Source: Silvibacterium acidisoli (GTDB lineage: Bacteria; Acidobacteriota; Terriglobia; Terriglobales; Acidobacteriaceae). From it: a stretch of DNA of 64,000 bases. How positions within the stretch are numbered: the first letter of the stretch is position 1; each line of letters starts with the position of its first letter. A program made the position numbers and the translations under genes. Location of the stretch: assembly GCA_022870745.1 (NCBI GenBank), contig CP085323.1, positions 1,736,001-1,800,000 of the forward strand. The letters are read 5' to 3'. Below are positions 1 through 64,000 of this stretch, piece after piece. Under the pieces are notes generated by a model. The model searched no databases, was not told the origin of the DNA, and saw only the letters and a list, made by a program, of their open reading frames with translations.

Positions 1-492
1 ATAGAGCGGACCGAAGCCCTCGGCCCGGCCGCTGTGCTGCGCGTCATCCGGCATCCGCAGATGGAATCGGCAGCCAGGAAGCTGGTGTCGCATCTGCAGC
101 TGACCGGCCTCTACGGCCTCGACTTCATACTTTCCGCAACCGGCGACGCTTATCTTCTTGAGATGAACGCCCGCGCCACCCAGACCTGCCACCTGGTGCT
201 GGGTGACGGCCGCTCGCCTATCCCTGCCCTCGCTGCCCGCCTGGCCGGCCACGATGCCCCGCCGGCAAAGACCGTCACCGAACTCGATACGATCGCTCTT
301 TTTCCCGCCGAATGGCTCAGGGACCCGCAAAGCACTTACCTTGAAGCCGCTTACCACGATGTTCCCTGGGAGGCGCCCGAACTGATCGATGCAAGCCTGA
401 CGCCGAATCTTGAGCAGCGCCTTCGCTTCAAGCAGGGCAGCCAGGTCCTGGAGTTCAAAGCGTCCGTGCAGGCACGGTCTTACAAGAACTGA
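1..492 (+). CDS. ATP-grasp carboxylate-amine ligase, C-terminal fragment (5' end outside window)
   Basis: The reading frame is open from the first base of the window, so the gene starts upstream and only its last 163 residues are visible. They contain the end of an ATP-grasp fold: GLDF about 45 residues in, then the metal/ATP-binding strand LLEMNAR. The spacing is typical of carbamoyl-phosphate-synthase-like and D-Ala-D-Ala-ligase-like enzymes, which join a carboxylate to an amine through an acyl-phosphate. The last 80 residues are a family-variable tail. The substrate cannot be read from this fragment. The gene is convergent with the Wzy-like gene that ends at 504, only 11 bases away, so nothing ties it to the EPS locus. 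The GTG at 34 is an internal codon, not a start. Confidence 0.75.
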   Translation: MERTEALGPAAVLRVIRHPQMESAARKLVSHLQLTGLYGLDFILSATGDAYLLEMNARATQTCHLVLGDGRSPIPALAARLAGHDAPPAKTVTELDTIALFPAEWLRDPQSTYLEAAYHDVPWEAPELIDASLTPNLEQRLRFKQGSQVLEFKASVQARSYKN

Positions 493-503
493 CTGCGTCC
501 GCG

Positions 504-2111
504 TCAGAAGTCCTGGCTCTGCCGTGCTCGCTCAGTTTCCCGAAGTTCTTCCTCCGCGGGCGGGATCCGGCTGCCGTCCATCGCATGTACAACTGCCGGA
601 GGCCTGGGACGCATGGTCTTACCATCCAGCACCGGAGCCTTGCTCGAAACCTCCGTGCTCCAGTCCTCTTGCACATCCAGCACGTCGCCAGCCTGCAACT
701 GCGGCAGATAATCCATTTCCTCGGGGATCTCGACCTCTACGCGCACCTCTCTGGCCGCCGCTTCCCAGGTGCTCATCCCGCCAATCACCAGCATCAGCGG
801 CAGAATCATGGCGCTATTCAGCAGGTTGTCGATCGCCGTCATCAGGATGACGCCGACAAATGCGTGGCGTAGATTCAGATCTTCGATATCGGAGCGCGCA
901 ATCGGAAACCAGGCGACGCGGACCACGGGAATCAGCTGCATGGCTTCAAGCGCAAGCAGCCCGAACAGCCCGTACATGCCAAAGGTCAGCAGCCACAGGC
1001 CAGCCGGGCGCATCTGCAGATGGCTCCACCAGTCCCACTGGTTCGATCCCAGCAATGGTTGCTCCAGCGCAAGGCTGACAGTTCGCTCGTCACGTGCCAG
1101 GCGTGTGCCGAGGGAACCCCGTCCGATCTTTTTCAGAAAAGCCGAGACATCGTGCGCAGCCGCATTATGGTGTACCGTTTCGCTCAGCGAAACGATGTTC
1201 AGCAACCTAAGGCTCGCAAACGACAGAATGCCCACCACCAGAACGATGGCGCAGACACGCGGAAAGTACTTCCGGCTGATAAACACCAGCGGCAGCAAAG
1301 CGAAAAGCAGCACAATGCTGCCAGTCGACTGGCACAGGATCGTAGTGACGCAGAGGATGATAGCGACCAGCGCCGTCGGCAAACCAAGAATGCGCTCGAA
1401 TGTGTGCCGCAGCCACAGCCACACCGAGAGGAGCGCCGCGGTCGCCATCCAGATTCCGAGCTGCGTTCCGTTTTCAAGGAAGCCGATTGGCCGATACCCG
1501 AAATAGCGCTTCACCCTTACCCACCGCAGCGGCTGAAAGCCGTAAAGGTGTGCATAGAATTGTGGTCCGTAGTAAATCTCTACGAGGCATATCGGCACAT
1601 ACAACAGGCCCGCAATCACAAACGCCTTCGCGGCCAGGCGCAACGATGCGGTGTCGGAGAAATACAGCCTGCCCAGCACGTAAGGCACACCCCATGACAG
1701 CAGCTGGTAAATCTCATCCTGCAGCCCATGCCCCACGTCTCCCGGATTCGCAATCGTCGAGAGCAGCGGCACCATGCACCACATCGCCATCGGCAGGTCC
1801 CAAAAGGTCAGGCGGAACCTGCGGAAGATCTTGCGATCGAAGAGAAAGACACACAGCAGCCCGGTAAATCCGGTCACCGTCGCCTTGGTGAAAAAGTAGT
1901 TCGTGGCAAGGCTGTCGCCGAGAATCGTGTACGGCTGTGGGTCTTCGCTGGCCAGGAAATGAGCAGCAGGCAGGATGGCCCATCCGCCCAGAAAGTTGAG
2001 CAGAATGGCCACACGGATCGGGTAACGCCGAAAGAAGAACAACGCCACCGGCACCCAGAGTATGAACGCCAGCATCGGGGGAAAGATCATAGCGGGTCTC
2101 TGCTCAGCCAT
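504..2111 (-). CDS. Wzy/O-antigen-ligase-like polytopic membrane protein, copy 1
   Basis: This is a 535-residue protein with about ten hydrophobic segments between residues 8 and 450 and a charged cytoplasmic tail of about 90 residues rich in E, R and P. It is clearly paralogous to the protein at 16027-17412. Shared blocks include FLGGWA, AGLLYVP, LGIWMATAALL, FGMYG and IDNLLNS, in the same order and spacing. Size, topology and position in an EPS locus fit the Wzy polymerase/WaaL ligase superfamily, which joins lipid-linked oligosaccharides at the periplasmic face of the inner membrane. That assignment is by topology and context, since the superfamily has little sequence conservation. The acidic and basic tail is absent from the other copy. 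It is probably transcribed alone, with 296 bases upstream and an unrelated convergent gene downstream. Confidence 0.7.
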   Translation of the reverse strand: MAEQRPAMIFPPMLAFILWVPVALFFFRRYPIRVAILLNFLGGWAILPAAHFLASEDPQPYTILGDSLATNYFFTKATVTGFTGLLCVFLFDRKIFRRFRLTFWDLPMAMWCMVPLLSTIANPGDVGHGLQDEIYQLLSWGVPYVLGRLYFSDTASLRLAAKAFVIAGLLYVPICLVEIYYGPQFYAHLYGFQPLRWVRVKRYFGYRPIGFLENGTQLGIWMATAALLSVWLWLRHTFERILGLPTALVAIILCVTTILCQSTGSIVLLFALLPLVFISRKYFPRVCAIVLVVGILSFASLRLLNIVSLSETVHHNAAAHDVSAFLKKIGRGSLGTRLARDERTVSLALEQPLLGSNQWDWWSHLQMRPAGLWLLTFGMYGLFGLLALEAMQLIPVVRVAWFPIARSDIEDLNLRHAFVGVILMTAIDNLLNSAMILPLMLVIGGMSTWEAAAREVRVEVEIPEEMDYLPQLQAGDVLDVQEDWSTEVSSKAPVLDGKTMRPRPPAVVHAMDGSRIPPAEEELRETERARQSQDF

Positions 2112-2407
2112 CGTGGGCTTGAGCGATCAATTCTGAATAGCCCACAAAGTATGAGCAAAATGGAAGGAAAACAAGAGAAATCTCAGGACGGCGTTATCTC
2201 GGGCGTGCAGGAACCAAGGGTCGACAGCATCGTAGGCGGGCGTACCGCGACCGTCCATGGCAAATCTATTCGATGGCCAGGAAGAGAAGCAATTACACAG
2301 AGGTGGGATGGTCCGGACAAAAAACGGGCAGCCCCTTCGGGCTGCCCGTTCTGTTTCTTCGTCTCCTGCCCGCGCTACGTGGGGTAGCAGCAGGCCCGGA
2401 TCCGGTT
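2112..2407. other. Intergenic region between Wzy-like copy 1 and the lectin-bearing glycosidase gene
   Basis: This 296-base stretch lies between two minus-strand genes. It holds the terminator of the upstream glycosidase gene at 2323-2350 and should contain the promoter of the Wzy-like gene, but I could not pick out convincing -35/-10 boxes. No open frame here has protein-like composition. Confidence 0.6.
2323..2350 (-). terminator. Intrinsic terminator of the 2408-6709 gene
   Basis: A perfect 12-bp stem (AACGGGCAGCCC paired with GGGCTGCCCGTT) with a CTTC loop lies 58 bases past the stop codon of the glycosidase gene. On the minus strand the hairpin is followed by a run of T (the A-run at 2318-2323 on the plus strand), the classic Rho-independent layout. 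The plus-strand side carries only a broken T-run. Confidence 0.8.
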
Positions 2408-5400
2408 TTAGTTGGTGTAGGTCCAGGCGAGAATATCCTGGATCGCCGATGCGCCTCCGGTGCCGCCTGTGAATCCGACATAGGCTGTGCTGTTACCAAC
2501 CACTGACGGAATGTTGATGTTGAAACTGGCGGTGGCGGAAGCGTTGGTTGACGTATCCGTCAGGGTCAGCGTTAGTGTGGTGCCGTTGTACACGATGTGC
2601 GCATGCATCGTGTGTCCGCTGTGGAGATCGATACCGCTGGTGGAGAGGTTGACCGAAGGAGTGCTGGGGAGCGCTCCATCCGTGTAAACGCCGGTCGAAT
2701 CCGAACCTTCACCCGAGTTGTTGAACAGGTCGAACTTCACCGCGACGCTCTTGTCGAGGAACTGGTAGCCCAGGCCCTCTCCGAAGATGCCCACTGCAGT
2801 CGGCCCCTGGTTCTGGATCGCGAAGGTAAATCCATCCGCGTCCGCGTTCGTCAACTGGAAGGTGAAATCGGTGACGAAAGACTTCACGCTGACCGGCTTG
2901 CTGTACCAGGCAGTTCCCTGCTGGTTGGGTCCACCGTTGGTCAGCATCAGCTTCGTTCCAGCGCGTTCCGTGTTGCCGTTGATAACGACCGATGAAGCGC
3001 TCGAAGCAAAGCCGCTTGCGAAGTTGATCGCCGCATTCGTTGTCGTTCCGGTAGAGCTCGTATTGTTAACGACGTAGTTCACGGTCGATACCGAGCTATT
3101 GGTATAGCCCGACGCTACTGCAATTGCCTGCACCGTCTGCGAAGAGCTCACCGTGAAGACCTTGGTGTACTTCGTCGACGAGGCCGTCGGAGTCGTTCCG
3201 TTCGTCGTGTAGTAGACTGTCGCGCCGGGGGTCGAATCCGTCAGCGCCACGATCTGCGGAGCGGTGTAAGTTCCGCCGCCTACACTGAACACCGGAGCTG
3301 CTGCCGCCGGTGCCCCGCTTCCACCCGTGAAGCTCCACGAGAGAATCGACTGCGTGGCCGAGGCGCCGCCCGTACCGCCGGTGAAGCCGACAAGAGCCGT
3401 GTTCGCTCCCACGACGGAAGGAATGTTCACCGAGAATGTGGTCGAGAACGTTGTCTTGGTCACGGTGTCGGTGATCGTCATTGCGAGCTTGCCGCTGTTG
3501 TACACCATGTGGACTGACATGATGTGTCCGCTATGCAGGTTGATCTGGTTGGTGGGGACATTCACCGACGGAACCGTCGGAAGCGCTCCATTGGTGTAGA
3601 CGCCCACTGAGTTCGTTCCTTCACCACCAGCGTTGAAGAGATCGAACTTGATCGCGACGCTCTTGTTAATCCCCTGGTAGCCCATGCCGCTTCCGAACAG
3701 GCCAACCGCATTCGGACCCTGGTTCTGTAGCGTGAAGGTCAGGCCGTTTGCATTCGGATTTACCTGCTGGAAAGTGAAGTCATTGGTGAATGACTGCACA
3801 TTCGCCGGCGCCGAGTACCAGGCGCTGGCTGCTTCGTGGTAACCGCCATCCGTCAGCACCAGTGCCGAACCGCTGACCTTGGCCGTACCGTTCAGATCCA
3901 GCTTGCCTGTTGAGTTTGCGAAGTTGGCAAAGTTGATGTTCTGCGACTGGATCGTGTAAGTGGCAGTCGTCACCGCGCTGGGCGTGTAGCCCGTCGCAGT
4001 TCCGATCGCCTTGATCGTGGTGGAGACGGCGAGTGTGAGCGGCTTCGTGTATACGGATGAAGCAGCCGTGGGAGTGGCGCCATTCGTCGTGTAGTAGATC
4101 GTTGCGTTCGGAGTGGCAGTCGCAATCGAAACCGTCTGACCCGTCGGATAGGTGCCGCTGGCAAGGCTCAATGTCGGAGCCTTCGCCTGCGGGGGCGTGC
4201 CGCCGCTACCAGAGCTGCCTGTCGAGCCCGAGCCAGTACCAGTAGAGCCCGAACCGGAACCTGTCGAGCCTGAGCCGGAACCTGTGGAACCCGAACCAGA
4301 ACCAGTAGAGCCGCTGCCGGAACCGGTAGAACCGCTGCCTGTCGAGCCCGAACCGGTCCAGGTTAGAACCGTCATCGAGTGCGCGGGGAGCGTGTAAGTG
4401 GTGGTCGGAGTGATGGTGGCCGTGGAGGTCTTGACTCCAACCACGTTCGAGGTTTCATTGCTGTCGGTGATGTTGGTCGAGTTCAGAACACTCACGTTCA
4501 CCGTGCCATTCGGAGCATTGGCGCCGCTCAGAATAACCGGCAGGGCCGTGGTCGGGCTGAGGTTGAAGAGAACAGCGCTGTGTGAAGTTCCGTTGACGAA
4601 GGCAAACGACTGAATATAGTGAGCCGTCATAGCCAGCAGGTCATCGAAGTTGGGCAGCTGGGCCCATGTGGGGTTGTTGCCCGTCTGGGCTGTCTGCACC
4701 ATCTGCCCCTGGATGGCCGTGTTGGCCAGAGCCTGTCCGATAAATGTCGGACGACGCAGATCGGTAACGCCGTTCATGTCCACGACCATGCCGAAGAGCT
4801 GGGTCGACTCGCCATTGCTTGCGTAGTAGATGTATCCAGGCAGTTCGTAGGTGTTCTGCACCGTTACACCGAGGCGCATCTGCTGGAGCATGTGGTCGGC
4901 CAGCGCGACGCCGGCACCGAGCGAAGGTTCGAACTGGTTCATCTGGGTCTGCGTGAGCGTTCCGCCTACCGTGCCCATGTTTTCTTCGTAAATCGCCAGC
5001 TTGGTCGGCTTCGCCGTGCCCGAGGCCGAGGTGATGGACTGAGTTGCAGTCGTGTAGTTTTCGTAGGAGGTGCCGCCCGGCGTATCCATGAATTCGGGCT
5101 CAGCGAACAGTCCCTGGAACATGCTGTTCGTGCTCAGCGAGTTCACAGTACCGGCCAGGTAAGGAGCGATGTCGATCGAGTCGTGCTCGGTGCTCGCCGC
5201 CAGAACCTCGCCCGTATAGTAAGGAACAGCAGACCAACCGCCGACGACCAGGTCGAACTTGCTGGGGTCGAAGCCCGCGGCCTTTCTCGCTGCACCGAAG
5301 ACCTGGTTCGCCCATGCGCCATACTGCGGAGCGGCCATGTTCTCACCCAGGAAGACACCGTTCCACGTCTCGTTTCCGAGCTCGATGTGAATGGTCTTGA

Positions 5401-6709
5401 AGACATCGGTCCAGGGAGCTGTCTGCCCCTGCGCAACGCGCATCGCGCTGTAGGTAGTCGATCCGGAACCGGTGAGGTAGTCGATGAAGTCGGCGATTTC
5501 CTGCGGTGAGGTGGCCAGCGGAATGGTGATGAACGGATCGGCGCCAACCTGCTTGCACAGCGTCAGGAATTCAGGAATGCCATAAGGGATCTGGTCGATC
5601 TCATTGGCGTTGGTGAATGCGCCCTCGCGGTAACGGCCGAATGCCGGCGTGATTTCGTCATACAGATCGGCGCCGATAGCAGCCGTCGTATTCATGCGCA
5701 GTGTGCCGGGCTGGAGAGTCGTCAGAGCATCGACGACCGGATCGCGGAAGGCGGTGACATTCGAGCTTTCCCCATCGGTCTGCTGCATGGAGACGTCGTC
5801 GATAAGCATGCCGGAGTTGTTCAGTACGAACGAAAGCTCAAGAGTACCGATCTGGCTGCCATTCTCGTTCGCGGTGAAGTTCACCGTGTAGTCGGCCCAC
5901 GAATTGGTCAGCTGAACCGTCTTGGCCACGAACGCGGCCTCATTGGTAAGGCGCAGCGCATTGACGGTCACCTGGTTTGTGCCGCCAAGGCCCTTCGCGC
6001 GGAACGTGATGGCAAAGTTGCCCTTCATATTCACGAAGGCATGACCGGCCGTGCTGTCGAAATAGCTGGTGAGCTGGCCGTTCGCGTTCGCACCGATCGC
6101 CGAGACACTCAGCGCCTGCTTGCCCGGCGTCTCAGGAGAGAGATCGGTGGTATCGGAAGTGAAGGTAGCGCCTGTTCCGGAGGTAGCCCAGCCATCTGTG
6201 GCGTCATTCGTAAACGCCCTGGTCACGAGCACGTAGTCGTTGATAGCCAGACCCAGGCTCTTGTCGAACTGCACCGTTATCTGGCTGCCGTTTGTAGTGC
6301 TGGTCTTCACCGTTCCCGTGGTGCCGGCCTGAGCGCCCGACATTACGTAATAGCTGGCGCCCGTCCAGAAACCCGCGGGCTGCGGATTGTAGGTGTTCGC
6401 ATCCAGGCAGGTGTTGCCCGCAACGACGATGCACTGCAGGATGCTGCGATACCGCATGGGCTCGAAGCCTGGATTCGTAAACACCAGGTTCTTCATCATC
6501 TGCCCGGAATCGTAGTTGTCCTGGTCGCCCAGGTTGATACCCAGTCGGGTTACAGAGGGCTGCACGACCGTGCTGCCGATCGCGATGTTCGTAGGAACAG
6601 TCGCATTCGACTGGGCCCTAAGGGTTGATGTAAATCCCACGAAAGTCAGTAGTACAAGCCATGGGATAGTGACATACTTCAACTGAGCATACTTCGTCCA
6701 CACGCGCAT
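2408..6709 (-). CDS. Secreted clan-A glycosidase-like protein with two chitobiase-C plus L-type lectin units
   Basis: This is a 1433-residue exported protein. Residues 1-33 are a signal peptide ending near LRAQS. A jelly-roll, CBM-like domain follows at about 160-320 (ending LIDDVSM). Then comes a TIM-barrel-like region at about 330-770 with ELGNETWNG, which resembles the acid/base Asn-Glu of clan-A hydrolases, and IYEENMG, a candidate nucleophile. A Gly-Ser-Thr linker spans 785-835. After it come two tandem units, each a chitobiase C-terminal-like module (YYTTNG motif; about 838-915 and 1133-1215) and a legume-type L-lectin domain (KFDLFN and FTGGTGGAS motifs; about 920-1128 and 1220-1433). 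It probably binds and trims an extracellular polysaccharide. The 867-residue protein at 20182-22785 is a paralog without the lectin tail. A GAGGAG ribosome site lies 8 bases before the ATG. The exact hydrolase family and substrate are unknown to me. Confidence 0.75.
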   Translation of the reverse strand: MRVWTKYAQLKYVTIPWLVLLTFVGFTSTLRAQSNATVPTNIAIGSTVVQPSVTRLGINLGDQDNYDSGQMMKNLVFTNPGFEPMRYRSILQCIVVAGNTCLDANTYNPQPAGFWTGASYYVMSGAQAGTTGTVKTSTTNGSQITVQFDKSLGLAINDYVLVTRAFTNDATDGWATSGTGATFTSDTTDLSPETPGKQALSVSAIGANANGQLTSYFDSTAGHAFVNMKGNFAITFRAKGLGGTNQVTVNALRLTNEAAFVAKTVQLTNSWADYTVNFTANENGSQIGTLELSFVLNNSGMLIDDVSMQQTDGESSNVTAFRDPVVDALTTLQPGTLRMNTTAAIGADLYDEITPAFGRYREGAFTNANEIDQIPYGIPEFLTLCKQVGADPFITIPLATSPQEIADFIDYLTGSGSTTYSAMRVAQGQTAPWTDVFKTIHIELGNETWNGVFLGENMAAPQYGAWANQVFGAARKAAGFDPSKFDLVVGGWSAVPYYTGEVLAASTEHDSIDIAPYLAGTVNSLSTNSMFQGLFAEPEFMDTPGGTSYENYTTATQSITSASGTAKPTKLAIYEENMGTVGGTLTQTQMNQFEPSLGAGVALADHMLQQMRLGVTVQNTYELPGYIYYASNGESTQLFGMVVDMNGVTDLRRPTFIGQALANTAIQGQMVQTAQTGNNPTWAQLPNFDDLLAMTAHYIQSFAFVNGTSHSAVLFNLSPTTALPVILSGANAPNGTVNVSVLNSTNITDSNETSNVVGVKTSTATITPTTTYTLPAHSMTVLTWTGSGSTGSGSTGSGSGSTGSGSGSTGSGSGSTGSGSGSTGTGSGSTGSSGSGGTPPQAKAPTLSLASGTYPTGQTVSIATATPNATIYYTTNGATPTAASSVYTKPLTLAVSTTIKAIGTATGYTPSAVTTATYTIQSQNINFANFANSTGKLDLNGTAKVSGSALVLTDGGYHEAASAWYSAPANVQSFTNDFTFQQVNPNANGLTFTLQNQGPNAVGLFGSGMGYQGINKSVAIKFDLFNAGGEGTNSVGVYTNGALPTVPSVNVPTNQINLHSGHIMSVHMVYNSGKLAMTITDTVTKTTFSTTFSVNIPSVVGANTALVGFTGGTGGASATQSILSWSFTGGSGAPAAAAPVFSVGGGTYTAPQIVALTDSTPGATVYYTTNGTTPTASSTKYTKVFTVSSSQTVQAIAVASGYTNSSVSTVNYVVNNTSSTGTTTNAAINFASGFASSASSVVINGNTERAGTKLMLTNGGPNQQGTAWYSKPVSVKSFVTDFTFQLTNADADGFTFAIQNQGPTAVGIFGEGLGYQFLDKSVAVKFDLFNNSGEGSDSTGVYTDGALPSTPSVNLSTSGIDLHSGHTMHAHIVYNGTTLTLTLTDTSTNASATASFNINIPSVVGNSTAYVGFTGGTGGASAIQDILAWTYTN
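4205..4360 (-). repeat. Gly-Ser-Thr linker minisatellite inside the glycosidase gene
   Basis: About 155 bases of imperfect tandem repeat encode (S)TGSGS units, giving a flexible linker of roughly 50 residues between the catalytic half and the lectin half. The unit varies at synonymous positions. Such arrays commonly change length by slippage. Confidence 0.8.
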
Positions 6710-6964
6710 AAATGCGACTCCTCAATACTGAAAATGGAAAAAACTGCGAGGGTTTTTTTAATTACTTTTTGATTACTTAATTGTCGGAAACGAGGTCGAG
6801 TAAAGGTGGCGACCCGCCTTTTTCCGCATCAAGCTTTGTGTGCTACAGCCCCGCCCGCATTCGTCTTTCTGTCTGTTTCTTATTGGCAGCAGAGGCCCCG
6901 GAATGGGCCTAAAGAGGTGGTTGGTTTGAACTTTTTAACTTTAAACTGGCACTACTGAACTGCT
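6710..6964. promoter_or_regulatory. Divergent promoter region between glycosidase and GT4 operon
   Basis: These 255 bases separate two diverging genes and must contain both promoters. The part next to the glycosidase gene (6740-6785) is notably AT-rich with A- and T-runs, unlike the surrounding coding DNA. TTGGCA and TGGCAC cores occur at about 6884 and 6946, but neither has a TTGC at the -12 spacing, so I do not call sigma-54 sites here. Confidence 0.5.
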
Positions 6965-8203
6965 ATGCCTTCTCCCTTAAAAGATTCGAGAAATTTAAAG
7001 CTGGCTTACTTTCTAAGCCGATATCCGGCCGTCTCGCATACCTTTTTTCTGAAAGAGATCCTGGGCCTTCGCAAGCTCGGCTTTCATATTGAAGCCGCTT
7101 CTGTGAATCTTCCCGATCGCCCTTTCGACAAGCTTCCCATCAGTGAAATGGAGGAGGCTCGACAAACTTATTTTCTGAAATCGGTCCCGTTCTGGGAAGT
7201 ACTTTGCACTGTGGTAACCATTACCTTCGTGCATCCGATTTCCGCCCTCCGCGGAGCCCGTTTTGCCATCCAACTAGGCGGATGGAATCTGTACCGTAAA
7301 ATTTACGCATTGTTCTACCTGATCGAGGCATTTCTTCTCGGTCACTGGATGCGCAAAAGAGGCCTGAACCACCTTCACACTCACTTCGGTGGCTCGGTTG
7401 CGACGGTAGCGATGCTCGCCGCCCGCACATGGGATTTTGAATACTCTCTGACAATTCACGGCCCCGAAGAGTTCTACGAAGTAGAGGATTGCTATCTGCC
7501 TGCCAAGATTGCACAGGCGAAATTTATCTTTTGTATCAGCGACTTCTGTCGAAGTCAGTTAATGAAGTACTGCGATCCTGCCCAATGGGACAAAATGCAG
7601 GTGATACGTCTGGGCGTCGATCCCGATGAGTTCAAGCCGGTTCACAGGGGATGCAAAAAGGCTTTCGAAATCGTTTGCGTGGGACGCCTGGTACCCGCGA
7701 AAGGCCAGCACATTCTGCTCCGCGCACTCTTTCTACTGCAAACCAAGGGCCATAATCTGCATCTAAGATTGATCGGGGATGGGCCGGACCGCGCCAGCCT
7801 GGAGAGCGAAGTTCAGCGCAATCACGCGGCGGATATGGTTACCTTCTACGGCGCCCTCAACCATGATGAAACCAGGCAGCAACTGGCAGAAGCGGATATC
7901 TTTACGCTCGCCAGTTTCGCCGAAGGCATTCCCATCGCGCTGATGGAAGCCATGGCGATGGGCATTCCCTGTGTAAGTACAAATGTAGCCGGAATCCCTG
8001 AATTAATACGTAACAATATTGATGGCCTGCTGGTTCCTGCTTCTTCCGTCGAAGACCTTGCGGCAGCGATCGAAGAGCTGATCGTGAATTCGGAATTGCG
8101 TGGCCGCTTCGCGCAGTCCGGCCGCGAACGCGTCATGGATCGCTACAACCTGCCGGCCAATCTTGAGGCGCTCGCAACTGCCTTTCAACAGAAGCTCAAA
8201 TAA
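6965..8203 (+). CDS. Glycosyltransferase family 4, EPS type
   Basis: This 412-residue protein has a GT-B fold. The N-terminal domain starts LAYFLSRYPAVSHTF, a form common in colanic-acid-type transferases. The C-terminal nucleotide-sugar domain begins at about residue 225 (VGRLVPAKGQ). The retaining-GT4 signature is FAEGIPIALMEAMAMG, with the EX7E glutamates at about residues 319 and 327. It should transfer a sugar from an NDP-sugar to a lipid-linked acceptor at the cytoplasmic side of the membrane; donor and linkage cannot be read. It is the first gene of a three-gene plus-strand operon (GT4, GT2, hexapeptide acetyltransferase) that ends at a strong terminator at 9848-9890. No good Shine-Dalgarno sequence precedes the ATG. 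Confidence 0.85.
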   Translation: MPSPLKDSRNLKLAYFLSRYPAVSHTFFLKEILGLRKLGFHIEAASVNLPDRPFDKLPISEMEEARQTYFLKSVPFWEVLCTVVTITFVHPISALRGARFAIQLGGWNLYRKIYALFYLIEAFLLGHWMRKRGLNHLHTHFGGSVATVAMLAARTWDFEYSLTIHGPEEFYEVEDCYLPAKIAQAKFIFCISDFCRSQLMKYCDPAQWDKMQVIRLGVDPDEFKPVHRGCKKAFEIVCVGRLVPAKGQHILLRALFLLQTKGHNLHLRLIGDGPDRASLESEVQRNHAADMVTFYGALNHDETRQQLAEADIFTLASFAEGIPIALMEAMAMGIPCVSTNVAGIPELIRNNIDGLLVPASSVEDLAAAIEELIVNSELRGRFAQSGRERVMDRYNLPANLEALATAFQQKLK

Positions 8204-8230
8204 AGAGTTCAGAAAGCACGACTCGCTACC

Positions 8231-9244
8231 ATGTCTAACGTAACCACACCGGTGACCGGCTCCCAGCCATTCGATATCTCCATCGTTATTGTTTCCTTCA
8301 ATACTCGAAACGTTTTACGAGAATGCCTAGAAGCAGTCGAGCGTGAGTCCGTTGGGCTGAAGGTCGAGACGCTGATCGTCGACAACAACTCTTCCGACGG
8401 CTCGCCGGAGATGGTCGAGAAGGATTTTCCCCACGTCCGGCTCTTTCGCAGCGAGGTCAATCTCGGCTTCGGCGCCGCCAACAATGTCGCACTCGAAGTT
8501 GCCCAGGGCCGCTACATCGTCCTTCTAAACTCTGACGCGTTCCTTCGCCCCGGCTCGTTGCGGCTTGCGGTGAAACACATGGACGAGCGGCCGGCCGCAG
8601 GGCTTGGTGGAGCGCGCCTGGTAGGCCGCGACGACTCATGGCAGCCCTCGGCGCGCATGTTTCCTTCACTCCGAACCGATTTCTTCGTCTACACCGGTCT
8701 CGCGCACAAGTTCCCGAAATCCCGCATGTTTGGCCGCTTCGACCGCACCTGGGCCGATCAGTCGGAGGCCGCTATCGTCGACTGGGTACCCGGAGCGTTC
8801 TCCATCATCCGTGCCGAAGCGCTTGCGAAGGTCGGCTTCTTCGATCCCATCTTCTTTCTCTACGCGGAAGAGGTCGATCTCTGCCGCCGCATCCAGCAGG
8901 CCGGCTACGAGATCTGGTACTGGCCGGACATCGTAGTCGTGCACATCGGCGGCGAATCCTCCCGCCAGGTCAAGTCACTGGAAATGTCTTCTACCGGAGC
9001 GCAACTGGTCCTTTGGCGCATGCGCAGCACCCTGCTCTACTACCGTAAGCATCATGGACCGTCGGCGTGGGGCGCTAAAATGCTCGAGCTTACCCTCTAC
9101 CGGCTGACCGCATGGCGCAACCGGTCAAGCGACGATCCTCGCCGGCAAGCACGCTGGCGTGAGCAGCAGAACTTCATCACGCTGATGAACCGGGCCTGGA
9201 CCGAAACCCAGGGCGGACGGGTATCGCCGCCGCGCCCCTGGTAG
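8231..9244 (+). CDS. Glycosyltransferase family 2, rhamnosyltransferase-like
   Basis: This 337-residue GT-A protein opens with the GT2 strand ISIVIVSFN and has DNNSSDGS, the NSD metal-binding triplet (LLNSDAFL, about residue 98) and the acceptor-side block YAEEVDLCRR near residue 216. This layout resembles WbbL-type rhamnosyltransferases, which use dTDP-L-rhamnose. A complete dTDP-rhamnose operon sits in the same window (57582-60962), so rhamnose is a reasonable donor guess, but it is not proved by sequence. There are no membrane helices. The gene starts 27 bases after the GT4 gene and ends 8 bases before the acetyltransferase gene, so all three are probably one transcript. Confidence 0.8.
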   Translation: MSNVTTPVTGSQPFDISIVIVSFNTRNVLRECLEAVERESVGLKVETLIVDNNSSDGSPEMVEKDFPHVRLFRSEVNLGFGAANNVALEVAQGRYIVLLNSDAFLRPGSLRLAVKHMDERPAAGLGGARLVGRDDSWQPSARMFPSLRTDFFVYTGLAHKFPKSRMFGRFDRTWADQSEAAIVDWVPGAFSIIRAEALAKVGFFDPIFFLYAEEVDLCRRIQQAGYEIWYWPDIVVVHIGGESSRQVKSLEMSSTGAQLVLWRMRSTLLYYRKHHGPSAWGAKMLELTLYRLTAWRNRSSDDPRRQARWREQQNFITLMNRAWTETQGGRVSPPRPW

Positions 9245-9252
9245 GAACAGCT

Positions 9253-9843
9253 ATGAAGCGTCATCTCAAGTCACTTGTGAGCGGCCCGCTGACCATCGCC
9301 TTCCGGGCAACAGACGGGCTGCGCCGTAATCTCACGCGAGTCTCCGCGCACGCGCGCCTGGCTGCAGATCTTGCCTTTCCTCTTCCGGCCTCGACCGTGA
9401 TTGAAGGCCGGGCCTGGGTTTTCGGCACCAGGCGCATTCGCTTCGGAGAAAACGCCCTGCTATATCCTTCGCTTCATCTTGAAACCCAGGGAAACGCCAC
9501 CATCACGGTAGGCGAAAGCGTAGTCATCTCGCGTGGCGCACACCTGGTCGCCATGGCCGGCATCACGATAGGCGACGGCACCATGATCGGCGAATACACC
9601 AGCATCCGCGACGCCAATCATAGCCGGAACGAAGGACTGACCATCCGCGAATCCGGCCACGCTGCGAAGCCCATCAACATCGGCAAGGAAGTCTGGATTG
9701 GACGCGGCGTAACCGTGGTCGGCGGTGTCACCATCGGCGATCGCGCCACCATTGGAGCTAATGCCGTCGTCACGCGCGATGTGCCTGCAGGCACCGTCGT
9801 TGGAGGCGTGCCCGCCGTCCCCCTCCGCTCAAGACAAAATTAA
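9253..9843 (+). CDS. Hexapeptide-repeat O-acetyltransferase
   Basis: This 196-residue protein has a left-handed beta-helix built from hexapeptide repeats between about residues 60 and 190 (ITVGES, ITIGDG, INIGKE, VTIGDR, ATIGAN). It carries the typical catalytic histidine in DANHS and the closing block GGVPAVPLR. It resembles the WcaF/maltose-acetyltransferase branch, which moves an acetyl group from acetyl-CoA to a sugar hydroxyl, so it probably acetylates a repeat-unit sugar made by the two transferases upstream. An AGGA ribosome site overlapping the GT2 stop codon precedes the ATG by about 7 bases, supporting translational linkage. Confidence 0.85.
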   Translation: MKRHLKSLVSGPLTIAFRATDGLRRNLTRVSAHARLAADLAFPLPASTVIEGRAWVFGTRRIRFGENALLYPSLHLETQGNATITVGESVVISRGAHLVAMAGITIGDGTMIGEYTSIRDANHSRNEGLTIRESGHAAKPINIGKEVWIGRGVTVVGGVTIGDRATIGANAVVTRDVPAGTVVGGVPAVPLRSRQN

Positions 9844-9847
9844 GCCA

Positions 9848-9890
9848 CAAATGAAATGGCCGGGATCGATGATCCCGGCCATTTCATTTG
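9848..9890. terminator. Bidirectional terminator, perfect 20-bp stem
   Basis: Bases 9848-9867 pair perfectly with 9871-9890 around a GAT loop. The outer stem is A-rich on the left and T-rich on the right, so the hairpin has a U-rich 3' arm whichever strand is transcribed. It fills the 50-base gap between two convergent genes (ends at 9843 and 9894) and should stop both transcripts. Confidence 0.85.
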
Positions 9891-9893
9891 CGA

Positions 9894-11645
9894 TTACCTG
9901 CTCTGCTGGTCAGGGAACCTGCCGATCAGCAATTCCCGATCGAATGGCGGCAACCAGGTGCGATAGTGCGTTGCCGGGTAATCCGTTGGCTCCAGGCCGG
10001 GTACATTGCGCGAAATCACGAAATATTTCGGCTGTACGACCGGCAGCATGGACAGATACCAGTGCAGCTTCAGGATTGGGTCTTCGAGCGACGCGTGCTT
10101 CTCGGCATCTCGGTCCATGATGAACACCGCGTCTGACTGCGTTGTGGCGTCATACTCAAACCCCGCGCTGACATTCTTGCGCGGAATGCCTCGCTCGACG
10201 AGCGCATTTCCTGCTGCCATTTCCGCACGCTGCAAAGCAAAGAAGTCGTGGCTGATGGCAACGCCATACAACCCCAGAACTACCACCAGCGCCCACAGAA
10301 CAGCCGGTACTCGTCGCACGGGGTTCTTCTTCTGCAGTAGATAAAGAATGCCGATCATCGCGCCCGGCAATAGAGGGATCGGGTACCGGTCAAAGAAGAT
10401 GGTCCCGGCAACACGCGCCCAGATGACCCAGATATAGAGCGTGAAGAACGGTACGAAGATGATCGACCAGACCTCGCCTGCGGAAAGTGTACCGGCAGCA
10501 TCCCGCAGAATTTCGGCCCAGCGTTCGAACGTAAGCTTCCACCGCCGTGGCGCAGGAACGATCTCGTGCAGCACCAGCGCCCACGCCACATAGGTCGCAA
10601 GTGTAAAGGCAAAGAAAACGGCAAGCGGGGCAGCGTTGGGACGCCCCCCAATAAGAATGCTGTTTTCAAACAATCCCTGGTAGCTGAGCAGGTTGCCATA
10701 AGGAACGGTGTTCCAGCGGTGCTGCATGTGATGCAGGCTGACCAGTGAGGCCGCGATAAACACGGCCAGGCCGATCCAGAAAAGCGGCTTCACCCGGCGC
10801 GCACGCGGCAGAAAGAGCAGCGCCACCGGAAGCGCGAACTCAGCGCCGGTAAACAGGAAGATAAACAGCGAACAGATCGACCATGCCGGGAACCTTACCC
10901 AGTCGTGCGCCAGGGTCGACATGGGAGTGTTTTCCGTGTTCGGCTGCACCTTGAACCAGTGCAGGAAGTAGACCATCGAGGCACAGAGCGCCAGCCAGAG
11001 AACCAGAGCCGACACGCCCACAAGCCGCCGCCTGCGCCGCAGTATCGCAATCGTCGGAAGACCTGTGAATGCTCCGAAGTAAATCAATTGCCGGATAGTA
11101 CCGCCCAGGCCGCCTGCCAGCGCGGCCAGCACCAGCCATCCGGCGGCCTCGCTGTCCTTCTCTGCCTGAAGCGCCCGCGCCTCGGCATAAAACGTCAGCA
11201 GCAGGAAGAACATGCCCGGCATATCAGTCAGAAAGCAGGCACCCAGCGGAATCATCGCCGGGGTAAGCATCAGCGTCAGCGTGCAGAAGGCCGAGTAGAC
11301 GGTGGAAAGCCTGAGCCTGCGGCAGAGCGCGAACATCAGCAGCGTCGCGCCGAAGGCAAACGGAACGGCAGAGAGCCGGACGACCTGGTAGGAATACCCG
11401 AAGATGCGGATCAGCAGCGCCGCCCAATAGGCGTCCACGCCGACCGCGGGCGTGCTCCAGCCGGTGTAACGAAAATGCCCGGTCTGGGCGACCGCATTTG
11501 CCGTGACCGCATAAGACCAGTCGTCGCCGAATGCAACATTACCGAAGGGCTTCGCCGCCAGGACAGCAAATACTACGAGCAGAGCACAAAGCCAAGGTAG
11601 AAGCCGCGACGAAGAGTCGCGGGAAGCAGTACTTTCCATCGTCAT
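9894..11645 (-). CDS. GT39/ArnT-like polytopic glycosyltransferase
   Basis: This 583-residue membrane protein has about twelve hydrophobic helices. Its first periplasmic loop carries FGDDWSY, the acidic pair expected for the catalytic base and metal ligand in GT-C enzymes such as ArnT and protein mannosyltransferases. These enzymes use polyprenyl-phosphate sugars as donors on the outer face of the inner membrane. The neighbouring upstream gene (11700-12596) encodes a polyprenyl-phosphate glucosyltransferase-like enzyme that would make such a donor. The two are 54 bases apart on the same strand, which supports a donor-plus-transferase pair decorating the EPS or an envelope glycan. A GAGGAA ribosome site lies 6 bases before the ATG. 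Confidence 0.75.
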   Translation of the reverse strand: MTMESTASRDSSSRLLPWLCALLVVFAVLAAKPFGNVAFGDDWSYAVTANAVAQTGHFRYTGWSTPAVGVDAYWAALLIRIFGYSYQVVRLSAVPFAFGATLLMFALCRRLRLSTVYSAFCTLTLMLTPAMIPLGACFLTDMPGMFFLLLTFYAEARALQAEKDSEAAGWLVLAALAGGLGGTIRQLIYFGAFTGLPTIAILRRRRRLVGVSALVLWLALCASMVYFLHWFKVQPNTENTPMSTLAHDWVRFPAWSICSLFIFLFTGAEFALPVALLFLPRARRVKPLFWIGLAVFIAASLVSLHHMQHRWNTVPYGNLLSYQGLFENSILIGGRPNAAPLAVFFAFTLATYVAWALVLHEIVPAPRRWKLTFERWAEILRDAAGTLSAGEVWSIIFVPFFTLYIWVIWARVAGTIFFDRYPIPLLPGAMIGILYLLQKKNPVRRVPAVLWALVVVLGLYGVAISHDFFALQRAEMAAGNALVERGIPRKNVSAGFEYDATTQSDAVFIMDRDAEKHASLEDPILKLHWYLSMLPVVQPKYFVISRNVPGLEPTDYPATHYRTWLPPFDRELLIGRFPDQQSR

Positions 11646-11699
11646 TTCAGTTCCTCAAATAAGACTGCAGGCAAACGCCGGCGCAACCCGGGGGAAACT

Positions 11700-12596
11700 T
11701 CAGGCGAGATATTTTGCGTAGATTCTCACGGTGTCGCCAAACGCCAGGAGAAAGTCTCCCGGCTTCACCTTTGAGCCAGCTACATCTTCCCAGTGATCGA
11801 GAGGATACTCATATACCTCGTCGTGCAGGCGTTTTGACTGCTTATTTCGTACTGCCAGGAAACGCGCCAGAATCTCCACATCGAAGACCCATTTCGAGAG
11901 AAAGGGAGCCTTCAGAATCTCAGCCAGCTCGGGTGTCACTCTGAAAATCTTTGCGCCGCATTGCGTGTCGTATACAGGCAGATGCAGCATCAGGGATGCG
12001 AATGTCGCAAACACCCTGCCCAGGTAATGGCGGCTCGCTTTGCGATGAACATGCCGGCCCAGTAGCCGGATACGTGAACCGAAGACCATCAGCAGCTCCG
12101 GATTCACGACCAGTTCTTTCAGCAGCTTCGGAATTGAGTCGAGCGGCGTTGCCAGGTCCGCATCCCAGAAGCCTACATAGTGGCACCATCTGTCTTCGAT
12201 GGCGGCCAGCATACCGTCGCGCACGGCTTCAGCTTTGCCACCATTTACCTTCTTATCGAGAATCCGCACCTGATCGGGATACTCCTCCTGGAACGATGTG
12301 AGCACCGCGACCGTGTTATCGCGGCTGCCATCGTTCACAAACAGGAAGCGGATTTCCGGGAACAGGCTGTCGTCCTGCCGGGAAAGCGCGGCCATCTCCA
12401 GGAAATGTCCGAACGCCTGGGTGTTCAAGCGGCGCGCCTCGTTGTAACACGGCACCACGATCGTGCAGCGGGGGCGCTGTACTTCGCGGTTCGACTCTTG
12501 CTCGAAAGACAATCCAGGCCTCGCTTCGATAGATGGAGAACAGTTCCGGCGGACAGTTTCTCCACTCCATACTAGTGCAAAGGGCGCGACCGGCAA
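11700..12596 (-). CDS. Dolichyl/polyprenyl-phosphate glucosyltransferase-like GT2 (ALG5 type)
   Basis: This is a GT-A transferase of up to 298 residues. Recognisable blocks are TIVVPCYNE (about 46), FVNDGSRDNT (about 87), VNGGKAEAVRDGM (about 117), the DAD metal site in FWDADLATP (about 144) and QCGAKIFR (about 212). This order matches eukaryotic ALG5 and bacterial relatives that load glucose or a similar sugar from an NDP-sugar onto a polyprenyl phosphate. The product would feed the GT39-like enzyme encoded just downstream. The start is uncertain: the frame opens with TTG at 12596, and the first 40 residues have no family match, so an internal TTG near residue 29 is possible. No C-terminal membrane helices are present. 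Confidence 0.75.
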   Translation of the reverse strand: MPVAPFALVWSGETVRRNCSPSIEARPGLSFEQESNREVQRPRCTIVVPCYNEARRLNTQAFGHFLEMAALSRQDDSLFPEIRFLFVNDGSRDNTVAVLTSFQEEYPDQVRILDKKVNGGKAEAVRDGMLAAIEDRWCHYVGFWDADLATPLDSIPKLLKELVVNPELLMVFGSRIRLLGRHVHRKASRHYLGRVFATFASLMLHLPVYDTQCGAKIFRVTPELAEILKAPFLSKWVFDVEILARFLAVRNKQSKRLHDEVYEYPLDHWEDVAGSKVKPGDFLLAFGDTVRIYAKYLA

Positions 12597-12636
12597 CTAC
12601 AACGGAAGTCACATCGACAGAATGGGTTGCGAAGGC

Positions 12637-15600
12637 TCACCCGCGAAGCGTCTCGGCATAGAAGCAGACACTGTTGCCCTGTTGCTTGGCACGATAGAGC
12701 GCAATATCCGCCTGCTTGTAGAGATCGTCCGGTGTCCTGCCATCGTCGGGGAAGATGGCAACACCTACGCTGATCCGCACGTGAATGGCGTGATGTTTGA
12801 ACAACACGGGAGGACCGAACTCATCGAGGATGCGCCGGCAGGCGTGTTCCGGAGCCATGCCCTCGGGCGCCCCGGCCAGCAGAATGGCAAACTCATCCCC
12901 GCCCAGCCGCGCCACGGAGTCCGACTCACGCGTCGCATTCCGCAGCCGGCTGGCGACTTCGATGAGAATCGCATCGCCGGCATCGTGACCGAGTGTGTCG
13001 TTAACTTCCTTGAAATCGTCGAGATCCATCAATAGCAGCGAGAAACGTTCGTTCCGGCGCAGCTCGAGAGCCAGCAGCTTGCGGAAGTCATCGGCGAACA
13101 TGCGGCGATTCGGCAGGCCCGTAAGAAAGTCGAAGTACGCCATTCGCTCCAGCTGCCTGCGGCTTTCCTCGAGCTCCGCGGTACGCTCGGCCACGCAACG
13201 CTCGAGATCTCTCTGCCGGCTGCGCAGCCGGCGGGTAATTCCCTGGATCAGAATTGCCACCAGGAGAACTACGGCGACACACTCCGCAAGCCGAAACCAA
13301 AGCGCCTGGTACCACATAGGCAGCACGCGGATCGGCACAAGCAGTACACTGTCGCTCCAGACGCCATCGCGATTCGAACCGCGTATGCGCAGGGTATAGC
13401 TGCCCGGCAGAAGGTTCGTGTACGCCGCGACCCGGTGCGCAGCATCGGTCTCTATCCAGTCCCGGTCATAGCCGTCGAGCCGATACGAATAGCGCAGGCG
13501 GTAGGGATCCGAATAATCGAGGGCAGCAAATTCGACCGCGATGCTATCGGCGGATGAATGGATCTCAAGGACTTTTGCCGTCTCGGATGGAGCATTTCCC
13601 TTGCTCACCCAGCTTGCAAGAACGGGCTTGCCCCCGATCCTGACGCTGGTGACAACCACGGGCGGCAGGTAAGTCCACGAGTTCAGCCGGCCCGGACGGA
13701 TCACGGTGAGTCCGCCGATGCCGCCGAAAAGCACCTCGCCTGCCGTGGTCAGCGTGCCCGATGAGCTCCAATAATTCGACACCACCGCGCCGTCTGCCTG
13801 GCCCATTGTTTTTACCGCGAAGGTGTCAGGATCGATCACGGCCAGGCCGTTATCGGTGCTGATCCATATGCGTCCTGCCTTGTCTTCTATCAGCGTATCC
13901 ACCGCATTGTTGGGCAGACCGTCACTCAGATCGATGCGATGGAAGACCGGCGAATCGCTGTCCTGGCCGGAAACGACCACCTCCAGGCCGCCGCCCGCCG
14001 TTCCGACCCACAGGCGGCCGCGACGATCGAGCAGAAGAGCATTGATCATTCCGGAAGAGAGGCCGCCAGGTCTCCTCTTGTCCGGCAGGATGCCCAGCAC
14101 TTTATCGGTGACCGGGTCGTAGCGATCGATTCCGTTCTGGGTACCGATCCAGAGCACTCCATTGTTCTGGCGAACAATGGCAACCACCGAGCGGTCAGTG
14201 AAACGGCTCACGTCGACCGCAGCACTAAGCGAGCCGTCGCCCGGGCCATCATTCAGGGACCAGAGGCCATCGAGCGTGCCGACCCAGATACGATCTCCAT
14301 CGCGCAGAAGAGCCCAGACCTCCGGAAGGGCATCCGTATCGGCCAGGGAAAGATGCTTGACTGCGCGTGTCCGCGGATCGACCAGAAAGAGCCCGCGATG
14401 CGTTCCGACATACACTCTGCCATCGCGGCCCTGTTCGAACGCCGAGACTATCGATTGCGGCAGCGCCGTCTCCGGATGCGCCGGGTCCGGACGGAAGGAA
14501 TCGACATGTCCGGCTACAGGATCGACGATATCGATTCCATTGTTGCCGAGTCCCACCCAGACCCGCCCATCCGGCATAGTCAGAAGAGATTCGATGTCGG
14601 GATCGGTAAAGCCGTTTCTTCGGCTGGTGCCACCGAAGATGGTCAGCAAACCCGACTGTTGCGGATCGATACGGCTCAACGTTCTGCTGGTCGCCACCCA
14701 CAGCAGCCCCGAGCGATCGCGATAGAGCGACCAGACCATGTCGTAACCGAGACTCCTCGGCTGCGTTGGGTCATGACGGATGCGCCGCGTTTCCATCGTT
14801 GTGGTATCGACCTTCACAATTCCCTGGCCGAAGGTCGCCAGCCAGACTTCGCCCGGCCGGGCTTCTTCGATTGAAACGACCGTCTCTGTCGCGAGCTTTT
14901 CAGTGCGGCCTTTTTCTGTTTCCACGACCGGCTGCGAGGACCGCGCCTGCGCATCCACCACGTATGCACCCTGACGCGCAGTCCCGACCCAGATCCGTCC
15001 CGAACTATCGGCGCTCAACGACCGGATAAAGGCGCTCTGGTGGCCTGGCGTGGGCAGAGGGACAGGGATAAAGCTGCGCCCATCGTCAGTGCTGCGCTCA
15101 AGGCCGTTCGAGGTTCCGACCCAGAGAGTCCCCGCGCGATCCCGCAAAAGAGCCGTAATAAGATTGCTCATCAGGCTTGCCGGATCGCCTTCGCGATGGT
15201 GGATCTGTTCCACTACCTCAGTCGCCGTATTGAGCCGGTCCAGTCCGCCATCGGTCGCAACCCACAGGCCGCCGCTTCCGTCATCGGCCAAAGCCTCGAC
15301 GCGAACATGGCTGAGCCCATGCGGGCCGGCTGAATACGAAATGAAACGGTCGCGCGCTTTGTCGTAGAGCGCGAGCCCGCCGGCGTTCGTACCCGCCCAG
15401 AGCCTGCCTTCGTGATCGCAGAAAAGCGCCAGGATGTAATCGTCGGGCAGCGAACCGGGCAGACCGGCATCTGCCACGTAGCCGTGAAAGCTGTATCCAT
15501 CCCATCGAGTAAGTCCGTGCTGCGATCCGACCCAGAGGAAACCCGAGCCATCCTGAACAATGCTGGTTGGAATCGCTGCGTTCGGCAGACCGGCATCCTC

Positions 15601-15741
15601 GGCCACATGCTGAAAGGCCGTATCGGCGAAGCTCTCCCATCGACGAGGAGGAGCAGCCTGCCCGCCTGCAGAACCAATCACCGCCAGAAAAAGCAGAGCG
15701 GCGGCCGGTAAGAGGCGGGAAAGTAGATGTTGCCTGCGCAT
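12637..15741 (-). CDS. Beta-propeller sensor diguanylate cyclase
   Basis: This is a 1034-residue inner-membrane sensor. A signal peptide covers about residues 1-30. Residues 45-735 hold many propeller-type repeats (GLWVATDGGLDRL, RIWVGT and LWVGT blades), forming two seven-bladed propellers as in hybrid polysaccharide sensors. A Y_Y_Y domain follows (about 735-800), then one transmembrane helix (about 813-835) and a GGDEF domain (about 865-1030). The active-site signature is an intact GGDEF near residue 948. An RESD motif exactly five residues upstream is a canonical inhibitory c-di-GMP site, so active synthesis with product feedback is expected. The periplasmic sensor may read glycans, and c-di-GMP often controls EPS. 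ATG at 15741 is chosen over GTG at 15744 because GAAGG then lies at usable spacing. No EAL domain is fused. Confidence 0.85.
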   Translation of the reverse strand: MRRQHLLSRLLPAAALLFLAVIGSAGGQAAPPRRWESFADTAFQHVAEDAGLPNAAIPTSIVQDGSGFLWVGSQHGLTRWDGYSFHGYVADAGLPGSLPDDYILALFCDHEGRLWAGTNAGGLALYDKARDRFISYSAGPHGLSHVRVEALADDGSGGLWVATDGGLDRLNTATEVVEQIHHREGDPASLMSNLITALLRDRAGTLWVGTSNGLERSTDDGRSFIPVPLPTPGHQSAFIRSLSADSSGRIWVGTARQGAYVVDAQARSSQPVVETEKGRTEKLATETVVSIEEARPGEVWLATFGQGIVKVDTTTMETRRIRHDPTQPRSLGYDMVWSLYRDRSGLLWVATSRTLSRIDPQQSGLLTIFGGTSRRNGFTDPDIESLLTMPDGRVWVGLGNNGIDIVDPVAGHVDSFRPDPAHPETALPQSIVSAFEQGRDGRVYVGTHRGLFLVDPRTRAVKHLSLADTDALPEVWALLRDGDRIWVGTLDGLWSLNDGPGDGSLSAAVDVSRFTDRSVVAIVRQNNGVLWIGTQNGIDRYDPVTDKVLGILPDKRRPGGLSSGMINALLLDRRGRLWVGTAGGGLEVVVSGQDSDSPVFHRIDLSDGLPNNAVDTLIEDKAGRIWISTDNGLAVIDPDTFAVKTMGQADGAVVSNYWSSSGTLTTAGEVLFGGIGGLTVIRPGRLNSWTYLPPVVVTSVRIGGKPVLASWVSKGNAPSETAKVLEIHSSADSIAVEFAALDYSDPYRLRYSYRLDGYDRDWIETDAAHRVAAYTNLLPGSYTLRIRGSNRDGVWSDSVLLVPIRVLPMWYQALWFRLAECVAVVLLVAILIQGITRRLRSRQRDLERCVAERTAELEESRRQLERMAYFDFLTGLPNRRMFADDFRKLLALELRRNERFSLLLMDLDDFKEVNDTLGHDAGDAILIEVASRLRNATRESDSVARLGGDEFAILLAGAPEGMAPEHACRRILDEFGPPVLFKHHAIHVRISVGVAIFPDDGRTPDDLYKQADIALYRAKQQGNSVCFYAETLRG

Positions 15742-16026
15742 CACACCTTCATAAGAGTCCGTGGCATCTATCGGCCAGGCTCCCGTTCAAGTCAAACCAT
15801 AATGGTCGAATCTCCCACGGATCACCAGCGAAAAAACATTCCCAATCGTTTGGAGTCGAACCTCGTTCTTCAAATCCTGTCGTAAGAAGATCCGCGAAAC
15901 CATCGCAGCGTTTCGATTACGATAAGAAGAGACGTGAGCGGACCCGTATTCACGCCGGTAATATCTTTTGACGCGCTGCCCCCAAAGATCCACGCCAGTT
16001 TGCACACAGGATTTCTGTAGGACAGC
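15742..16026. promoter_or_regulatory. Divergent region between diguanylate cyclase and Wzy-like copy 2
   Basis: These 285 bases separate two diverging genes and must hold both promoters. I see no palindrome, no -24/-12 element and no convincing -35/-10 pair. The plus-strand gene has an AGGA ribosome site 5 bases before its ATG at 16027. Confidence 0.5.
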
Positions 16027-17412
16027 ATGCATCTATCTGCCGAAATTGTTCTCTCCGTCTGGCTGGTAATTGGCGTCGCCGCATTCTTTGTGTTCCCGGT
16101 GCGCCGAGCTCTCCTGTTCGATTTCCTCGGGGGATGGGCGCTCCTGCCGACATCGGCCTTCCACGTCGATCCATCACCATTTCCCTACTGGCTGCTGGGC
16201 TCGGCGCTCCCTTCGATTCACATGCTGACCAAGGCCACTGCGATCGGAGCGGCCGCCCTCGCGGGAATCCTTCTTCGTCAACCCTCTGCGTTGCGGAGTC
16301 TGCGCCCTTCCTGGCGCGATCTGCCCATGCTCGCCTGGTGCCTCGCCCCGCTGGTCACCGGCATTGCCCATCCGCAGATGCTCTCGACCGGCCTGCGCGG
16401 CGTTGCCTACCTGGGACTCGCATGGGGTATTCCGTACCTGGCAGGACGCATCGTCTTCGCTACATCCGGATCCCTGCTCGAACTCATCCGGGCCTTCGTC
16501 GTCGCAGGGCTGCTCTACGTTCCCGTCTGCCTCTTCGAGTTTGTCCGCGGACCGCAGCTCTACGCGTGGCTCTATGGCTTTGAACCTTACCGCTGGATCG
16601 GAGCCGATCGCTACATCGGTCACCGGCCTGTCGGCTTTCTTGAGGACGGCAACCAGCTTGGCATCTGGATGGCGACCGCCGCCCTTCTGGCCACCTGCCT
16701 GTGGCGGCGCACCGAGGTGCGACGGATACTGGGCCTGCCGATTCACCTGGCTGCGATCCTGCTGATCGCAATCACATTGCTCTGCCAGTCTGGCGGAAGC
16801 ATCTTGCTGCTCTTCTGCATCATGCCATTTGCCCTCATCCGGGGTGGGCAGTTTCAGAAAAGGTTCGTACTGGTGCTGGCCTGCCTGATGGTTTGCCTTG
16901 CGGGCCTTCGCCTCTCGAACGTGGTTTCACTGCGTGCTCTCGTCAACCACCATCGCGCGGCCCGTTCCGCCGAACACGCGATGGCCCATCTCGGCCGCGA
17001 GTCCTTTGGCTGGCGCCTGGAACAGGATGAGCGCCACGTAAAGACCGCGCTCGAACATCGATGGGTAGGTTCAGGCGAGTGGGACTGGTGGCGTGAAGGC
17101 CGAGACCGCCCCTGGAGCCTGTGGCTGCTCGCCTTCGGCATGTATGGCATCGTGGGTCTGGCCGCGCTCGAGGCGCTTCAGTTTCTTCCCGCCATTGAAT
17201 CGGGATGGAAGACCGGCCACCTGCGCCATGCAACGGCCGCAGCCATCCTCATCTCCGCTATCGACAACCTGCTCAACAGCTGCCCGATTCTGCCGGTCCT
17301 GCTGCTCCTCGGCGCGCTCAATGCGGCCGGAAGCGATCTCACGGAGGAATCTCCGCGAACCATTCATTATGACAAGCAGGAGGGAGCCCCCGCTGTCTAC
17401 GTCCATTCCTGA
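16027..17412 (+). CDS. Wzy/O-antigen-ligase-like polytopic membrane protein, copy 2
   Basis: This 461-residue protein has about ten membrane segments and is paralogous to the 535-residue protein at 504-2111. Shared blocks include FLGGWA, LTKAT, LPMLAWC, VAGLLYVP, GPQLYAWLYGFEPYRW, LGIWMATAALL and IDNLLNS. It lacks the long charged tail of the other copy. By topology and context it is a candidate EPS polymerase or ligase acting at the periplasmic face. The two copies lie in opposite orientation about 14 kb apart. The next gene (17555-18904) encodes a third, more distant ligase-like protein, so this locus carries three candidate polymerase/ligase enzymes. Confidence 0.7.
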   Translation: MHLSAEIVLSVWLVIGVAAFFVFPVRRALLFDFLGGWALLPTSAFHVDPSPFPYWLLGSALPSIHMLTKATAIGAAALAGILLRQPSALRSLRPSWRDLPMLAWCLAPLVTGIAHPQMLSTGLRGVAYLGLAWGIPYLAGRIVFATSGSLLELIRAFVVAGLLYVPVCLFEFVRGPQLYAWLYGFEPYRWIGADRYIGHRPVGFLEDGNQLGIWMATAALLATCLWRRTEVRRILGLPIHLAAILLIAITLLCQSGGSILLLFCIMPFALIRGGQFQKRFVLVLACLMVCLAGLRLSNVVSLRALVNHHRAARSAEHAMAHLGRESFGWRLEQDERHVKTALEHRWVGSGEWDWWREGRDRPWSLWLLAFGMYGIVGLAALEALQFLPAIESGWKTGHLRHATAAAILISAIDNLLNSCPILPVLLLLGALNAAGSDLTEESPRTIHYDKQEGAPAVYVHS

Positions 17413-17554
17413 ACGGAATCGGCGGTTTCGGCTCCCACATAAGGTGGATAAGAGCTCGAAACATGCTTCGCTATACTTACTGTTGTCATTATTCAGACAG
17501 CTGACCAGGTGGTGGTTCACTTCTTGTCAGCGCACACTGGTTACCTGATTCCCA

Positions 17555-18904
17555 ATGCAGATCATCGTCCTTGTAGCGCTCCTAGCATCGATTTATCAGA
17601 TCAAGCGCTATTCGGTGATTGATGCCGTCATCAATGTCTGGCTGCTTTGCTTCCTGATGCTGCCGGAGTTCTACAGTCTCGATATCCCGCACCTGCCGCC
17701 CCTCACTTTCGCGGGCGCGGCCTTGCTCCCGATCCTTTTCTATATCGTCATCTTCGAGCTACGGAAGCTGAAGCTGACGCCGGCGGATGTTCTGCTGGCG
17801 ATTTTCTTCCTGGGCGAGTTCTATTCAGAGGCTTCTCATACGACCCTGCAGAACGCGGGTCTTGTGCTCGTCGCGAGCATCCGGGCCGGTGCCGGCCCTT
17901 ACCTGATCGGCAGGCTCATCGCAGAACAGCCGGGCGTTCGCGAGCGCCTCACCAAACGATTCGTCCTGCTGGTCCTTATCGTTTCGGTGATCTCCGTGTG
18001 GGAATTCCGCATGGGCAACAATCTTTTCGTGAGCACCCTCAACCACCTCTTTCCAAACGAAGCCATCTTCGGAAATCAGCTGCGCGGTGGGCACGTGCGC
18101 GTCGCAGGCCCTTACATGAAGGCCGAACTGGCCGGAATGATCTTCGGTCCTGCGCTTCTCTTCGCCTTCTGGCTGCGCTACGTCAAGAAGCTCGAAGGCG
18201 ACGAAAAGAAATACCTGCGCGTGCGCAAGTCAACCATCGTGATGCTGGCAATTGCCGCCGCGCTCTACATGACCATCTCCCGCGGGCCGCTGCTCGGAGG
18301 CATCCTCGGCTGGCTGATTGCCCGGATCGGCACAGCCAAGAACATGAAGCTCACCGCCATTCTCACGGCGATTCTTTGCATCGCGGGCGGTACAGCGGGT
18401 TACGTCAAGGCCAAGGCTTATACGGCGGGCGATCTCTCCAGCGCCAAGGACCAGGATCAGGAAAACGCTATCTACCGTCGCATGCTGCTCGACGCCTACA
18501 AGCCCATCGTCGAGAAGGGCGGCCTGTTTGGTTATGGCATCGTCAATTTCCCCAAGGCCGAGGGTCAGGCTTCCATCGACAACCACTTCCTCTATCTTCA
18601 GGTGACGCAGGGCAAGCTTGGGCTGTGGACCTTTATCCTGCTCAACGCGGATGTGATGTTGATGACTCTTCTCTCGATCCGCAAGTTCAAGCAGAGGATC
18701 GATATCTGCTTTGCCCTTTGCATTGCTGGCGGTATCGCATCGATATTGCTCACCATCACCACGGTATACCTGGGTGGTCCCAGTTACACGATGCTCTTTC
18801 TCCTGCTGGGGTGGGGACAATCCCTTCGCCCGACAGAAGTCGCCGGGGCCGTGCAGGCTCCGGAACCAACCGCTCGCTTCCGGTTCCGGCGAGTCATCGT
18901 TTAA
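17555..18904 (+). CDS. O-antigen ligase/EPS polymerase family membrane protein
   Basis: This 449-residue protein has about eleven hydrophobic helices. A large loop follows the helix ending TISRGPLLGG, the segment in which Wzy_C-type ligases and polymerases keep their conserved Arg and Gly. The loop contains the YGIVNFPKAEG, DNHFLYL and VTQGKLGLW blocks, a pattern common in exopolysaccharide polymerases. It should join or polymerise undecaprenyl-linked repeat units in the periplasm. It starts 142 bases after Wzy-like copy 2 and is followed 27 bases later by an unknown membrane protein, so these two probably share a transcript. The ribosome site is weak. A 422-codon open frame overlaps it at +1 but has shadow-like composition. 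Confidence 0.75.
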   Translation: MQIIVLVALLASIYQIKRYSVIDAVINVWLLCFLMLPEFYSLDIPHLPPLTFAGAALLPILFYIVIFELRKLKLTPADVLLAIFFLGEFYSEASHTTLQNAGLVLVASIRAGAGPYLIGRLIAEQPGVRERLTKRFVLLVLIVSVISVWEFRMGNNLFVSTLNHLFPNEAIFGNQLRGGHVRVAGPYMKAELAGMIFGPALLFAFWLRYVKKLEGDEKKYLRVRKSTIVMLAIAAALYMTISRGPLLGGILGWLIARIGTAKNMKLTAILTAILCIAGGTAGYVKAKAYTAGDLSSAKDQDQENAIYRRMLLDAYKPIVEKGGLFGYGIVNFPKAEGQASIDNHFLYLQVTQGKLGLWTFILLNADVMLMTLLSIRKFKQRIDICFALCIAGGIASILLTITTVYLGGPSYTMLFLLLGWGQSLRPTEVAGAVQAPEPTARFRFRRVIV

Positions 18905-18931
18905 TCAGTTCTTAGAATCGAGACCTGTCGC

Positions 18932-20209
18932 ATGAAAGCTTTTGCTGCTGCCACCAGATGTTCCCCCATCCGGTTTCTCCTGTTCTGCCTGTGCGGATTA
19001 TGGGCCTCTGCCCTGCGCACGGTGAGAACGGAGAACCTGAGCAAGGGAACCGGACTCATCGACATGTATTGGGTCAATTTTTATCTGGTGAACTTTCGCG
19101 ACGGCTTCCATAAACGCGCGATCCTCGGCAGCATCACGAGATTGCTCGAGCCAGCGGGAGCGAGTCTGCTCTGCATCAATCTCTTCGCTTTCCTCGTTCT
19201 CTTCTGCCTGATCTTCCTCGTGGGCAGGCAGATTCTATCTGCAAACTCCGGTACGCTCTCCACTGCTCATGCAGCGGTCGCAGCCATCGTATTTGCCGGA
19301 GGCATCACGGGCGTTCTCTTCCAGACTGCCGGCGATCCCATGCAGGTGTGCATGCTTGTCGCCGTCGCCGCTTTCGTGTTGATGCAGCGCTCGCAGAGCA
19401 CCGGAGTTCGCCTGGCAATCGCGATTGCCGCATGCGGCCTGAATGCCGGCATTCACGAGGCATCCGTCTTCCTCATCGCCCCGGCTCTGCTGCTCGCTGC
19501 TCTCTACCGCGTGCGCGCAGTGATGCGACTGGGCATCATGGCTGTCATTGTCGCCGTGCTGCTGGGCGGCGTCACCCGCCTGACGAATGCAAATGGAAAC
19601 TCCACCTACACAGGCATCGGCGTTCATGTGCAACGCACCATCCACCTGGAACCGGATGTAACGCCTCCGCTTGGCGAGCTTTTGCGGCAGGAGATTCATG
19701 AACGGACCAAGGATTCCGCGGATATCCGCTTCACTGAATACATGATTGCCGGGCTGGGGATGACCTACCTGGCCGGGATGGTGCTGTTCTGCTGGCTATT
19801 GCCCGAGGGAGTTGCTGCACGCATGGCGATGCTCTGCGGCATCACGCTGGTCATCTCCGCGCCGCTCTACATCATTGCGCATGACTGGGGGCGCTGGTCT
19901 ACTTACACGCTTCTCATTTCGCTCTTCGCCGCTATGTCCATCTTTCGGTCCCCTGAACAGCCCACCGGATTCACCGTGCGATCGGGTGCAGGAATCTCAC
20001 GGCTGATCGGGCGCGTGAAGAGCAACTACTTCGTACTCGCCTTTGCTGTACTGGCTGTCATCCTGAGCATTCAGCCGCGATACATCGAGGAAGTGATGCC
20101 GACCAAGATTACGAAATCTCTGCTGCCCCTCTGCATTGCCGCAGTTCTGATGCTGGTGCTTAAAGACCGCAATGCGAGCGCTCAGTGGGAGCGCCCGGAA
20201 GCGGAATAG
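18932..20209 (+). CDS. Polytopic membrane protein of unknown function in EPS locus
   Basis: I do not recognise a named family. The 425-residue protein has about ten transmembrane helices. Polar motifs stand out: YLVNFRDGFHKRAILG after the first helix, GDP between helices 3 and 4, HEASVF in mid-protein and HDWGRWSTY in a later loop. Charged residues at the ends of periplasmic loops resemble GT-C transferases, so a lipid-linked-sugar transferase or a polymerase accessory protein is possible, but that is an inference. It lies 27 bases downstream of the ligase-like gene. Its last 28 bases overlap the end of the convergent glycosidase gene (20182-22785), so both stop codons sit in coding sequence of the opposite strand. 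Confidence 0.65.
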   Translation: MKAFAAATRCSPIRFLLFCLCGLWASALRTVRTENLSKGTGLIDMYWVNFYLVNFRDGFHKRAILGSITRLLEPAGASLLCINLFAFLVLFCLIFLVGRQILSANSGTLSTAHAAVAAIVFAGGITGVLFQTAGDPMQVCMLVAVAAFVLMQRSQSTGVRLAIAIAACGLNAGIHEASVFLIAPALLLAALYRVRAVMRLGIMAVIVAVLLGGVTRLTNANGNSTYTGIGVHVQRTIHLEPDVTPPLGELLRQEIHERTKDSADIRFTEYMIAGLGMTYLAGMVLFCWLLPEGVAARMAMLCGITLVISAPLYIIAHDWGRWSTYTLLISLFAAMSIFRSPEQPTGFTVRSGAGISRLIGRVKSNYFVLAFAVLAVILSIQPRYIEEVMPTKITKSLLPLCIAAVLMLVLKDRNASAQWERPEAE

Positions 20210-22785
20210 AGATACACGGACACGCTGTCCGGCGGAACCGTGTCGCCGCTGCTGACGTCCAGTCCCTCATCCGTCTTGAGGCTCACCTTCGCCTGCGTTG
20301 TGTTCGTTACCCAGTTCTGCGGAGCCTCGTTCGTGTCATACGGATTTGCCGGGGCCAACCGGATGCGCTTCACGCTCTTGCCCGGTGCGCCCGCGCCCGC
20401 CCAGGATACGGGATAGGACTTCGTGAGGCTCTCGTTCACAACTGCAATGGCGTAGCTATTGGGGTCCTTGTCGGACTGGAAGCAGTATGAGTAGATCGTC
20501 GGTACGCCCTTCTGCGGATTGATGCCATTGTGATTCGCCGGCAGATCGTAAGGCGCGGCGCCCACCGTCCCCGAGATAGAGCAGCCGATCATCTTACCGA
20601 CGACAAGATTGCTCGCCAGCTCGATTGCAAGCATGGTCGGACGCGGGCAGTAATCCCCACCGAAGATGGCGCGATTTTCATAACTGCATGCTCCACCGTA
20701 GTCGATCGCAGAACCGAAGATCTTGTAATACTTCGACGCGCCGAACTGGTAATACGCGGTCAGCTCGTAGAGATCCTGCGTCATGATGTCACCCACCTCC
20801 ATGCTTTGCAGGAACTGGTTGAAGGTGATGACCCCATAAGCGCCGCCGCCTGCGAATCCGTTCATCGATGACTGCGATGCCTTGCCGCCCTCGGTTCCGT
20901 TGTTCTCTTCGTAGACATTGGCCTTGCATTGGGTGGCGTGGTCAGCGCCGCAGGTCTTCTGCGCCTCGATTGCCTTCCACGTCTGGTAGACGCCATGGGC
21001 CGAATCGGCCTGGTGCATGTTTACGTAGGCCTCCGCGAAGGCCGGGCGATAGAGCAGCTCCGGCGTGGCATCGTCGTTCACCTCGCCCTGCGTGTACTGC
21101 TCAAGCTCGATGGCATCCGGATGGCCATCCCGCGCGACATCTTCAATGTAGGCGCCGCTCATGGCCGTCTGCACTCCCATGATCAGCTCCGTCTGCTTTC
21201 TGCGATAGCTCGGCACGCCACGCATCGCGGTCGCGATGGTGTTGAAGCGCGAGGTGTAGTCCTGGTACGCGCTGCCTTTGCCTTCTTTCGCGAAGCGGAA
21301 GCCAATTGCCTGCCCCACGAAGCCTCCATTCCAGTTCTCGTTTCCAAACGCCAGATGGATGGTATGGAAGACAGATGCGTATCCGCCAGGGGCAGCCGGA
21401 CCGCCGAGATCGATGCGCTTCGCGCCGTAGGCAGTGTTCTTGTCTCCGTAGAGAAAATCGATGAGCCCTTTGGCATCCGCCGCGGTGAAGGTAATGGGAA
21501 CAATCACCAGCGGGTCGACTTTCAATGTTTCGCAGAGATGCAGGAAGTCCTGCAGAGAGGTGTCGCCCGTGCCAGAGGTGTAAAAGGTCTGCGAAACGCC
21601 ATTGGCCGTCATCGGCCGGGCATTTGCCGGCAGGATCCAGCTATCGAGCGTCTCCGAGTCCGGTGACGGGTTGTAGCGCAGCGTACCAGGATTCCCCGGG
21701 CTGCCCGAGGCAAACGTCTTCTTCAGCGCATGCACATACGCATCGCTGAAGATCGTCGTGTTGGACGAATCTGTTGTCTCTGGCGCTTTCTCGAAGTCGA
21801 GATTGTCCAGGTACACCATTCCACCCTGCTGGGCCGTCCACTGAACCTGTATCTGCGAGTTGTTCTGCGTCATCGCGCCTTCTTCGATCTTGCAAGGCAC
21901 GCTGTACATCGCCCATTCCGAGGTGAGATTGGCGCGATAGGGACCGCAATGGAAGCCACCTTGCCGGTTCGCCTCAAACGAGAGGAGAGTCGAGCCGGAA
22001 ACCTGCTTGGCTGCGAACTTCAGAATGTAGTTGCCGTTCAGGCGGCGGAAGCGGTTCACAAAGGTTCCGCCCACTTCCATGTTGTCCATCAGGAAACGCA
22101 GAGTCGCCGTACCGCCATGGCTGACATCGAGCTTATAGCTGGAGGCACCGCAGCCTCCGCAAACGTCATCGGACTCTTCCGAGATGTGGCCGCCATCCGC
22201 CGCCGCTGCCGTAACTCCCCAGTTGCCCGAGGTAAGCTGTGCTTCGTTCAGCGGAGAGAATTTCTGAGTCAGCACCACCAGGTCTCCGACTGCGATCGGG
22301 GCCGCGCACGCCGGGGCAAAACTATAAGTCGCGCCGTTGGGCGATGTCCCTGTCTTGGTATTGCCGGTGATGGTTGCCTTACAGTCCAGTTCCGGACCGC
22401 CCTTCGAACAATCGGGGCTGTCCGGGCCGCAGGACTGCACGACGTGGAGCTTCGCGCCCTTCCACCAGTCTGCCGGCACCTGGTCGTACTGCGTGTTGTT
22501 GATATTGGTATTGAACTTCGTGGCCGAAAGCGGATGCCCGCCTTCCTGCACCTGCCACATCTGCTGCAGCAGTGCTCCCTCACCGCCGACATTGCCCGGC
22601 AGCAACAGGTTTTTGTAGATCATGCCGGAGTCATAGCTCGTCGGCGTGCCCATGTTTGCGCCTGGCTTCTCCGTGTGCGCGTGGATCACATGCTCGGGAT
22701 CTACGGTGATCGTCGTTTGCGCACGGGCCGACAGGGAAAGCAAAAGCAGCGAGGGAAGAACGGCAACAATTGATCTCTTTTTCAC
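20182..22785 (-). CDS. Secreted clan-A glycosidase-like protein without lectin tail
   Basis: This 867-residue exported protein is paralogous to the front half of the 1433-residue protein at 2408-6709. A signal peptide covers residues 1-22 (ending SARAQ). The N-terminal part matches its paralog (MGTPTSYDSGMIYKNLL against the DSGQMMKNLV block). A CBM-like jelly-roll domain (about 200-330) ends MVYLDNLDF. The barrel region follows with FGNENWNGGF and VYEENNGTEGG, the same two Glu-bearing motifs as in the paralog. A beta-sandwich of about 100 residues closes the protein. It has more cysteines (CGGCG near residue 205), suggesting extracellular disulfides. It begins with GTG 9 bases after the SGNH gene, so it is the last gene of the minus-strand operon from 28116. 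It probably trims or degrades an exopolysaccharide. Confidence 0.7.
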   Translation of the reverse strand: MKKRSIVAVLPSLLLLSLSARAQTTITVDPEHVIHAHTEKPGANMGTPTSYDSGMIYKNLLLPGNVGGEGALLQQMWQVQEGGHPLSATKFNTNINNTQYDQVPADWWKGAKLHVVQSCGPDSPDCSKGGPELDCKATITGNTKTGTSPNGATYSFAPACAAPIAVGDLVVLTQKFSPLNEAQLTSGNWGVTAAAADGGHISEESDDVCGGCGASSYKLDVSHGGTATLRFLMDNMEVGGTFVNRFRRLNGNYILKFAAKQVSGSTLLSFEANRQGGFHCGPYRANLTSEWAMYSVPCKIEEGAMTQNNSQIQVQWTAQQGGMVYLDNLDFEKAPETTDSSNTTIFSDAYVHALKKTFASGSPGNPGTLRYNPSPDSETLDSWILPANARPMTANGVSQTFYTSGTGDTSLQDFLHLCETLKVDPLVIVPITFTAADAKGLIDFLYGDKNTAYGAKRIDLGGPAAPGGYASVFHTIHLAFGNENWNGGFVGQAIGFRFAKEGKGSAYQDYTSRFNTIATAMRGVPSYRRKQTELIMGVQTAMSGAYIEDVARDGHPDAIELEQYTQGEVNDDATPELLYRPAFAEAYVNMHQADSAHGVYQTWKAIEAQKTCGADHATQCKANVYEENNGTEGGKASQSSMNGFAGGGAYGVITFNQFLQSMEVGDIMTQDLYELTAYYQFGASKYYKIFGSAIDYGGACSYENRAIFGGDYCPRPTMLAIELASNLVVGKMIGCSISGTVGAAPYDLPANHNGINPQKGVPTIYSYCFQSDKDPNSYAIAVVNESLTKSYPVSWAGAGAPGKSVKRIRLAPANPYDTNEAPQNWVTNTTQAKVSLKTDEGLDVSSGDTVPPDSVSVYLYSASGRSH

Positions 22786-22794
22786 GCGTGATCT

Positions 22795-23517
22795 TTAATT
22801 CTTTCGAAAGAAGATGTTGTTCACGGATAGCAGCTTCAGGTCCATTCTTACGTAGTTCCGGCGGCGCATATGCACGCCGTCAATCGCGAATCCATTGCGC
22901 GAATTCTGCAGCGACTCGTTGAAGTCCACCAGTCGCACGCGAGCACCACTGTCTTTCCAGCGATTGACTTCCTGAGCAATCTGCCGGTTCAGAGCATCCA
23001 CCTTTGGCAATAGCGATCCATTGTCCTGGTAAATGGGGGGAATCGTGCCAACCAATACTTCCATCTTTTTCTGCAGCGCTCGTTGAATCATCTGATGCAG
23101 ATTGCCGATGGTAGTAGCGGGATCGACACCTGTAAGCACGTCATTGGTACCGCCCAGTAACACCACGCGCGTGAAGTAGCTGTCAGTGACATCGTTGAAT
23201 CGCGAAAGCATCTGGCCGGTCGTATTGCCGTAAATGCCGAAGTTGACCGCGGGAAGCGTCCACATCTCGGTGATCGAATCACCGAAGAATACTACATCGG
23301 GAGCAGCCTTAAGGCGTGTCGTAAACACCAGCGTGAGCGCAATGCTGAGCACCCACGCAGCGATCCACAAAGAGGCTTTCCTGCGCCGTGGAGGAAGAGT
23401 TGGCGCACTCACGACCCTGGGTTGCGGACGCGAGAAACCGCCGGCGCTGTAAGGGGATGCCATTGCGATACCAAGTATGGGCGACGCCGACCGGGAGGGG
23501 AGTGGGATCCGGAACAT
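22795..23517 (-). CDS. Membrane-anchored SGNH/GDSL esterase
   Basis: This protein of about 240 residues has one N-terminal membrane segment (about 48-68) followed by an SGNH hydrolase domain. Block I is FFGDSITEMW (catalytic Ser), block III is GGTND (oxyanion Asn) and block V is DGVHM, supplying Asp and His. The domain is short, as in acyl- or acetyl-esterases acting on glycans. With the anchor it should face the periplasm and may remove O-acetyl groups put on the EPS by the acetyltransferases in this region. GAGGA lies 9 bases before the ATG at 23517; the frame's first ATG at 23523 is only 3 bases from it, so the second is preferred. It sits 9 bases upstream of the glycosidase gene. Confidence 0.8.
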   Translation of the reverse strand: MFRIPLPSRSASPILGIAMASPYSAGGFSRPQPRVVSAPTLPPRRRKASLWIAAWVLSIALTLVFTTRLKAAPDVVFFGDSITEMWTLPAVNFGIYGNTTGQMLSRFNDVTDSYFTRVVLLGGTNDVLTGVDPATTIGNLHQMIQRALQKKMEVLVGTIPPIYQDNGSLLPKVDALNRQIAQEVNRWKDSGARVRLVDFNESLQNSRNGFAIDGVHMRRRNYVRMDLKLLSVNNIFFRKN

Positions 23518-23595
23518 AGGCATGCTTCCTCATATTTTCTAGACTCGTAGCTGGCCGCGCTCACCCATTCTACTCGCTTCGCGCGAGCTGGCCGA

Positions 23596-25002
23596 TTAAG
23601 ACTTTGACTTCCATATCTCAAGTCGCGCGGCAGGTGAAACGCCCGAAGACTCTCTGAGAATAGGATCCTGTTTACCGTCGAACAGCTGCTCGAAAAATGC
23701 CAGAGCATAGCGGTCGACAATGCGATATGCCAGGCGCGGATCGATGTCGCCTCCTGTCGAGAGCTTCCTGAGCGGTGAATAGATCGCTTTATCCGAAAAA
23801 TTCCAGTGGCTCGTGCCATCGATGAAGAGGCGATAACCGCCATAACGTTTCAGGCTGGCATCGACAGCGGCGATGTCTTCCTGGTTCATCAGCCAGTACT
23901 GCTTGTCGCTTTCCGGACTCTTCGGATCGAGTGGCGGAATCAGCTTTTCGTCGTAATTCCCCTCATAGATCAGCATCCACGGCTTGGACAAACCGGAGCG
24001 TGCGATTTCACCAAGCGTCCAGCCATCCAGGTTCAGGGCTCCACGCACGCGCGGATCGCGATAGGCGAACTCCTGCGCCGTCGCTCCGCCGATCGAGTGC
24101 CCCAGCGCGGCTACCCGGCCCATGTCGAGCCTGCCGTAGAGCGGATTCTTCGGGTCGCGGTTGTAGGCTTCGAGCTGATCGAGGACGAAGACATCGTCCT
24201 GTGTCAGCGTGGCCACAAATCCATTGGCGATCGCACGCTGCTCGTCGGCATTCGAATGAGCGAAGTTCGCAAGCTCCGGAGCATAACGTGAGTCCATGAC
24301 ACGGCCATCGGGAAATGCCACTTCTCCGGAATAGTAAGTGTGATCGATGCTGGCGACGATGTAGCCGTGGCTCGCCAGCTCCTGCATCAGGAAAGTGCTC
24401 TGCGTTCTCTGCCCTGTCCATGCTGGATTAAAGATCAGCAATGGATAAGCCTGCTTTGCAGATGACATCGGCGCGTCTGTGTAGGAACTGGTGCGCACTA
24501 CCGACTGGTATGACGAAAGCAATGTCGTCTCGGTGCGCCGGCGATAGACGGCGAGTTTTCCCTCTGCGACTGCGGGGTACCAGACCTGCACCATGAGCTC
24601 ACGATGTCCGCTCGGAGAAAATCCATGTTCATCTGCGCGGCTTGCATCGACCATATAGAAAAGGCGCGTGCCGATTGCATACGGCCCTGTCGGCTTCGGC
24701 AGGCGGAACATCGGAAGCGCCCAGGAGACTGCAATCGTCGCGAACGCGAGGAGAAGACAGAGCAGTCCGCTCCAGCGCAAGCCACGCACAGGCGAGAGCA
24801 CAAGGAAAAGAATCCAGAGTGAGGCGAGATAGACAGGGATGATCTGCCAGTGCATGCCCTCACGCACCACGTGCGCGATCAGCACCGCTACCAGCGCGGC
24901 GGCGAAAAGTCCGGTGATCCAGCGAGGCAGATTTCGGCTTACCAGACTCGCAACGCCAAAAAATACTACGAGCAATGTTGCAGTCAGCTCAAAAACGCGC
25001 AT
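23596..25002 (-). CDS. Alpha/beta hydrolase, PAF-acetylhydrolase/dienelactone-hydrolase type, with membrane segments
   Basis: This 468-residue protein has four hydrophobic segments in its first 110 residues, then a hydrolase domain. The nucleophile elbow is GHSIGG (about residue 298). HGY and WYPA blocks lie earlier and GTSHWNF carries the probable catalytic His (about 408). The domain resembles platelet-activating-factor acetylhydrolase isoform II and related lipases, which cleave short acyl esters. An N-terminal membrane bundle on this fold is seen in other bacteria, and the catalytic domain probably lies outside the cytoplasmic membrane. It is 12 bases downstream of a GT2 gene and 78 bases upstream of the SGNH esterase, within the accessory operon, so a second de-acylation activity on the polymer is plausible. 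The substrate is unknown. Confidence 0.7.
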   Translation of the reverse strand: MRVFELTATLLVVFFGVASLVSRNLPRWITGLFAAALVAVLIAHVVREGMHWQIIPVYLASLWILFLVLSPVRGLRWSGLLCLLLAFATIAVSWALPMFRLPKPTGPYAIGTRLFYMVDASRADEHGFSPSGHRELMVQVWYPAVAEGKLAVYRRRTETTLLSSYQSVVRTSSYTDAPMSSAKQAYPLLIFNPAWTGQRTQSTFLMQELASHGYIVASIDHTYYSGEVAFPDGRVMDSRYAPELANFAHSNADEQRAIANGFVATLTQDDVFVLDQLEAYNRDPKNPLYGRLDMGRVAALGHSIGGATAQEFAYRDPRVRGALNLDGWTLGEIARSGLSKPWMLIYEGNYDEKLIPPLDPKSPESDKQYWLMNQEDIAAVDASLKRYGGYRLFIDGTSHWNFSDKAIYSPLRKLSTGGDIDPRLAYRIVDRYALAFFEQLFDGKQDPILRESSGVSPAARLEIWKSKS

Positions 25003-25014
25003 GCGTATTAGACC

Positions 25015-26034
25015 TTACTTTGCGCCGCTTGGCTCCTTGTATTCGATCAAAGTGCGACGCGTGCCGCGCCGGCGATCGAACTCATAGCGAAGCTGCCCAA
25101 TGCAGATAGGCACCTGTTGCAGGTGCGAATGGATTCCATACAGCAGAAGCGTGGCTGCATCATTCGACTTCCAGCGAGATTTCCATGCAGAGCGCAGCGA
25201 CAATACCGCCAGCATCGCCACCCAGAGAGCGAATGGCCACACGGTGCGGAATGCGATGCCGGTCACAACAGCAACCACGAACGAAAGCATCCAGAAGCCG
25301 CCGCGTATCAGGTTGCGGCGTCGTTCGCCTTCCCAGAAAGGATCGGCCGTATTGCGGAATCGCCGCGAGACCTCTGCGAACGCATGCCCTGCGCGTGTAG
25401 CCCGCTTCCAGTACTGGCCCCAGCGTGTCATCTGCAGATCGTGCCCGGTCATGGGCTTGTCGACGTGCAGAATGCTGTAGCCTGCGGCGCGCATGCGCCG
25501 GCAGAGCTCCGGCTCTTCGCCTGCGATCAGTTCTCCATCGTAGCCGTCCATCTGTTCAAGCACAGAGCGGCGCATCAACACATCGCCGCCGCAGAACTCG
25601 ACGATTCCCGGCGCATATACCCAATCCAGATCGAGAATCCGGTTATAGATCGAGTGCTCGGGATGCATCTCGCGGCGATGCCCCCAGACCGCGGCAACGG
25701 TCGTATCCTTTTCCATCTCCGCGCGCGCTTCGCGCACAAAGTCGGGATGCAAAACCGTATCGCCATCGAGAAAGAGAATGTACTCACCGCGCGCCGCACG
25801 CCAGCCTGCATTGCGGCCCAGCGCGGCGGAGGGGCGATCCGCTTGAAGCACGATCACCTCCGCGCCGTAGGAAGCAGCGCGCTCGGGACTGCCGTCCTTT
25901 GAAGCCGAATCGACATAAACGATCTCGACGCCGTCTTCAACCCCGCGAATCTGCTTGAGGGAGTCGAGACAACGCACCAGCCGCTGCCCTTCATCGCGCC
26001 CGATCACCACGACGGAAATTGCAGGGGAGCTCAT
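25015..26034 (-). CDS. Glycosyltransferase family 2 with C-terminal membrane helices
   Basis: This 339-residue GT-A protein starts ISVVVIGRDEG. It has VDSASKDGS, the DGD metal motif in LFLDGDTVL (about 92), a GGDVLMRR acceptor block and GEEPELCRRMR (about 170), where GEE is the usual acidic catalytic region. A pair of hydrophobic helices follows at about 250-290. It should add a sugar from an NDP-donor to a lipid-linked intermediate at the membrane. It overlaps the upstream acetyltransferase gene by four bases (ATGA), so translation is coupled, and it precedes the alpha/beta hydrolase gene by 12 bases. The donor cannot be read. Confidence 0.8.
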   Translation of the reverse strand: MSSPAISVVVIGRDEGQRLVRCLDSLKQIRGVEDGVEIVYVDSASKDGSPERAASYGAEVIVLQADRPSAALGRNAGWRAARGEYILFLDGDTVLHPDFVREARAEMEKDTTVAAVWGHRREMHPEHSIYNRILDLDWVYAPGIVEFCGGDVLMRRSVLEQMDGYDGELIAGEEPELCRRMRAAGYSILHVDKPMTGHDLQMTRWGQYWKRATRAGHAFAEVSRRFRNTADPFWEGERRRNLIRGGFWMLSFVVAVVTGIAFRTVWPFALWVAMLAVLSLRSAWKSRWKSNDAATLLLYGIHSHLQQVPICIGQLRYEFDRRRGTRRTLIEYKEPSGAK

Positions 26035-26588
26035 GGATTCTTTCCTCCCTCTGCCATCAGCAAAGTCTCCGAATGATCGGCCTCCCGCTCCTTGCGTGGA
26101 ATGATCCGCGCCGGAATACCGACCGCGATGGAGTTCGCCGGCACATCTTTAATGACAACTGCATTCGCGCCAATGGCAACATCGTCGCCTATATGAATAG
26201 GTCCGAGAATTTTCGCGCCCGCTCCGACGTCCACGCGATTGCCAAGCACCGGGGCACCGCGAACGCCAGTATGGCGCAGGCCGATCGTCACACCGTTGCG
26301 AATCACACAGTCGTCGCCGATCACCACATCGCCGCTGACGATGACTCCGCCGAAGTGGTCGATGCGAAAGCGCCTGCCAAGCGTGACCTCACAGGGCAAC
26401 TCAATGCCGGTAAGAATTTCGGAGACCGGTTTGAGCAATTTGTAGAGAAACGAAAACGGCAGGCGAAGGAAACGGGAGCGGATGCCGTAGCGCCACCGCC
26501 CGAAGCGGTAAACCACCATCACCCACATGCCCTGCCGCGACCAGTCGCGGTCGTAGGTCTGCCAGTCTTCCCGAAGATTCTTGAACAT
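26031..26588 (-). CDS. Serine-acetyltransferase-like (CysE/WcaB-type) hexapeptide acetyltransferase
   Basis: This 185-residue protein has an alpha-helical N-terminal part (MFKNLREDWQTYDRDW) and a left-handed beta-helix from about residue 75 (IDHFGG, VVIGDD, PVLGNR, VDVGAGAKILG, IHIGDD, VAIGAN). The HFGG histidine and the GVTIG turn match serine O-acetyltransferases and the WcaB-like transferases of EPS loci. Context favours sugar O-acetylation over cysteine synthesis, since no cysK or sulfur gene is near. The frame stays open 59 codons further upstream, but that extension is Arg/Ser-rich and overlaps the regulator gene; the conserved family start is the ATG at 26588, 40 bases after the regulator stop. 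Its end overlaps the GT2 start by four bases. Confidence 0.8.
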   Translation of the reverse strand: MFKNLREDWQTYDRDWSRQGMWVMVVYRFGRWRYGIRSRFLRLPFSFLYKLLKPVSEILTGIELPCEVTLGRRFRIDHFGGVIVSGDVVIGDDCVIRNGVTIGLRHTGVRGAPVLGNRVDVGAGAKILGPIHIGDDVAIGANAVVIKDVPANSIAVGIPARIIPRKEREADHSETLLMAEGGKNP

Positions 26589-26628
26589 CGCCGGCTCTCT
26601 CGCGCGGACGAAGCAGCCGTACAGGCCG

Positions 26629-28116
26629 CTACGTGCCGACCGCTCCCCGCTTGGCCTTGGTCTCAACAATGCCGTACTTCTGCAGCTTGTAGAGGAAAGC
26701 CTTGTAGTCGATATTGAGCTGCGCCGCAGCCTGGCGCCGATTCCACCGCGTGGCCTCGAGCGCATCCAGCAACAGGCGGGTTTCCGCCATCCGGGAGGTG
26801 TGCTCGAGATGGTCCATGGTCACGAGGTTGGCACCGCTGCCTGACTTCGCACCGGCAGCAGCAGCTACCATCTCCTGCTCCGGAACTTTTTCTGCTTCTA
26901 CAACCGGCTCCGGCGGAACGATCGCCAGCTCCAGCTCCTGGATCAGCAATTCCGCATCCTGGTAGACGAGATAACGGCGCATCACATTCTCTACTTCGCG
27001 CACATTGCCCGGCCACTGATACTCCATCATCACCGCGCGCAGCTCCGGAGTCAGCGCCGGCGCCTTTGTGCCCGGCGGAAGATGCTTGCGCAGCAGTGTT
27101 TCGGCCAGCGGCAGAATCTCCTGCTGACGCTCACGGAGCGGCGGAATGACAATATTGATTACGTTCAGGCGGTAATACAGATCTTCACGGAAGGCGCCTT
27201 CCTTGATCGCGCGGCGCAGATCGCGGTGCGTCGCAGCCATCACGCGAACGTCCACCTTCACAATGCGGCGGCTGCCGAGCGGCTGCACTTCGCCATCCTG
27301 CAGTACCTGGAGAAGCTTGGCCTGCAGACGAATATCCATGTCGCCGATCTCATCCAGCAGGATCGTACCCGACTGCGCCAGCTCGAATTTGCCCGGCTTG
27401 TCGATCGTGGCACCGGTAAATGCGCCCTTCTCATACCCGAAAAGCTCGCTCTCGATCAGCTCTGAAGGCAATGCCGCGCAGTTCAACTTGAGGAAGGGCT
27501 TATTGGCGCGCGCCGAATAAGCGCAAAGCCTGCGCGCCATCACTTCCTTACCTACGCCTGTCTCTCCATGCAACAGCACGGGGACATCGGCCATGCCGAC
27601 ACGTGACAGGAACGATTCGGAGTAGCGCTGAATCTCGAAGGTATGCGGAAGAGCCGTAGCGCGGCGGTCGCGCACCGGCTGCGAGGGCGCAGCCTCCGGC
27701 GCCCTGATCACACCCGGAGCGGAAGCTTCTTCGTCTTCAACCGGCGCTGGAATATCGAGAATGGCACGAATCGTATCGTACGAGGCCGGATCATCAAGCT
27801 CCGTCTTCAGAATATGAAGACCGCGCAGGGAGGTGCGAAATTCACTATGCAGCTGCTGCAGCTCGCGCACCGCGAGAATCAGCTTTAGATGCGGCCGCTG
27901 CGCGCAGATTTCCAGAATTGTGTCGAGATCCGCCTGGCGCCGCATGCCCACATTCGAGACCACGGCGGAGACCGGCCCCGTCACCCCGCGCAGATGTACC
28001 CGCGCTTCCGCGAGCGTGCGCACAGTGACCACACTGAAGCCATCGGACTCGAGGCGACGGATCAGAGGCTCATGGGTCAGTGAATTTTCGCCAATAAGCA
28101 CGATCAGGCCCAACAC
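26629..28116 (-). CDS. Sigma-54 enhancer-binding transcription activator with degenerate receiver
   Basis: This 495-residue protein is built like an NtrC-family activator. Residues 1-120 have receiver-like secondary structure but lack the phosphorylation site: the acidic pair is Gly-Glu in IVLIGENS, and the strand that should end in Asp reads AVVSNVG. The AAA+ domain (about 165-400) has Walker A GETGVGKE, the sigma-54 contact loop GAFTGA, Walker B TILLDEIGD and an arginine-finger region. A Fis-type helix-turn-helix closes it (about 455-490, RRQAAAQLNIDYKAF). It should activate sigma-54 RNA polymerase, most obviously at the promoter at 28491-28507 that diverges from it. It is the first gene of a six-gene operon reaching 20182. 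The start is GTG at 28116 behind AGAGGTG. Control is likely by ligand or partner protein rather than phosphate. Confidence 0.9.
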   Translation of the reverse strand: MLGLIVLIGENSLTHEPLIRRLESDGFSVVTVRTLAEARVHLRGVTGPVSAVVSNVGMRRQADLDTILEICAQRPHLKLILAVRELQQLHSEFRTSLRGLHILKTELDDPASYDTIRAILDIPAPVEDEEASAPGVIRAPEAAPSQPVRDRRATALPHTFEIQRYSESFLSRVGMADVPVLLHGETGVGKEVMARRLCAYSARANKPFLKLNCAALPSELIESELFGYEKGAFTGATIDKPGKFELAQSGTILLDEIGDMDIRLQAKLLQVLQDGEVQPLGSRRIVKVDVRVMAATHRDLRRAIKEGAFREDLYYRLNVINIVIPPLRERQQEILPLAETLLRKHLPPGTKAPALTPELRAVMMEYQWPGNVREVENVMRRYLVYQDAELLIQELELAIVPPEPVVEAEKVPEQEMVAAAAGAKSGSGANLVTMDHLEHTSRMAETRLLLDALEATRWNRRQAAAQLNIDYKAFLYKLQKYGIVETKAKRGAVGT

Positions 28117-28314
28117 ATCACCTCTAGAACAGACTCGAAAATCTGTAGTTGAATTCGGAACTCATCCGCACGAAATCTTGTCTGAACGGCTGGACCATTC
28201 AGCAGCCAGCACCGGCACAAAGTTCGTATGAGTGGGATGATAGTGGTTTCGGGCAGCTGAAACAAAGCCACTTTCGTGTCATGTTACCGCCGCCAAAAAC
28301 GATTTGAGGCTTAA

Positions 28315-28333
28315 GTAACCGGCCAATTGTTAC
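28315..28333. promoter_or_regulatory. Inverted repeat GTAAC-N9-GTTAC, candidate enhancer site
   Basis: Two 5-base arms with a 9-base spacer lie about 190 bases upstream of the predicted sigma-54 start site. A third TGTTACC at 28282-28288 repeats one half-site 46 bases away. The arms are short, so chance is possible. Confidence 0.35.
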
Positions 28334-28402
28334 CTTTGCGAGGCGTTTTTTGCTCCGCGCCAAGAGGCAACCCGAAGGACGGCTGTAAATGTTTCAGATC
28401 AA

Positions 28403-28419
28403 TTGGGAAATATTCCCAA
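28403..28419. promoter_or_regulatory. Inverted repeat TTGGGAA-N3-TTCCCAA, candidate enhancer (UAS)
   Basis: Seven-base arms match perfectly around an ATA spacer. The centre is about 105 bases upstream of the predicted start site of the sigma-54 promoter, within the usual range for binding of NtrC-family dimers. The activator gene itself diverges from this site. Confidence 0.5.
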
Positions 28420-28490
28420 AGCAGGGAAAATCTTGCCGCGAAATACCCCCGAAAAATCAACAAAATGTTGTCAAAGTGGCCTGTTTCGTT

Positions 28491-28507
28491 TTGGCACGCC
28501 GATTGCA
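28491..28507 (+). promoter_or_regulatory. Sigma-54 (-24/-12) promoter of the EPS/NRPS operon
   Basis: TTGGCACGCCGATTGCA matches the sigma-54 consensus YTGGCACGRNNNTTGCW at every fixed position except the R. The GG (28493-28494) and GC (28505-28506) lie 12 bases apart start to start. Transcription should begin near 28517, about 70 bases before the GTG of the XRE gene. A sigma-54 activator gene is divergently encoded next door. Confidence 0.85.
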
Positions 28508-28527
28508 CCTCGTCAGAGTAAGAACTT

Positions 28528-28557
28528 GTTGTTGCTTACCACGAAAGTAATCACAAC
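28528..28557 (+). promoter_or_regulatory. Leader hairpin in the 5' UTR of the EPS/NRPS operon
   Basis: GTTGT pairs with ACAAC and TTAC with GTAA, separated by a small internal loop and closed by a 7-base loop. It starts about 10 bases into the predicted transcript. NusG paralogs of the LoaP type need a leader RNA hairpin for recruitment, so this is a candidate, but the stem is weak and the role is inference. Confidence 0.3.
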
Positions 28558-28586
28558 AGCTCAACCTCATCAGAAGGTGAATCGAC

Positions 28587-28871
28587 GTGAGCCTCAGCAG
28601 AGACATTTACCCCAATTTGAAGCTGCGTATCTATACCACTGGAATTCGTCAGAACCGGCTGGCACGGATGCTGGGCATCGATGAAGCCCATCTGAGCCGG
28701 ATCATTAACGGATTCCGTCAGCCGAGCGGAGACATTCGCGCCCAGTTGGCCAACATTCTTCAGAGCGACCCCGAGTGGCTCTTTCACCGGCTGCAGATCA
28801 GCGATGATCGCCTCGCAGCCGACGGCATGCTCAGCGGCGAGATCGCTAAGCCGCAGTTCACAACCCGCTGA
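28587..28871 (+). CDS. Small XRE-type helix-turn-helix protein
   Basis: This 94-residue protein is almost entirely one Cro/CI helix-turn-helix domain. IRQNRLARMLGIDEAHLSRIINGFR-type spacing places the recognition helix at about residues 34-44 (HLSRIINGF). A short tail follows. There is no sensor domain. It is the first gene behind the sigma-54 promoter and may fine-tune that promoter or another one; the target is unknown. It starts with GTG, with AGAAGGTGA about 8 bases upstream. The shadow frame on the opposite strand has no protein-like features. Confidence 0.8.
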   Translation: MSLSRDIYPNLKLRIYTTGIRQNRLARMLGIDEAHLSRIINGFRQPSGDIRAQLANILQSDPEWLFHRLQISDDRLAADGMLSGEIAKPQFTTR

Positions 28872-28984
28872 TTCGCTGGCGATAACCAGAAACGTCCTCC
28901 CCCGAAGACATTCACCGCAACCGCCATTCCCCCGTGGCCGATAAGGGCGAGAGCCCGGCAAGACGAGAGCGAAACAGGCGATTT

Positions 28985-29647
28985 ATGTCTCATCTTCCGA
29001 CAATTCGGGCCAGTTGGTTTGCTGTGCAGACTCGTTACCGCTATGAACAGCGCGTTGCCGCTGATCTTGCGGCAAAGGGTGTCGAGCACTATCTTCCCCT
29101 GCTGCATGAAGTCCATCAGTGGAAGGATCGCAGCCGCGCCGTAGATCTCCCGGCCTTTGGCGGTTATCTGTTTGTGCGTCTTGTGCCTTCGGTCGAGAAT
29201 CGCGTGCGGGTGCTGGAAACCGCCGGCGTTGTGCGGGTGCTGGGAACCAATGGTTCGCCGGAGCCGGTGGCGGAATCGGAAATTGCCTCCCTGCGGCTCT
29301 CCCTGAACAGTGGACGCCCCTGCAGCCGTCATCCTTATCTTGCCGTCGGTGCACCGGTGCGCATCGCACGTGGGCCGCTGGCAGGCCTTGAAGGGCAGTT
29401 GGTTGGCCACGCCAACTCGCTCCGTATTGTGGTCTCGGTCGCATCCATCGGACAGGCCGTTTCGGTCGAGTTATCGAACAGCGATGTCCTGCCGCTCGAT
29501 GCCGTTGAACTTACCTGCTGTGGCGACGTCAATGCCACACGGACCCATAACACCCGGTCGATCACCGGTTCCGCCGCAAAAGAGGACAGATATGTCCCGG
29601 CGGCGTTCCGGGAACCGCGCCAGGGAACACTGCAATCCCGATACTGA
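28985..29647 (+). CDS. NusG/UpxY-family processive antitermination factor
   Basis: This 220-residue protein starts with the NusG N-terminal fold (SWFAVQTRYRYEQRVA, then HYLPLLHEVHQWKDR and FGGYLFVRL). It continues with a KOW domain at about 115-170 (VGAPVRIARGPLAGLEG) and a tail of about 45 residues rich in Thr and Arg. NusG paralogs of this kind (RfaH, UpxY, LoaP, TaA) ride on RNA polymerase and let it read through very long polysaccharide or polyketide operons. Here it heads a train of about 21 kb containing both kinds of gene. ATG at 28985 is preferred; a GTG 17 codons upstream (28934) is possible but adds an Arg-rich extension outside the family fold. No JUMPstart/ops sequence was found. 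Confidence 0.85.
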   Translation: MSHLPTIRASWFAVQTRYRYEQRVAADLAAKGVEHYLPLLHEVHQWKDRSRAVDLPAFGGYLFVRLVPSVENRVRVLETAGVVRVLGTNGSPEPVAESEIASLRLSLNSGRPCSRHPYLAVGAPVRIARGPLAGLEGQLVGHANSLRIVVSVASIGQAVSVELSNSDVLPLDAVELTCCGDVNATRTHNTRSITGSAAKEDRYVPAAFREPRQGTLQSRY

Positions 29648-29725
29648 ATGCTGTTTTTCTGTTGGCCGCAATGCCCACAGTTCCCTGGACAAAACGACTG
29701 CTGATTGAAATTGAGGTTTTACATT

Positions 29726-31039
29726 ATGCCTGGTATTCATCCTGATTCTGTTGCAGTGCTTGGAGTGCCGATCAATAACGTCTCGATGGACGAAGCGGTA
29801 TCCATCATCGAGGAGAAGATCGACCAGGGAGGCTTTCACCAGATTGCCACCGCCAATGCAGATTTCCTGATGAACGCAATCAACGACCAGGAGCTCCAGG
29901 ACATTCTTTGCTCCTGCAGCCTCGTCGTTCCCGATGGCATGCCGATCCTCTGGTCTGCCCGGCTGATGGGTACACCGCTCAAGGAGCGCGTAAGCGGCAT
30001 CGATCTCGTCCCGCGGCTCGCGGAGCTTTCAGCTCGCCGCGGCTTCCGCATCTACCTGCTCGGGGCCAGCGAAAAGAGCTCCGCGCGTGCCGCCGAATTG
30101 CTGCAGCAGCAGTACCCGGGCCTGCAGATCGTCGGCCGCTACTCGCCGCCGCTCCGCCCGCTCGAGCAGATGAACCACGAAGAGATCCTGCACCGTATCG
30201 AGCTTGCCCGGCCTGACATTCTTCTGGTCGCCTTCGGCAATCCGAAGCAGGAGAAGTGGCTTTCCATGCACCGCGATCGCCTGCGGGTGCCGGTTTCGAT
30301 CGGCATCGGCGGGTCGCTCGACATGATTGCCGGCAAGCTGGCGCGCGCCCCTCGCTGGATGCAGGATTCGGGCCTTGAATGGCTCTTCCGCGCCTGCCAG
30401 GAGCCCCGCCGTCTTGTAGGCCGCTATGTGAGCGATGCAATCACGCTGGGACGCTATCTGCCCTGGCAGGTAGCCGCAACAGCCTCACAGCCGCGCAATT
30501 CCGGCCCGTCGCAGATCCTGACCACGCGGGTCGGCAATACGGAAGTCATCTCGATCCAGGGCAACCTGACCGGCGAGCTGCTGGCCGAGTTCGAGGACCG
30601 TACCGAGATTGCCTGCCTCGAAGGCCGCCACATCGTGCTGAACATGGCCGAGAGCGCATACTTCGGACCGCAGTCGCTGGGCGCGCTGATCAAGCTCATG
30701 ACCGCTATGCACCAGCTGCGGCTGCAGTTGTGGCTGGCCGGTATGCGTCCTCACCTCGTCCGCCTGCTTAAGAGCGCCCGGCTGGAGTGCTACTTCCGCA
30801 CGACCTCGACGGTGGGCGATGCGCTCTACCGCATTGAACGTGCGTCAGAAAATACGCTGGTTACGATGCCTACCCTGCAGACGGTCCGTCGCCGCACCAG
30901 CCGTCCGATTCAGGTTCGGGTAGAGCGGATGCAGGAGATCTGCCAGCGCATCGCAGCCGTGAACGAAGCACCCGAGTTTGACTTCGGCGGAGGCTTCGCC
31001 GAATCGAATGCTTACGGCTTTAAGGCAACGGCCCGCTGA
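29726..31039 (+). CDS. WecG/TagA-type glycosyltransferase fused to a STAS domain
   Basis: This protein has 437 residues. The first 245 form a WecG/TagA/CpsF transferase (GT26): TANADFLMNA, PDGMPILWSARL and GNPKQEKWL are its family motifs. Such enzymes add ManNAc-type or similar sugars to undecaprenyl-diphosphate-GlcNAc as the second step of repeat-unit synthesis. Residues about 265-371 form a STAS-like domain (EVISIQGNLTG, IVLNMAESAYFGPQSLGALIKL), the fold of anti-sigma antagonists, with Ala-Tyr where SpoIIAA has its phosphorylatable Ser, although another Ser lies nearby in GPQSLG. The last 65 residues are basic and unassigned. The fusion is unusual and suggests protein-protein control of the transferase. 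ATG 29726 with TTGAGG 10 bases upstream is preferred over TTG at 29705. Confidence 0.85.
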   Translation: MPGIHPDSVAVLGVPINNVSMDEAVSIIEEKIDQGGFHQIATANADFLMNAINDQELQDILCSCSLVVPDGMPILWSARLMGTPLKERVSGIDLVPRLAELSARRGFRIYLLGASEKSSARAAELLQQQYPGLQIVGRYSPPLRPLEQMNHEEILHRIELARPDILLVAFGNPKQEKWLSMHRDRLRVPVSIGIGGSLDMIAGKLARAPRWMQDSGLEWLFRACQEPRRLVGRYVSDAITLGRYLPWQVAATASQPRNSGPSQILTTRVGNTEVISIQGNLTGELLAEFEDRTEIACLEGRHIVLNMAESAYFGPQSLGALIKLMTAMHQLRLQLWLAGMRPHLVRLLKSARLECYFRTTSTVGDALYRIERASENTLVTMPTLQTVRRRTSRPIQVRVERMQEICQRIAAVNEAPEFDFGGGFAESNAYGFKATAR

Positions 31040-31089
31040 AATTTCTTGTCACCGAGCCGGCATCCGATAAGATAAACAGGAACGACACG

Positions 31090-31111
31090 GCGCGGAGGTC
31101 ACCCTCCGCGC
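31090..31111 (+). terminator. GC-rich hairpin between transferase-STAS and GT2 genes (possible attenuator)
   Basis: GCGCGGAGG pairs perfectly with CCTCCGCGC around TCAC. The following AAGTGTTTT is a poor U-tract, so it may only slow polymerase or act as partial terminator. A NusG paralog encoded upstream would be expected to suppress such sites. Confidence 0.4.
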
Positions 31112-31181
31112 AAGTGTTTTGGCTAGGCGGCATCTCGCCCCACATCGCTATGCATCGCCTTCGGAAAGGCGCACTCTGCTC

Positions 31182-32375
31182 ATGACGAAACTTCTCTTCC
31201 TGATCATCGGTCTGGTCCTGGCAGGGCTTACCCTGCCGTTGATCACTGAGTTGTTCCTGGTGACCGTCGCCGGCCTGCTTCCACGCCGTCGCCGTCAGAG
31301 CGATGCCGCAAGTCTGCCCGACTTTCCGCTCGCCATCGTCATGCCCTCGCACAACGAGGAGATTCACGTCGGCCGCGCCGTCTCAAGCGTGGTGGCTTCG
31401 GCAGCAGGCCTGCGCAATATCCGTATCTACACCGTGGCGCACAACTGCTCCGACCGCACCGCCGAGGAAGCCGCGAAAGCAGGCGCGGAGGTTCTGGTCT
31501 ACAACGATCCCGAGGCCCGTGGAAAGGGTTACGCCCTGAACCATGGCTTCGCTCACGCGCTGGCCAACGGCGCTGAAGCAGTCATGGTGATCGATGCCGA
31601 TTCCATCATCTCCGCCAATCTCGTCGGGCTGGTGCAGCGCCGTCTCGCTGCCGGAGCGGATGCCGTACAGTGCCGCTACGAAATGGAAAGCGCCAATGAC
31701 AAGGCCAACGGCCGCCTCGCGGCGCTGGCCCTGCGCGGCTTCAACGTCATCCGTCCCCGCGGACGCCAGCAGCTGGGTCTTTCCTGCGGCATCCTCGGCA
31801 ATGGATTCGCCCTGACCAAGCGCCTGCTCGATCGCGTGCCGTATGACGCTTTTTCCGTAGTCGAGGATCTTGAGTATCACATTCACCTGGTCATGGCGGG
31901 CTCGCGGGTTCAATACATCGAAGAGGCACATGTTCTCGCCTCCCTGCCGGCATCCGCAAAGGGCGAAACCGTGCAGCGCTCTCGCTGGGAAGGCGGCCGC
32001 TTCTACGCAGCCCGCATCTGGTTTGTGCCTTTGCTTAAGCAGGTTCTGCGTGGAAGGCTGCGGCTGATTGAGCCGATGTGCGATGTCGCGGGGTTGCCGA
32101 TGGCCTTCGGCGTGTTTGCGCTGCTGCTGGCCCTTCTCATTCCGGTTCCTGCGATTCGTATCTATGCAGCAGTGTCTCTGGCCGTTGTGACTCTGCATGT
32201 CCTGGCTGCTGCGGCAGCAGGACCGGATTTTCTGGGGACGCTGCGGCTGCTGGCCATGGCTCCTTTTTACATCCTATGGAAACTCCGTTTGATTCCGTCG
32301 ATACTGCGCGGCTCAAAAGGCAAAGCCGATTGGGTACGCACCGACAGAGACTCCAACTTTAGGAGTATTTCCTAA
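31182..32375 (+). CDS. Processive-type glycosyltransferase family 2, membrane bound
   Basis: This 397-residue protein has an N-terminal membrane helix (residues 3-30), a GT-A domain and two to three C-terminal helices. All processive-GT2 signatures are visible: IVMPSHNE, the DAD metal site (MVIDADS), VVEDLEY with the catalytic ED and QRSRW (QxxRW). This resembles the hyaluronan/NodC/cellulose-synthase type of enzyme, but single-sugar EPS transferases of this shape also exist. It would use an NDP-sugar at the cytoplasmic face. The frame is open 21 codons further up; ATG 31182 is chosen because the protein then starts directly with the hydrophobic helix. It is followed 91 bases later by the Wza-like gene. 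Confidence 0.8.
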   Translation: MTKLLFLIIGLVLAGLTLPLITELFLVTVAGLLPRRRRQSDAASLPDFPLAIVMPSHNEEIHVGRAVSSVVASAAGLRNIRIYTVAHNCSDRTAEEAAKAGAEVLVYNDPEARGKGYALNHGFAHALANGAEAVMVIDADSIISANLVGLVQRRLAAGADAVQCRYEMESANDKANGRLAALALRGFNVIRPRGRQQLGLSCGILGNGFALTKRLLDRVPYDAFSVVEDLEYHIHLVMAGSRVQYIEEAHVLASLPASAKGETVQRSRWEGGRFYAARIWFVPLLKQVLRGRLRLIEPMCDVAGLPMAFGVFALLLALLIPVPAIRIYAAVSLAVVTLHVLAAAAAGPDFLGTLRLLAMAPFYILWKLRLIPSILRGSKGKADWVRTDRDSNFRSIS

Positions 32376-32466
32376 AGATTTTTTTCTCTGCATGATGAAG
32401 AGCACAGGGAAAGCAAGAGGGCCTTTATGCCCATTCCCGGCGACTTGCCCCCAAGAGGTCTGTAAC

Positions 32467-33501
32467 ATGAAACGCTCTGTCCGCTCGCTCGCATATCTCG
32501 GACTGATTTCTGGCTTGAGCATGATTCCGGCTTTTGCCCAGCAGCAGCCCCCTGCAGCTCCGGCAGGCTCAGTTACTCCTATCGCCAGCCAGAAGAGCCA
32601 GCCGAGCGAAACACCGGCAGATCCCCAGCTCAAGCTGAGCCCGGAAAAACAGCTGGAACAGTTCCAGCCTGCGGTTGACGAAGAGTACACTCTCGGCGCA
32701 GGCGATGAGATCGGCCTGGATTTTCCCGGCAGGCCGGAGTTGACCAAGAAATACACCGTCGGTCCCGATGGGCGCATCACCCTGCCATTGGCAGGACAGG
32801 TAATGGTTGCAAACCTTACCCGCGAGCAGGCTGCAAAGGCGATCGTTGACGCACTGTCGAACGACTACACCAACCTGACCGTCACGGTGAACATCGAGAA
32901 ATACGGTTCGAACAAGGTGACCGTGATCGGCAACGTCAAGAATCCGGGCACGATTTATTTCGACACCACGCCGACGCTGCTCGACGCGATTTCGCGCGGC
33001 GGCCTGCTGCCGACACCCAGCTATAAGGACGGCCTCCCTGACGAGTGCATGATCTATCGGGGCAACAACCAGGTGTTTACCGTCCAGCTGCGCGATCTGC
33101 TGCGCAGCGGCAGTGCGATGGCTGACATGCGGCTTCGCCGCAACGACATTATCTTCGTCCCGTCGCAGTCGGATCGCTTCGTCTCCGTGCTTGGCCAGGT
33201 GAAGAATCCTGGATCGGTGCCACTGACTTCAGACTCGAACCTGCCCTCGCTGATCGCGCAGGCAGGCGGTTTAACCGATGGCGCCGGCAACAACCCGCAC
33301 ATCATGATCCTGTCGAAGGCTAACGGGACAACGCGGGAAGTCAACTGGAAGGACATCAACACGCCTAAGGGGTTGACGGAAGTCGCGCTTCAGCCCGGGG
33401 ACATTGTCAGCATCCCGAAAACAGGCTTTTACAAGTCGACGTACGTGCTGGAGCGCCTGAGCCCGATGACCAGCCTGGCTACCCTGCTGGCAGTACGTTA
33501 A
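32467..33501 (+). CDS. Wza-like polysaccharide export protein (Poly_export plus SLBB)
   Basis: This 344-residue protein has a signal peptide of about 23 residues (ending AFAQQ) without a lipobox Cys, unlike E. coli Wza. A Poly_export domain starts with EEYTLGAGDEIGLDF (about residue 73) and includes GPDGRITLPLAG. Two SLBB domains follow (VIGNVKNPGTIYF near 160 and VLGQVKNPGSVPL near 245), and the protein closes with LQPGDIVSIPKTGF. Such proteins form the periplasmic/outer-membrane channel for EPS. It directly precedes the Wzc-like gene, the usual partner. An AAGAGG ribosome site lies 7 bases before ATG 32467; the frame's earlier ATG at 32392 would displace the signal peptide. Confidence 0.9.
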   Translation: MKRSVRSLAYLGLISGLSMIPAFAQQQPPAAPAGSVTPIASQKSQPSETPADPQLKLSPEKQLEQFQPAVDEEYTLGAGDEIGLDFPGRPELTKKYTVGPDGRITLPLAGQVMVANLTREQAAKAIVDALSNDYTNLTVTVNIEKYGSNKVTVIGNVKNPGTIYFDTTPTLLDAISRGGLLPTPSYKDGLPDECMIYRGNNQVFTVQLRDLLRSGSAMADMRLRRNDIIFVPSQSDRFVSVLGQVKNPGSVPLTSDSNLPSLIAQAGGLTDGAGNNPHIMILSKANGTTREVNWKDINTPKGLTEVALQPGDIVSIPKTGFYKSTYVLERLSPMTSLATLLAVR

Positions 33502-33615
33502 GGGTTCAAAGGACACAGCAATATCCAAAGACGGCCGCGCGCGACGTAGAGCCGGTCGACAGTTCCGGTAGAGAAGGTCGGGACTACAGAACGAGATTAA
33601 GGATCAAAGATCGTT

Positions 33616-35841
33616 ATGTACATAACGCCACGACATCCCGAAACACAGCAACAGATTCCGTTGCCTCCACCTCCGCCGCGTTCGGCAGCGCCTGCCCCGT
33701 CGAGTCCCTTCAAGATCGATGTGCTGCGGAGTCTGAAGGTGCATGCGATGACAGCCAGCCTGGTGGCGATTGCGACATGCGGCCTGGGTCTGGCGCTCCT
33801 ACTGCGCCATCATGCCGTCTATACCGCCAGCAGCACCGTATATGTCTCCCCGAACTTCCCCAAGACGCTGACCGAGGACCGCGAACAGGAATTCCAGTAC
33901 GACTCCTATATTCAGCAGGAGATGCACTCGGTCACGCGTTATGACGTCATCTCGGAAGCTCTCAAGAAGCTGCCGTCCGACGCATGGAAGAGACCGAATG
34001 AAAGCATGCAGGCAGCCATTGGACGTCTGCAGGGTGCGGTCGATGTCTCCCGCATCAGCACCACATACGAAGCCTCGATCTCTCTGACCGATACCAAGCC
34101 GGCCAATATCGCCGAAATCGTCAATGCCATCACCAACACCTATCTTGAAAAGGTGAAGGATGAAGAGTTCTACGGGCGCGACGAACGCCTGCAGACTCTT
34201 CGCCAGGAACGGGATCGTGTTCGCACCGACCTCGACGCGCGCCTGAAGGAACAGGCAGGTATTGCGGGCAAGCTGGGCATGGCCATCGTAGGCAGCACCG
34301 GCACGAATCCGTATGATAGCGATCTCGACAAGATGCGCGGCGACCTGAACACGGCTCATACCGCGCGCATCCAGGCTGAGGCACAGCTTTCGTCGCTGAA
34401 CAGCGGCGACCCGAACGCTCCGAATTCCGCACTGAATGCAGCCGCGGACGAGATTGCCGCGCTCGATCCCGGCCTTACTTCGCTGAAGTCGGCGCTCGGC
34501 CAGAAGCGCAGTGCGCTTCTGGGTACTCTGGCCGGCCTCACTCCGAACAACCCGCTGCGCAAGCAGACGGAAGACGAGCTTGCACAGACCGACAACGCCA
34601 TCGCGACGATGCAGGCCAACCTGCGCCGCCGTGCCGCGCAGCGCCTTGAAGAGAAGCTGCATTCCGAGGTCAATCGTGCGGCCGCGGTCGAAGCGCAGCT
34701 GAACCACGACATTCAGAAGAAAACCACGCAGGCCACCACCGCAGCCCCGGAATTTCAGCGCTCGGATGAGCTGAAGAACGATATCCAGAACCTGCAGACC
34801 CGTTACAACACGATCGATGAGCGCATCAGCAATCTCGAGCTCGAAAGCAGCTCACCGGGATCGGTGCACATGGTGCAGCCGGCCCGCACTCCAATCGAGC
34901 CCGAGCCGAGCAAGATGCGCAAGCTCTTCCCGGCGATCTTCCCGCTTGCCCTGATTATGGGCGTGCTCGCAGCGGTTGCCTTCGACCTGCTCGATCCGCA
35001 CCTCTATACCAGCAGCGACGTCGAAACCGTCATGGGTTTTGCTCCCATCGGCGTCCTGCTCGACGACCGCGAGGTTACGCAGCTGGTTTATGACGAGTGC
35101 TCATTGCGTCTGGCCGCGGGCATCGACCATGCCGCTCACTCCGCGGGAGTACGCACCTTTGTGATCACCGGCGTTACAGCCGGAGCAGGCACCACGACCA
35201 TCATCGAGCACCTCGGCAGCACGCTGGCGAAGCTCGGCCGCAAGACGCTGACCATCGATGCATCGGGCGCGACGCATCCCGTTGCCTATACCACGGTGAA
35301 CGCGAATGAATCGGGCCGGCGCACGGACGCCCCTGCCCAGAGCAGCGTTCTCCCGGTGACAGGCACCGAACTGCAGACCACCACGGTTGTTTCGCAGCCT
35401 CTGCAGTCGAAGATTCCGCCGCTCACGACCAGCTTCATGGCCAAGGCCTTCCAGGAGCTGACGAACGAATATGACATCGTGCTGATCGACGCGGCCCCAT
35501 TGCTGATCTCCGCGGAGACGGAATACCTTGCCCGTTTCGCCGACGTGACCGTTCTCGTGGGTGAATCCGGCAAAACCAAGAAGTCCGATCTCAAGCGCAG
35601 CGCGAAGCTACTGGAGCGCCTGAATGTCGGGGGCGTCGCAGTCATTATCAACAAGGTTGGGCTGCTGCGCGCCGAGAAGGACCTCAAGCAGGATCTGATC
35701 GAATTCGAAGCTCGCATGAACCGCACCAATCTGCGGTGGCAGCCGCGGGCGCGTCCTGAGACAGAGCCGTTCGTTCCCTTCGTCACCGTCAAGGAAGAAA
35801 TAGTGGACGCAGAAACGGTATCTTCCTCCAAGGTCAGCTAG
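33616..35841 (+). CDS. Wzc-like chain-length regulator with degenerate BY-kinase domain
   Basis: This 741-residue protein has a Pro-rich cytoplasmic start, membrane helix 1 (about 44-66), a long periplasmic coiled-coil region (about 100-420, Wzz/GNVR type), helix 2 (about 437-460) and a cytoplasmic BY-kinase-like domain (about 500-690). The Walker A motif reads GVTAGAGTTT at about 517-526: the ATP-binding Lys is Thr. Walker A' (TIDASG) and Walker B (IVLIDAAP) are recognisable. The C-terminal tail lacks the Tyr cluster phosphorylated in active Wzc. It probably still organises the export channel and controls chain length with the Wza-like protein upstream, but is unlikely to autophosphorylate in the classical way. 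Confidence 0.85.
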   Translation: MYITPRHPETQQQIPLPPPPPRSAAPAPSSPFKIDVLRSLKVHAMTASLVAIATCGLGLALLLRHHAVYTASSTVYVSPNFPKTLTEDREQEFQYDSYIQQEMHSVTRYDVISEALKKLPSDAWKRPNESMQAAIGRLQGAVDVSRISTTYEASISLTDTKPANIAEIVNAITNTYLEKVKDEEFYGRDERLQTLRQERDRVRTDLDARLKEQAGIAGKLGMAIVGSTGTNPYDSDLDKMRGDLNTAHTARIQAEAQLSSLNSGDPNAPNSALNAAADEIAALDPGLTSLKSALGQKRSALLGTLAGLTPNNPLRKQTEDELAQTDNAIATMQANLRRRAAQRLEEKLHSEVNRAAAVEAQLNHDIQKKTTQATTAAPEFQRSDELKNDIQNLQTRYNTIDERISNLELESSSPGSVHMVQPARTPIEPEPSKMRKLFPAIFPLALIMGVLAAVAFDLLDPHLYTSSDVETVMGFAPIGVLLDDREVTQLVYDECSLRLAAGIDHAAHSAGVRTFVITGVTAGAGTTTIIEHLGSTLAKLGRKTLTIDASGATHPVAYTTVNANESGRRTDAPAQSSVLPVTGTELQTTTVVSQPLQSKIPPLTTSFMAKAFQELTNEYDIVLIDAAPLLISAETEYLARFADVTVLVGESGKTKKSDLKRSAKLLERLNVGGVAVIINKVGLLRAEKDLKQDLIEFEARMNRTNLRWQPRARPETEPFVPFVTVKEEIVDAETVSSSKVS

Positions 35842-35869
35842 CTCCAACCCGAGAGTGCGTGCAAGAGAC

Positions 35870-38800
35870 ATGGCAAAGCCCGATGCCAACACGAATGGGG
35901 AGAGAACTGCCTCTCCCTCAGCCGCTCCTGACCTGACCCCGGCGATCTCTGCGCTATGGCGCGAAATTCTCGGTCTGCCCCGTGTCGGCCTCGACGATAA
36001 CTTTTTCGAGAGCGGCGGCACATCGCTGTTGGCAACGCTTCTTGTCTCACGCATCAACCAGCTGCTCGCCGGGAAGGGTCTGGTCGCGCTTCCCATCGCT
36101 TCGTTCTTCGAGCATCCCACGCTGCGCGCTTTAACCGCTGTAATCAAGGGCGAAGCTGCCGAGATACCGGTCTCAACTCCAGCGCGCGAAAATACAAATC
36201 CAGCTTCCTCTGCCATTGCCATCATCGGCATGACCGGACGCTTTCCCAGCGCGGACAGTGTGGAAGAACTCTGGAAAAATCTCTCTGAAGGCGTTGAGTC
36301 TGTCACGTTCTTCGATCGTCATGAGCTCGAACCTTATGAACAACTTTTAGCTGATAAATCGGAACGTTACGTTGCAGCGCGTCCGCTGCTGAACCACGCC
36401 GACAAGTTCGACGCAGGCTTCTTCGGAATCTATCCGAAGGAAGCCGCGACCATGGACCCGCAGCATCGCGTCTTCCTCGAATGCGCCTGGGAAGTGCTGG
36501 AGCGCGCGGGCTACGACCCGGCTCACACAAAAGACTCCGTCGGCGTCTTCGCCGGATGCAGCATGAACACCTACTTCATGCGCAATCTCGCCACCGGCCG
36601 CGAGTTCCTTGAAGAATTTACCGGCGGATACCAGGTCGGCAATTACGTCGCCATGCTTGGCAACGACAAGGACTTTCTGCCTACGCGCGTCAGCTACAAG
36701 CTGAACCTGCGCGGACCAAGCATGAGCGTGCAGACCGCCTGCTCGACCTCGCTGGTCGCCGTAGCGCAGGCTGCGCAGAGCCTGCTGACCTACGGCTGCG
36801 ACATGGCGCTCGCCGGTGCCGTTTCGATCACCTTCCCGCAGCATCGCGGCTACGTTCCGCAGGAAGGCGGACTCGCCTCACTCGACGGCCATTGCCGTCC
36901 CTTCGATCACCAGGCCAGCGGAACCGTCTTCGGGCACGGCTCGGCCGTGCTGCTACTGAAGCGCCTCGACGATGCATTGGCCGACGGAGACCAGGTGCTG
37001 GCCGTCATCAAGGGCTTTGCGTTGAACAACGATGGCTCGGTCAAGGTCGGTTACACCGCGCCGAGCGTCGAAGGCCAGGCGCAGGTGATTGCCCGCGCGC
37101 AGAAGATGGCCGGCGTTTCGGCCGATTCCATCACTTATCTCGAAGCCCATGGAACAGGCACACCGCTCGGCGATCCGATTGAAGTTGCAGCGTTGAAGAA
37201 AGCCTTTCGTGTGACCACCTCTGAGACGGCCTTCTGCTCACTCGGTACCGCCAAGGCCAACGTTGGACACCTCGACGTCGCCGCAGGAGCAACCGGACTC
37301 ATCAAGACCGTGCTGCAGATGCAGCATCGCCAGATCCCTGGCCTGCTGCACTTCGAGCAGCCGAATCCGCATCTTGGCATCGAAGGCAGCCCATTTAAGA
37401 TCGACCGCACGCTGCGTCCCTGGGAAGCCAACGGCACGCCGCTGCGCGCCGGCGTCTCTGCCTTCGGCGTCGGCGGGACCAACGCGCACATCGTGGTCGA
37501 AGAAGCACCCGGTCGCCGCGCATCCGATGCCGGACGCGATCAGCACTTGCTCGTCTGGTCGGCCAAGACACCCGGCTCGCTGGAGTCGCTGACCGCATCG
37601 CTCGTTCAACATTTCCACACGGATTCCACAGGCATTGCGGATGCTGCCTACACGCTTCAGACTGGGCGCAGCAGTCATGCATTGCGCCGCTCGGTGGCCG
37701 TTTCTTCTACTGAAGAAGCCGCCGCGTTACTCGCCGGCTCTGCGGCAAAAGAGATCGCCAGCAACGACAAGCCTTTTGAAAATCCCGGAGTGATCTTCTG
37801 CTTTCCAGGACAGGGAGTGCAGACGATCGGCATGGGCCGCCGCCTCTACGAAACCGAAGCCGTCTTCCGCGACGCCCTAGATCGCTGCTCAAAGATTTTG
37901 ACGCCCCTGCTCGGAGCGGACCTGCTCGATGTGCTCTATCCTGCCGAGGCTACGGAAGCATCGCAGACGTTGCTGAATCAGACGCTGTACGCGCAGCCAG
38001 CGATCTTCAGCTTTGAATATGCTCTCGCGCAGCTATGGCTTTCGTGGGGTATCCAGCCCGAAGCCATGATCGGCCACAGCGTGGGCGAATACGTTGCCGC
38101 CTGCATCGCCGGTGTCTTCTCGCTCGAAGATGCACTCAGGATGATCGCAGCCCGCTGCCGTTTGATGCAGGCGCTGCCCGCTGGTTCCATGCTCGCCGTG
38201 CGGCGCGACGAAGCCACCGTCGCCAGTCTCCTGCCCGCGACGCTCGACATCGCCGCGGTCAACAGTCCACAGCTTTGCGTCGTCTCCGGCCCGACGAATG
38301 AGATAGACGCCTTTATCGCCAAGCTCGATGCGGAGAAGATTGTCTCGCGCAAGCTGGCTACCTCCCATGCCTTCCACAGCCGCATGGTCGATCCGGCGCT
38401 GGCTCCTTTCGCCGAAACGGTCGCCACCGTCAGCTTCTCCGAGCCGAAGATTCCGTATGTTTCGACGCTCACGGGCAAGTGGGCGACGCTGGCCGAGATC
38501 TCGCAGCCTGCTTACTGGACGCGCCAGCTTCGTCACGCCGTTCGCTTCGCCGATGCCATTACTGAAATTCTGAAGACCCCGGAGCGCATCCTGCTCGAAG
38601 TCGGGCCGGCCGAGACGCTGGTTCAGCTCATGCGCCAGATCGGCGGCACTGCTGTGCTCTCCAGCCTCGGCGGTCTTAAGAGCCGCGACAGTGACGAAAG
38701 AGCTCCAGAGGATCGCGCGATCCTGAATTCACTCGGCAAGCTCTGGACTTTGGGCACCGAGATCGACTGGCAAAGCTTTCATTCAGGCTACGTCCGCAAC

Positions 38801-41800
38801 CGCGTATTGCTTCCCACTTATCCTTTCGAGCGCCAACGACACTGGATCGATGCGCCAGCGTATCAACCTTCTGCCCAGGCTCTGCCGGGTACCCCTTCTG
38901 CTGCCACCACTGCCGTACCTGACACTGCTTCTACTGCCGAGGATTTCGTTATGGCTACCGTTTCTTCTTCCGACCTTATGCTCTCCGCACTCAAGGACAT
39001 GATCGCCGATCTCTCCGGCACCGACCTGACCGGCGCCGATGCCGATGCCTCGTTCCTCGAACTCGGATTCGACTCACTCTTCCTGACCCAGCTCACGCAG
39101 GCGATCCAGGGCAAGTACAAGCTCAAGCTCACCTTCCGCCAGATCATGGAGAGCTATCCCACGCTCGACGGCCTCGCGAAGCATCTCGACGAAGCGGTCA
39201 CGCCCGAGCTGAAGCCCGCTGCTGCTGCGCCAGTTGCTACCCCTGCGCCGACGGCCGTTGCTGTTGCTGCCGCACCCGTCGCTTACGCAGCGCCTGTGGT
39301 GCAGCCGGCTCTCACTCCCGTTGCCGCGCCCGTGATCCATGCGCCTGCCGGGTCGCTCGAAGCCCTCCTCGCCAGCCAGGTACAGGCCTTGAGCGGACTC
39401 TTCCAGCAGCAGATGGAGTTCCTGCGCGGACAAAGCTTCAGCGCGCCGGTCGCAGCAGCAGCAGTGCAGGCAGCGCCTGTTGTCGCGCCAATGGTTGCGC
39501 CCGCACCGGCTCCAGTCGCCGCTCAGGCTCCCGTTGCGACCGCTCCTGCAAAGGAAGAAGCTCCGAAGAAGCCCGTCTTCACGCCCTTCAAGCCGCTTTC
39601 GCGTGGTGAGACCGGCGGGCTGAACCCGACGCAGGAGAAGTACCTCAAGGACTTCGTCGCCAGCTACAACGCGCGCACTCCCGGCTCGAAGCAGTTCACG
39701 CAGGATAACCGCGCCGTCTTTGCCGATGGCCGCGTCGTCTCCGGCTTCAATGCTCAGTACAAGGAAATGGTCTACCCGCTGGTGGTCGAACGCGCCAAGG
39801 GTGCTTACCTGTGGGACAAGGACGGTAACCGCTACATCGACATCCTCAACGGCTACGGAGCGATTCTCTACGGCCACTCGCCCGACTTCATCGTCGAGGC
39901 CGTGCATGAGCAGCTCGACATCGGCTTCCCCATCGGACCGCAAACGCCGCTCGTAGCCGAATGCTCGCGCCTGGTCAGCGAACTGACCGGCATGGAGCGC
40001 GTGACCTTCTGCAATACCGGTTCTGAAGCCGTGATGGGCGCGATGCGCCTTGCCCGCACCGTAACCGGACGCAACCTCATCGTCATGTTCAGCGGCGACT
40101 ACCACGGCAGCTTCGACGAAGTACTGGTGAAGTCGGTCGGCAACCAGCGCTCCATGCCGGTCGCACCAGGCATCCCGCGCGAGAGCGTTGCGAACACGCT
40201 GGTTCTTGATTACGGCTCCGATGAAGCACTCGAGATCATCCGCAACCGCGCCGACGAAATCGCCGCCGTGCTGGTAGAACCTGTCCAGAGCCGCCACCCG
40301 GAACTGCGCCCCGCCGAGTTCCTGAAGGAAGTGCGCCGCATCACCGCTGACAGCGGTTCTGCACTGATCTTCGACGAAGTGGTCACCGGCTTCCGTACTC
40401 ACTCGGGAGGTATGCAGGCTGTTTATGGCATCCGCGCCGATCTCGCCACCTACGGAAAGGTCGTCGCTGGAGGCCTCCCGGTCGGCATCCTCGCAGGCAG
40501 CCCGGCTTTCATGGACGCGCTCGACGGCGGCATGTGGCAATACGGCGACAACTCCTTCCCGCAGGTGGGCGTCACCTTCTACGCAGGAACCTTCATGCGC
40601 CATCCGCTGGCCATGGCCGCAGTTAAAGCCAGCCTCGAACACATCAAGGAGTCCGGCCCATCGCTGCAGACCGATCTCGCGAAGAAGACCTCTGCGCTCG
40701 TCGCCGATCTGAACGCGATGTTCCGCGAATTCAACTACCAGTCGTCGATCGAGACCTTCGCCTCGTGGTTCTTCTTCTCGCCTGCACAGGAGCCGCAGCT
40801 GGCGCGTCTGCTGCACTATCACCTGCGCGAGCAGGGCATCCACATCCAGGAAGGCTTCCCTTGCTTCCTGACGACCGCACACACCGACGAAGATTTGCAG
40901 TTCGTCCGCAAGGCCTTCCGCACCAGCCTTGAGAAGATGCAGGCAGGGCAGGCCATCGGCAAGGCCGAAGCTGCTTCTATTCCTGCTGCGGAGCCTGCCG
41001 TTGCGAAGACTATCGCCGCTCCGGTTGTCGAGACCGTTCCGATCGAGCACGACATCGCCATCACCGAACCGCAGCGCGAGATCCTGATCGGCACGCAGCT
41101 CGGCGATGAAGCCAACTGCGCCTTCAACGAAGGAACATCGCTGCGCCTGAAGGGCGATCTCAATGAAGCTGCCTTCATCGCATCACTCGAGAAGCTGGTC
41201 ACGCGTCACGAGTCGCTGCGCTCCTCGGTGGCCGAGGACGGCGACACCATCCACATCGACGCGGAAGTTCGTCTGCCGCTCGAGCACGACGACCTGACGG
41301 CGCTAGATGCGGCTGCCCGCGATGCCCGCCTCAAAGAGATCATCGCCCGCGAAGCCTCGACTCCATTCGATCTCTACAACGGTCCGCTCTTCCGCATGCG
41401 GTTGGTGCGCCTTGCAAGCGACGAGCACGTTCTCGTGACCACGGCACACCACATCATCTTCGACGGATGGTCGACCAACGTCCTCTTCTCCGAACTGAGC
41501 GCGCTCTACAACGCTGCCATTGCAGGCTCGAACGCTGCCCTGCCCGCGCCGCTGACCTTTACTTCGTACGCTGCCGCGCAGGCCGAGCACCAGAAGACCG
41601 AGGAAAACTCTGAAGTCGAGACGTACTGGCTCAACGAGTTCAAGACACTGCCTTCACCTCTCGAGCTGCCCACGGACCGGCCTCGTCCGGCGATGCGCGG
41701 CAATGACGGAGCTACCCGCCGCTTCATCTTCCCGGCCGAGTTCCTGAAGTCTGTCCGCAAGGCGGGCGCGAAGCAGGGGTCTACCTTGTTCGCTACGCTT

Positions 41801-44284
41801 CTTGCCGGTTATGCACAGCTTATCCACCGGCTCTCGCAGCAGCAGGATGTCGTCATCGGCATCCCCACCGCCGGGCAGAACCTGCTCGAAAACGGCGGTT
41901 CGCTGGTTGGCCACTGTGTGAACTTCCTGCCCATCCGCAGCACCTTCGATCCGGCACAGCCTATCGGCCAGTTCGTAAAACAGTCGCGCAAGAAGCTGCT
42001 CGACGCGCAGGATCACCAGAACTACACCTACGGCACGCTGCTGCGGAAGCTGAAGATCCAGCGTGAAAGCTCGCGGCTGCCGCTCGTCGAGGTCCAGTTC
42101 AACGTGGAGCAGGTCGGTGCCGGCCTCAAGTATGAAGGCCTCGCTGCCGACCTGAGCGCCAACCCGAAGACCCACGTCAACATGGACCTCTTCTTCAACT
42201 TCGTCGATCGCGGCGAAGAGCTGTGGCTCGACGTGGACTACAACACCGGCCTCTTCGACGAGGCCACCATCGCGCGCTGGTGCGGACACCTGCAGGCGAT
42301 CCTCGAAGCCTTCGTCGCCAACGCCGAGCAGCCCATCGGCCAGGTTTCGATTCTCAACCCGGCACAAACGAAGCAGATCCTGGTCGATTGGAACAGGACT
42401 GCAACTGACTTCCCACGCAACAGCTCGATCCACCAGGTATTTGAAGAGCAGGTCGCGCGCACACCCAACACCACCGCCGTCACCTTCAACGGCCAGTCGC
42501 TCACCTATGCGCAGCTGAACGAGAAGGCCAATCAGTTGGCCCGCTTTCTGCGGGGCGCCGGTATTCAGACGGGCGACCGCGTAGCCCTCTGCCTCGACCG
42601 CTCGCTCGAAGTCTCGGTCAGCCTCCTGGCGATTCTCAAGGTTGGCGCTTCCTATGTCCCCGTCGATGCCAGCTACCCGGAGCAGCGTATCCGGTTCCTG
42701 GTCGAGAATTCACAGGCGAAGGCACTGCTGACCCAGGCATCACTGGTCGCGAAGCTGCCGGGGCTCAACACCAATGTCATCGATCTCGACACCGATGGGC
42801 CGTCAATCGCAGTCGAGTCGGGCTCGAATTTCCCCTCCGCCCAGCTCACCGGCGACGCCGAAGCCTACGTCATGTACACCTCCGGATCGACCGGAAACCC
42901 TAAAGGCGTGCGAGTACCGCATCGCGCCGTACTGCGACTGGTGAAGAACAACAGCTTCGCAAGCTTTGCACCGAGCGAAGTCTTCCTGCAGCTGGCTCCG
43001 CTCTCGTTCGACGCCTCGACCTTCGAGATCTGGGGAGCCCTGCTGAATGGCGGACGCCTGATCCTCGCGCCCGCTGGACGCGTCACGCCGGAAGACATCG
43101 GCACGCTCATCAAGATGCACAACGTCACCACGCTCTGGCTGACGGCTGCGCTCTTCCACCTGGTTGCGACCACGCACCTTGAGATCCTTCGCCCGCTGCG
43201 CCAGCTTCTGGCCGGTGGCGACGTCCTCTCGGTGACGCATGTCCGCCGCATTCTCGAGGAGCTGCCGCATCTGCGCCTCATCAACGGCTACGGACCGACG
43301 GAAAACACCACCTTCACCTGCTGCCACACCATCACGCCGGCCAGCCTGACCATCGGCTCCGTGCCGATCGGCCGCCCCATCTCGAACACCCGCATCTATC
43401 TCGTCGATGCTTCCATGCAGCCGGTTCCCGTCGGCGTTGCCGGTGAGCTGCTCGCGGCCGGAGATGGCGTTGCCCTCGGCTATCTGAACGCACCCGAACT
43501 CACGTCGGAAAAGTTCATCGAGCACTCCTTCGATGGCCGCTCCGAGCGCCTGTATCGCACCGGCGACCTCGCCCGCTACCGTCCGGATGGCACGGTCGAG
43601 TTCCTGGGACGCGCTGATACCCAGGTCAAGGTTCGCGGCTACCGCATCGAACTGGCCGAGATTGAATATGCCCTCGAACGTTCGCCGCTGGTGCAGTCCG
43701 CCGTGGCCAGCGTCCGCACCGATTGGGTGACCGCCCACGATGCCCCGGGCGACAAGCGCCTCGCAGCCTACATCATTCCGCAGAAGGCTGGCGACAACGC
43801 CGCGCTGATCACCGAGCTTCGCACCTGGCTCAAGGGGCAGCTGCCGGATTACATGCAGCCGGCTGCGATCGTAATCGTCGACAGCTTCCCGCGCACCGTA
43901 AACGGCAAGGTCGACCGCCGCGCCCTGCCCGCCCCGCAGCCGGAGCGGATGCTACACGAACGTGCTATTGTCTACCCTCGCACCCCGCAGGAAGATGTAC
44001 TTGCGTCGATCTGGTCCAAGGTTTTGAACCTGAAAGAGGTTAGCGTGGAGGACAGCATCTTCGAGCTCGGGGGAGACTCGCTGATGATCTTCCGTATTAA
44101 CACTTTAGCCAACCAGGCCGGGATGAAAATCACGGCTCGACACATCTTTGAATTCAAGACCATTGCAGCAATCTGCGCACAGGTTCATGAGGGCCGTGAC
44201 GACGAGATGGCTGAAAACTCCTCAGGAACGATCCGGCCAGTGGCCCGATCGCTGCATCGTAAACCCCGAACCGTTCTGCAGTAA
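35870..44284 (+). CDS. Hybrid PKS/NRPS: carrier-KS-AT-ACP-aminotransferase-C-A(Val?)-PCP
   Basis: This 2804-residue megasynthase reads, in order: a carrier domain (about 20-95, FFESGGTSLLA); ketosynthase (about 115-540; Cys291 in TACSTS, EAHGTGT, NVGHLD); acyltransferase (about 640-925; Ser737 in GHSVGEY, HAFHS typical of malonyl-CoA); ACP (about 1027-1105, GFDSL); a Pro/Ala linker; a PLP class-III aminotransferase (about 1235-1695; GSEA, Lys1530); condensation domain (about 1720-2170, HHIIFDG); adenylation domain (about 2175-2690, all core motifs present); and PCP (about 2700-2780, LGGDSL). The plan is to extend a starter with malonate, convert the beta-keto group to a beta-amine and couple it to an amino acid, as in the first part of mycosubtilin/iturin synthases. 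There is no loading ligase and no TE; the next gene supplies the release module. ATG 35870 or GTG 35855 may start it. Confidence 0.9.
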   Translation: MAKPDANTNGERTASPSAAPDLTPAISALWREILGLPRVGLDDNFFESGGTSLLATLLVSRINQLLAGKGLVALPIASFFEHPTLRALTAVIKGEAAEIPVSTPARENTNPASSAIAIIGMTGRFPSADSVEELWKNLSEGVESVTFFDRHELEPYEQLLADKSERYVAARPLLNHADKFDAGFFGIYPKEAATMDPQHRVFLECAWEVLERAGYDPAHTKDSVGVFAGCSMNTYFMRNLATGREFLEEFTGGYQVGNYVAMLGNDKDFLPTRVSYKLNLRGPSMSVQTACSTSLVAVAQAAQSLLTYGCDMALAGAVSITFPQHRGYVPQEGGLASLDGHCRPFDHQASGTVFGHGSAVLLLKRLDDALADGDQVLAVIKGFALNNDGSVKVGYTAPSVEGQAQVIARAQKMAGVSADSITYLEAHGTGTPLGDPIEVAALKKAFRVTTSETAFCSLGTAKANVGHLDVAAGATGLIKTVLQMQHRQIPGLLHFEQPNPHLGIEGSPFKIDRTLRPWEANGTPLRAGVSAFGVGGTNAHIVVEEAPGRRASDAGRDQHLLVWSAKTPGSLESLTASLVQHFHTDSTGIADAAYTLQTGRSSHALRRSVAVSSTEEAAALLAGSAAKEIASNDKPFENPGVIFCFPGQGVQTIGMGRRLYETEAVFRDALDRCSKILTPLLGADLLDVLYPAEATEASQTLLNQTLYAQPAIFSFEYALAQLWLSWGIQPEAMIGHSVGEYVAACIAGVFSLEDALRMIAARCRLMQALPAGSMLAVRRDEATVASLLPATLDIAAVNSPQLCVVSGPTNEIDAFIAKLDAEKIVSRKLATSHAFHSRMVDPALAPFAETVATVSFSEPKIPYVSTLTGKWATLAEISQPAYWTRQLRHAVRFADAITEILKTPERILLEVGPAETLVQLMRQIGGTAVLSSLGGLKSRDSDERAPEDRAILNSLGKLWTLGTEIDWQSFHSGYVRNRVLLPTYPFERQRHWIDAPAYQPSAQALPGTPSAATTAVPDTASTAEDFVMATVSSSDLMLSALKDMIADLSGTDLTGADADASFLELGFDSLFLTQLTQAIQGKYKLKLTFRQIMESYPTLDGLAKHLDEAVTPELKPAAAAPVATPAPTAVAVAAAPVAYAAPVVQPALTPVAAPVIHAPAGSLEALLASQVQALSGLFQQQMEFLRGQSFSAPVAAAAVQAAPVVAPMVAPAPAPVAAQAPVATAPAKEEAPKKPVFTPFKPLSRGETGGLNPTQEKYLKDFVASYNARTPGSKQFTQDNRAVFADGRVVSGFNAQYKEMVYPLVVERAKGAYLWDKDGNRYIDILNGYGAILYGHSPDFIVEAVHEQLDIGFPIGPQTPLVAECSRLVSELTGMERVTFCNTGSEAVMGAMRLARTVTGRNLIVMFSGDYHGSFDEVLVKSVGNQRSMPVAPGIPRESVANTLVLDYGSDEALEIIRNRADEIAAVLVEPVQSRHPELRPAEFLKEVRRITADSGSALIFDEVVTGFRTHSGGMQAVYGIRADLATYGKVVAGGLPVGILAGSPAFMDALDGGMWQYGDNSFPQVGVTFYAGTFMRHPLAMAAVKASLEHIKESGPSLQTDLAKKTSALVADLNAMFREFNYQSSIETFASWFFFSPAQEPQLARLLHYHLREQGIHIQEGFPCFLTTAHTDEDLQFVRKAFRTSLEKMQAGQAIGKAEAASIPAAEPAVAKTIAAPVVETVPIEHDIAITEPQREILIGTQLGDEANCAFNEGTSLRLKGDLNEAAFIASLEKLVTRHESLRSSVAEDGDTIHIDAEVRLPLEHDDLTALDAAARDARLKEIIAREASTPFDLYNGPLFRMRLVRLASDEHVLVTTAHHIIFDGWSTNVLFSELSALYNAAIAGSNAALPAPLTFTSYAAAQAEHQKTEENSEVETYWLNEFKTLPSPLELPTDRPRPAMRGNDGATRRFIFPAEFLKSVRKAGAKQGSTLFATLLAGYAQLIHRLSQQQDVVIGIPTAGQNLLENGGSLVGHCVNFLPIRSTFDPAQPIGQFVKQSRKKLLDAQDHQNYTYGTLLRKLKIQRESSRLPLVEVQFNVEQVGAGLKYEGLAADLSANPKTHVNMDLFFNFVDRGEELWLDVDYNTGLFDEATIARWCGHLQAILEAFVANAEQPIGQVSILNPAQTKQILVDWNRTATDFPRNSSIHQVFEEQVARTPNTTAVTFNGQSLTYAQLNEKANQLARFLRGAGIQTGDRVALCLDRSLEVSVSLLAILKVGASYVPVDASYPEQRIRFLVENSQAKALLTQASLVAKLPGLNTNVIDLDTDGPSIAVESGSNFPSAQLTGDAEAYVMYTSGSTGNPKGVRVPHRAVLRLVKNNSFASFAPSEVFLQLAPLSFDASTFEIWGALLNGGRLILAPAGRVTPEDIGTLIKMHNVTTLWLTAALFHLVATTHLEILRPLRQLLAGGDVLSVTHVRRILEELPHLRLINGYGPTENTTFTCCHTITPASLTIGSVPIGRPISNTRIYLVDASMQPVPVGVAGELLAAGDGVALGYLNAPELTSEKFIEHSFDGRSERLYRTGDLARYRPDGTVEFLGRADTQVKVRGYRIELAEIEYALERSPLVQSAVASVRTDWVTAHDAPGDKRLAAYIIPQKAGDNAALITELRTWLKGQLPDYMQPAAIVIVDSFPRTVNGKVDRRALPAPQPERMLHERAIVYPRTPQEDVLASIWSKVLNLKEVSVEDSIFELGGDSLMIFRINTLANQAGMKITARHIFEFKTIAAICAQVHEGRDDEMAENSSGTIRPVARSLHRKPRTVLQ

Positions 44285-44332
44285 TTTGACCGGGGAATAC
44301 GTGCTCTTACGTTGTCCTTGGTTGAGTCTGCG

Positions 44333-47300
44333 ATGAGCCGAACTGATACCCGTGAGATGGAATTTGCCGAAACCGTGAAACCGCAGGACCTTCAAACCGC
44401 CAACTCGGGCGGAGGTGAAGGATCGCAGCAAGACGCGGTTTACGTCTTTCCCGCCAGCCTGGAACAAAGCCGCTACTGGATTCTCGACCAGCTGGCCGGT
44501 GCTTCCACGGCTTCGAATATGGCAGTGGCCTTCCGCATGGAAGGCCCAGTCCGTGATGATCTTGTCGAGATATGCGCGCGCGAGCTGGTCGTGCGTCACG
44601 AGGCCCTGCGCACCAACTTCCAGATGGTGGATGGCGTGCTTTCGCAGGTCATAAGCGAAGAACCCCGCTTCGGCTTTTCCATCTCCGACCTCCGGGTTCT
44701 TCCTGAAGCCAGCCGCGCCAACCGCGCTGAAGAACTGATCCATGAACACAGCCGCGTCCGCTTCGATCTGGCGAATGGCGCGCTCTTCCACGTTCACCTG
44801 ATTCACGTCACCGATACCGACCACTTCCTGGCCCTCACGATGCACCACATCGTCTGCGACGGCTGGTCGAACGGCATCCTGATTCGCGATTTCGCCCTTT
44901 ATTACGAAGCAGCGCTCACGCTCCGGAACGCCGAAATGCCCGAGCTGCCCTTCCAGTTCGCCGACTTTACCGTCTGGCAGCAGGAGTGGCTCGAGAGCGA
45001 AGCGGCGGACAACGCCATGGCCTACTGGAAGCAGCACATCCAGAGGGACATGCCGGCCATCGACCTGCCCGCGGATTTCCCGCGCGCTGCGGAAAAGAGC
45101 GCGCCCGGCGACATCGTCGGACGCCTGCTTCCCACCGAGCTGACCGCGCGCCTCAAGAACTACTGCCGCAAGCACGACGCAACTATGCACCAGGTGCTGC
45201 TCGCGGCATTCGAAGCCATCATCTCGCGCTACGCCGGGCAGGACGAGTTCCTGCTGGGCTCGACCATCGCCAACCGCACACAGCCGGGCATGGAAAATGT
45301 CGTCGGCCGCTTCGCGCACCCGCAGGTGGTGCTGGCCGATGTGCAGGGCGACCCGACCTACTCGGAACTCGTCAAGCGCGTTGCCAACTGGAGCGCGAAC
45401 TCTTACGCCCACCAGGATCTGCCCTTTTCGCGCCTGACCGAAGCTTTCCAGCTCGACCAGGAGCATGCGACTTCGCAGTTCCTGCAGGTCTATTTCGTTT
45501 ACCAGAAAGCCTTCATGCAGCCGCAGCAGGCTGGTCCGCTGCGCATCGTTCCCCGTCCTTCGGTGAGCGGTGGAGTCAACTTCGACATGCTGGTCAGCAT
45601 CGTCGAGCGCGGAGAAGGCCCACGTCTGCAGGTTGAGTACAACACGAAGCTCTTCCGCCAGGAGCGCGTAAGCCGCCTGATCGAGCTGTACATCCGCGTG
45701 CTCGAAGCAGTGATGGACGACGATTCCCTGCGCGTCTCGGCATTGCCGCTCCTTTCGCATGACGAGCAGGCGAAGCTGGCGGCCTCCGCAGTCGCAAATT
45801 CCGTTCCGGAAACCGCAAGGCTTTCCCTCACGGCAGCTTTCGATCGCATCGCGGAGAAGAACGGTAATACCGCTGCTCTCATCTTCGGCGAACATCGCAC
45901 CAGCTGGAGCGAGCTCCAGCAGAAGAGCCTCGGCCTGGCTCGCGCCATGCAGAATGCCGGTGTCAGAGCGGGCGCAACTGTCGCGGTCCGGCTTGAGCAG
46001 TCCGCTGAAGCAGCCGCTTCGGTGCTCGCGACTTTGCGGCTGGGCGCGGTGGTACTGCCCGTTCCGGCAAGTGTCTCCTCTGTCGAGTGGCAGACCATCC
46101 AGGCAGAATTCAAACCGGTTCTGTCGCTCTCTTCGGAAACCTTCGCCGAGAAGTTTGCTGCAGTCACATCCTACAAACAGCTTGCGGAGATCGACTCTCC
46201 ATCTGCGACTCTGCCTGAGATCGATGCGGCTGCACCGGCATGGATCGCTCCCGGCGCTGACGGCCCCATTTATTCCTCGCACGCTGCAAGCTTCATCAGC
46301 CTGCAGGCTGCGGCGCAGGCCATGGATCTTCAGCAGGGTTCGGTCATTCTGGCGTCGGCGGCATCTTCCGCAACAGACGCATGGACCGATCTGATGCTGC
46401 CCCTGGTGAATGGCGCAGCTGTCATCTCTGCGGAAGGCATTAACCCTACCGCGTTGCAGGCAGTTCTTGACCGCGAACAGGTCTCCTTCGTTTTCTCTAC
46501 CGCGCCCGAAATCGTCGCCACGCTTCGTGGAGGATGGACCGGCGATCGCCGTCTCCATGCCATCTGCCGCGGCTCGCATCTGAGCCCGGCCACGGCAGCA
46601 GAGCTGCTCCAGTCTCCCGGCCGTTACTCGTCGCTGATATCGTCAGCCTCGACCGCCGGACCGCTTGCATTTGCGGCGCTCTCTGCTAACGGCCTGGTCA
46701 TCGCCCCTCTGCCGGGCGAGAGCTTTGAGCTGGCAGACGATGCCGGACGCCCGGTCGCATTCTCGGTTCCCGGACACCTTGTGGTTCGCCGCGGAACGGC
46801 GGAATCAAGGCCGTCTCTTCGCGTCCGCTTTACGCCTGACGCAGGCTTCGAGCTGCTCGACGCCTCCGACCGCTTCGTTAACCACAATGGCTACCGCATT
46901 CGCCTTGGCGAACTCGAAGAACTGCTGACGCAGGAGCCTTCGGTCGCAACCGCCGCGGCTGCCCTTGTGCCTGACGCGCACGGCAAAGCATCGCTGGTCG
47001 CTTACGTTACCGGTCACAGCGGCACGCTGCCCTCGTCGGCAACAGTGTCTGCATGGTTGAAGGCTCATGCCGCTGCGCACCTTGCGGCAGCAGAGATTCT
47101 TCCCGTTCCAGCCATTCCTCATCGCCTCGATGGTTCGCCCGACATCTCCGCCCTGCCCCAGCCGGGCAGCTCTGTGCTGGCTGCCGAGGCCGATGCCGGC
47201 TATGTACCGCCCCGCGATGAACTCGAAAAGAACCTGGTCTCCATCTGGGAGAGCGTGCTGGGAGTGCCGGGCATCGGCATCCGCACCAACTTCTTCTCGC

Positions 47301-48292
47301 TCGGCGGCTACTCGCTGATGATCGTGCGCCTCTTCGCCACGATCAACCGCACGCTCTCACTCTCGCTGCCGATTACGACCATCTTCAACGCACCAACCGT
47401 GGAACAGCTCGCCGACATCATCCGCGGGCGCACGCTCTATTCGCCGCTGGTGCCGGTGCAACCACGGGGCGACAAGCCTCCGTTCTTCCTGGTGCACTCG
47501 TACCTGCTCTATGGCGGTCTTCCCTCTGTACTCGGCGAAGACTACCCGTTCTACGGCCTGCGCGAAATTGAAGACCGCGACAAATCCATGACCATGGAGC
47601 AGCGCGCGGCCTCCTATGCGAAGGAGATCCGCTCGGTGCAGCCGCACGGCCCGTACTATCTCGGAGGCTGGTGCGCAGCCGGTCCACTGGCTGTCGAAAC
47701 AGCACGCGCGCTGACAGATGCCGGAGAAGAAGTCCGCACCGTAATGCTCTTCGACTCCTGGCGTCCTGGTTATTCCAAGGAGCTCGAAAGCGAGCAGAAG
47801 AACCGTCCCGACATGGCGCTGAAAGCCGTACTGTCACGCAAGTACCGCTTCCACCGCATGAAGATGCGTCCGCTCTCCGCAGCGCACAAGGTGAAGTACA
47901 TCGGCAGCGCCGCGCTGCACAAGTTCAACGGCGTCAAGGGCCGCATGTATATGCGGAACTGGGCGCTGGCGCAGCGGCTCTTCAAGCTCTTCGGCCTGCC
48001 GTTGCCGCATTTCATGCACAACGTCAGCCTGGAAACATTCGAAGCCGTTCGCACCTATAACCCGAAGCAGTTTCCAGGACGCATCACCCTGATGCGCGCC
48101 ACGCAGGCCATCTACATTCCAGGCGCGGAAGAAGGATGCGGCTGGGGCAAGGTGGCGCGCGACGGAGTGGAAGTCCTGTGGGCACCCGGCGACCATGAAT
48201 CCATGTTCATGGAGCCGAACCTGGCATCTGTAGGCAGCTCACTGCGCAACACGCTGGAAAAGGCCCGGTCCGCCGACACGGCAGGCGTATAG
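44333..48292 (+). CDS. NRPS release protein: C-(degenerate A)-PCP-TE with Cys nucleophile
   Basis: This 1319-residue protein has a condensation domain (about 35-480; HHIVCDG near 170), an adenylation-like region (about 500-950), a PCP (about 955-1035, LGGYSL) and a type-I thioesterase (about 1050-1319). The adenylation region has lost its working parts: no TSGSTG loop, no YGPTE, no YRTGD and no catalytic Lys in the A10 position (DGSPD). Only a GYRI/GELEE remnant of A8 remains. The thioesterase has GWCAAG instead of GxSxG: Cys1114, Asp1141 exactly 27 residues later as in surfactin TE, and His1288 in GDHES. It should receive the acyl-aminoacyl chain from the upstream protein and release it. ATG 44333 is chosen; a TTG at 44312 is the alternative. 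Confidence 0.88.
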   Translation: MSRTDTREMEFAETVKPQDLQTANSGGGEGSQQDAVYVFPASLEQSRYWILDQLAGASTASNMAVAFRMEGPVRDDLVEICARELVVRHEALRTNFQMVDGVLSQVISEEPRFGFSISDLRVLPEASRANRAEELIHEHSRVRFDLANGALFHVHLIHVTDTDHFLALTMHHIVCDGWSNGILIRDFALYYEAALTLRNAEMPELPFQFADFTVWQQEWLESEAADNAMAYWKQHIQRDMPAIDLPADFPRAAEKSAPGDIVGRLLPTELTARLKNYCRKHDATMHQVLLAAFEAIISRYAGQDEFLLGSTIANRTQPGMENVVGRFAHPQVVLADVQGDPTYSELVKRVANWSANSYAHQDLPFSRLTEAFQLDQEHATSQFLQVYFVYQKAFMQPQQAGPLRIVPRPSVSGGVNFDMLVSIVERGEGPRLQVEYNTKLFRQERVSRLIELYIRVLEAVMDDDSLRVSALPLLSHDEQAKLAASAVANSVPETARLSLTAAFDRIAEKNGNTAALIFGEHRTSWSELQQKSLGLARAMQNAGVRAGATVAVRLEQSAEAAASVLATLRLGAVVLPVPASVSSVEWQTIQAEFKPVLSLSSETFAEKFAAVTSYKQLAEIDSPSATLPEIDAAAPAWIAPGADGPIYSSHAASFISLQAAAQAMDLQQGSVILASAASSATDAWTDLMLPLVNGAAVISAEGINPTALQAVLDREQVSFVFSTAPEIVATLRGGWTGDRRLHAICRGSHLSPATAAELLQSPGRYSSLISSASTAGPLAFAALSANGLVIAPLPGESFELADDAGRPVAFSVPGHLVVRRGTAESRPSLRVRFTPDAGFELLDASDRFVNHNGYRIRLGELEELLTQEPSVATAAAALVPDAHGKASLVAYVTGHSGTLPSSATVSAWLKAHAAAHLAAAEILPVPAIPHRLDGSPDISALPQPGSSVLAAEADAGYVPPRDELEKNLVSIWESVLGVPGIGIRTNFFSLGGYSLMIVRLFATINRTLSLSLPITTIFNAPTVEQLADIIRGRTLYSPLVPVQPRGDKPPFFLVHSYLLYGGLPSVLGEDYPFYGLREIEDRDKSMTMEQRAASYAKEIRSVQPHGPYYLGGWCAAGPLAVETARALTDAGEEVRTVMLFDSWRPGYSKELESEQKNRPDMALKAVLSRKYRFHRMKMRPLSAAHKVKYIGSAALHKFNGVKGRMYMRNWALAQRLFKLFGLPLPHFMHNVSLETFEAVRTYNPKQFPGRITLMRATQAIYIPGAEEGCGWGKVARDGVEVLWAPGDHESMFMEPNLASVGSSLRNTLEKARSADTAGV

Positions 48293-48301
48293 CCTGTTTG
48301 C

Positions 48302-49063
48302 ATGTCTCCTGAAAAGACGATGCCGCAACTCGCGGCCGGCAAAGTACACATCTGGAAGCTGGAACCTGTCACAGGGTTCCAGCCTGCCGGCTGGTTCGGC
48401 CTGCTCGATGAAGAAGAACAGGCGCGAGCATCCCGCTTCCGCTTTCCTCATCTGACCCAAAGCTTCGTTGCCGATCACGCACGCCTGCGCATGCTGCTCG
48501 GTTATTACACGCAAACAGCTCCGCAGGCTATCCGGTTCGCGAAGAATTTCTACGGCAAGCCTTCGTTTGCATTTCCTGAGACAAGACTCCACTTCAACCT
48601 GTCCCACACCGAAGGCTTAACTCTGCTCTCGGTGTGCCTCGACCATGAACTCGGAGTCGACATCGAAGCCGTGCGTCCAATGGATGACTGGCAGGAGATT
48701 GCGGCTACTCATTTCTCCGCCGTCGAGAACGCAGAGCTACGCAGCTTCGCCCCGTCCGACCGCAATCATGCCTTCTTCCGCTGCTGGACGCGCAAGGAGG
48801 CCTTTCTGAAGGCCAGCGGAGAGGGTCTTTCCAAGCCGCTGGATGCTTTCAGCGTAAGTATCCAGCGCACGGACGATCCGCAGTTTCTTACCTGCGACTG
48901 GGACCCCGAAGAAACGAAGCGATGGACGCTGAAGTCGTTGTCTTTCGGTGAGAGCTTCATTGGAGCGCTCGCCCTGCAACACCGGAATGGGGCAGACGCG
49001 TGGCAATTAGTTGTATTGGACAACAGCGACTTCCGCGCTATCGTTTCTACGGAAAGAGTGTGA
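48302..49063 (+). CDS. Sfp-type 4'-phosphopantetheinyl transferase
   Basis: This 253-residue, two-lobed PPTase converts apo carrier domains to holo form with coenzyme A. The family motifs are YGKPSF and FNLSHTEG in the first lobe, GVDIEAV (Mg/CoA-binding Asp and Glu, about residue 115) and FFRCWTRKEAFLKASGEGL (about 155-175, with the catalytic Glu and Lys). It begins 10 bases after the NRPS stop codon and is the obvious activator of the four carrier domains encoded directly upstream. Its stop overlaps or abuts the start of the next gene. Dedicated PPTases inside EPS operons are not usual; its presence supports a functional assembly line. Confidence 0.92.
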   Translation: MSPEKTMPQLAAGKVHIWKLEPVTGFQPAGWFGLLDEEEQARASRFRFPHLTQSFVADHARLRMLLGYYTQTAPQAIRFAKNFYGKPSFAFPETRLHFNLSHTEGLTLLSVCLDHELGVDIEAVRPMDDWQEIAATHFSAVENAELRSFAPSDRNHAFFRCWTRKEAFLKASGEGLSKPLDAFSVSIQRTDDPQFLTCDWDPEETKRWTLKSLSFGESFIGALALQHRNGADAWQLVVLDNSDFRAIVSTERV

Positions 49064-49065
49064 CT

Positions 49066-50280
49066 GTGACGACATCGACCTCCCCTGTACGCCGTTTTGT
49101 TGCGAGCCGCCGATGGCTGGTGCTCATTGCTGTGCTTGGTATCGTGCTGCGCCTCGGATTGATCGCCAAGACAACCCACAACGAACGCTTCTACGACGAA
49201 GTGGATTACGACCACATCGCCGTCTCCCTCGTGCATGGAGGAGGCTTCTCCGATCACGTGATCGACGTCGAGACCGTGGATCACCCGACGGCCTATCGCG
49301 CCCCCGCTCAACCGATCCTGATGGCGGTGGTCTACAGGGTCATCGGGCATCGCCCGATTGCGATTGAAGTGATCGAGGCATTCCTGCTCGCGGCGCTGCC
49401 CTTCATTTGCGCGCAGATCGGCCTGCGCATAGGCCTGAGTGCGTTCGCTGCGAACATCGGCGCAACCATCGCCGCCTTTCACCCGGTTATCTCCTATGCG
49501 GCAACCACTCTGTATCCCAGCGTAGTCACCATCGTCGCGCTTACCTGCGGCATATGGCTCTGCTGGGAGACGATCGCTCGCAACAAGGCAAGCTGGGCCG
49601 TTGGAGCAGGTGCTTCATTCGGCCTCGCCGCGGCAGCAACAACCACTTTCGCGCCCGTCGCATTTCTCGCCGCGCTGGTCATAGCTTTCCGGCGCAGATT
49701 CAAGCTGGCGATCATCGTCGCCGTAATCGGTCTCGCACCTTCCATCACGTGGATGGTGCGCAACAAGATCGTGATGCACAATTTCACACTGGCCACCAAC
49801 GGCGGCTACAACCTCGAGCTCGGCGCCAACGACGACGCCACGCCACGTTCCGGCAACTGGATCACGCTCTATCCCAGGTGGGAGCTGGGCGAAGTAAAGG
49901 CCGACGCATTGCTTCGCCAGCAGGCCGAAGTATGGATTCACACCCACCCCGTTCGCTACGTGGAGCTAAGCGTTCTTCGCGCTCTCGCGGTCTTCGACTC
50001 TACGGGACGGCCGAAAACGCAGGGCGTAAACTCCGGCCGTGCCGCCGAGATCGTTGGCTACATCCTGCTGCCGGTCGTGCTGGCGGGCTTCGTGGGGCTG
50101 TTCCTCTACTGGCGCAACCCGATCGCGTGGGTCACCACCGCGGCACTAGGACTGGTCATCCTCAGCTCGGCGCTCACCCTCGCCAAACCGCGCTTCCGCC
50201 TGCCCATCGATCCCGCGCTCTGCGTCTTCGCCGTGGGGACAGTCAGCACCGTGGCAAAGCGGATTCGAGCAACCAACTAA
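49066..50280 (+). CDS. GT39/ArnT-like polytopic membrane protein
   Basis: This protein of about 404 residues has around ten hydrophobic helices. The first periplasmic loop carries ERFYDEVDYDH, an acidic cluster like the DE/DD motif of GT-C transferases, followed by HPTAYRAPAQP. Such enzymes move sugars from polyprenyl-phosphate carriers to proteins, lipids or glycans outside the cytoplasm. It may decorate the polymer, or possibly the lipopeptide-like product, since it is translationally linked to the PPTase gene. GTG at 49066 sits 7 bases after GGAAAGAG; GTG at 49060 would overlap the PPTase stop by four bases and is the alternative. It is the last gene that I place in the sigma-54 operon. 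Confidence 0.7.
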   Translation: MTTSTSPVRRFVASRRWLVLIAVLGIVLRLGLIAKTTHNERFYDEVDYDHIAVSLVHGGGFSDHVIDVETVDHPTAYRAPAQPILMAVVYRVIGHRPIAIEVIEAFLLAALPFICAQIGLRIGLSAFAANIGATIAAFHPVISYAATTLYPSVVTIVALTCGIWLCWETIARNKASWAVGAGASFGLAAAATTTFAPVAFLAALVIAFRRRFKLAIIVAVIGLAPSITWMVRNKIVMHNFTLATNGGYNLELGANDDATPRSGNWITLYPRWELGEVKADALLRQQAEVWIHTHPVRYVELSVLRALAVFDSTGRPKTQGVNSGRAAEIVGYILLPVVLAGFVGLFLYWRNPIAWVTTAALGLVILSSALTLAKPRFRLPIDPALCVFAVGTVSTVAKRIRATN

Positions 50281-50315
50281 CTGACGAGCCAGCGATCGAC
50301 GCGCTATCTTAAGGC

Positions 50316-51944
50316 ATGTATCGCTGGCTTCTTGTTCCCGTCCTGGCGCTGGGCCTCGCGGCCCAGGCGCAGACTGCCGCGCCGACCCACGCCGATATCC
50401 TGCGCGGCGCCTACGGCCCGTATCGCGCGAATAACGACCTGCTCTCTTATCACCTCGACGTTCGCGTCGATCCGGCGAACAAGTTCCTGAGCGGCAAGAA
50501 CACCATCCGCTTTCGTATGCTCGCCGATGGCAACCGCATCCAGATCGATCTGCACGATGCGCTGCAGGTCGACAAGATCCTGCTCGTGTCGGGAGCGAAA
50601 GCCAGCGCGCCATTGAAGTACACACGCGACTCCGGCGCGGTCTTCATCGACTTTCCCGAAACGCTCAAGGCAGGGCAGACCTACGCCATCGACTTCTACT
50701 ACTCCGGCCATCCAGTTACGGAAGGCCGCTTCGGCGGCATCACCTTCCTGAAAGACCCCGAGGGGCATCCCTGGATCAACACCTCGTGCGAAGACGTAGG
50801 CGCAAGCGTCTGGTGGCCCAACAAGGACCAGTGGCGCGACGAGGTCGAAGAGATGGAGATCAGCGTCGAAATTCCCAGCAACCTGGTCGATGTGTCGAAT
50901 GGAAAGTTCGAAGGCAAGACCGATCTTGGCAACGGCTACACCCGCTGGGACTGGCACGTTCACTATCCGATCAACAACTACGATGTCGCGTTGAACATCG
51001 GCAACTACGCTCATTTCTCGGAGCAACACAACGGCCTCGCGCTCGACTACTACGTGCTGCCGCAAAACCTGGAGAAAGCAAAGACACAGTTCGCGCAGGT
51101 GCCGCAGATGATCGACATCTACGAGCACTACTTCGGCGAATATCCATTTATCAAGGACGGCTACAAGCTCGTCGAAACTCCTTACCTCGGCATGGAGCAC
51201 CAGAGCGCCGTCGCCTATGGCAACAAGTATCTGCAGGGCTACGCAGGGCGCGACTGGACCGGTGTCGGCATCAGCCCTCGCTTCGACTTCATCATCATTC
51301 ACGAGAGCGGACACGAGTGGTTCGGCAATGCTGTCAGCGCCGCCGACCGCTCCGATATGTGGATTCACGAAGGATGGACCACCTATCTCGAATATCTCTA
51401 TGTCGAATCGCGCTGGGGACGCGCCGATTCCCTCCGCTACATGAACGCCGAGAAGTCGAAGATCGAGAACAAGCGGCCCATCATCACCGAACGCGGCGTC
51501 AACGGCGATCCACCGGAAGACCAGTACTTCAAGGGCGCGCTGATGCTGAACACACTGCGCAGCGTTATCAATGACGACGCCGCATGGTTCCGCATCATTC
51601 GCGGCTTCTTCCAGAAATTCGAGTACCAGAACATCATGACCGAGGATGTGGTTGCATACTTCAACCAGCAGACGGGCATGAACCTGACGCCCATCTTCAA
51701 CCAGTACCTGCGCCACAAGGACATTCCCACGCTGGAGCTCAGGTTCGATCCTCACGGAGGCACCGTCGCTTATCGCTGGCAGGCAGACGAAAAAGACTTT
51801 GCCATGCCCGTGCGCGTGGGAACTCCCGATCACTGGCAGATCATTCAACCAACAACCGAGTGGCAGACCATGAAGAGCACGCTCGACAAGGCCCAGTTTT
51901 CCGTCGCAACCGATCTCTACTATGTGAATGTCAGCAAACAGTAA
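50316..51944 (+). CDS. Secreted M1-family aminopeptidase-like metallopeptidase
   Basis: This 542-residue protein has a signal peptide (residues 1-19, ending AQAQT). It holds an N-terminal beta-saddle domain and a thermolysin-like catalytic domain. The zinc site is HESGHEWFGN (about residue 329) with the third ligand Glu in WIHEGWTTY, 18 residues after the second His. YLGMEHQSAV stands where M1 enzymes have GxMEN, so substrate N-terminus recognition may be altered. It lacks the C-terminal helical domain of long M1 enzymes. It removes or cleaves peptides in the periplasm or outside the cell. It is 35 bases downstream of the GT39-like gene, but no functional link to EPS is evident beyond proximity. 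Confidence 0.88.
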   Translation: MYRWLLVPVLALGLAAQAQTAAPTHADILRGAYGPYRANNDLLSYHLDVRVDPANKFLSGKNTIRFRMLADGNRIQIDLHDALQVDKILLVSGAKASAPLKYTRDSGAVFIDFPETLKAGQTYAIDFYYSGHPVTEGRFGGITFLKDPEGHPWINTSCEDVGASVWWPNKDQWRDEVEEMEISVEIPSNLVDVSNGKFEGKTDLGNGYTRWDWHVHYPINNYDVALNIGNYAHFSEQHNGLALDYYVLPQNLEKAKTQFAQVPQMIDIYEHYFGEYPFIKDGYKLVETPYLGMEHQSAVAYGNKYLQGYAGRDWTGVGISPRFDFIIIHESGHEWFGNAVSAADRSDMWIHEGWTTYLEYLYVESRWGRADSLRYMNAEKSKIENKRPIITERGVNGDPPEDQYFKGALMLNTLRSVINDDAAWFRIIRGFFQKFEYQNIMTEDVVAYFNQQTGMNLTPIFNQYLRHKDIPTLELRFDPHGGTVAYRWQADEKDFAMPVRVGTPDHWQIIQPTTEWQTMKSTLDKAQFSVATDLYYVNVSKQ

Positions 51945-51985
51945 AGCCTGATACTCTGGCTCGTTCCGGTTTTCCGAGGATCTTT

Positions 51986-53683
51986 ATGAAGCCGTCTCTT
52001 CGCACCTGCTTTGCTGCCGTCACGATTACGATTTCTGCGCTCGCGCATGCTGCGCCGGCTGTTCAGCAGAAGGCCGATCCCTGGTGGAAGCACGCCGTGA
52101 TCTACGAGATCTATCCACGCAGCTTCCAGGACTCGAACGGCGACGGCGTGGGAGACATCAACGGCATCGCCTCGCGTCTCGACTACCTGCACGATCTTGG
52201 CATCGACGCCATCTGGATCACGCCGATGTATCCTTCGCCCGGCATCGATTACGGCTACGACATCTCCGACTACACGGCCATCGACCCGGAATACGGAAGC
52301 ATGGCCGACTTCGACCGTCTTGTCGCTGAGGCGAAGAAGCGGAACATTCGCGTCATCATGGATTACGTGATTAACCACACTTCGGACCAGCACCCATGGT
52401 TCAAGGAATCACGCTCTTCGCGTACGAATCCCAAGCGCGACTGGTATATCTGGCGCGATGGAAAGGCCCCGGGGCAACCGCCGAGCAACTGGCAATCATG
52501 GTTCGGCCACTCCGCATGGCAGTACGACGAGAAGACGAAGCAGTACTACTACCACTACTTTTACGTGCAGCAGCCGGACCTGAACTGGCGCAACCCGCAG
52601 GTGCACGTGGCCATGGAAGACGTGCTGCGTTTCTGGATGAACAAGGGCGTTGCGGGCTTCCGCATCGACGCTGTCTCACGTCTTTATGAAGATCCCGGCC
52701 TGCATGATGACCCGTATGCGCCGGGCACTAATGTATACGGCGACCGCAACATCATTCACAAGTACACCGACAACTATCCGCAGGTAAATGACGTGCTCAA
52801 GGAGCTGCGCCGCGTCGTTGATAAGTATCCGGGAGATCCCGTCCTGGTCACTGAAGCAGACGAGCCGAATATTACCGAGCTGACCAAGCTCTACGGCAAC
52901 GGCGACGAAGTGCAGCTGCCGATGGACTTCCAGATCGCCGACCTTAACAAGCTTTCCGCACCGGGCTTTCGCAAACTGTTCAACGAGGTCGAGAACAACA
53001 CCGCTCACGGACAGCCGGAATACTTCTTCAGCAATCACGATCAGCCACGCCAGTGGGATCGCTACGGCGATGGCGTTCATAACGACCAGATTGCGAAGCT
53101 CATGGCCACATTACTGTTGACCACGCGCGGCACTCCGCAGATGTACTACGGCGAAGAACTGGGTATGCGCACCACCGATCCTGCGCGCGTTGAAGACGTC
53201 CACGACCCCATCGGCAAGCTCGGCTGGCCCAAGGAGAAAGGCCGCGACGGCGAGCGTACACCGATGCAGTGGACTGGATCGAAGGACGCCGGCTTCACCA
53301 CTGCGCAGAAGCCGTGGCTTCCGATTCCGCCATCTGTGAGCAGCTATAACGTCGAGAGCGAACGCAAGGATCCCAACTCCATCTTCAACGCCTACAAGCG
53401 CCTGCTCTCGCTGCGCAAGACAGAGCCCGCGCTGCGCGATGGATCGTATCGAGCGATCGATGGAGACGATCCGAACATCTTCGCTTTTCTGAGACAGAGC
53501 GGTAGCTCCCGCGTCGTGGTCGCGCTCAACATGAGTTCCGAACCGCACTCCATCGCGCTGCATCTCTCCGGTGCACAGCATGCCGAAGTCCTTTACGCAT
53601 CGCCTGCTCAGAAGCAGCAATCGGTCCCGGTGCAAACGCTCTCGCTCGAACCCTTTGGTGTCGTCATCGCAAAACTGCCGTAG
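51986..53683 (+). CDS. Secreted GH13 alpha-glucosidase/oligo-1,6-glucosidase-like enzyme
   Basis: This 565-residue protein has a signal peptide (about 1-21, ending AHAAP) and a GH13 TIM barrel. The conserved regions are DYVINHTS, QPDLNW (typical of the alpha-glucosidase/oligo-1,6-glucosidase subfamily), GFRIDAVSR with the nucleophile Asp, LVTEADE with the acid/base Glu, and FFSNHDQPR with the transition-state Asp. A C-terminal beta-sandwich completes it. It should hydrolyse alpha-1,4 or alpha-1,6 glucosidic bonds of maltodextrins or related oligosaccharides outside the cytoplasm. The open frame extends 134 codons upstream into the M1 gene, but AGGA 5 bases before ATG 51986 and the signal peptide fix the start there. 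Confidence 0.92.
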   Translation: MKPSLRTCFAAVTITISALAHAAPAVQQKADPWWKHAVIYEIYPRSFQDSNGDGVGDINGIASRLDYLHDLGIDAIWITPMYPSPGIDYGYDISDYTAIDPEYGSMADFDRLVAEAKKRNIRVIMDYVINHTSDQHPWFKESRSSRTNPKRDWYIWRDGKAPGQPPSNWQSWFGHSAWQYDEKTKQYYYHYFYVQQPDLNWRNPQVHVAMEDVLRFWMNKGVAGFRIDAVSRLYEDPGLHDDPYAPGTNVYGDRNIIHKYTDNYPQVNDVLKELRRVVDKYPGDPVLVTEADEPNITELTKLYGNGDEVQLPMDFQIADLNKLSAPGFRKLFNEVENNTAHGQPEYFFSNHDQPRQWDRYGDGVHNDQIAKLMATLLLTTRGTPQMYYGEELGMRTTDPARVEDVHDPIGKLGWPKEKGRDGERTPMQWTGSKDAGFTTAQKPWLPIPPSVSSYNVESERKDPNSIFNAYKRLLSLRKTEPALRDGSYRAIDGDDPNIFAFLRQSGSSRVVVALNMSSEPHSIALHLSGAQHAEVLYASPAQKQQSVPVQTLSLEPFGVVIAKLP

Positions 53684-53737
53684 CAACCAGTACATCCGTA
53701 ACTTGTGCCATGGCGAAGGCCTTCCTATGCTTACGCC

Positions 53738-54433
53738 ATGCGCCCTTCACAACTTTTCGCAGCGTTCCTGCTCGCCTGCGCGACGGTGTCATGTCCGGCT
53801 GTGAGCAAACCTCACTTTGTCTCGCTGGGTGCGGTTAAAAAAGTGCCCTATTCGATCGCTGGAGATCCCGCCGGGGCGCATGCAGATGAAAAAGAGCTTC
53901 GCGTGCGGCCCTTGGTCGTCGATGGCAAGGTGAAGGAGTGGACCACCGGCGACTCGCATGACATCACCGACCGCAGCTTCGTCGTGCGCCGCGCACTGCG
54001 CATCAACGATGCGCTGCCCGGCGACGACCACGGGAAGAACAGCGAGCACTGGGTATGGCAGCGCGGGCCGTGGCTGATGATCGATCGCACCAGCGGTAAA
54101 GTGACGGCGCTGCATCTGCCCGATTACGATCCAACCGTTTCCGACGCAGTATGGTTTCGCGATTACGCCGCCTACTGCGGGCTCAACGCCAGCGGCAAAC
54201 AGCTCTTCGCAGTCGTAGCGCAGGTTGCCGCGCGAAAACCAATATTAAGCCGCAAGCTTCATGAATGGAATGCCGCGGACCACAGCGGCCCGGCCTGTTC
54301 GCCCGCAGTGTGGCAGCGGGAGCCGCTGCGCATCGCCTTCCAGCCGGCCGGCGGAGAGCCGGTCAGCTATGACCTGGTCGGGCTCTCTGCCGTACTGGTG
54401 GAAGATGAAGATGACGGAGAAGCTGCTCCCTGA
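53738..54433 (+). CDS. Unknown secreted protein
   Basis: I do not recognise this 231-residue protein. Starting at ATG 53738 it begins with a hydrophobic signal-like stretch (LFAAFLLACATVSC), in which the LACA/VSC cysteines could serve a lipobox, though neither fits perfectly. The remainder is a soluble beta-rich domain with KEWTTGDSHDITDRSFVVRR, a Trp-rich strand HWVWQRGPW and VWFRDYAAYCG. The acidic C-terminus reads EDEDDGE. It follows the GH13 gene by 54 bases and may share its transcript. It ends one base before the convergent gatA stop. No enzymatic motif is evident. Confidence 0.6.
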   Translation: MRPSQLFAAFLLACATVSCPAVSKPHFVSLGAVKKVPYSIAGDPAGAHADEKELRVRPLVVDGKVKEWTTGDSHDITDRSFVVRRALRINDALPGDDHGKNSEHWVWQRGPWLMIDRTSGKVTALHLPDYDPTVSDAVWFRDYAAYCGLNASGKQLFAVVAQVAARKPILSRKLHEWNAADHSGPACSPAVWQREPLRIAFQPAGGEPVSYDLVGLSAVLVEDEDDGEAAP

Positions 54434-54450
54434 ATCAGCCCTGCTGATTC
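54432..54450. terminator. Short hairpin spanning two convergent stop codons
   Basis: GAATCAGC pairs with GCTGATTC around CCT at the point where the unknown secreted gene and gatA meet. There is no U-tract on either strand, so termination here is uncertain. Confidence 0.3.
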
Positions 54451-55883
54451 TCGACCGTCTGCGCCACGCGCAGAATAGTCGACTCGCCGAAGTGCTTGCC
54501 AAGAATCTGCAGACCGATCGGCAGCCCTTCGGAAGACTTGCCGCACGGAACCGATACACCGCAGATGCCCGCAAGACTCGCCGTGACCGTGTAGATATCG
54601 GCAAGGTACATGGCCATCGGATCGTCCGTCTTCTCGCCCAGCTTGAATGCAGGCGTGGGAGCAGTCGGTGTCACAATCGCATCGACTTCTTCAAAGGCGT
54701 TGAGGAAATCCTGTGTAAGAAGACGGCGAACCTGTTGCGCCTTCTTGTAGTACGCGTCGTAGTATCCAGCGCTGAGCACGTAGGTGCCGAGCAGAATACG
54801 GCGCTTGACCTCAGCTCCGAATCCGCCTTCGCGCGAGTCGCGGTACATGCTCGCAAGTGTGCTCACGCCCGGTGCACGATATCCATAGCGAACGCCATCG
54901 AAGCGCGCGAGATTGGAGCTGGCTTCTGCGGTGGCAATTACGTAATAGGTCGGCACGGCATACTTCGTGTGCGGCAGGGAGATCGGTTTGATCTCGGCGC
55001 CGGCGGCACGAAGCTGTTCGATCGAGGCTTCGACGGCCTTGCGAACTTCCGGGTCCAAACCCTCACCGAAATATTCGGCGGGAACGCCAAGGCGCAAGCC
55101 GGCGACTCCCTGGTCGAGCCCTGCGGTGTAATCAGGCACCGGCTGCGTCGACGAAGTCGCATCCATCGGATCGTATCCGGCAATGACGCCCAGCACCGTG
55201 GCAGCATCGCGGACATTCGCCGCGAACGGACCGATGCGGTCAAGCGACGAAGCAAAAGCGATCAGGCCATAGCGAGAGACGCGTCCATAGGTCGGCAGCA
55301 CGCCTACCACTCCGCAGAAAGAAGCAGGCTGGCGAATGGATCCGCCGGTATCGGTTCCAAGAGTGGCAACGGCCATACCCGCAGCAACCGCTGCCGCTGA
55401 GCCGCCGCTCGAGCCGCCCGGAACCCGGTCGAGTGATGCCGGGTTGCGCACCGGTCCGTAAGCAGAATTCTCGTTCGACGAGCCCATCGCGAATTCATCG
55501 CAATTTAATTTGCCAAGAATCACCGCGCCCGCGTCCTTCAGTTTCTTCACTGCGGTAGCGGTATAAGGCGGACGATAGCCTTCGAGAATCTTCGATCCCG
55601 CAGTCGCAGGCTGGCCAGTAATCGTCAGCACATCCTTAATGCCAACCGGTACACCGGCCACCGCCCCAAGCTCTTGCCCAGCGGCAATCTGCTCGTCTAT
55701 GGCCTTGGCCTGCGCAAGCGCGCCATCACGGTCAACCGACAGATACGAGTTCACTTCGCGGTCATTTTGCTCGATAGCGGAAAGGCACCGCAACGCGGCA
55801 CCGGCAGCCGAGGTGCCCCCGGCGCGATAGGCCTGATGCAACGTGGAAATTGAAGGAAGTGCTTCTTTCGTAAGGCTTTTCAT
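54435..55883 (-). CDS. gatA: Asp-tRNA(Asn)/Glu-tRNA(Gln) amidotransferase subunit A
   Basis: This 482-residue amidase-signature protein carries the full Ser-cisSer-Lys triad: Lys in VGIKDVL (about residue 78), the Gly/Ser loop [15 protein letters not shown] (about 150-165) and the catalytic Ser in [11 protein letters not shown] (about 177). GatA releases ammonia from glutamine for the GatCAB complex, which converts misacylated Glu-tRNA(Gln) or Asp-tRNA(Asn) to the correct aminoacyl-tRNA in the cytoplasm. gatC lies 40 bases upstream on the same strand, the usual order. gatB is not in the window. A GGAGACAG ribosome site precedes the ATG. This is a housekeeping gene unrelated to the EPS cluster. 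Confidence 0.95.
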
Positions 55884-55923
55884 CTGTCTCCAGGGGCGGC
55901 TCCGAACATGATCGAATCGCAGG

Positions 55924-56235
55924 CTATCTCTCGATCACCTTCGGGACTTTAAAGAAGGCGCCATCCGTTTCGGGGGCGCAGACCATTACGTTAGCCCGAT
56001 CAAGCGAAGGAGCAACCTGATCCGGGCGTAAGTCAGAGACGCCTCCGACTACCTCGGAAACCTGAGCCATGGGCGCGACGGATGAAGTGTCCAGCTCGTT
56101 CAACTCGGCCACATAGGCCAGGATCGAGTTCAGATCCATCTGCATCCGTACTTCCTCTGCCGGAGTCAGCTCAAGGTTGGCCAGCTCCGCCACCTGCTTT
56201 ACATCCGCAACGCTTACTGTCTGCTCTTCAGCCAT
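55924..56235 (-). CDS. gatC: Asp/Glu-tRNA amidotransferase subunit C
   Basis: This 103-residue protein has the GatC pattern: [16 protein letters not shown] near the start, [13 protein letters not shown] in the middle, then the LRPDQV and [16 protein letters not shown]-terminal blocks. GatC wraps around GatA and GatB and stabilises the complex. The frame is open for 26 more codons upstream, but the family begins at MAEEQ (ATG 56235), and the extension would run over the -10 box at 56263-56268. It is followed by gatA. Confidence 0.92.
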
Positions 56236-56803
56236 CTGTTTGCCTGTGAATGGGATCACCTTATTATAAGGCTCTTTTTCTACAACATCTTTGGCTAGCA
56301 TTGAACCACCCAAGGCGGATACAATTCAGATTCACAGGCGGCATCGCACGCTGAAGGCGCGTCTCATAAAGTGACAGACGTGTGATCCTGTTTATCGCTT
56401 CTCAGTTTTTCCAAGGGCTCGTTGTAGGTGGAGCTTTCCGATCGGGCTTATCAGCAATATCTCGTCAGAAATCGGCTGGTCTACAACCCCTGCTACTGTG
56501 GAGTAAAAATGCAACCAGGGAGCTATGAAATTCGGCTGGAAAAGGAAGTATCAAAAGGGTTTGAGACCCATCTCACGATTTCCCTTATAGGAAACCTTTT
56601 CCCCCAATCAGCAGTCCAACCACATCAGGCAATGATAAGCTCCTGAATTTAAGGCATTTGTCTGCAAACAAGTGTTCATGGGAATTTCTGTTTGCTAAAG
56701 AGATACATAAATTGCTGTGCTGACGCGCACATATTCTCCAGTTCGACAAGCATGGGTTATGCTGTCGGGCAGGATCGAAATGTAATTAAGTTACTGGGCT
56801 AAC
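56236..56803. other. Divergent intergenic region between gatC and the sugar transferase gene
   Basis: This is 568 bases without a convincing gene. A TATAAT box for gatC lies at 56263-56268 on the minus strand. A perfect 10-base inverted repeat, GCCTGTGAAT at 56242-56251 and ATTCACAGGC at 56330-56339, brackets the gatC promoter. Near the sugar transferase gene a bulged hairpin (CGAC-A-AGCAT with ATGCT-GTCG) spans 56744-56767, about 40 bases before its ATG. A 72-codon frame at 56428-56646 has no recognisable features. The region is more AT-rich than its neighbours. Confidence 0.6.
56263..56268 (-). promoter_or_regulatory. Candidate -10 box of gatCA
   Basis: On the minus strand this reads TATAAT, 28 bases before the gatC ATG. 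The -35 region at 17-base spacing (AAGATG) is a poor match, so the call rests mainly on the -10 and its position. Confidence 0.5.
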
Positions 56804-57544
56804 ATGGCTACTCCTGACCTTTTCACCACTGAAGCCAGCTTTCAAGACGAACATATACACGCGACGGACTTTGTCGGCGTTCGCGAACAGAGAATACGGG
56901 CGATCCCGGAGAACCTGCCGATCGCAGGCTTTGCGTACCGGGGTATAAAGCCTCTTTTCGACCTGTTGCTCGTGTTTCTCGCGCTGCCGGTACTGTTACC
57001 GGTCGGCCTGTTGATTGCTCTTATCATTAGAGTGACGTCTTCAGGGCCGTCCTTTTACCATCATCGGCGGATTGGGCAATTCGAAGAGCCGTTTTTTGCG
57101 TGGAAGTTCCGCACCATGTACGAAAACAGTGACGATCTCCTGGAGCGCCACTTGGCTGCAGACGCTCAGGCGCGGCGCGAATGGGCAGACACGCACAAGC
57201 TCCGCAGCGATCCACGCGTGACACCGATCGGGCGCTTTCTGCGCAAAACCAGCCTTGATGAGATCCCTCAGGTCATCAATGTCCTGGCCGGAGAGATGAG
57301 CTTGGTAGGACCGCGACCCATTGTCGAGATGGAGAAGGCCAAGTACGGCATGTACCTGAAGCCGTTTTCCTATGCAATGCCAGGGATCACCGGCCTTTGG
57401 CAGGTTTCCGGGCGTTGCGATGTCTCCTACCCGGAACGCGTCAAGCTCGACATTCGTTACGTCAACGAATGGAGCTTATGGATGGAGTTCAAAATCATCT
57501 GCAAGACCTTCTTCGTGATGATTCACCGTGAAGGCGCATACTAA
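56804..57544 (+). CDS. Undecaprenyl-phosphate sugar-1-phosphate transferase (initiating enzyme, PF02397 type)
   Basis: This 246-residue protein has one hydrophobic helix (about 50-75), followed by the bacterial sugar transferase core: YHHRRIG, FAWKFRTM, the DEIPQVINVLAGEMSLVGPRP block (about 150-172) and PGITGLWQVSGR. It lacks the long N-terminal membrane domain of WbaP/WcaJ, so it is the minimal monotopic form like PglC. It moves a sugar-1-phosphate (often Glc or Gal) from a UDP-sugar to undecaprenyl phosphate, the first step of repeat-unit synthesis. It is probably a single-gene transcript that ends at the hairpin at 57546-57576. Confidence 0.88.
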   Translation: MATPDLFTTEASFQDEHIHATDFVGVREQRIRAIPENLPIAGFAYRGIKPLFDLLLVFLALPVLLPVGLLIALIIRVTSSGPSFYHHRRIGQFEEPFFAWKFRTMYENSDDLLERHLAADAQARREWADTHKLRSDPRVTPIGRFLRKTSLDEIPQVINVLAGEMSLVGPRPIVEMEKAKYGMYLKPFSYAMPGITGLWQVSGRCDVSYPERVKLDIRYVNEWSLWMEFKIICKTFFVMIHREGAY

Positions 57545-57545
57545 G

Positions 57546-57576
57546 CAAAAGGCATACCACCCACGAATGCCTTTTG
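57546..57576. terminator. Bidirectional hairpin between sugar transferase and rfbD
   Basis: CAAAAGGCAT pairs perfectly with ATGCCTTTTG around an 11-base loop, directly between two convergent stop codons. The A-run and T-run in the stem arms give a U-rich 3' arm on both strands. Confidence 0.65.
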
Positions 57577-57581
57577 AGCCT

Positions 57582-58454
57582 CTACAGCCTCCCCAAAGTT
57601 TCCTCAAGAGCAATTCTCCAGGAAGGTAGCTCCACCCCGAAACTCCTCTTCAGGCGATCATTTGATAATCGTGAATTTTCTGGACGCCGTGCCGGGGTCG
57701 GATATTCGGTATCTGGAATACCTGTGACTGCTGGCCAGGATTTCCCGGTGGGCGGCGCAGACTTCTCGAAGATTGCCTTCGCAAAACCACACCAGCTCGT
57801 CTCTCCACCGCAGGTCATGTGATAGATCCCTGCGTGCTTCGGTGACCAGGGATGTTCGAGCACCTGCCGCGTTGCGCGAGCCAGCGCGAGAGCGGTGGTG
57901 GGGGCCCCAAACTGGTTATCTACAATGCGTAACTGATCGCGCTCAGCTCCGAGGCGAAGCATGGTGCGCAGAAAGTTCTGCCCATGCGGACTGTAGACCC
58001 AGCTTGTACGGAAGATCAGATGCCGCGCCCCGGAGGCGGCAATATTCTGCTCGCCAAGAAGCTTGCTGGCTCCATAAACATTCAGCGGGTTTGTCTTATC
58101 AGACTCTACCCATGTGCCCTGCTTCGTTCCGTCGAAAACGTAATCTGTCGAGTAGTGAACGAGCAGCGCATTCCTGCGCTTTGCCTCTTCCGCCAGGACG
58201 CCTGGAGCCTCGCCGTTAACACGGTTCGCCAGGTCAGGTTCGGACTCTGCCCGATCGACGGCGGTATAAGCTGCCGCGTTCAGAATGATTTCGGGTTCAG
58301 ACTCGGCGATGGCGCCTGGGATCGTTTCCGGGCGGCTCAGGTCGCAGCCCTCCCGCCCCATGGCAACAACATCGGCGTAGTCGGCAAACTCCCGTTGAAG
58401 TTCGACGCCAAGCTGCCCTTGCGCACCCAGGATCAGAACGCGGCCCAGCTTCAT
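57582..58454 (-). CDS. rfbD: dTDP-4-dehydrorhamnose reductase
   Basis: This 290-residue short-chain dehydrogenase has the Rossmann motif GAQGQLG at residues 10-16, YSTDYVFDG (about 100) and the catalytic YGASKLLGE (Tyr-x3-Lys, about 130). RfbD reduces dTDP-4-dehydro-L-rhamnose with NAD(P)H to dTDP-L-rhamnose, the last step of the pathway. It is the last gene of the rfbBACD operon, and its ATG overlaps the rfbC stop by four bases. Confidence 0.95.
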   Translation of the reverse strand: MKLGRVLILGAQGQLGVELQREFADYADVVAMGREGCDLSRPETIPGAIAESEPEIILNAAAYTAVDRAESEPDLANRVNGEAPGVLAEEAKRRNALLVHYSTDYVFDGTKQGTWVESDKTNPLNVYGASKLLGEQNIAASGARHLIFRTSWVYSPHGQNFLRTMLRLGAERDQLRIVDNQFGAPTTALALARATRQVLEHPWSPKHAGIYHMTCGGETSWCGFAKAIFEKSAPPTGKSWPAVTGIPDTEYPTPARRPENSRLSNDRLKRSFGVELPSWRIALEETLGRL

Positions 58455-58996
58455 GCGAAGATCTCCGCGTCCGCCAGCAGCTTGCCTTGCCGATCTTTAT
58501 CGGAAACGACAGCGTCGGCATCCGCCACCTGCCAATCCACGCCGATCGCCGGATCGTTCCAGAGAATGGTGCGTTCGCCGGCAGGAGAGTAATAGTCGGT
58601 CACCTTGTAGGCGAAACCGGCTTTCTCCGTCAGGACAGAGAAACCATGCCCGAAGCCCGGCGGAATCCAGAGCATGGAGCCGTTGTCTTCGGAAAGCTCG
58701 ACGGCTACATGCTTGCCGAAGGTCGGCGAGCTTTTTCTCAGGTCAATCGCCGCATCGATGACCGCGCCGAAGGCCACACGCACAAGCTTTCCCTGCGGCT
58801 GAATCACCTGATAGTGAATACCGCGAATCACGCCCTTCGACGACACGGAGAAATTATCCTGTTTCCAATCGGTGGGCAGGCCCGCTTCCTGCATCAGCCG
58901 CTCGTTATAAGTTTCAAGAAAGAAACCGCGTGAATCGCTGAAGCGCTTCGGCGTAAAAAGCAGGACGCCAGGAATAGCTGTTTCGGTAATCTTCAT
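58451..58996 (-). CDS. rfbC: dTDP-4-dehydrorhamnose 3,5-epimerase
   Basis: This 181-residue cupin has the family blocks [10 protein letters not shown], the catalytic-His loop RGIHYQ (about 59-64), [11 protein letters not shown]-type spacing around DLRKSSP, and FGHGFSVL. It epimerises C3 and C5 of dTDP-4-dehydro-6-deoxyglucose. The length is normal. It overlaps rfbA upstream and rfbD downstream by four bases each, so the whole operon is translationally coupled. Confidence 0.95.
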
Positions 58997-59886
58997 CCGA
59001 TTGTGTCTCCGGCAACCTGCTGATCGTTGAGCAGCGAAATCAGGTATTGGCCATATCCGCTCTTCCGGACAGGCGCTATCAGCCCTTCAAGCTGCCCGGC
59101 GGAAATGTAACCATAACGGAACGCTATTTCTTCAGGGCATGCTATCTTCAATCCCTGCCGGCGCTCGATGGTCTGGATGAACATGCCTGCTTCAAATAGC
59201 GACTCATGCGTGCCGGTATCGAGCCAGGCCATGCCGCGGCCCATGATTTCGACATTCAGGCTGCCGCGATTGAGATACTCGCGATTGACGTCTGTGATCT
59301 CCAGCTCGCCGCGCGGCGAGGGCTTAAGAGCCGAGGCGATCTGCACGACTTCGTTGTCGTAGAAGTAAAGGCCGGTCACCGCGTAGCGTGACTTCGGCTT
59401 ATCGGGCTTTTCTTCAAGGCTGATCGCTCGGCCGTCGCGGTCGAACTCGACTACGCCATAGCGCTCAGGGTCATGCACCTGGTAGGCGAAAACGGTAGCG
59501 CCCGAGTCCTTCTGCGCGGCGCGCTGCAGCTGCGTGGAGAGTGACTGCCCGTAGAAGATGTTGTCGCCTAGAACCAGCGCGACAGAATCGTTGCCGACAA
59601 ACTCTTTGCCGATGATGAAGGCCTGCGCCAGTCCATCGGGGCTGGGCTGCACGGCATATTGCAGCTTCATGCCCCAGCGAGAGCCGTCACCCAGCAGGTC
59701 CGCGAAGCGCTGCGTGTCCTGCGGCGTGGAGATGATTAAAATTTCGCGAATCCCCGCCAGCATCAGCGTGGTCAGCGGATAGTAGATCATCGGCTTGTCA
59801 TACACCGGCAGCAACTGCTTCGAGATGACATGCGTTACGGGATACAGCCGAGTGCCTGAACCTCCCGCTAAGATAATTCCCTTCAT
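58993..59886 (-). CDS. rfbA: Glucose-1-phosphate thymidylyltransferase
   Basis: This 297-residue nucleotidyltransferase starts with [14 protein letters not shown], has the sugar-binding KPMIYYPL (about 26-33), GDNIFYG (about 110) and the EEKPDKPKS block (about 160). It joins dTTP and glucose-1-phosphate to dTDP-glucose, the committed step, and is normally inhibited by dTDP-rhamnose. It lies in the rfbB-A-C-D order with four-base overlaps on both sides. Confidence 0.95.
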
Positions 59887-60962
59887 TTGGCCAGCCGCTC
59901 CGAGTAATTGAGATCAATCCACTGCTGGTACGCACCTGATTTCACATTCTCGACCCACTGCATATTGTCGAGATACCACTGCACGGTCTCGCGAATGCCG
60001 CCCTCGAAGACCTGTGTTGGCTGCCATCCTAACTCTTCGCGGATCTTGGTTGCATTGATCGCGTACCGGCGATCATGACCAGGACGATCTTTCACATAGG
60101 TAATCAGGCTCCGGCGGCTGCCGATTTTGTCGCTGGGGCGCTGTTCGTCAAGGATGTCGCAGATGGCGTGGACGACCTCGATATTCTTCCGCTCGCTCGA
60201 ACCGCCGACGTTGTAAGTTTCGCCGACTTTGCCTTTCTCCAGTACGGTACGAATGGCAGAGCAGTGATCTTTGACGAAGAGCCAATCACGCACATTGAGG
60301 CCGTCTCCATACACTGGCAATGACTTCCCTTCGAGCGCATTCAGGATCACCAGCGGAATCAGCTTCTCGGGAAACTGGTAGGGGCCGTAATTATTCGAGC
60401 AATTCGTCGTAAGAACCGGCAGGCCATAGGTGTGGAAGTAAGCACGGACCAGGTGGTCGGAGCCCGCTTTTGAGGCAGAATACGGGCTGTTCGGTGTATA
60501 CGGGGTAGTTTCAGAGAAGGCCGGATCATCAGGACCGAGCGTGCCGTAAACCTCGTCCGTCGAGACATGGAGGAAACGGAAGTCCTGCTTATCCTTGCCG
60601 GTCAGGCCATTCCAATAGGCCTTTGCCTCTTCGAGCAATGCAAATGTGCCCAGAACATTCGTTTTGACGAATGCTTCCGGGCCTTCGATCGATCGATCTA
60701 CATGGCTCTCGGCCGCAAAGTGAAGAATGGCACGAGGCTGGTGCTCCGCAAAAAGACCAGCGATCAGCTTGCGATCGCCGATATCTCCCTTTACAAAAAC
60801 GTGTCTCGGGTCTTTCTCGATCGAGAGCAGATTTTCATGGTTGCCTGCATAGGTCAACAGGTCAAGGTTTACAACCTTCGAGCCGGTCTGGCTGATCCAC
60901 TCCAGAACGAAGTTGGAGCCGATGAAACCTGCGCCGCCCGTGACTATTACCGTATCGTTCAT
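59883..60962 (-). CDS. rfbB: dTDP-glucose 4,6-dehydratase
   Basis: This 359-residue extended SDR enzyme has GGAGFIGSN (NAD binding), [13 protein letters not shown], the catalytic TDEVYG with Asp-Glu, and YSASKAGSD with Tyr-x3-Lys. It removes water from dTDP-glucose to give dTDP-4-dehydro-6-deoxyglucose. ATG 60962 is chosen because GGAAAGGAAG precedes it and the Rossmann motif then starts at residue 8; the frame is open 18 codons further. It is the first gene of the rhamnose operon and starts 22 bases after the stop of the SLBB export gene, so all five minus-strand genes may share a transcript. Confidence 0.95.
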
Positions 60963-60984
60963 GCGATTCGACTTCCTTTCCGGC

Positions 60985-63792
60985 TTAAAAAAGGATGGCT
61001 GCTGCAATGGAACCAATGGCTATCGACGAGAAGAACTGTGACCATTCCAGGAATCCCTTTGCGGCCGAGGGGCGGAAGGTCTTTTCCGGAACGATTACAG
61101 TGTCGCCCGGATGTATGGCCGACGCGTTAAAGGTGTCTCCCCAGACTCCCTTATTTGCCTGGCGGCTCAGCACCGATCCGTCAGCGCGGATCACAAACGA
61201 GTGCTTGCGATCGGCATCGCGATTGGGACCGCCAGCAAGACCCAGGTAGTCACCGACACGTCTTCCGTTCGCGTAGAGGAACGAGTTCTGGTCATACACG
61301 GCACCGACCACGTTCACGGTCGAAGGCATACTCGGAACGGTGAAGGTGTCGCCGTCTTCGAGGGGCAGGTCGGGCAGGCTAGCCAGCCCGCTCGCGTCAG
61401 GCCTCATCTCGAGCACCATGCGGCCTGTCGCGCGGATAAGCTGCAGCTTGTCGATGAGCTGGTTTGCAGTCGGAAGCGCCGCGGTAGCGCCGGCAATGTC
61501 CTGCGCGTTGGCTGTTGCGGAAGAGGTCTGCGCGAGATTTCCGCGAAGGATCTGGAGCTGCAACGACCGCACATATTCATCGATGCGCTGCTGCTGGATC
61601 ACCCGGGTCGATTCGCGAGTGAACTCGGAACCGTACAGGTATGCTCCGTTTGACAGGCCTCCGGCCCGCTCCACCAGCTGCCGCAATGTCTCTCCCGGCT
61701 TTACGCTGTATGTGCCGGAGTGATTGAACTCGCCTTCGAGCCGCACAAACTTCGTCTGCTCGGCGACTGGAACATGAATGTCGGCTTGCGAGAATACGCT
61801 CACCACGTCGCCCGGCTGCAAGGTCAGATCCTGCGAAGCATCATGCCCCATCACCAGCTTGCCGAGATCGAACGATATCAGCGAAGTCTTCAGAGTCTCA
61901 GGGTTGAGGCGCTCAATCACGGCGTAGTCCCAGTCGATCTCGGGAGCCGACAGGGTGACGGTGGTGTGCTGTGTAGCTGAAGCCGTGTTCTGCGTGACCA
62001 CCCGCGAAGCACGCTCGGCCAGCGTACCGCTGCTCTCGGTCTGCGGACCCGTGGGATTATTGCCCTGCAGCGAGCGTGGATCGCTGGGCGCATAGCTGCC
62101 CGAACCGCTTAGATCGCCGTAAAGTCCCTGATCCTGTCCGTTGGACTGGCCATTCGACTGGCCAGCCGGATTATCCGACGGGCTGTAGATCGAAGGCTGG
62201 CTGCCCTGATTCAAATTGTCACTGCTGCCCGTCACCGATACCCAGGGGCTGGGCTCGTAGCCGGGAGGGCACTGCATGCCCATCTGGGCCTGGGTATTGG
62301 ATCGGCTCGACAGACTGCTGGTATTATCGGCGGTCTTCAGAACGCACGTATACCTGCTGCGGTAATAGTTGCTGAGGCGCTGCTGGGCGCGCAGATCGAC
62401 GGGCCAACCAGGCTGCCGCATGGCCGAGAGTGTCGGCACCGGCTCGAAGTCGGGCGTCGGCAGGCCGAGCTGCGTCCGCTTCCACCAGTAGTCGCGGGTA
62501 ATCAGCGAATCGCGATCGGGAATCAGGTCAGAGAGCTTCATGCCCTCGTGCCAGGAAAAACGGCCGGGATTGGCGGTATTGCCGCGAAGCGTTACGGTCT
62601 GCTTGTACGAAGGCACGATGGAGAGAATCCGCAGAATGTCGCCATTGTGAACAGGTGTCGACAATCCCGAGGAGTCCAGGCTTACTTCCATGGCCGTGCG
62701 GTGATCGTGATCGACGATTCTCTCAATGGATACGCGCGCGCCTTCTGCGATAGCAGAGGCTCCGCCTGCATCCTTCAGAACCTGGTCTACCGTCGACTCG
62801 CCGCGTAGTTCATAGATGCCTGGCCGGCTGACACTGCCGACGAAGGCCACCTGCGGCCCGACAGCAGGAATAAAGATGACGTCGCCCGACTGCAGGGTGG
62901 TGTCGTGAGATTTGTCGCCATTCACCAGCAGATCGTAGAGATCGAAGTCCGTAACGACCTGGCCGCCACGCTTCAACAGGATGTGCCGCATCGAACCGAG
63001 GACAGAAGGACCGCCGCTGGCAAAGAGAGCATCCACCAGCGTACTGAGCGAGCTGACAGTGTATGTGCCCGGCTTATGCGCCTGACCGACGACATACACC
63101 TGCACGCCACGGGTCTGGCCCACATCTGCCGTCAGGTCGAAGTTTCGGAAGATGCGTCCAATGGCCGAGCGGAGATGTTCGTTCAATACCTGCGCCGGGA
63201 TGCCTGCCACATGAATCTGCCCGACCTGTGGAATATAGATCTCTCCGGAGCGGTCGACGCGGAGATTGGCATTGAAGTTCACCTGGCCCCAGACCCGGAT
63301 ACGCAACTCGTCCCCCGGCCCGATCACGTAATCGGCGGGAACGGGAATCTGGTCGAGCGGGGTGAAGTTCGCCGGAGCATATTGAAAGAGCGATGCGCCG
63401 AAGATAGGCAATATCTGCCCGGTACTGCTGGCTACGAACTTCTGGAACTCTGTCAGCGGCTCGGGAGGAAGCGGTATCCGGTTACTGTAGCGGTTTCCCT
63501 GCAACCCGAGACCGTTTACGTCGTTATAGTTCTGAGGCATGCTGCTGCCCGTGCTGGTCTGCGTCTGGGGGGTTGTTATCCCCAACTGCCCCATGCTGCC
63601 GCTGCGATCCATGTTCCCCAGGCCGCTAGCTCCCGACCCATTGGAGTTCTGAGAGTTGCAGGCCGCTGAAGCAGCCATCGTGGGGTCGGAACAATCCACG
63701 GTGTTCGTCCCGCCCTGCATGTTTTGAGCAGGCGCGGTGAAAGGAAGCAGGGGAAGAAGAAGGGCAAAGCCCAGAACCAATTGCTTGCGCAT
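60985..63792 (-). CDS. Large multi-SLBB polysaccharide export protein
   Basis: This 935-residue exported protein has a signal peptide (residues 1-22, ending APAQN, no lipobox Cys). A Poly_export domain follows with [15 protein letters not shown] (about 155) and [12 protein letters not shown]. There are at least four SLBB-like repeats ([38 protein letters not shown] and [13 protein letters not shown]). A low-complexity Ser/Gly/Asn/Gln segment spans about 515-600. The C-terminal helix reads [14 protein letters not shown]. It is more than twice the length of Wza and of the export protein at 32467. It should form the EPS export channel, probably for the rhamnose-containing polymer because it precedes rfbBACD by 22 bases. 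Confidence 0.88.
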
Positions 63793-64000
63793 AACCTCGA
63801 AAGCCGTGCGGTGCTTGCTTAGCCGCAGTTCAGCCGAATGAGAACTCCTTCACAAAAATTACCGCTTGCGGCTCCCGCGTCCGCAGCATGAGTGCGGAAT
63901 GACGGGGTGCTACATACATCGTTCCGGGAGAGAACAGGCCCGGAGATCGTTCTTACTGCAAAACGTGCACGGCCAGTGTCATCAAACGGTGCCCGATACC
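63793..64000. other. Upstream region of the multi-SLBB export gene (window end)
   Basis: No gene is visible in these 208 bases. They should contain the minus-strand promoter of the export/rhamnose operon, but no clear -35/-10 or -24/-12 element was seen. A GAGG sits very close to the ATG at 63792. Confidence 0.45.

Follow-up and report, generated by a model that had tools for sequence, protein, structure and literature searches.

We analysed a 64,000-nt window of Silvibacterium acidisoli (contig CP085323.1, positions 1,736,001-1,800,000; coordinates below are window positions) in which a short PKS/NRPS assembly line lies in an exopolysaccharide (EPS) operon. Genome comparisons supported this line being a long-conserved part of its EPS locus, and we put at about one half the probability of the fuller reading, that it is a working, vertically inherited component making a small matrix peptide, likely from an amino-acid starter. 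PKS genes in capsule clusters are already known; in the open-licence literature searched, we found no case of a modular aminotransferase PKS/NRPS that a bacterial family retains within an EPS operon. Should the product prove to be a matrix component, clusters like this one would be a matter of cell-surface biology and not of antibiotic discovery.

Domain architecture of the assembly line

The line and its domains are as follows.

35870..44284 (+) PKS/NRPS, PCP0-KS-AT-ACP-AMT-C1-A1-PCP1 (Pfam; the aligned close orthologs preserve the catalytic residues and the A1 code)
35945..36142 (+) N-terminal carrier PCP0, with no cognate A domain and no acyl ligase (PF00550)
36212..37357 (+) ketosynthase (PF00109, PF02801)
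37796..38638 (+) acyltransferase, HAFH motif (PF00698)
39770..40753 (+) class-III (HemL-like) aminotransferase domain (PF00202)
41045..42382 (+) condensation domain C1 (PF00668)
42440..43909 (+) adenylation domain A1, code DAFWLGGTF (Pfam, alignment)
44312..48292 (+) NRPS2, C2-A*-PCP2-TE (Pfam, alignment, motif scan)
45839..47122 (+) degenerate adenylation domain A* (motif scan, ortholog alignment, identity comparison)
47489..48271, approximate bounds (+) thioesterase, GWCAAG with Cys nucleophile (PF00975 partial match, alignment)
48302..49063 (+) Sfp-type phosphopantetheinyl transferase, PPTase (ACPS family, Pfam; genome search)

This is the architecture given in the original prediction, and both Pfam and the catalytic residues bear it out. 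Pfam matches in 35870-44284 comprised three carriers, a KS, an AT with KS-AT linker, a class-III aminotransferase, a C and an A domain, while those in 44312-48292 were to a C domain, a fragmentary A domain (74 bits for A* vs 295 for A1), a PCP and a TE. The alignment showed the residues C-H-H in KS, GHSVGE and HAFH in AT, GFDSL in ACP, TYGK in AMT, HHIIFDG in C1, HHIVCDG in C2 and the Ser of the carriers; judged by sequence, the aminotransferase module is intact. The Pfam scan of the two proteins found no methyltransferase and no DH, ER or KR reducing domain. A1 was their one intact A domain, and its code, which we take to read valine, agrees with the valine unit predicted originally; the AT motif HAFH presumably denotes malonyl. 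Full-length C-domain matches in the genome were confined to these two genes. The PPTase was the genome's sole Sfp-type enzyme, the other ACPS-family match being a 130-aa frame of AcpS size, and homologues were present in the stretches read from eight of ten genomes with a line of the window type, those of G102 and G197 having none.

A* was without the core motif patterns, and both its P-loop and its A10 Lys were missing in every ortholog row aligned, so that it looks dead in all of these orthologs. Across nine orthologs A* was 34-49% identical, evolving faster than the neighbouring C2 (64-76%) and PCP2 (75-89%), and from this difference C2 and PCP2 appear to be constrained. The closest PDB sequence match to the thioesterase, 4zxh, likewise has GWC. 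A Cys thioesterase has been considered as a marker of beta-lactone or beta-lactam formation in the excerpted account of PMC11298585; we set that reading aside here, as the Gln-Cys-Asn motif is missing and 4zxh shares the GWC.

The surrounding EPS operon

The following genes surround the line.

23599..25002 (-) membrane-tethered PAF-AH-like alpha/beta hydrolase (PF03403, 79 bits)
28587..28871 (+) HTH_3 regulator at the operon head (PF01381; homologue upstream of WecG in relatives)
28985..29647 (+) UpxY-family NusG paralogue (NF033644, 110.8 bits, cut-off 100)
29726..31039 (+) WecG/TagA glycosyltransferase with STAS domain (PF03808, PF01740; TIGR00696 above cut-off)
31182..32375 (+) GT2 glycosyltransferase (PF13641, PF00535)
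32467..33501 (+) Wza-type polysaccharide export protein (PF02563, SLBB domains)
33616..35841 (+) Wzc-like co-polymerase (TIGR01007, 63.6 bits, under cut-off 108)
49066..50280 (+) GT39-like membrane glycosyltransferase, weak (PMT_2, 20.1 bits, cut-off 26.1)
56804..63792 (mixed) priming sugar transferase (+), dTDP-rhamnose genes and a second Poly_export gene (-) (Pfam scan)

The PKS/NRPS, NRPS2 and PPTase genes follow the WecG, GT2, Wza and Wzc genes on the same strand with the tight spacing that had been predicted, the gaps being 114 nt (Wza-Wzc), 28 nt (Wzc-PKS), 27 nt (PKS-NRPS2), 9 nt (NRPS2-PPTase) and 2 nt (PPTase-GT). Terminator-like sites in 28200-48000 were at chance level (16 observed vs 14.8 expected). 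The export protein and co-polymerase genes adjoin one another, as in a Wza/Wzc-type EPS export locus, and their order is conserved in relatives. The Wzc-like protein scores under all nine NCBIfam cut-offs listed and has a Walker A (AGAGTTT) that lacks the Lys expected of a BY-kinase. The best match of Wza, TIGR03027, was also under cut-off. The predicted GT39-like transferase does adjoin the PPTase, but its assignment falls under the Pfam cut-off, and in the relatives map L010 (the G159 locus) was the sole relative with a homologue following the PPTase. We read the genes at 56804..63792 as sugar supply flanking the operon.

The UpxY-family paralogue probably serves the operon as its antiterminator; paralogues of this kind work on long operons for capsules or polyketides, according to the excerpted text of PMC7819879. 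Our search of 17 relative groups found a gene of this type in six (L006, L008-L011 and G066) and not in L005, L012, G197, G183 or G169.

Conservation in the Acidobacteriaceae

We searched a sample of 200 genomes of the family with the AMT domain alone and found the window-type line in ten. Relatives on record as named strains include Silvibacterium bohemicum S15 and Paracidobacterium acidisoli 4G-K13. The predicted co-occurrence with Wza/Wzc was recovered: EPS genes adjoin the line in 9/10, and the tenth contig stops inside the PKS. The order HTH-WecG-GT2-Wza-Wzc-PKS-NRPS2 was found in L006 (with a Wzy-like gene inserted between WecG and GT2), L008-L012 and G066; L005 and L007 had the same order as far as the PKS, and G099 had HTH-GT2-Wza-Wzc-PKS-NRPS2 without a WecG match. 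Gene order is kept across loci whose PKSs are 63-73% identical. Trees of the EPS genes and of PKS+NRPS2 had terminal clades in common, their agreement being large though not complete. In two EPS operons nested within the clade the line is gone or has been replaced: G183 retains the EPS genes but not the line (no NRPS2 match at 1e-100, no AMT match at 1e-60), and G169 has a divergent line in a different order.

Among all 26 AMT-PKS genomes, the stretches read contained Wza or Wzc in 15, whereas none of the 11 NRPS loci taken as controls had either (p 0.0008, one-sided Fisher test), and PAF-AH-like homologues were present in 13 vs none (p 0.003); the 26 genomes are related, so these values overstate independence, part of the training rows of the Wza/Wzc models came from the AMT set, and two of the 11 control contigs are shorter than 10 kb. 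Of the EPS markers only Wza/Wzc was tested, the BacTransf and Wzx models having been built partly from loci they scored. The total of 15 counts weak Wzc matches (G114, 80 bits; G186, 50; G087, 82) and excludes G034, where both genes fall outside the two scored stretches. Six-frame rescoring left the Wza/Wzc and PAF-AH totals unchanged and raised G035 to three markers. The EPS context recurs in rearranged loci of the second, divergent type. Against the EPS link, two EPS markers occurred together in none of 16 loci outside the family. No EPS marker was found in 7/16 second-type relatives (G041, G150, G168, G047, G184, G153 and G016); G016 is a 6-kb contig, and glycosyltransferase genes were seen by eye in G041. 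Independent movement of the PKS/NRPS, which would have told against the original prediction, is seen in part, in G183, G169 and these seven relatives. That relatives mostly keep the line and the EPS genes together suggests a place for the peptide in the slime coat.

Starter, product and competing readings

Pfam found no acyl ligase in the PKS/NRPS line, where PCP0 directly precedes the KS, and the genome's other AMP-binding genes, apart from those of a third NRPS (NRPS3) upstream of the window, are more than 1 Mb distant. A midpoint-rooted FastTree tree of 42 KS domains, drawn without printed support values, clustered the window KS with synthases, 12/16 of which are served by a separate A-PCP loader whose code in most cases resembles that for Thr or Val. 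No separate loader besides NRPS3 was found in the window-type stretches searched, and none was seen in G041 or G039. NRPS3 was rejected as a general loader of PCP0: full-length relatives (48-56%) occurred only in G159, G197 and G102 of the 200 genomes and in the MAG locus L013. Nor do we take the homology of PCP0 to indicate priming by an amino acid, since PCP0 scored 38-63 bits against loader carriers and up to 59 bits, equally well, against control NRPS carriers. Given the absence of an acyl ligase from the line and the grouping of the KS with mostly loader-fed synthases, priming by an amino acid, with a diaminoacyl-valine unit as the product, seems somewhat likelier than an iturin-like lipid.

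PCP0 would carry the starter, which is likely to be an amino acid. After a single extension with malonyl, the beta-keto group would be transaminated to give a beta-amino acyl unit (beta,gamma-diamino with an amino-acid starter), to which valine would be coupled. Completion of the chain would fall to the last protein, C2-PCP2-TE, which has no functional A domain of its own; A1 may charge more than one carrier in window-type loci without NRPS3, because it is the only intact A domain seen there. The product would be exported with the polysaccharide coat, as part of it, co-released, or placed on the polymer. A more specific version, in which the terminal C2/TE acts together with the PAF-AH-like hydrolase to attach a cationic beta,gamma-diaminoacyl-valine peptide covalently to EPS or its lipid carrier, making the PKS/NRPS a dedicated machine for decorating the polysaccharide, we consider rather unlikely. 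That hydrolase has four hydrophobic segments within roughly its first 100 residues, and GHSIG at 301.

The original prediction likened the line to iturin-type synthases, and AMT-containing hybrid synthetases such as iturin MycA/ItuA and microcystin McyE do share with it a KS-AT-ACP-AMT module followed by NRPS domains. Iturin-type synthetases activate a fatty acid with an N-terminal acyl ligase and continue through further NRPS modules to a cyclic heptapeptide, and McyE-like synthetases have a C-methyltransferase domain; the window line, unlike these, is short, has neither acyl ligase nor C-methyltransferase, has a degenerate second A domain and lies in an EPS operon. A scheme in which PCP0 carries a fatty acyl starter, and extension and transamination turn this into a beta-amino fatty acid that is coupled to valine, fits the common domain order and the A1 code. 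The sequence of PCP0 does not discriminate between the two starters, and other AMP-binding enzymes of the genome could feed it; the distance of their genes, the missing ligase and the KS grouping did not favour the acyl reading, and we regard it as unlikely.

It had also been argued that the window holds no exporter for a free product. The window proteins scanned with Pfam did indeed give no match to an ABC, MFS or RND exporter (three large proteins, at 507-2111, 18932-20206 and 20185-22785, had no Pfam match), but the argument is weakened by two neighbours found less than 13 kb upstream of the window, NRPS3 and, at 11-13 kb, an MsbA-like ABC exporter. That the product is a small peptide made as a free signal, metallophore or antibiotic and leaving through this exporter, with only regulation in common with the EPS, is a less likely possibility. 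It draws on the genes at G000:C1:1722662-1736492, which include the exporter, a Cupin_8 protein, an FAD protein matching Lys/Orn oxygenase, an ATP-grasp gene and an HxD...H protein (a putative oxygenase from its H157, D159 and H230, invariant in 8 sequences), on exporter homologues in G159 and G102, and on divergent versions of the line distant from EPS genes. Mutanofactins offer a precedent, a PKS/NRPS family acting in biofilm, and the excerpted description of the Streptococcus mutans muf cluster, unlike our locus, has ABC transporter genes inside the cluster and gives no EPS operon context (PMC11782227). Against wza-wzc linkage in 9/10 window-type genomes, the exporter was seen in 3/10, most stretches read ending short of that upstream distance. 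A secondary-metabolite cluster that settled anciently in an EPS island and was retained by chance and vertical descent would accord with the line's loss in G183 and G169 and with the genome's eight Poly_export genes, which would make EPS loci common landing sites; the stable order at 63-73% PKS identity and the recurrent EPS context make it quite improbable.

The line also resembles WcbR/RkpA in being a type I PKS encoded in a polysaccharide locus. Those enzymes carry reducing DH/ER/KR domains, whereas the window line has none, has aminotransferase and NRPS modules, and stands among Wza/Wzc-type EPS genes. The excerpted account of PMC3908369 places type I PKSs among the capsular polysaccharide biosynthesis/export genes of Burkholderia wcb and Rhizobium rkp, and describes a reducing make-up for SwfA, which is moderately similar to WcbR/RkpA. 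With exosortase A-associated EPS clusters the locus shares a Wza whose best match, under cut-off, is TIGR03027; hydr1_PEP-like hydrolases, likewise under cut-off, were noted in the locus of G183 and next to the PKS of L018. Such clusters include an acyl-CoA ligase and hydrolases; unlike them, the window has a full modular PKS/NRPS and no exosortase among Pfam matches of the proteins scanned.

Assembly line and adjoining export genes

A Pfam scan reproduced the domain order that the original prediction had claimed for both synthetase genes and the PPTase gene, at these window positions, on the same strand as the exopolysaccharide (EPS) export genes that precede them:

35870-44284, PKS/NRPS: PCP0-KS-AT-ACP-AMT-C1-A1-PCP1 (PCP0, N-terminal carrier; AMT, class-III aminotransferase domain; A1, intact adenylation domain)
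44312-48292, NRPS2: C2-A*-PCP2-TE (A*, degenerate adenylation domain)
48302-49063, Sfp-type PPTase

The genes 5' of this assembly line encode an HTH protein, a UpxY-family NusG paralogue, WecG with STAS, GT2, Wza and a Wzc-like protein. The last (window 33616-35841) has a Walker A motif without lysine (AGAGTTT), and GTTT also occurs in the homologue of the more distant ortholog G099. Across the whole genome (5.36 Mb, one contig) there were two strong Condensation matches, both in the assembly line, and two partial ones (32-38 bits); besides the line, the AT family matched one FabD-sized frame of 319 aa, and the ACPS family matched the line's PPTase and one 130-aa frame.

Among 200 sampled family genomes we found 10 full-length NRPS2 relatives (42-100% identity, own genome counted) and 10 AMT relatives at 69-100% identity, and both sets fell in the same 10 genomes, here called window-type; named close relatives were Paracidobacterium, Silvibacterium and acidobacterial MAGs. 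The co-occurrence with EPS genes expected from the original prediction held in nine of the ten, the contig of the tenth (G142) stopping within the PKS, but it did not extend to two further genomes: G183 has an EPS operon without the line, and G169 a divergent PKS. Tblastn maps gave the order HTH-WecG-GT2-Wza-Wzc-PKS-NRPS2 in loci L008-L012, in G066 and, with an inserted Wzy-like gene, in L006, and the same order in L005 and L007 as far as the PKS, where the contigs end. The PPTase gene was present in the stretches of 8 of the 10 genomes and was not found in those of G102 and G197. Opposite-strand upstream genes (sigma-54 activator, hexapeptide transferase and others) kept their place in relatives whose mapped stretch extends there. 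The NusG paralogue was present in 6 of 17 relative groups; those in which it was not found included L005, L012, G197, G183 and G169.

We built maximum-likelihood trees from a concatenation of four EPS proteins (18 taxa) and from PKS+NRPS2 (14 taxa). Both contained the groupings (window,(L010,L011)), (L012,G197) and ((L006,L008),(L009,G066)), but they disagreed on the deep position of the L005/L012/G197 group (support 71 vs 97). In the EPS tree, G183 and G169 nest with support 100 in one clade with L005, L012 and G197, so the line was lost or replaced in both genomes, and the EPS operon can function without it. G183 retains HTH-WecG-GT2-Wza-Wzc, with no NRPS2 match at 1e-100 and no AMT match at 1e-60. 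Its slot after wzc (L102:16684-18000, L103:1-6521) holds genes for an alpha/beta hydrolase, a MenE-like ligase, a FabG-like reductase and a FadD6-like ligase, as if the slot were exchangeable. G169 has GT2-Wza-Wzc and, on the opposite strand, a divergent PKS accompanied by a C-PCP-TE protein and a stand-alone A-PCP loader.

EPS markers in divergent relatives and controls

Further AMT-PKS genes (AMT identity 49-61%) occurred in 16 of the 200 genomes, here called second-type. We scored models for Wza, Wzc, WecG, priming transferase and Wzx in the stretches read per genome. At least two markers were present in 9/10 window-type genomes, 7/16 second-type genomes (G034, G039, G140, G114, G186, G087, G169) and, with two markers, 1/11 control NRPS loci from AMT-PKS-free genomes; G142, G165 and G143 had Wzx alone, and the stretches of G041, G150, G168, G047, G184, G153 and G016 (a 6-kb contig) had none. 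Inspection by eye found glycosyltransferases and a WecB-like gene in G041, and exosortase-like and WecB-like epimerase genes near the divergent PKS in G165 (L187:3776-6614). In G034 a PPTase gene adjoins Wza (L108:13197-15107), the divergent PKS lying ~15-25 kb off on the same contig.

Because two of the marker models were trained on these loci, we limited the test to Wza/Wzc, which occurred in 15/26 AMT-PKS genomes vs 0/11 controls (p 0.0008), in 15/25 vs 0/9 without contigs <10 kb (p 0.002) and in 6/16 of the second type alone (p 0.03), p values that are indicative since the genomes are related. Outside the family, 0/16 loci had two EPS markers; in the Parvularculaceae locus L018 (L018:8231-22418), the AMT-PKS is adjoined by a MOP-type flippase, a hydr1_PEP-like hydrolase scoring below cut-off and an FkbH-type (FkbH-PCP) loader. 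Given the co-inheritance and the comparison with control NRPS loci, a functional link with the EPS genes is more likely than chance placement. In titles and abstracts found, by a search mostly outside subscription journals, no AMT PKS/NRPS in an EPS operon was described; two acidobacterial species descriptions mention both NRPS-like and PKS regions and material resembling EPS, unlinked in the passages covered (PMC11354219, PMC12935467).

Adenylation domains and predicted product

A1 has the code DAFWLGGTF, which we take to specify valine; in aligned close orthologs the code was kept apart from a Leu/Ile position, other changes being in neighbours outside it. In A*, the P-loop and A10 lysine were absent in 12/12 other NRPS2 rows aligned, most of the domain having gone with them in G169. 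A* also changes faster, with 34-49% identity across nine orthologs vs 64-76% for C2 and 75-89% for PCP2 (28, 52 and 40% in G099). A pattern search found A motifs absent from second-type terminal proteins in 9/10 genomes read and present in G140. Terminal proteins that lack an adenylation function of their own are thus common in the AMT-PKS group.

Twelve loader codes could be read (7 Thr-like, 4 Val-like, 1 DMYWFGVVW), and G041 and G039 showed no A-PCP loader upstream of their PKS. Of 15 second-type A1 codes tried (G047 left out), 13 were DILQ-type, presumably glycine, one was Thr-like and one unreadable. A tree of 42 KS domains, L018 among them, placed the window KS within the second-type group (branch support not printed). 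In window-type stretches lacking the third NRPS described below, the loader search found A1 as the sole intact A domain. From these findings we propose with moderate confidence that an amino-acid starter borne on PCP0 would be malonyl-extended once and transaminated, giving a beta,gamma-diamino acyl unit that would then be joined to valine. PCP0 itself does not discriminate between starters, matching loader carriers at 38-63 bits and control NRPS carriers at up to 59 bits; the PKS frame of G099 has no PCP0.

Upstream genes and wider neighborhood

The original prediction had counted the lack of an exporter in the window in favor of use at the membrane or on the polymer, but an MsbA-like ABC exporter lies upstream, outside the window. 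The product may be polymer-bound, free in the matrix or exported by that ABC exporter, as far as sequence can indicate. The upstream set (G000:C1:1722662-1736492) also encodes a Cupin_8 protein, an HxD...H protein, RmlD, a priming sugar transferase, a FAD protein with a match to Lys/Orn oxygenase, an ATP-grasp protein with its end inside the window, and a third NRPS 2.2 kb upstream of the window:

G000:C1:1730439-1733768 (L126:8440-11769), third NRPS: A-PCP-TE, intact A with code DIMQIGCIY, Cys TE

Parts of this set, and the same A code, occur in G159 and G102. The HxD...H protein (L126:3697-4605) had no Pfam match; H157, D159 and H230 are invariant in 8 homologues, and it is likely an Fe(II)/2-oxoglutarate oxygenase. 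Homologues lie near several AMT-PKS genes and in 0/11 control loci.

Within the window, a second Poly_export gene lies at 56804-63792 together with dTDP-rhamnose genes and a priming transferase. A 1433-aa protein that combines L-type lectin and chitobiase-C-like domains (2408-6709) has homologues adjoining EPS loci in several relatives, and a Reg_prop/Y_Y_Y sensor fused to GGDEF (12637-15744) may connect the EPS locus to c-di-GMP.
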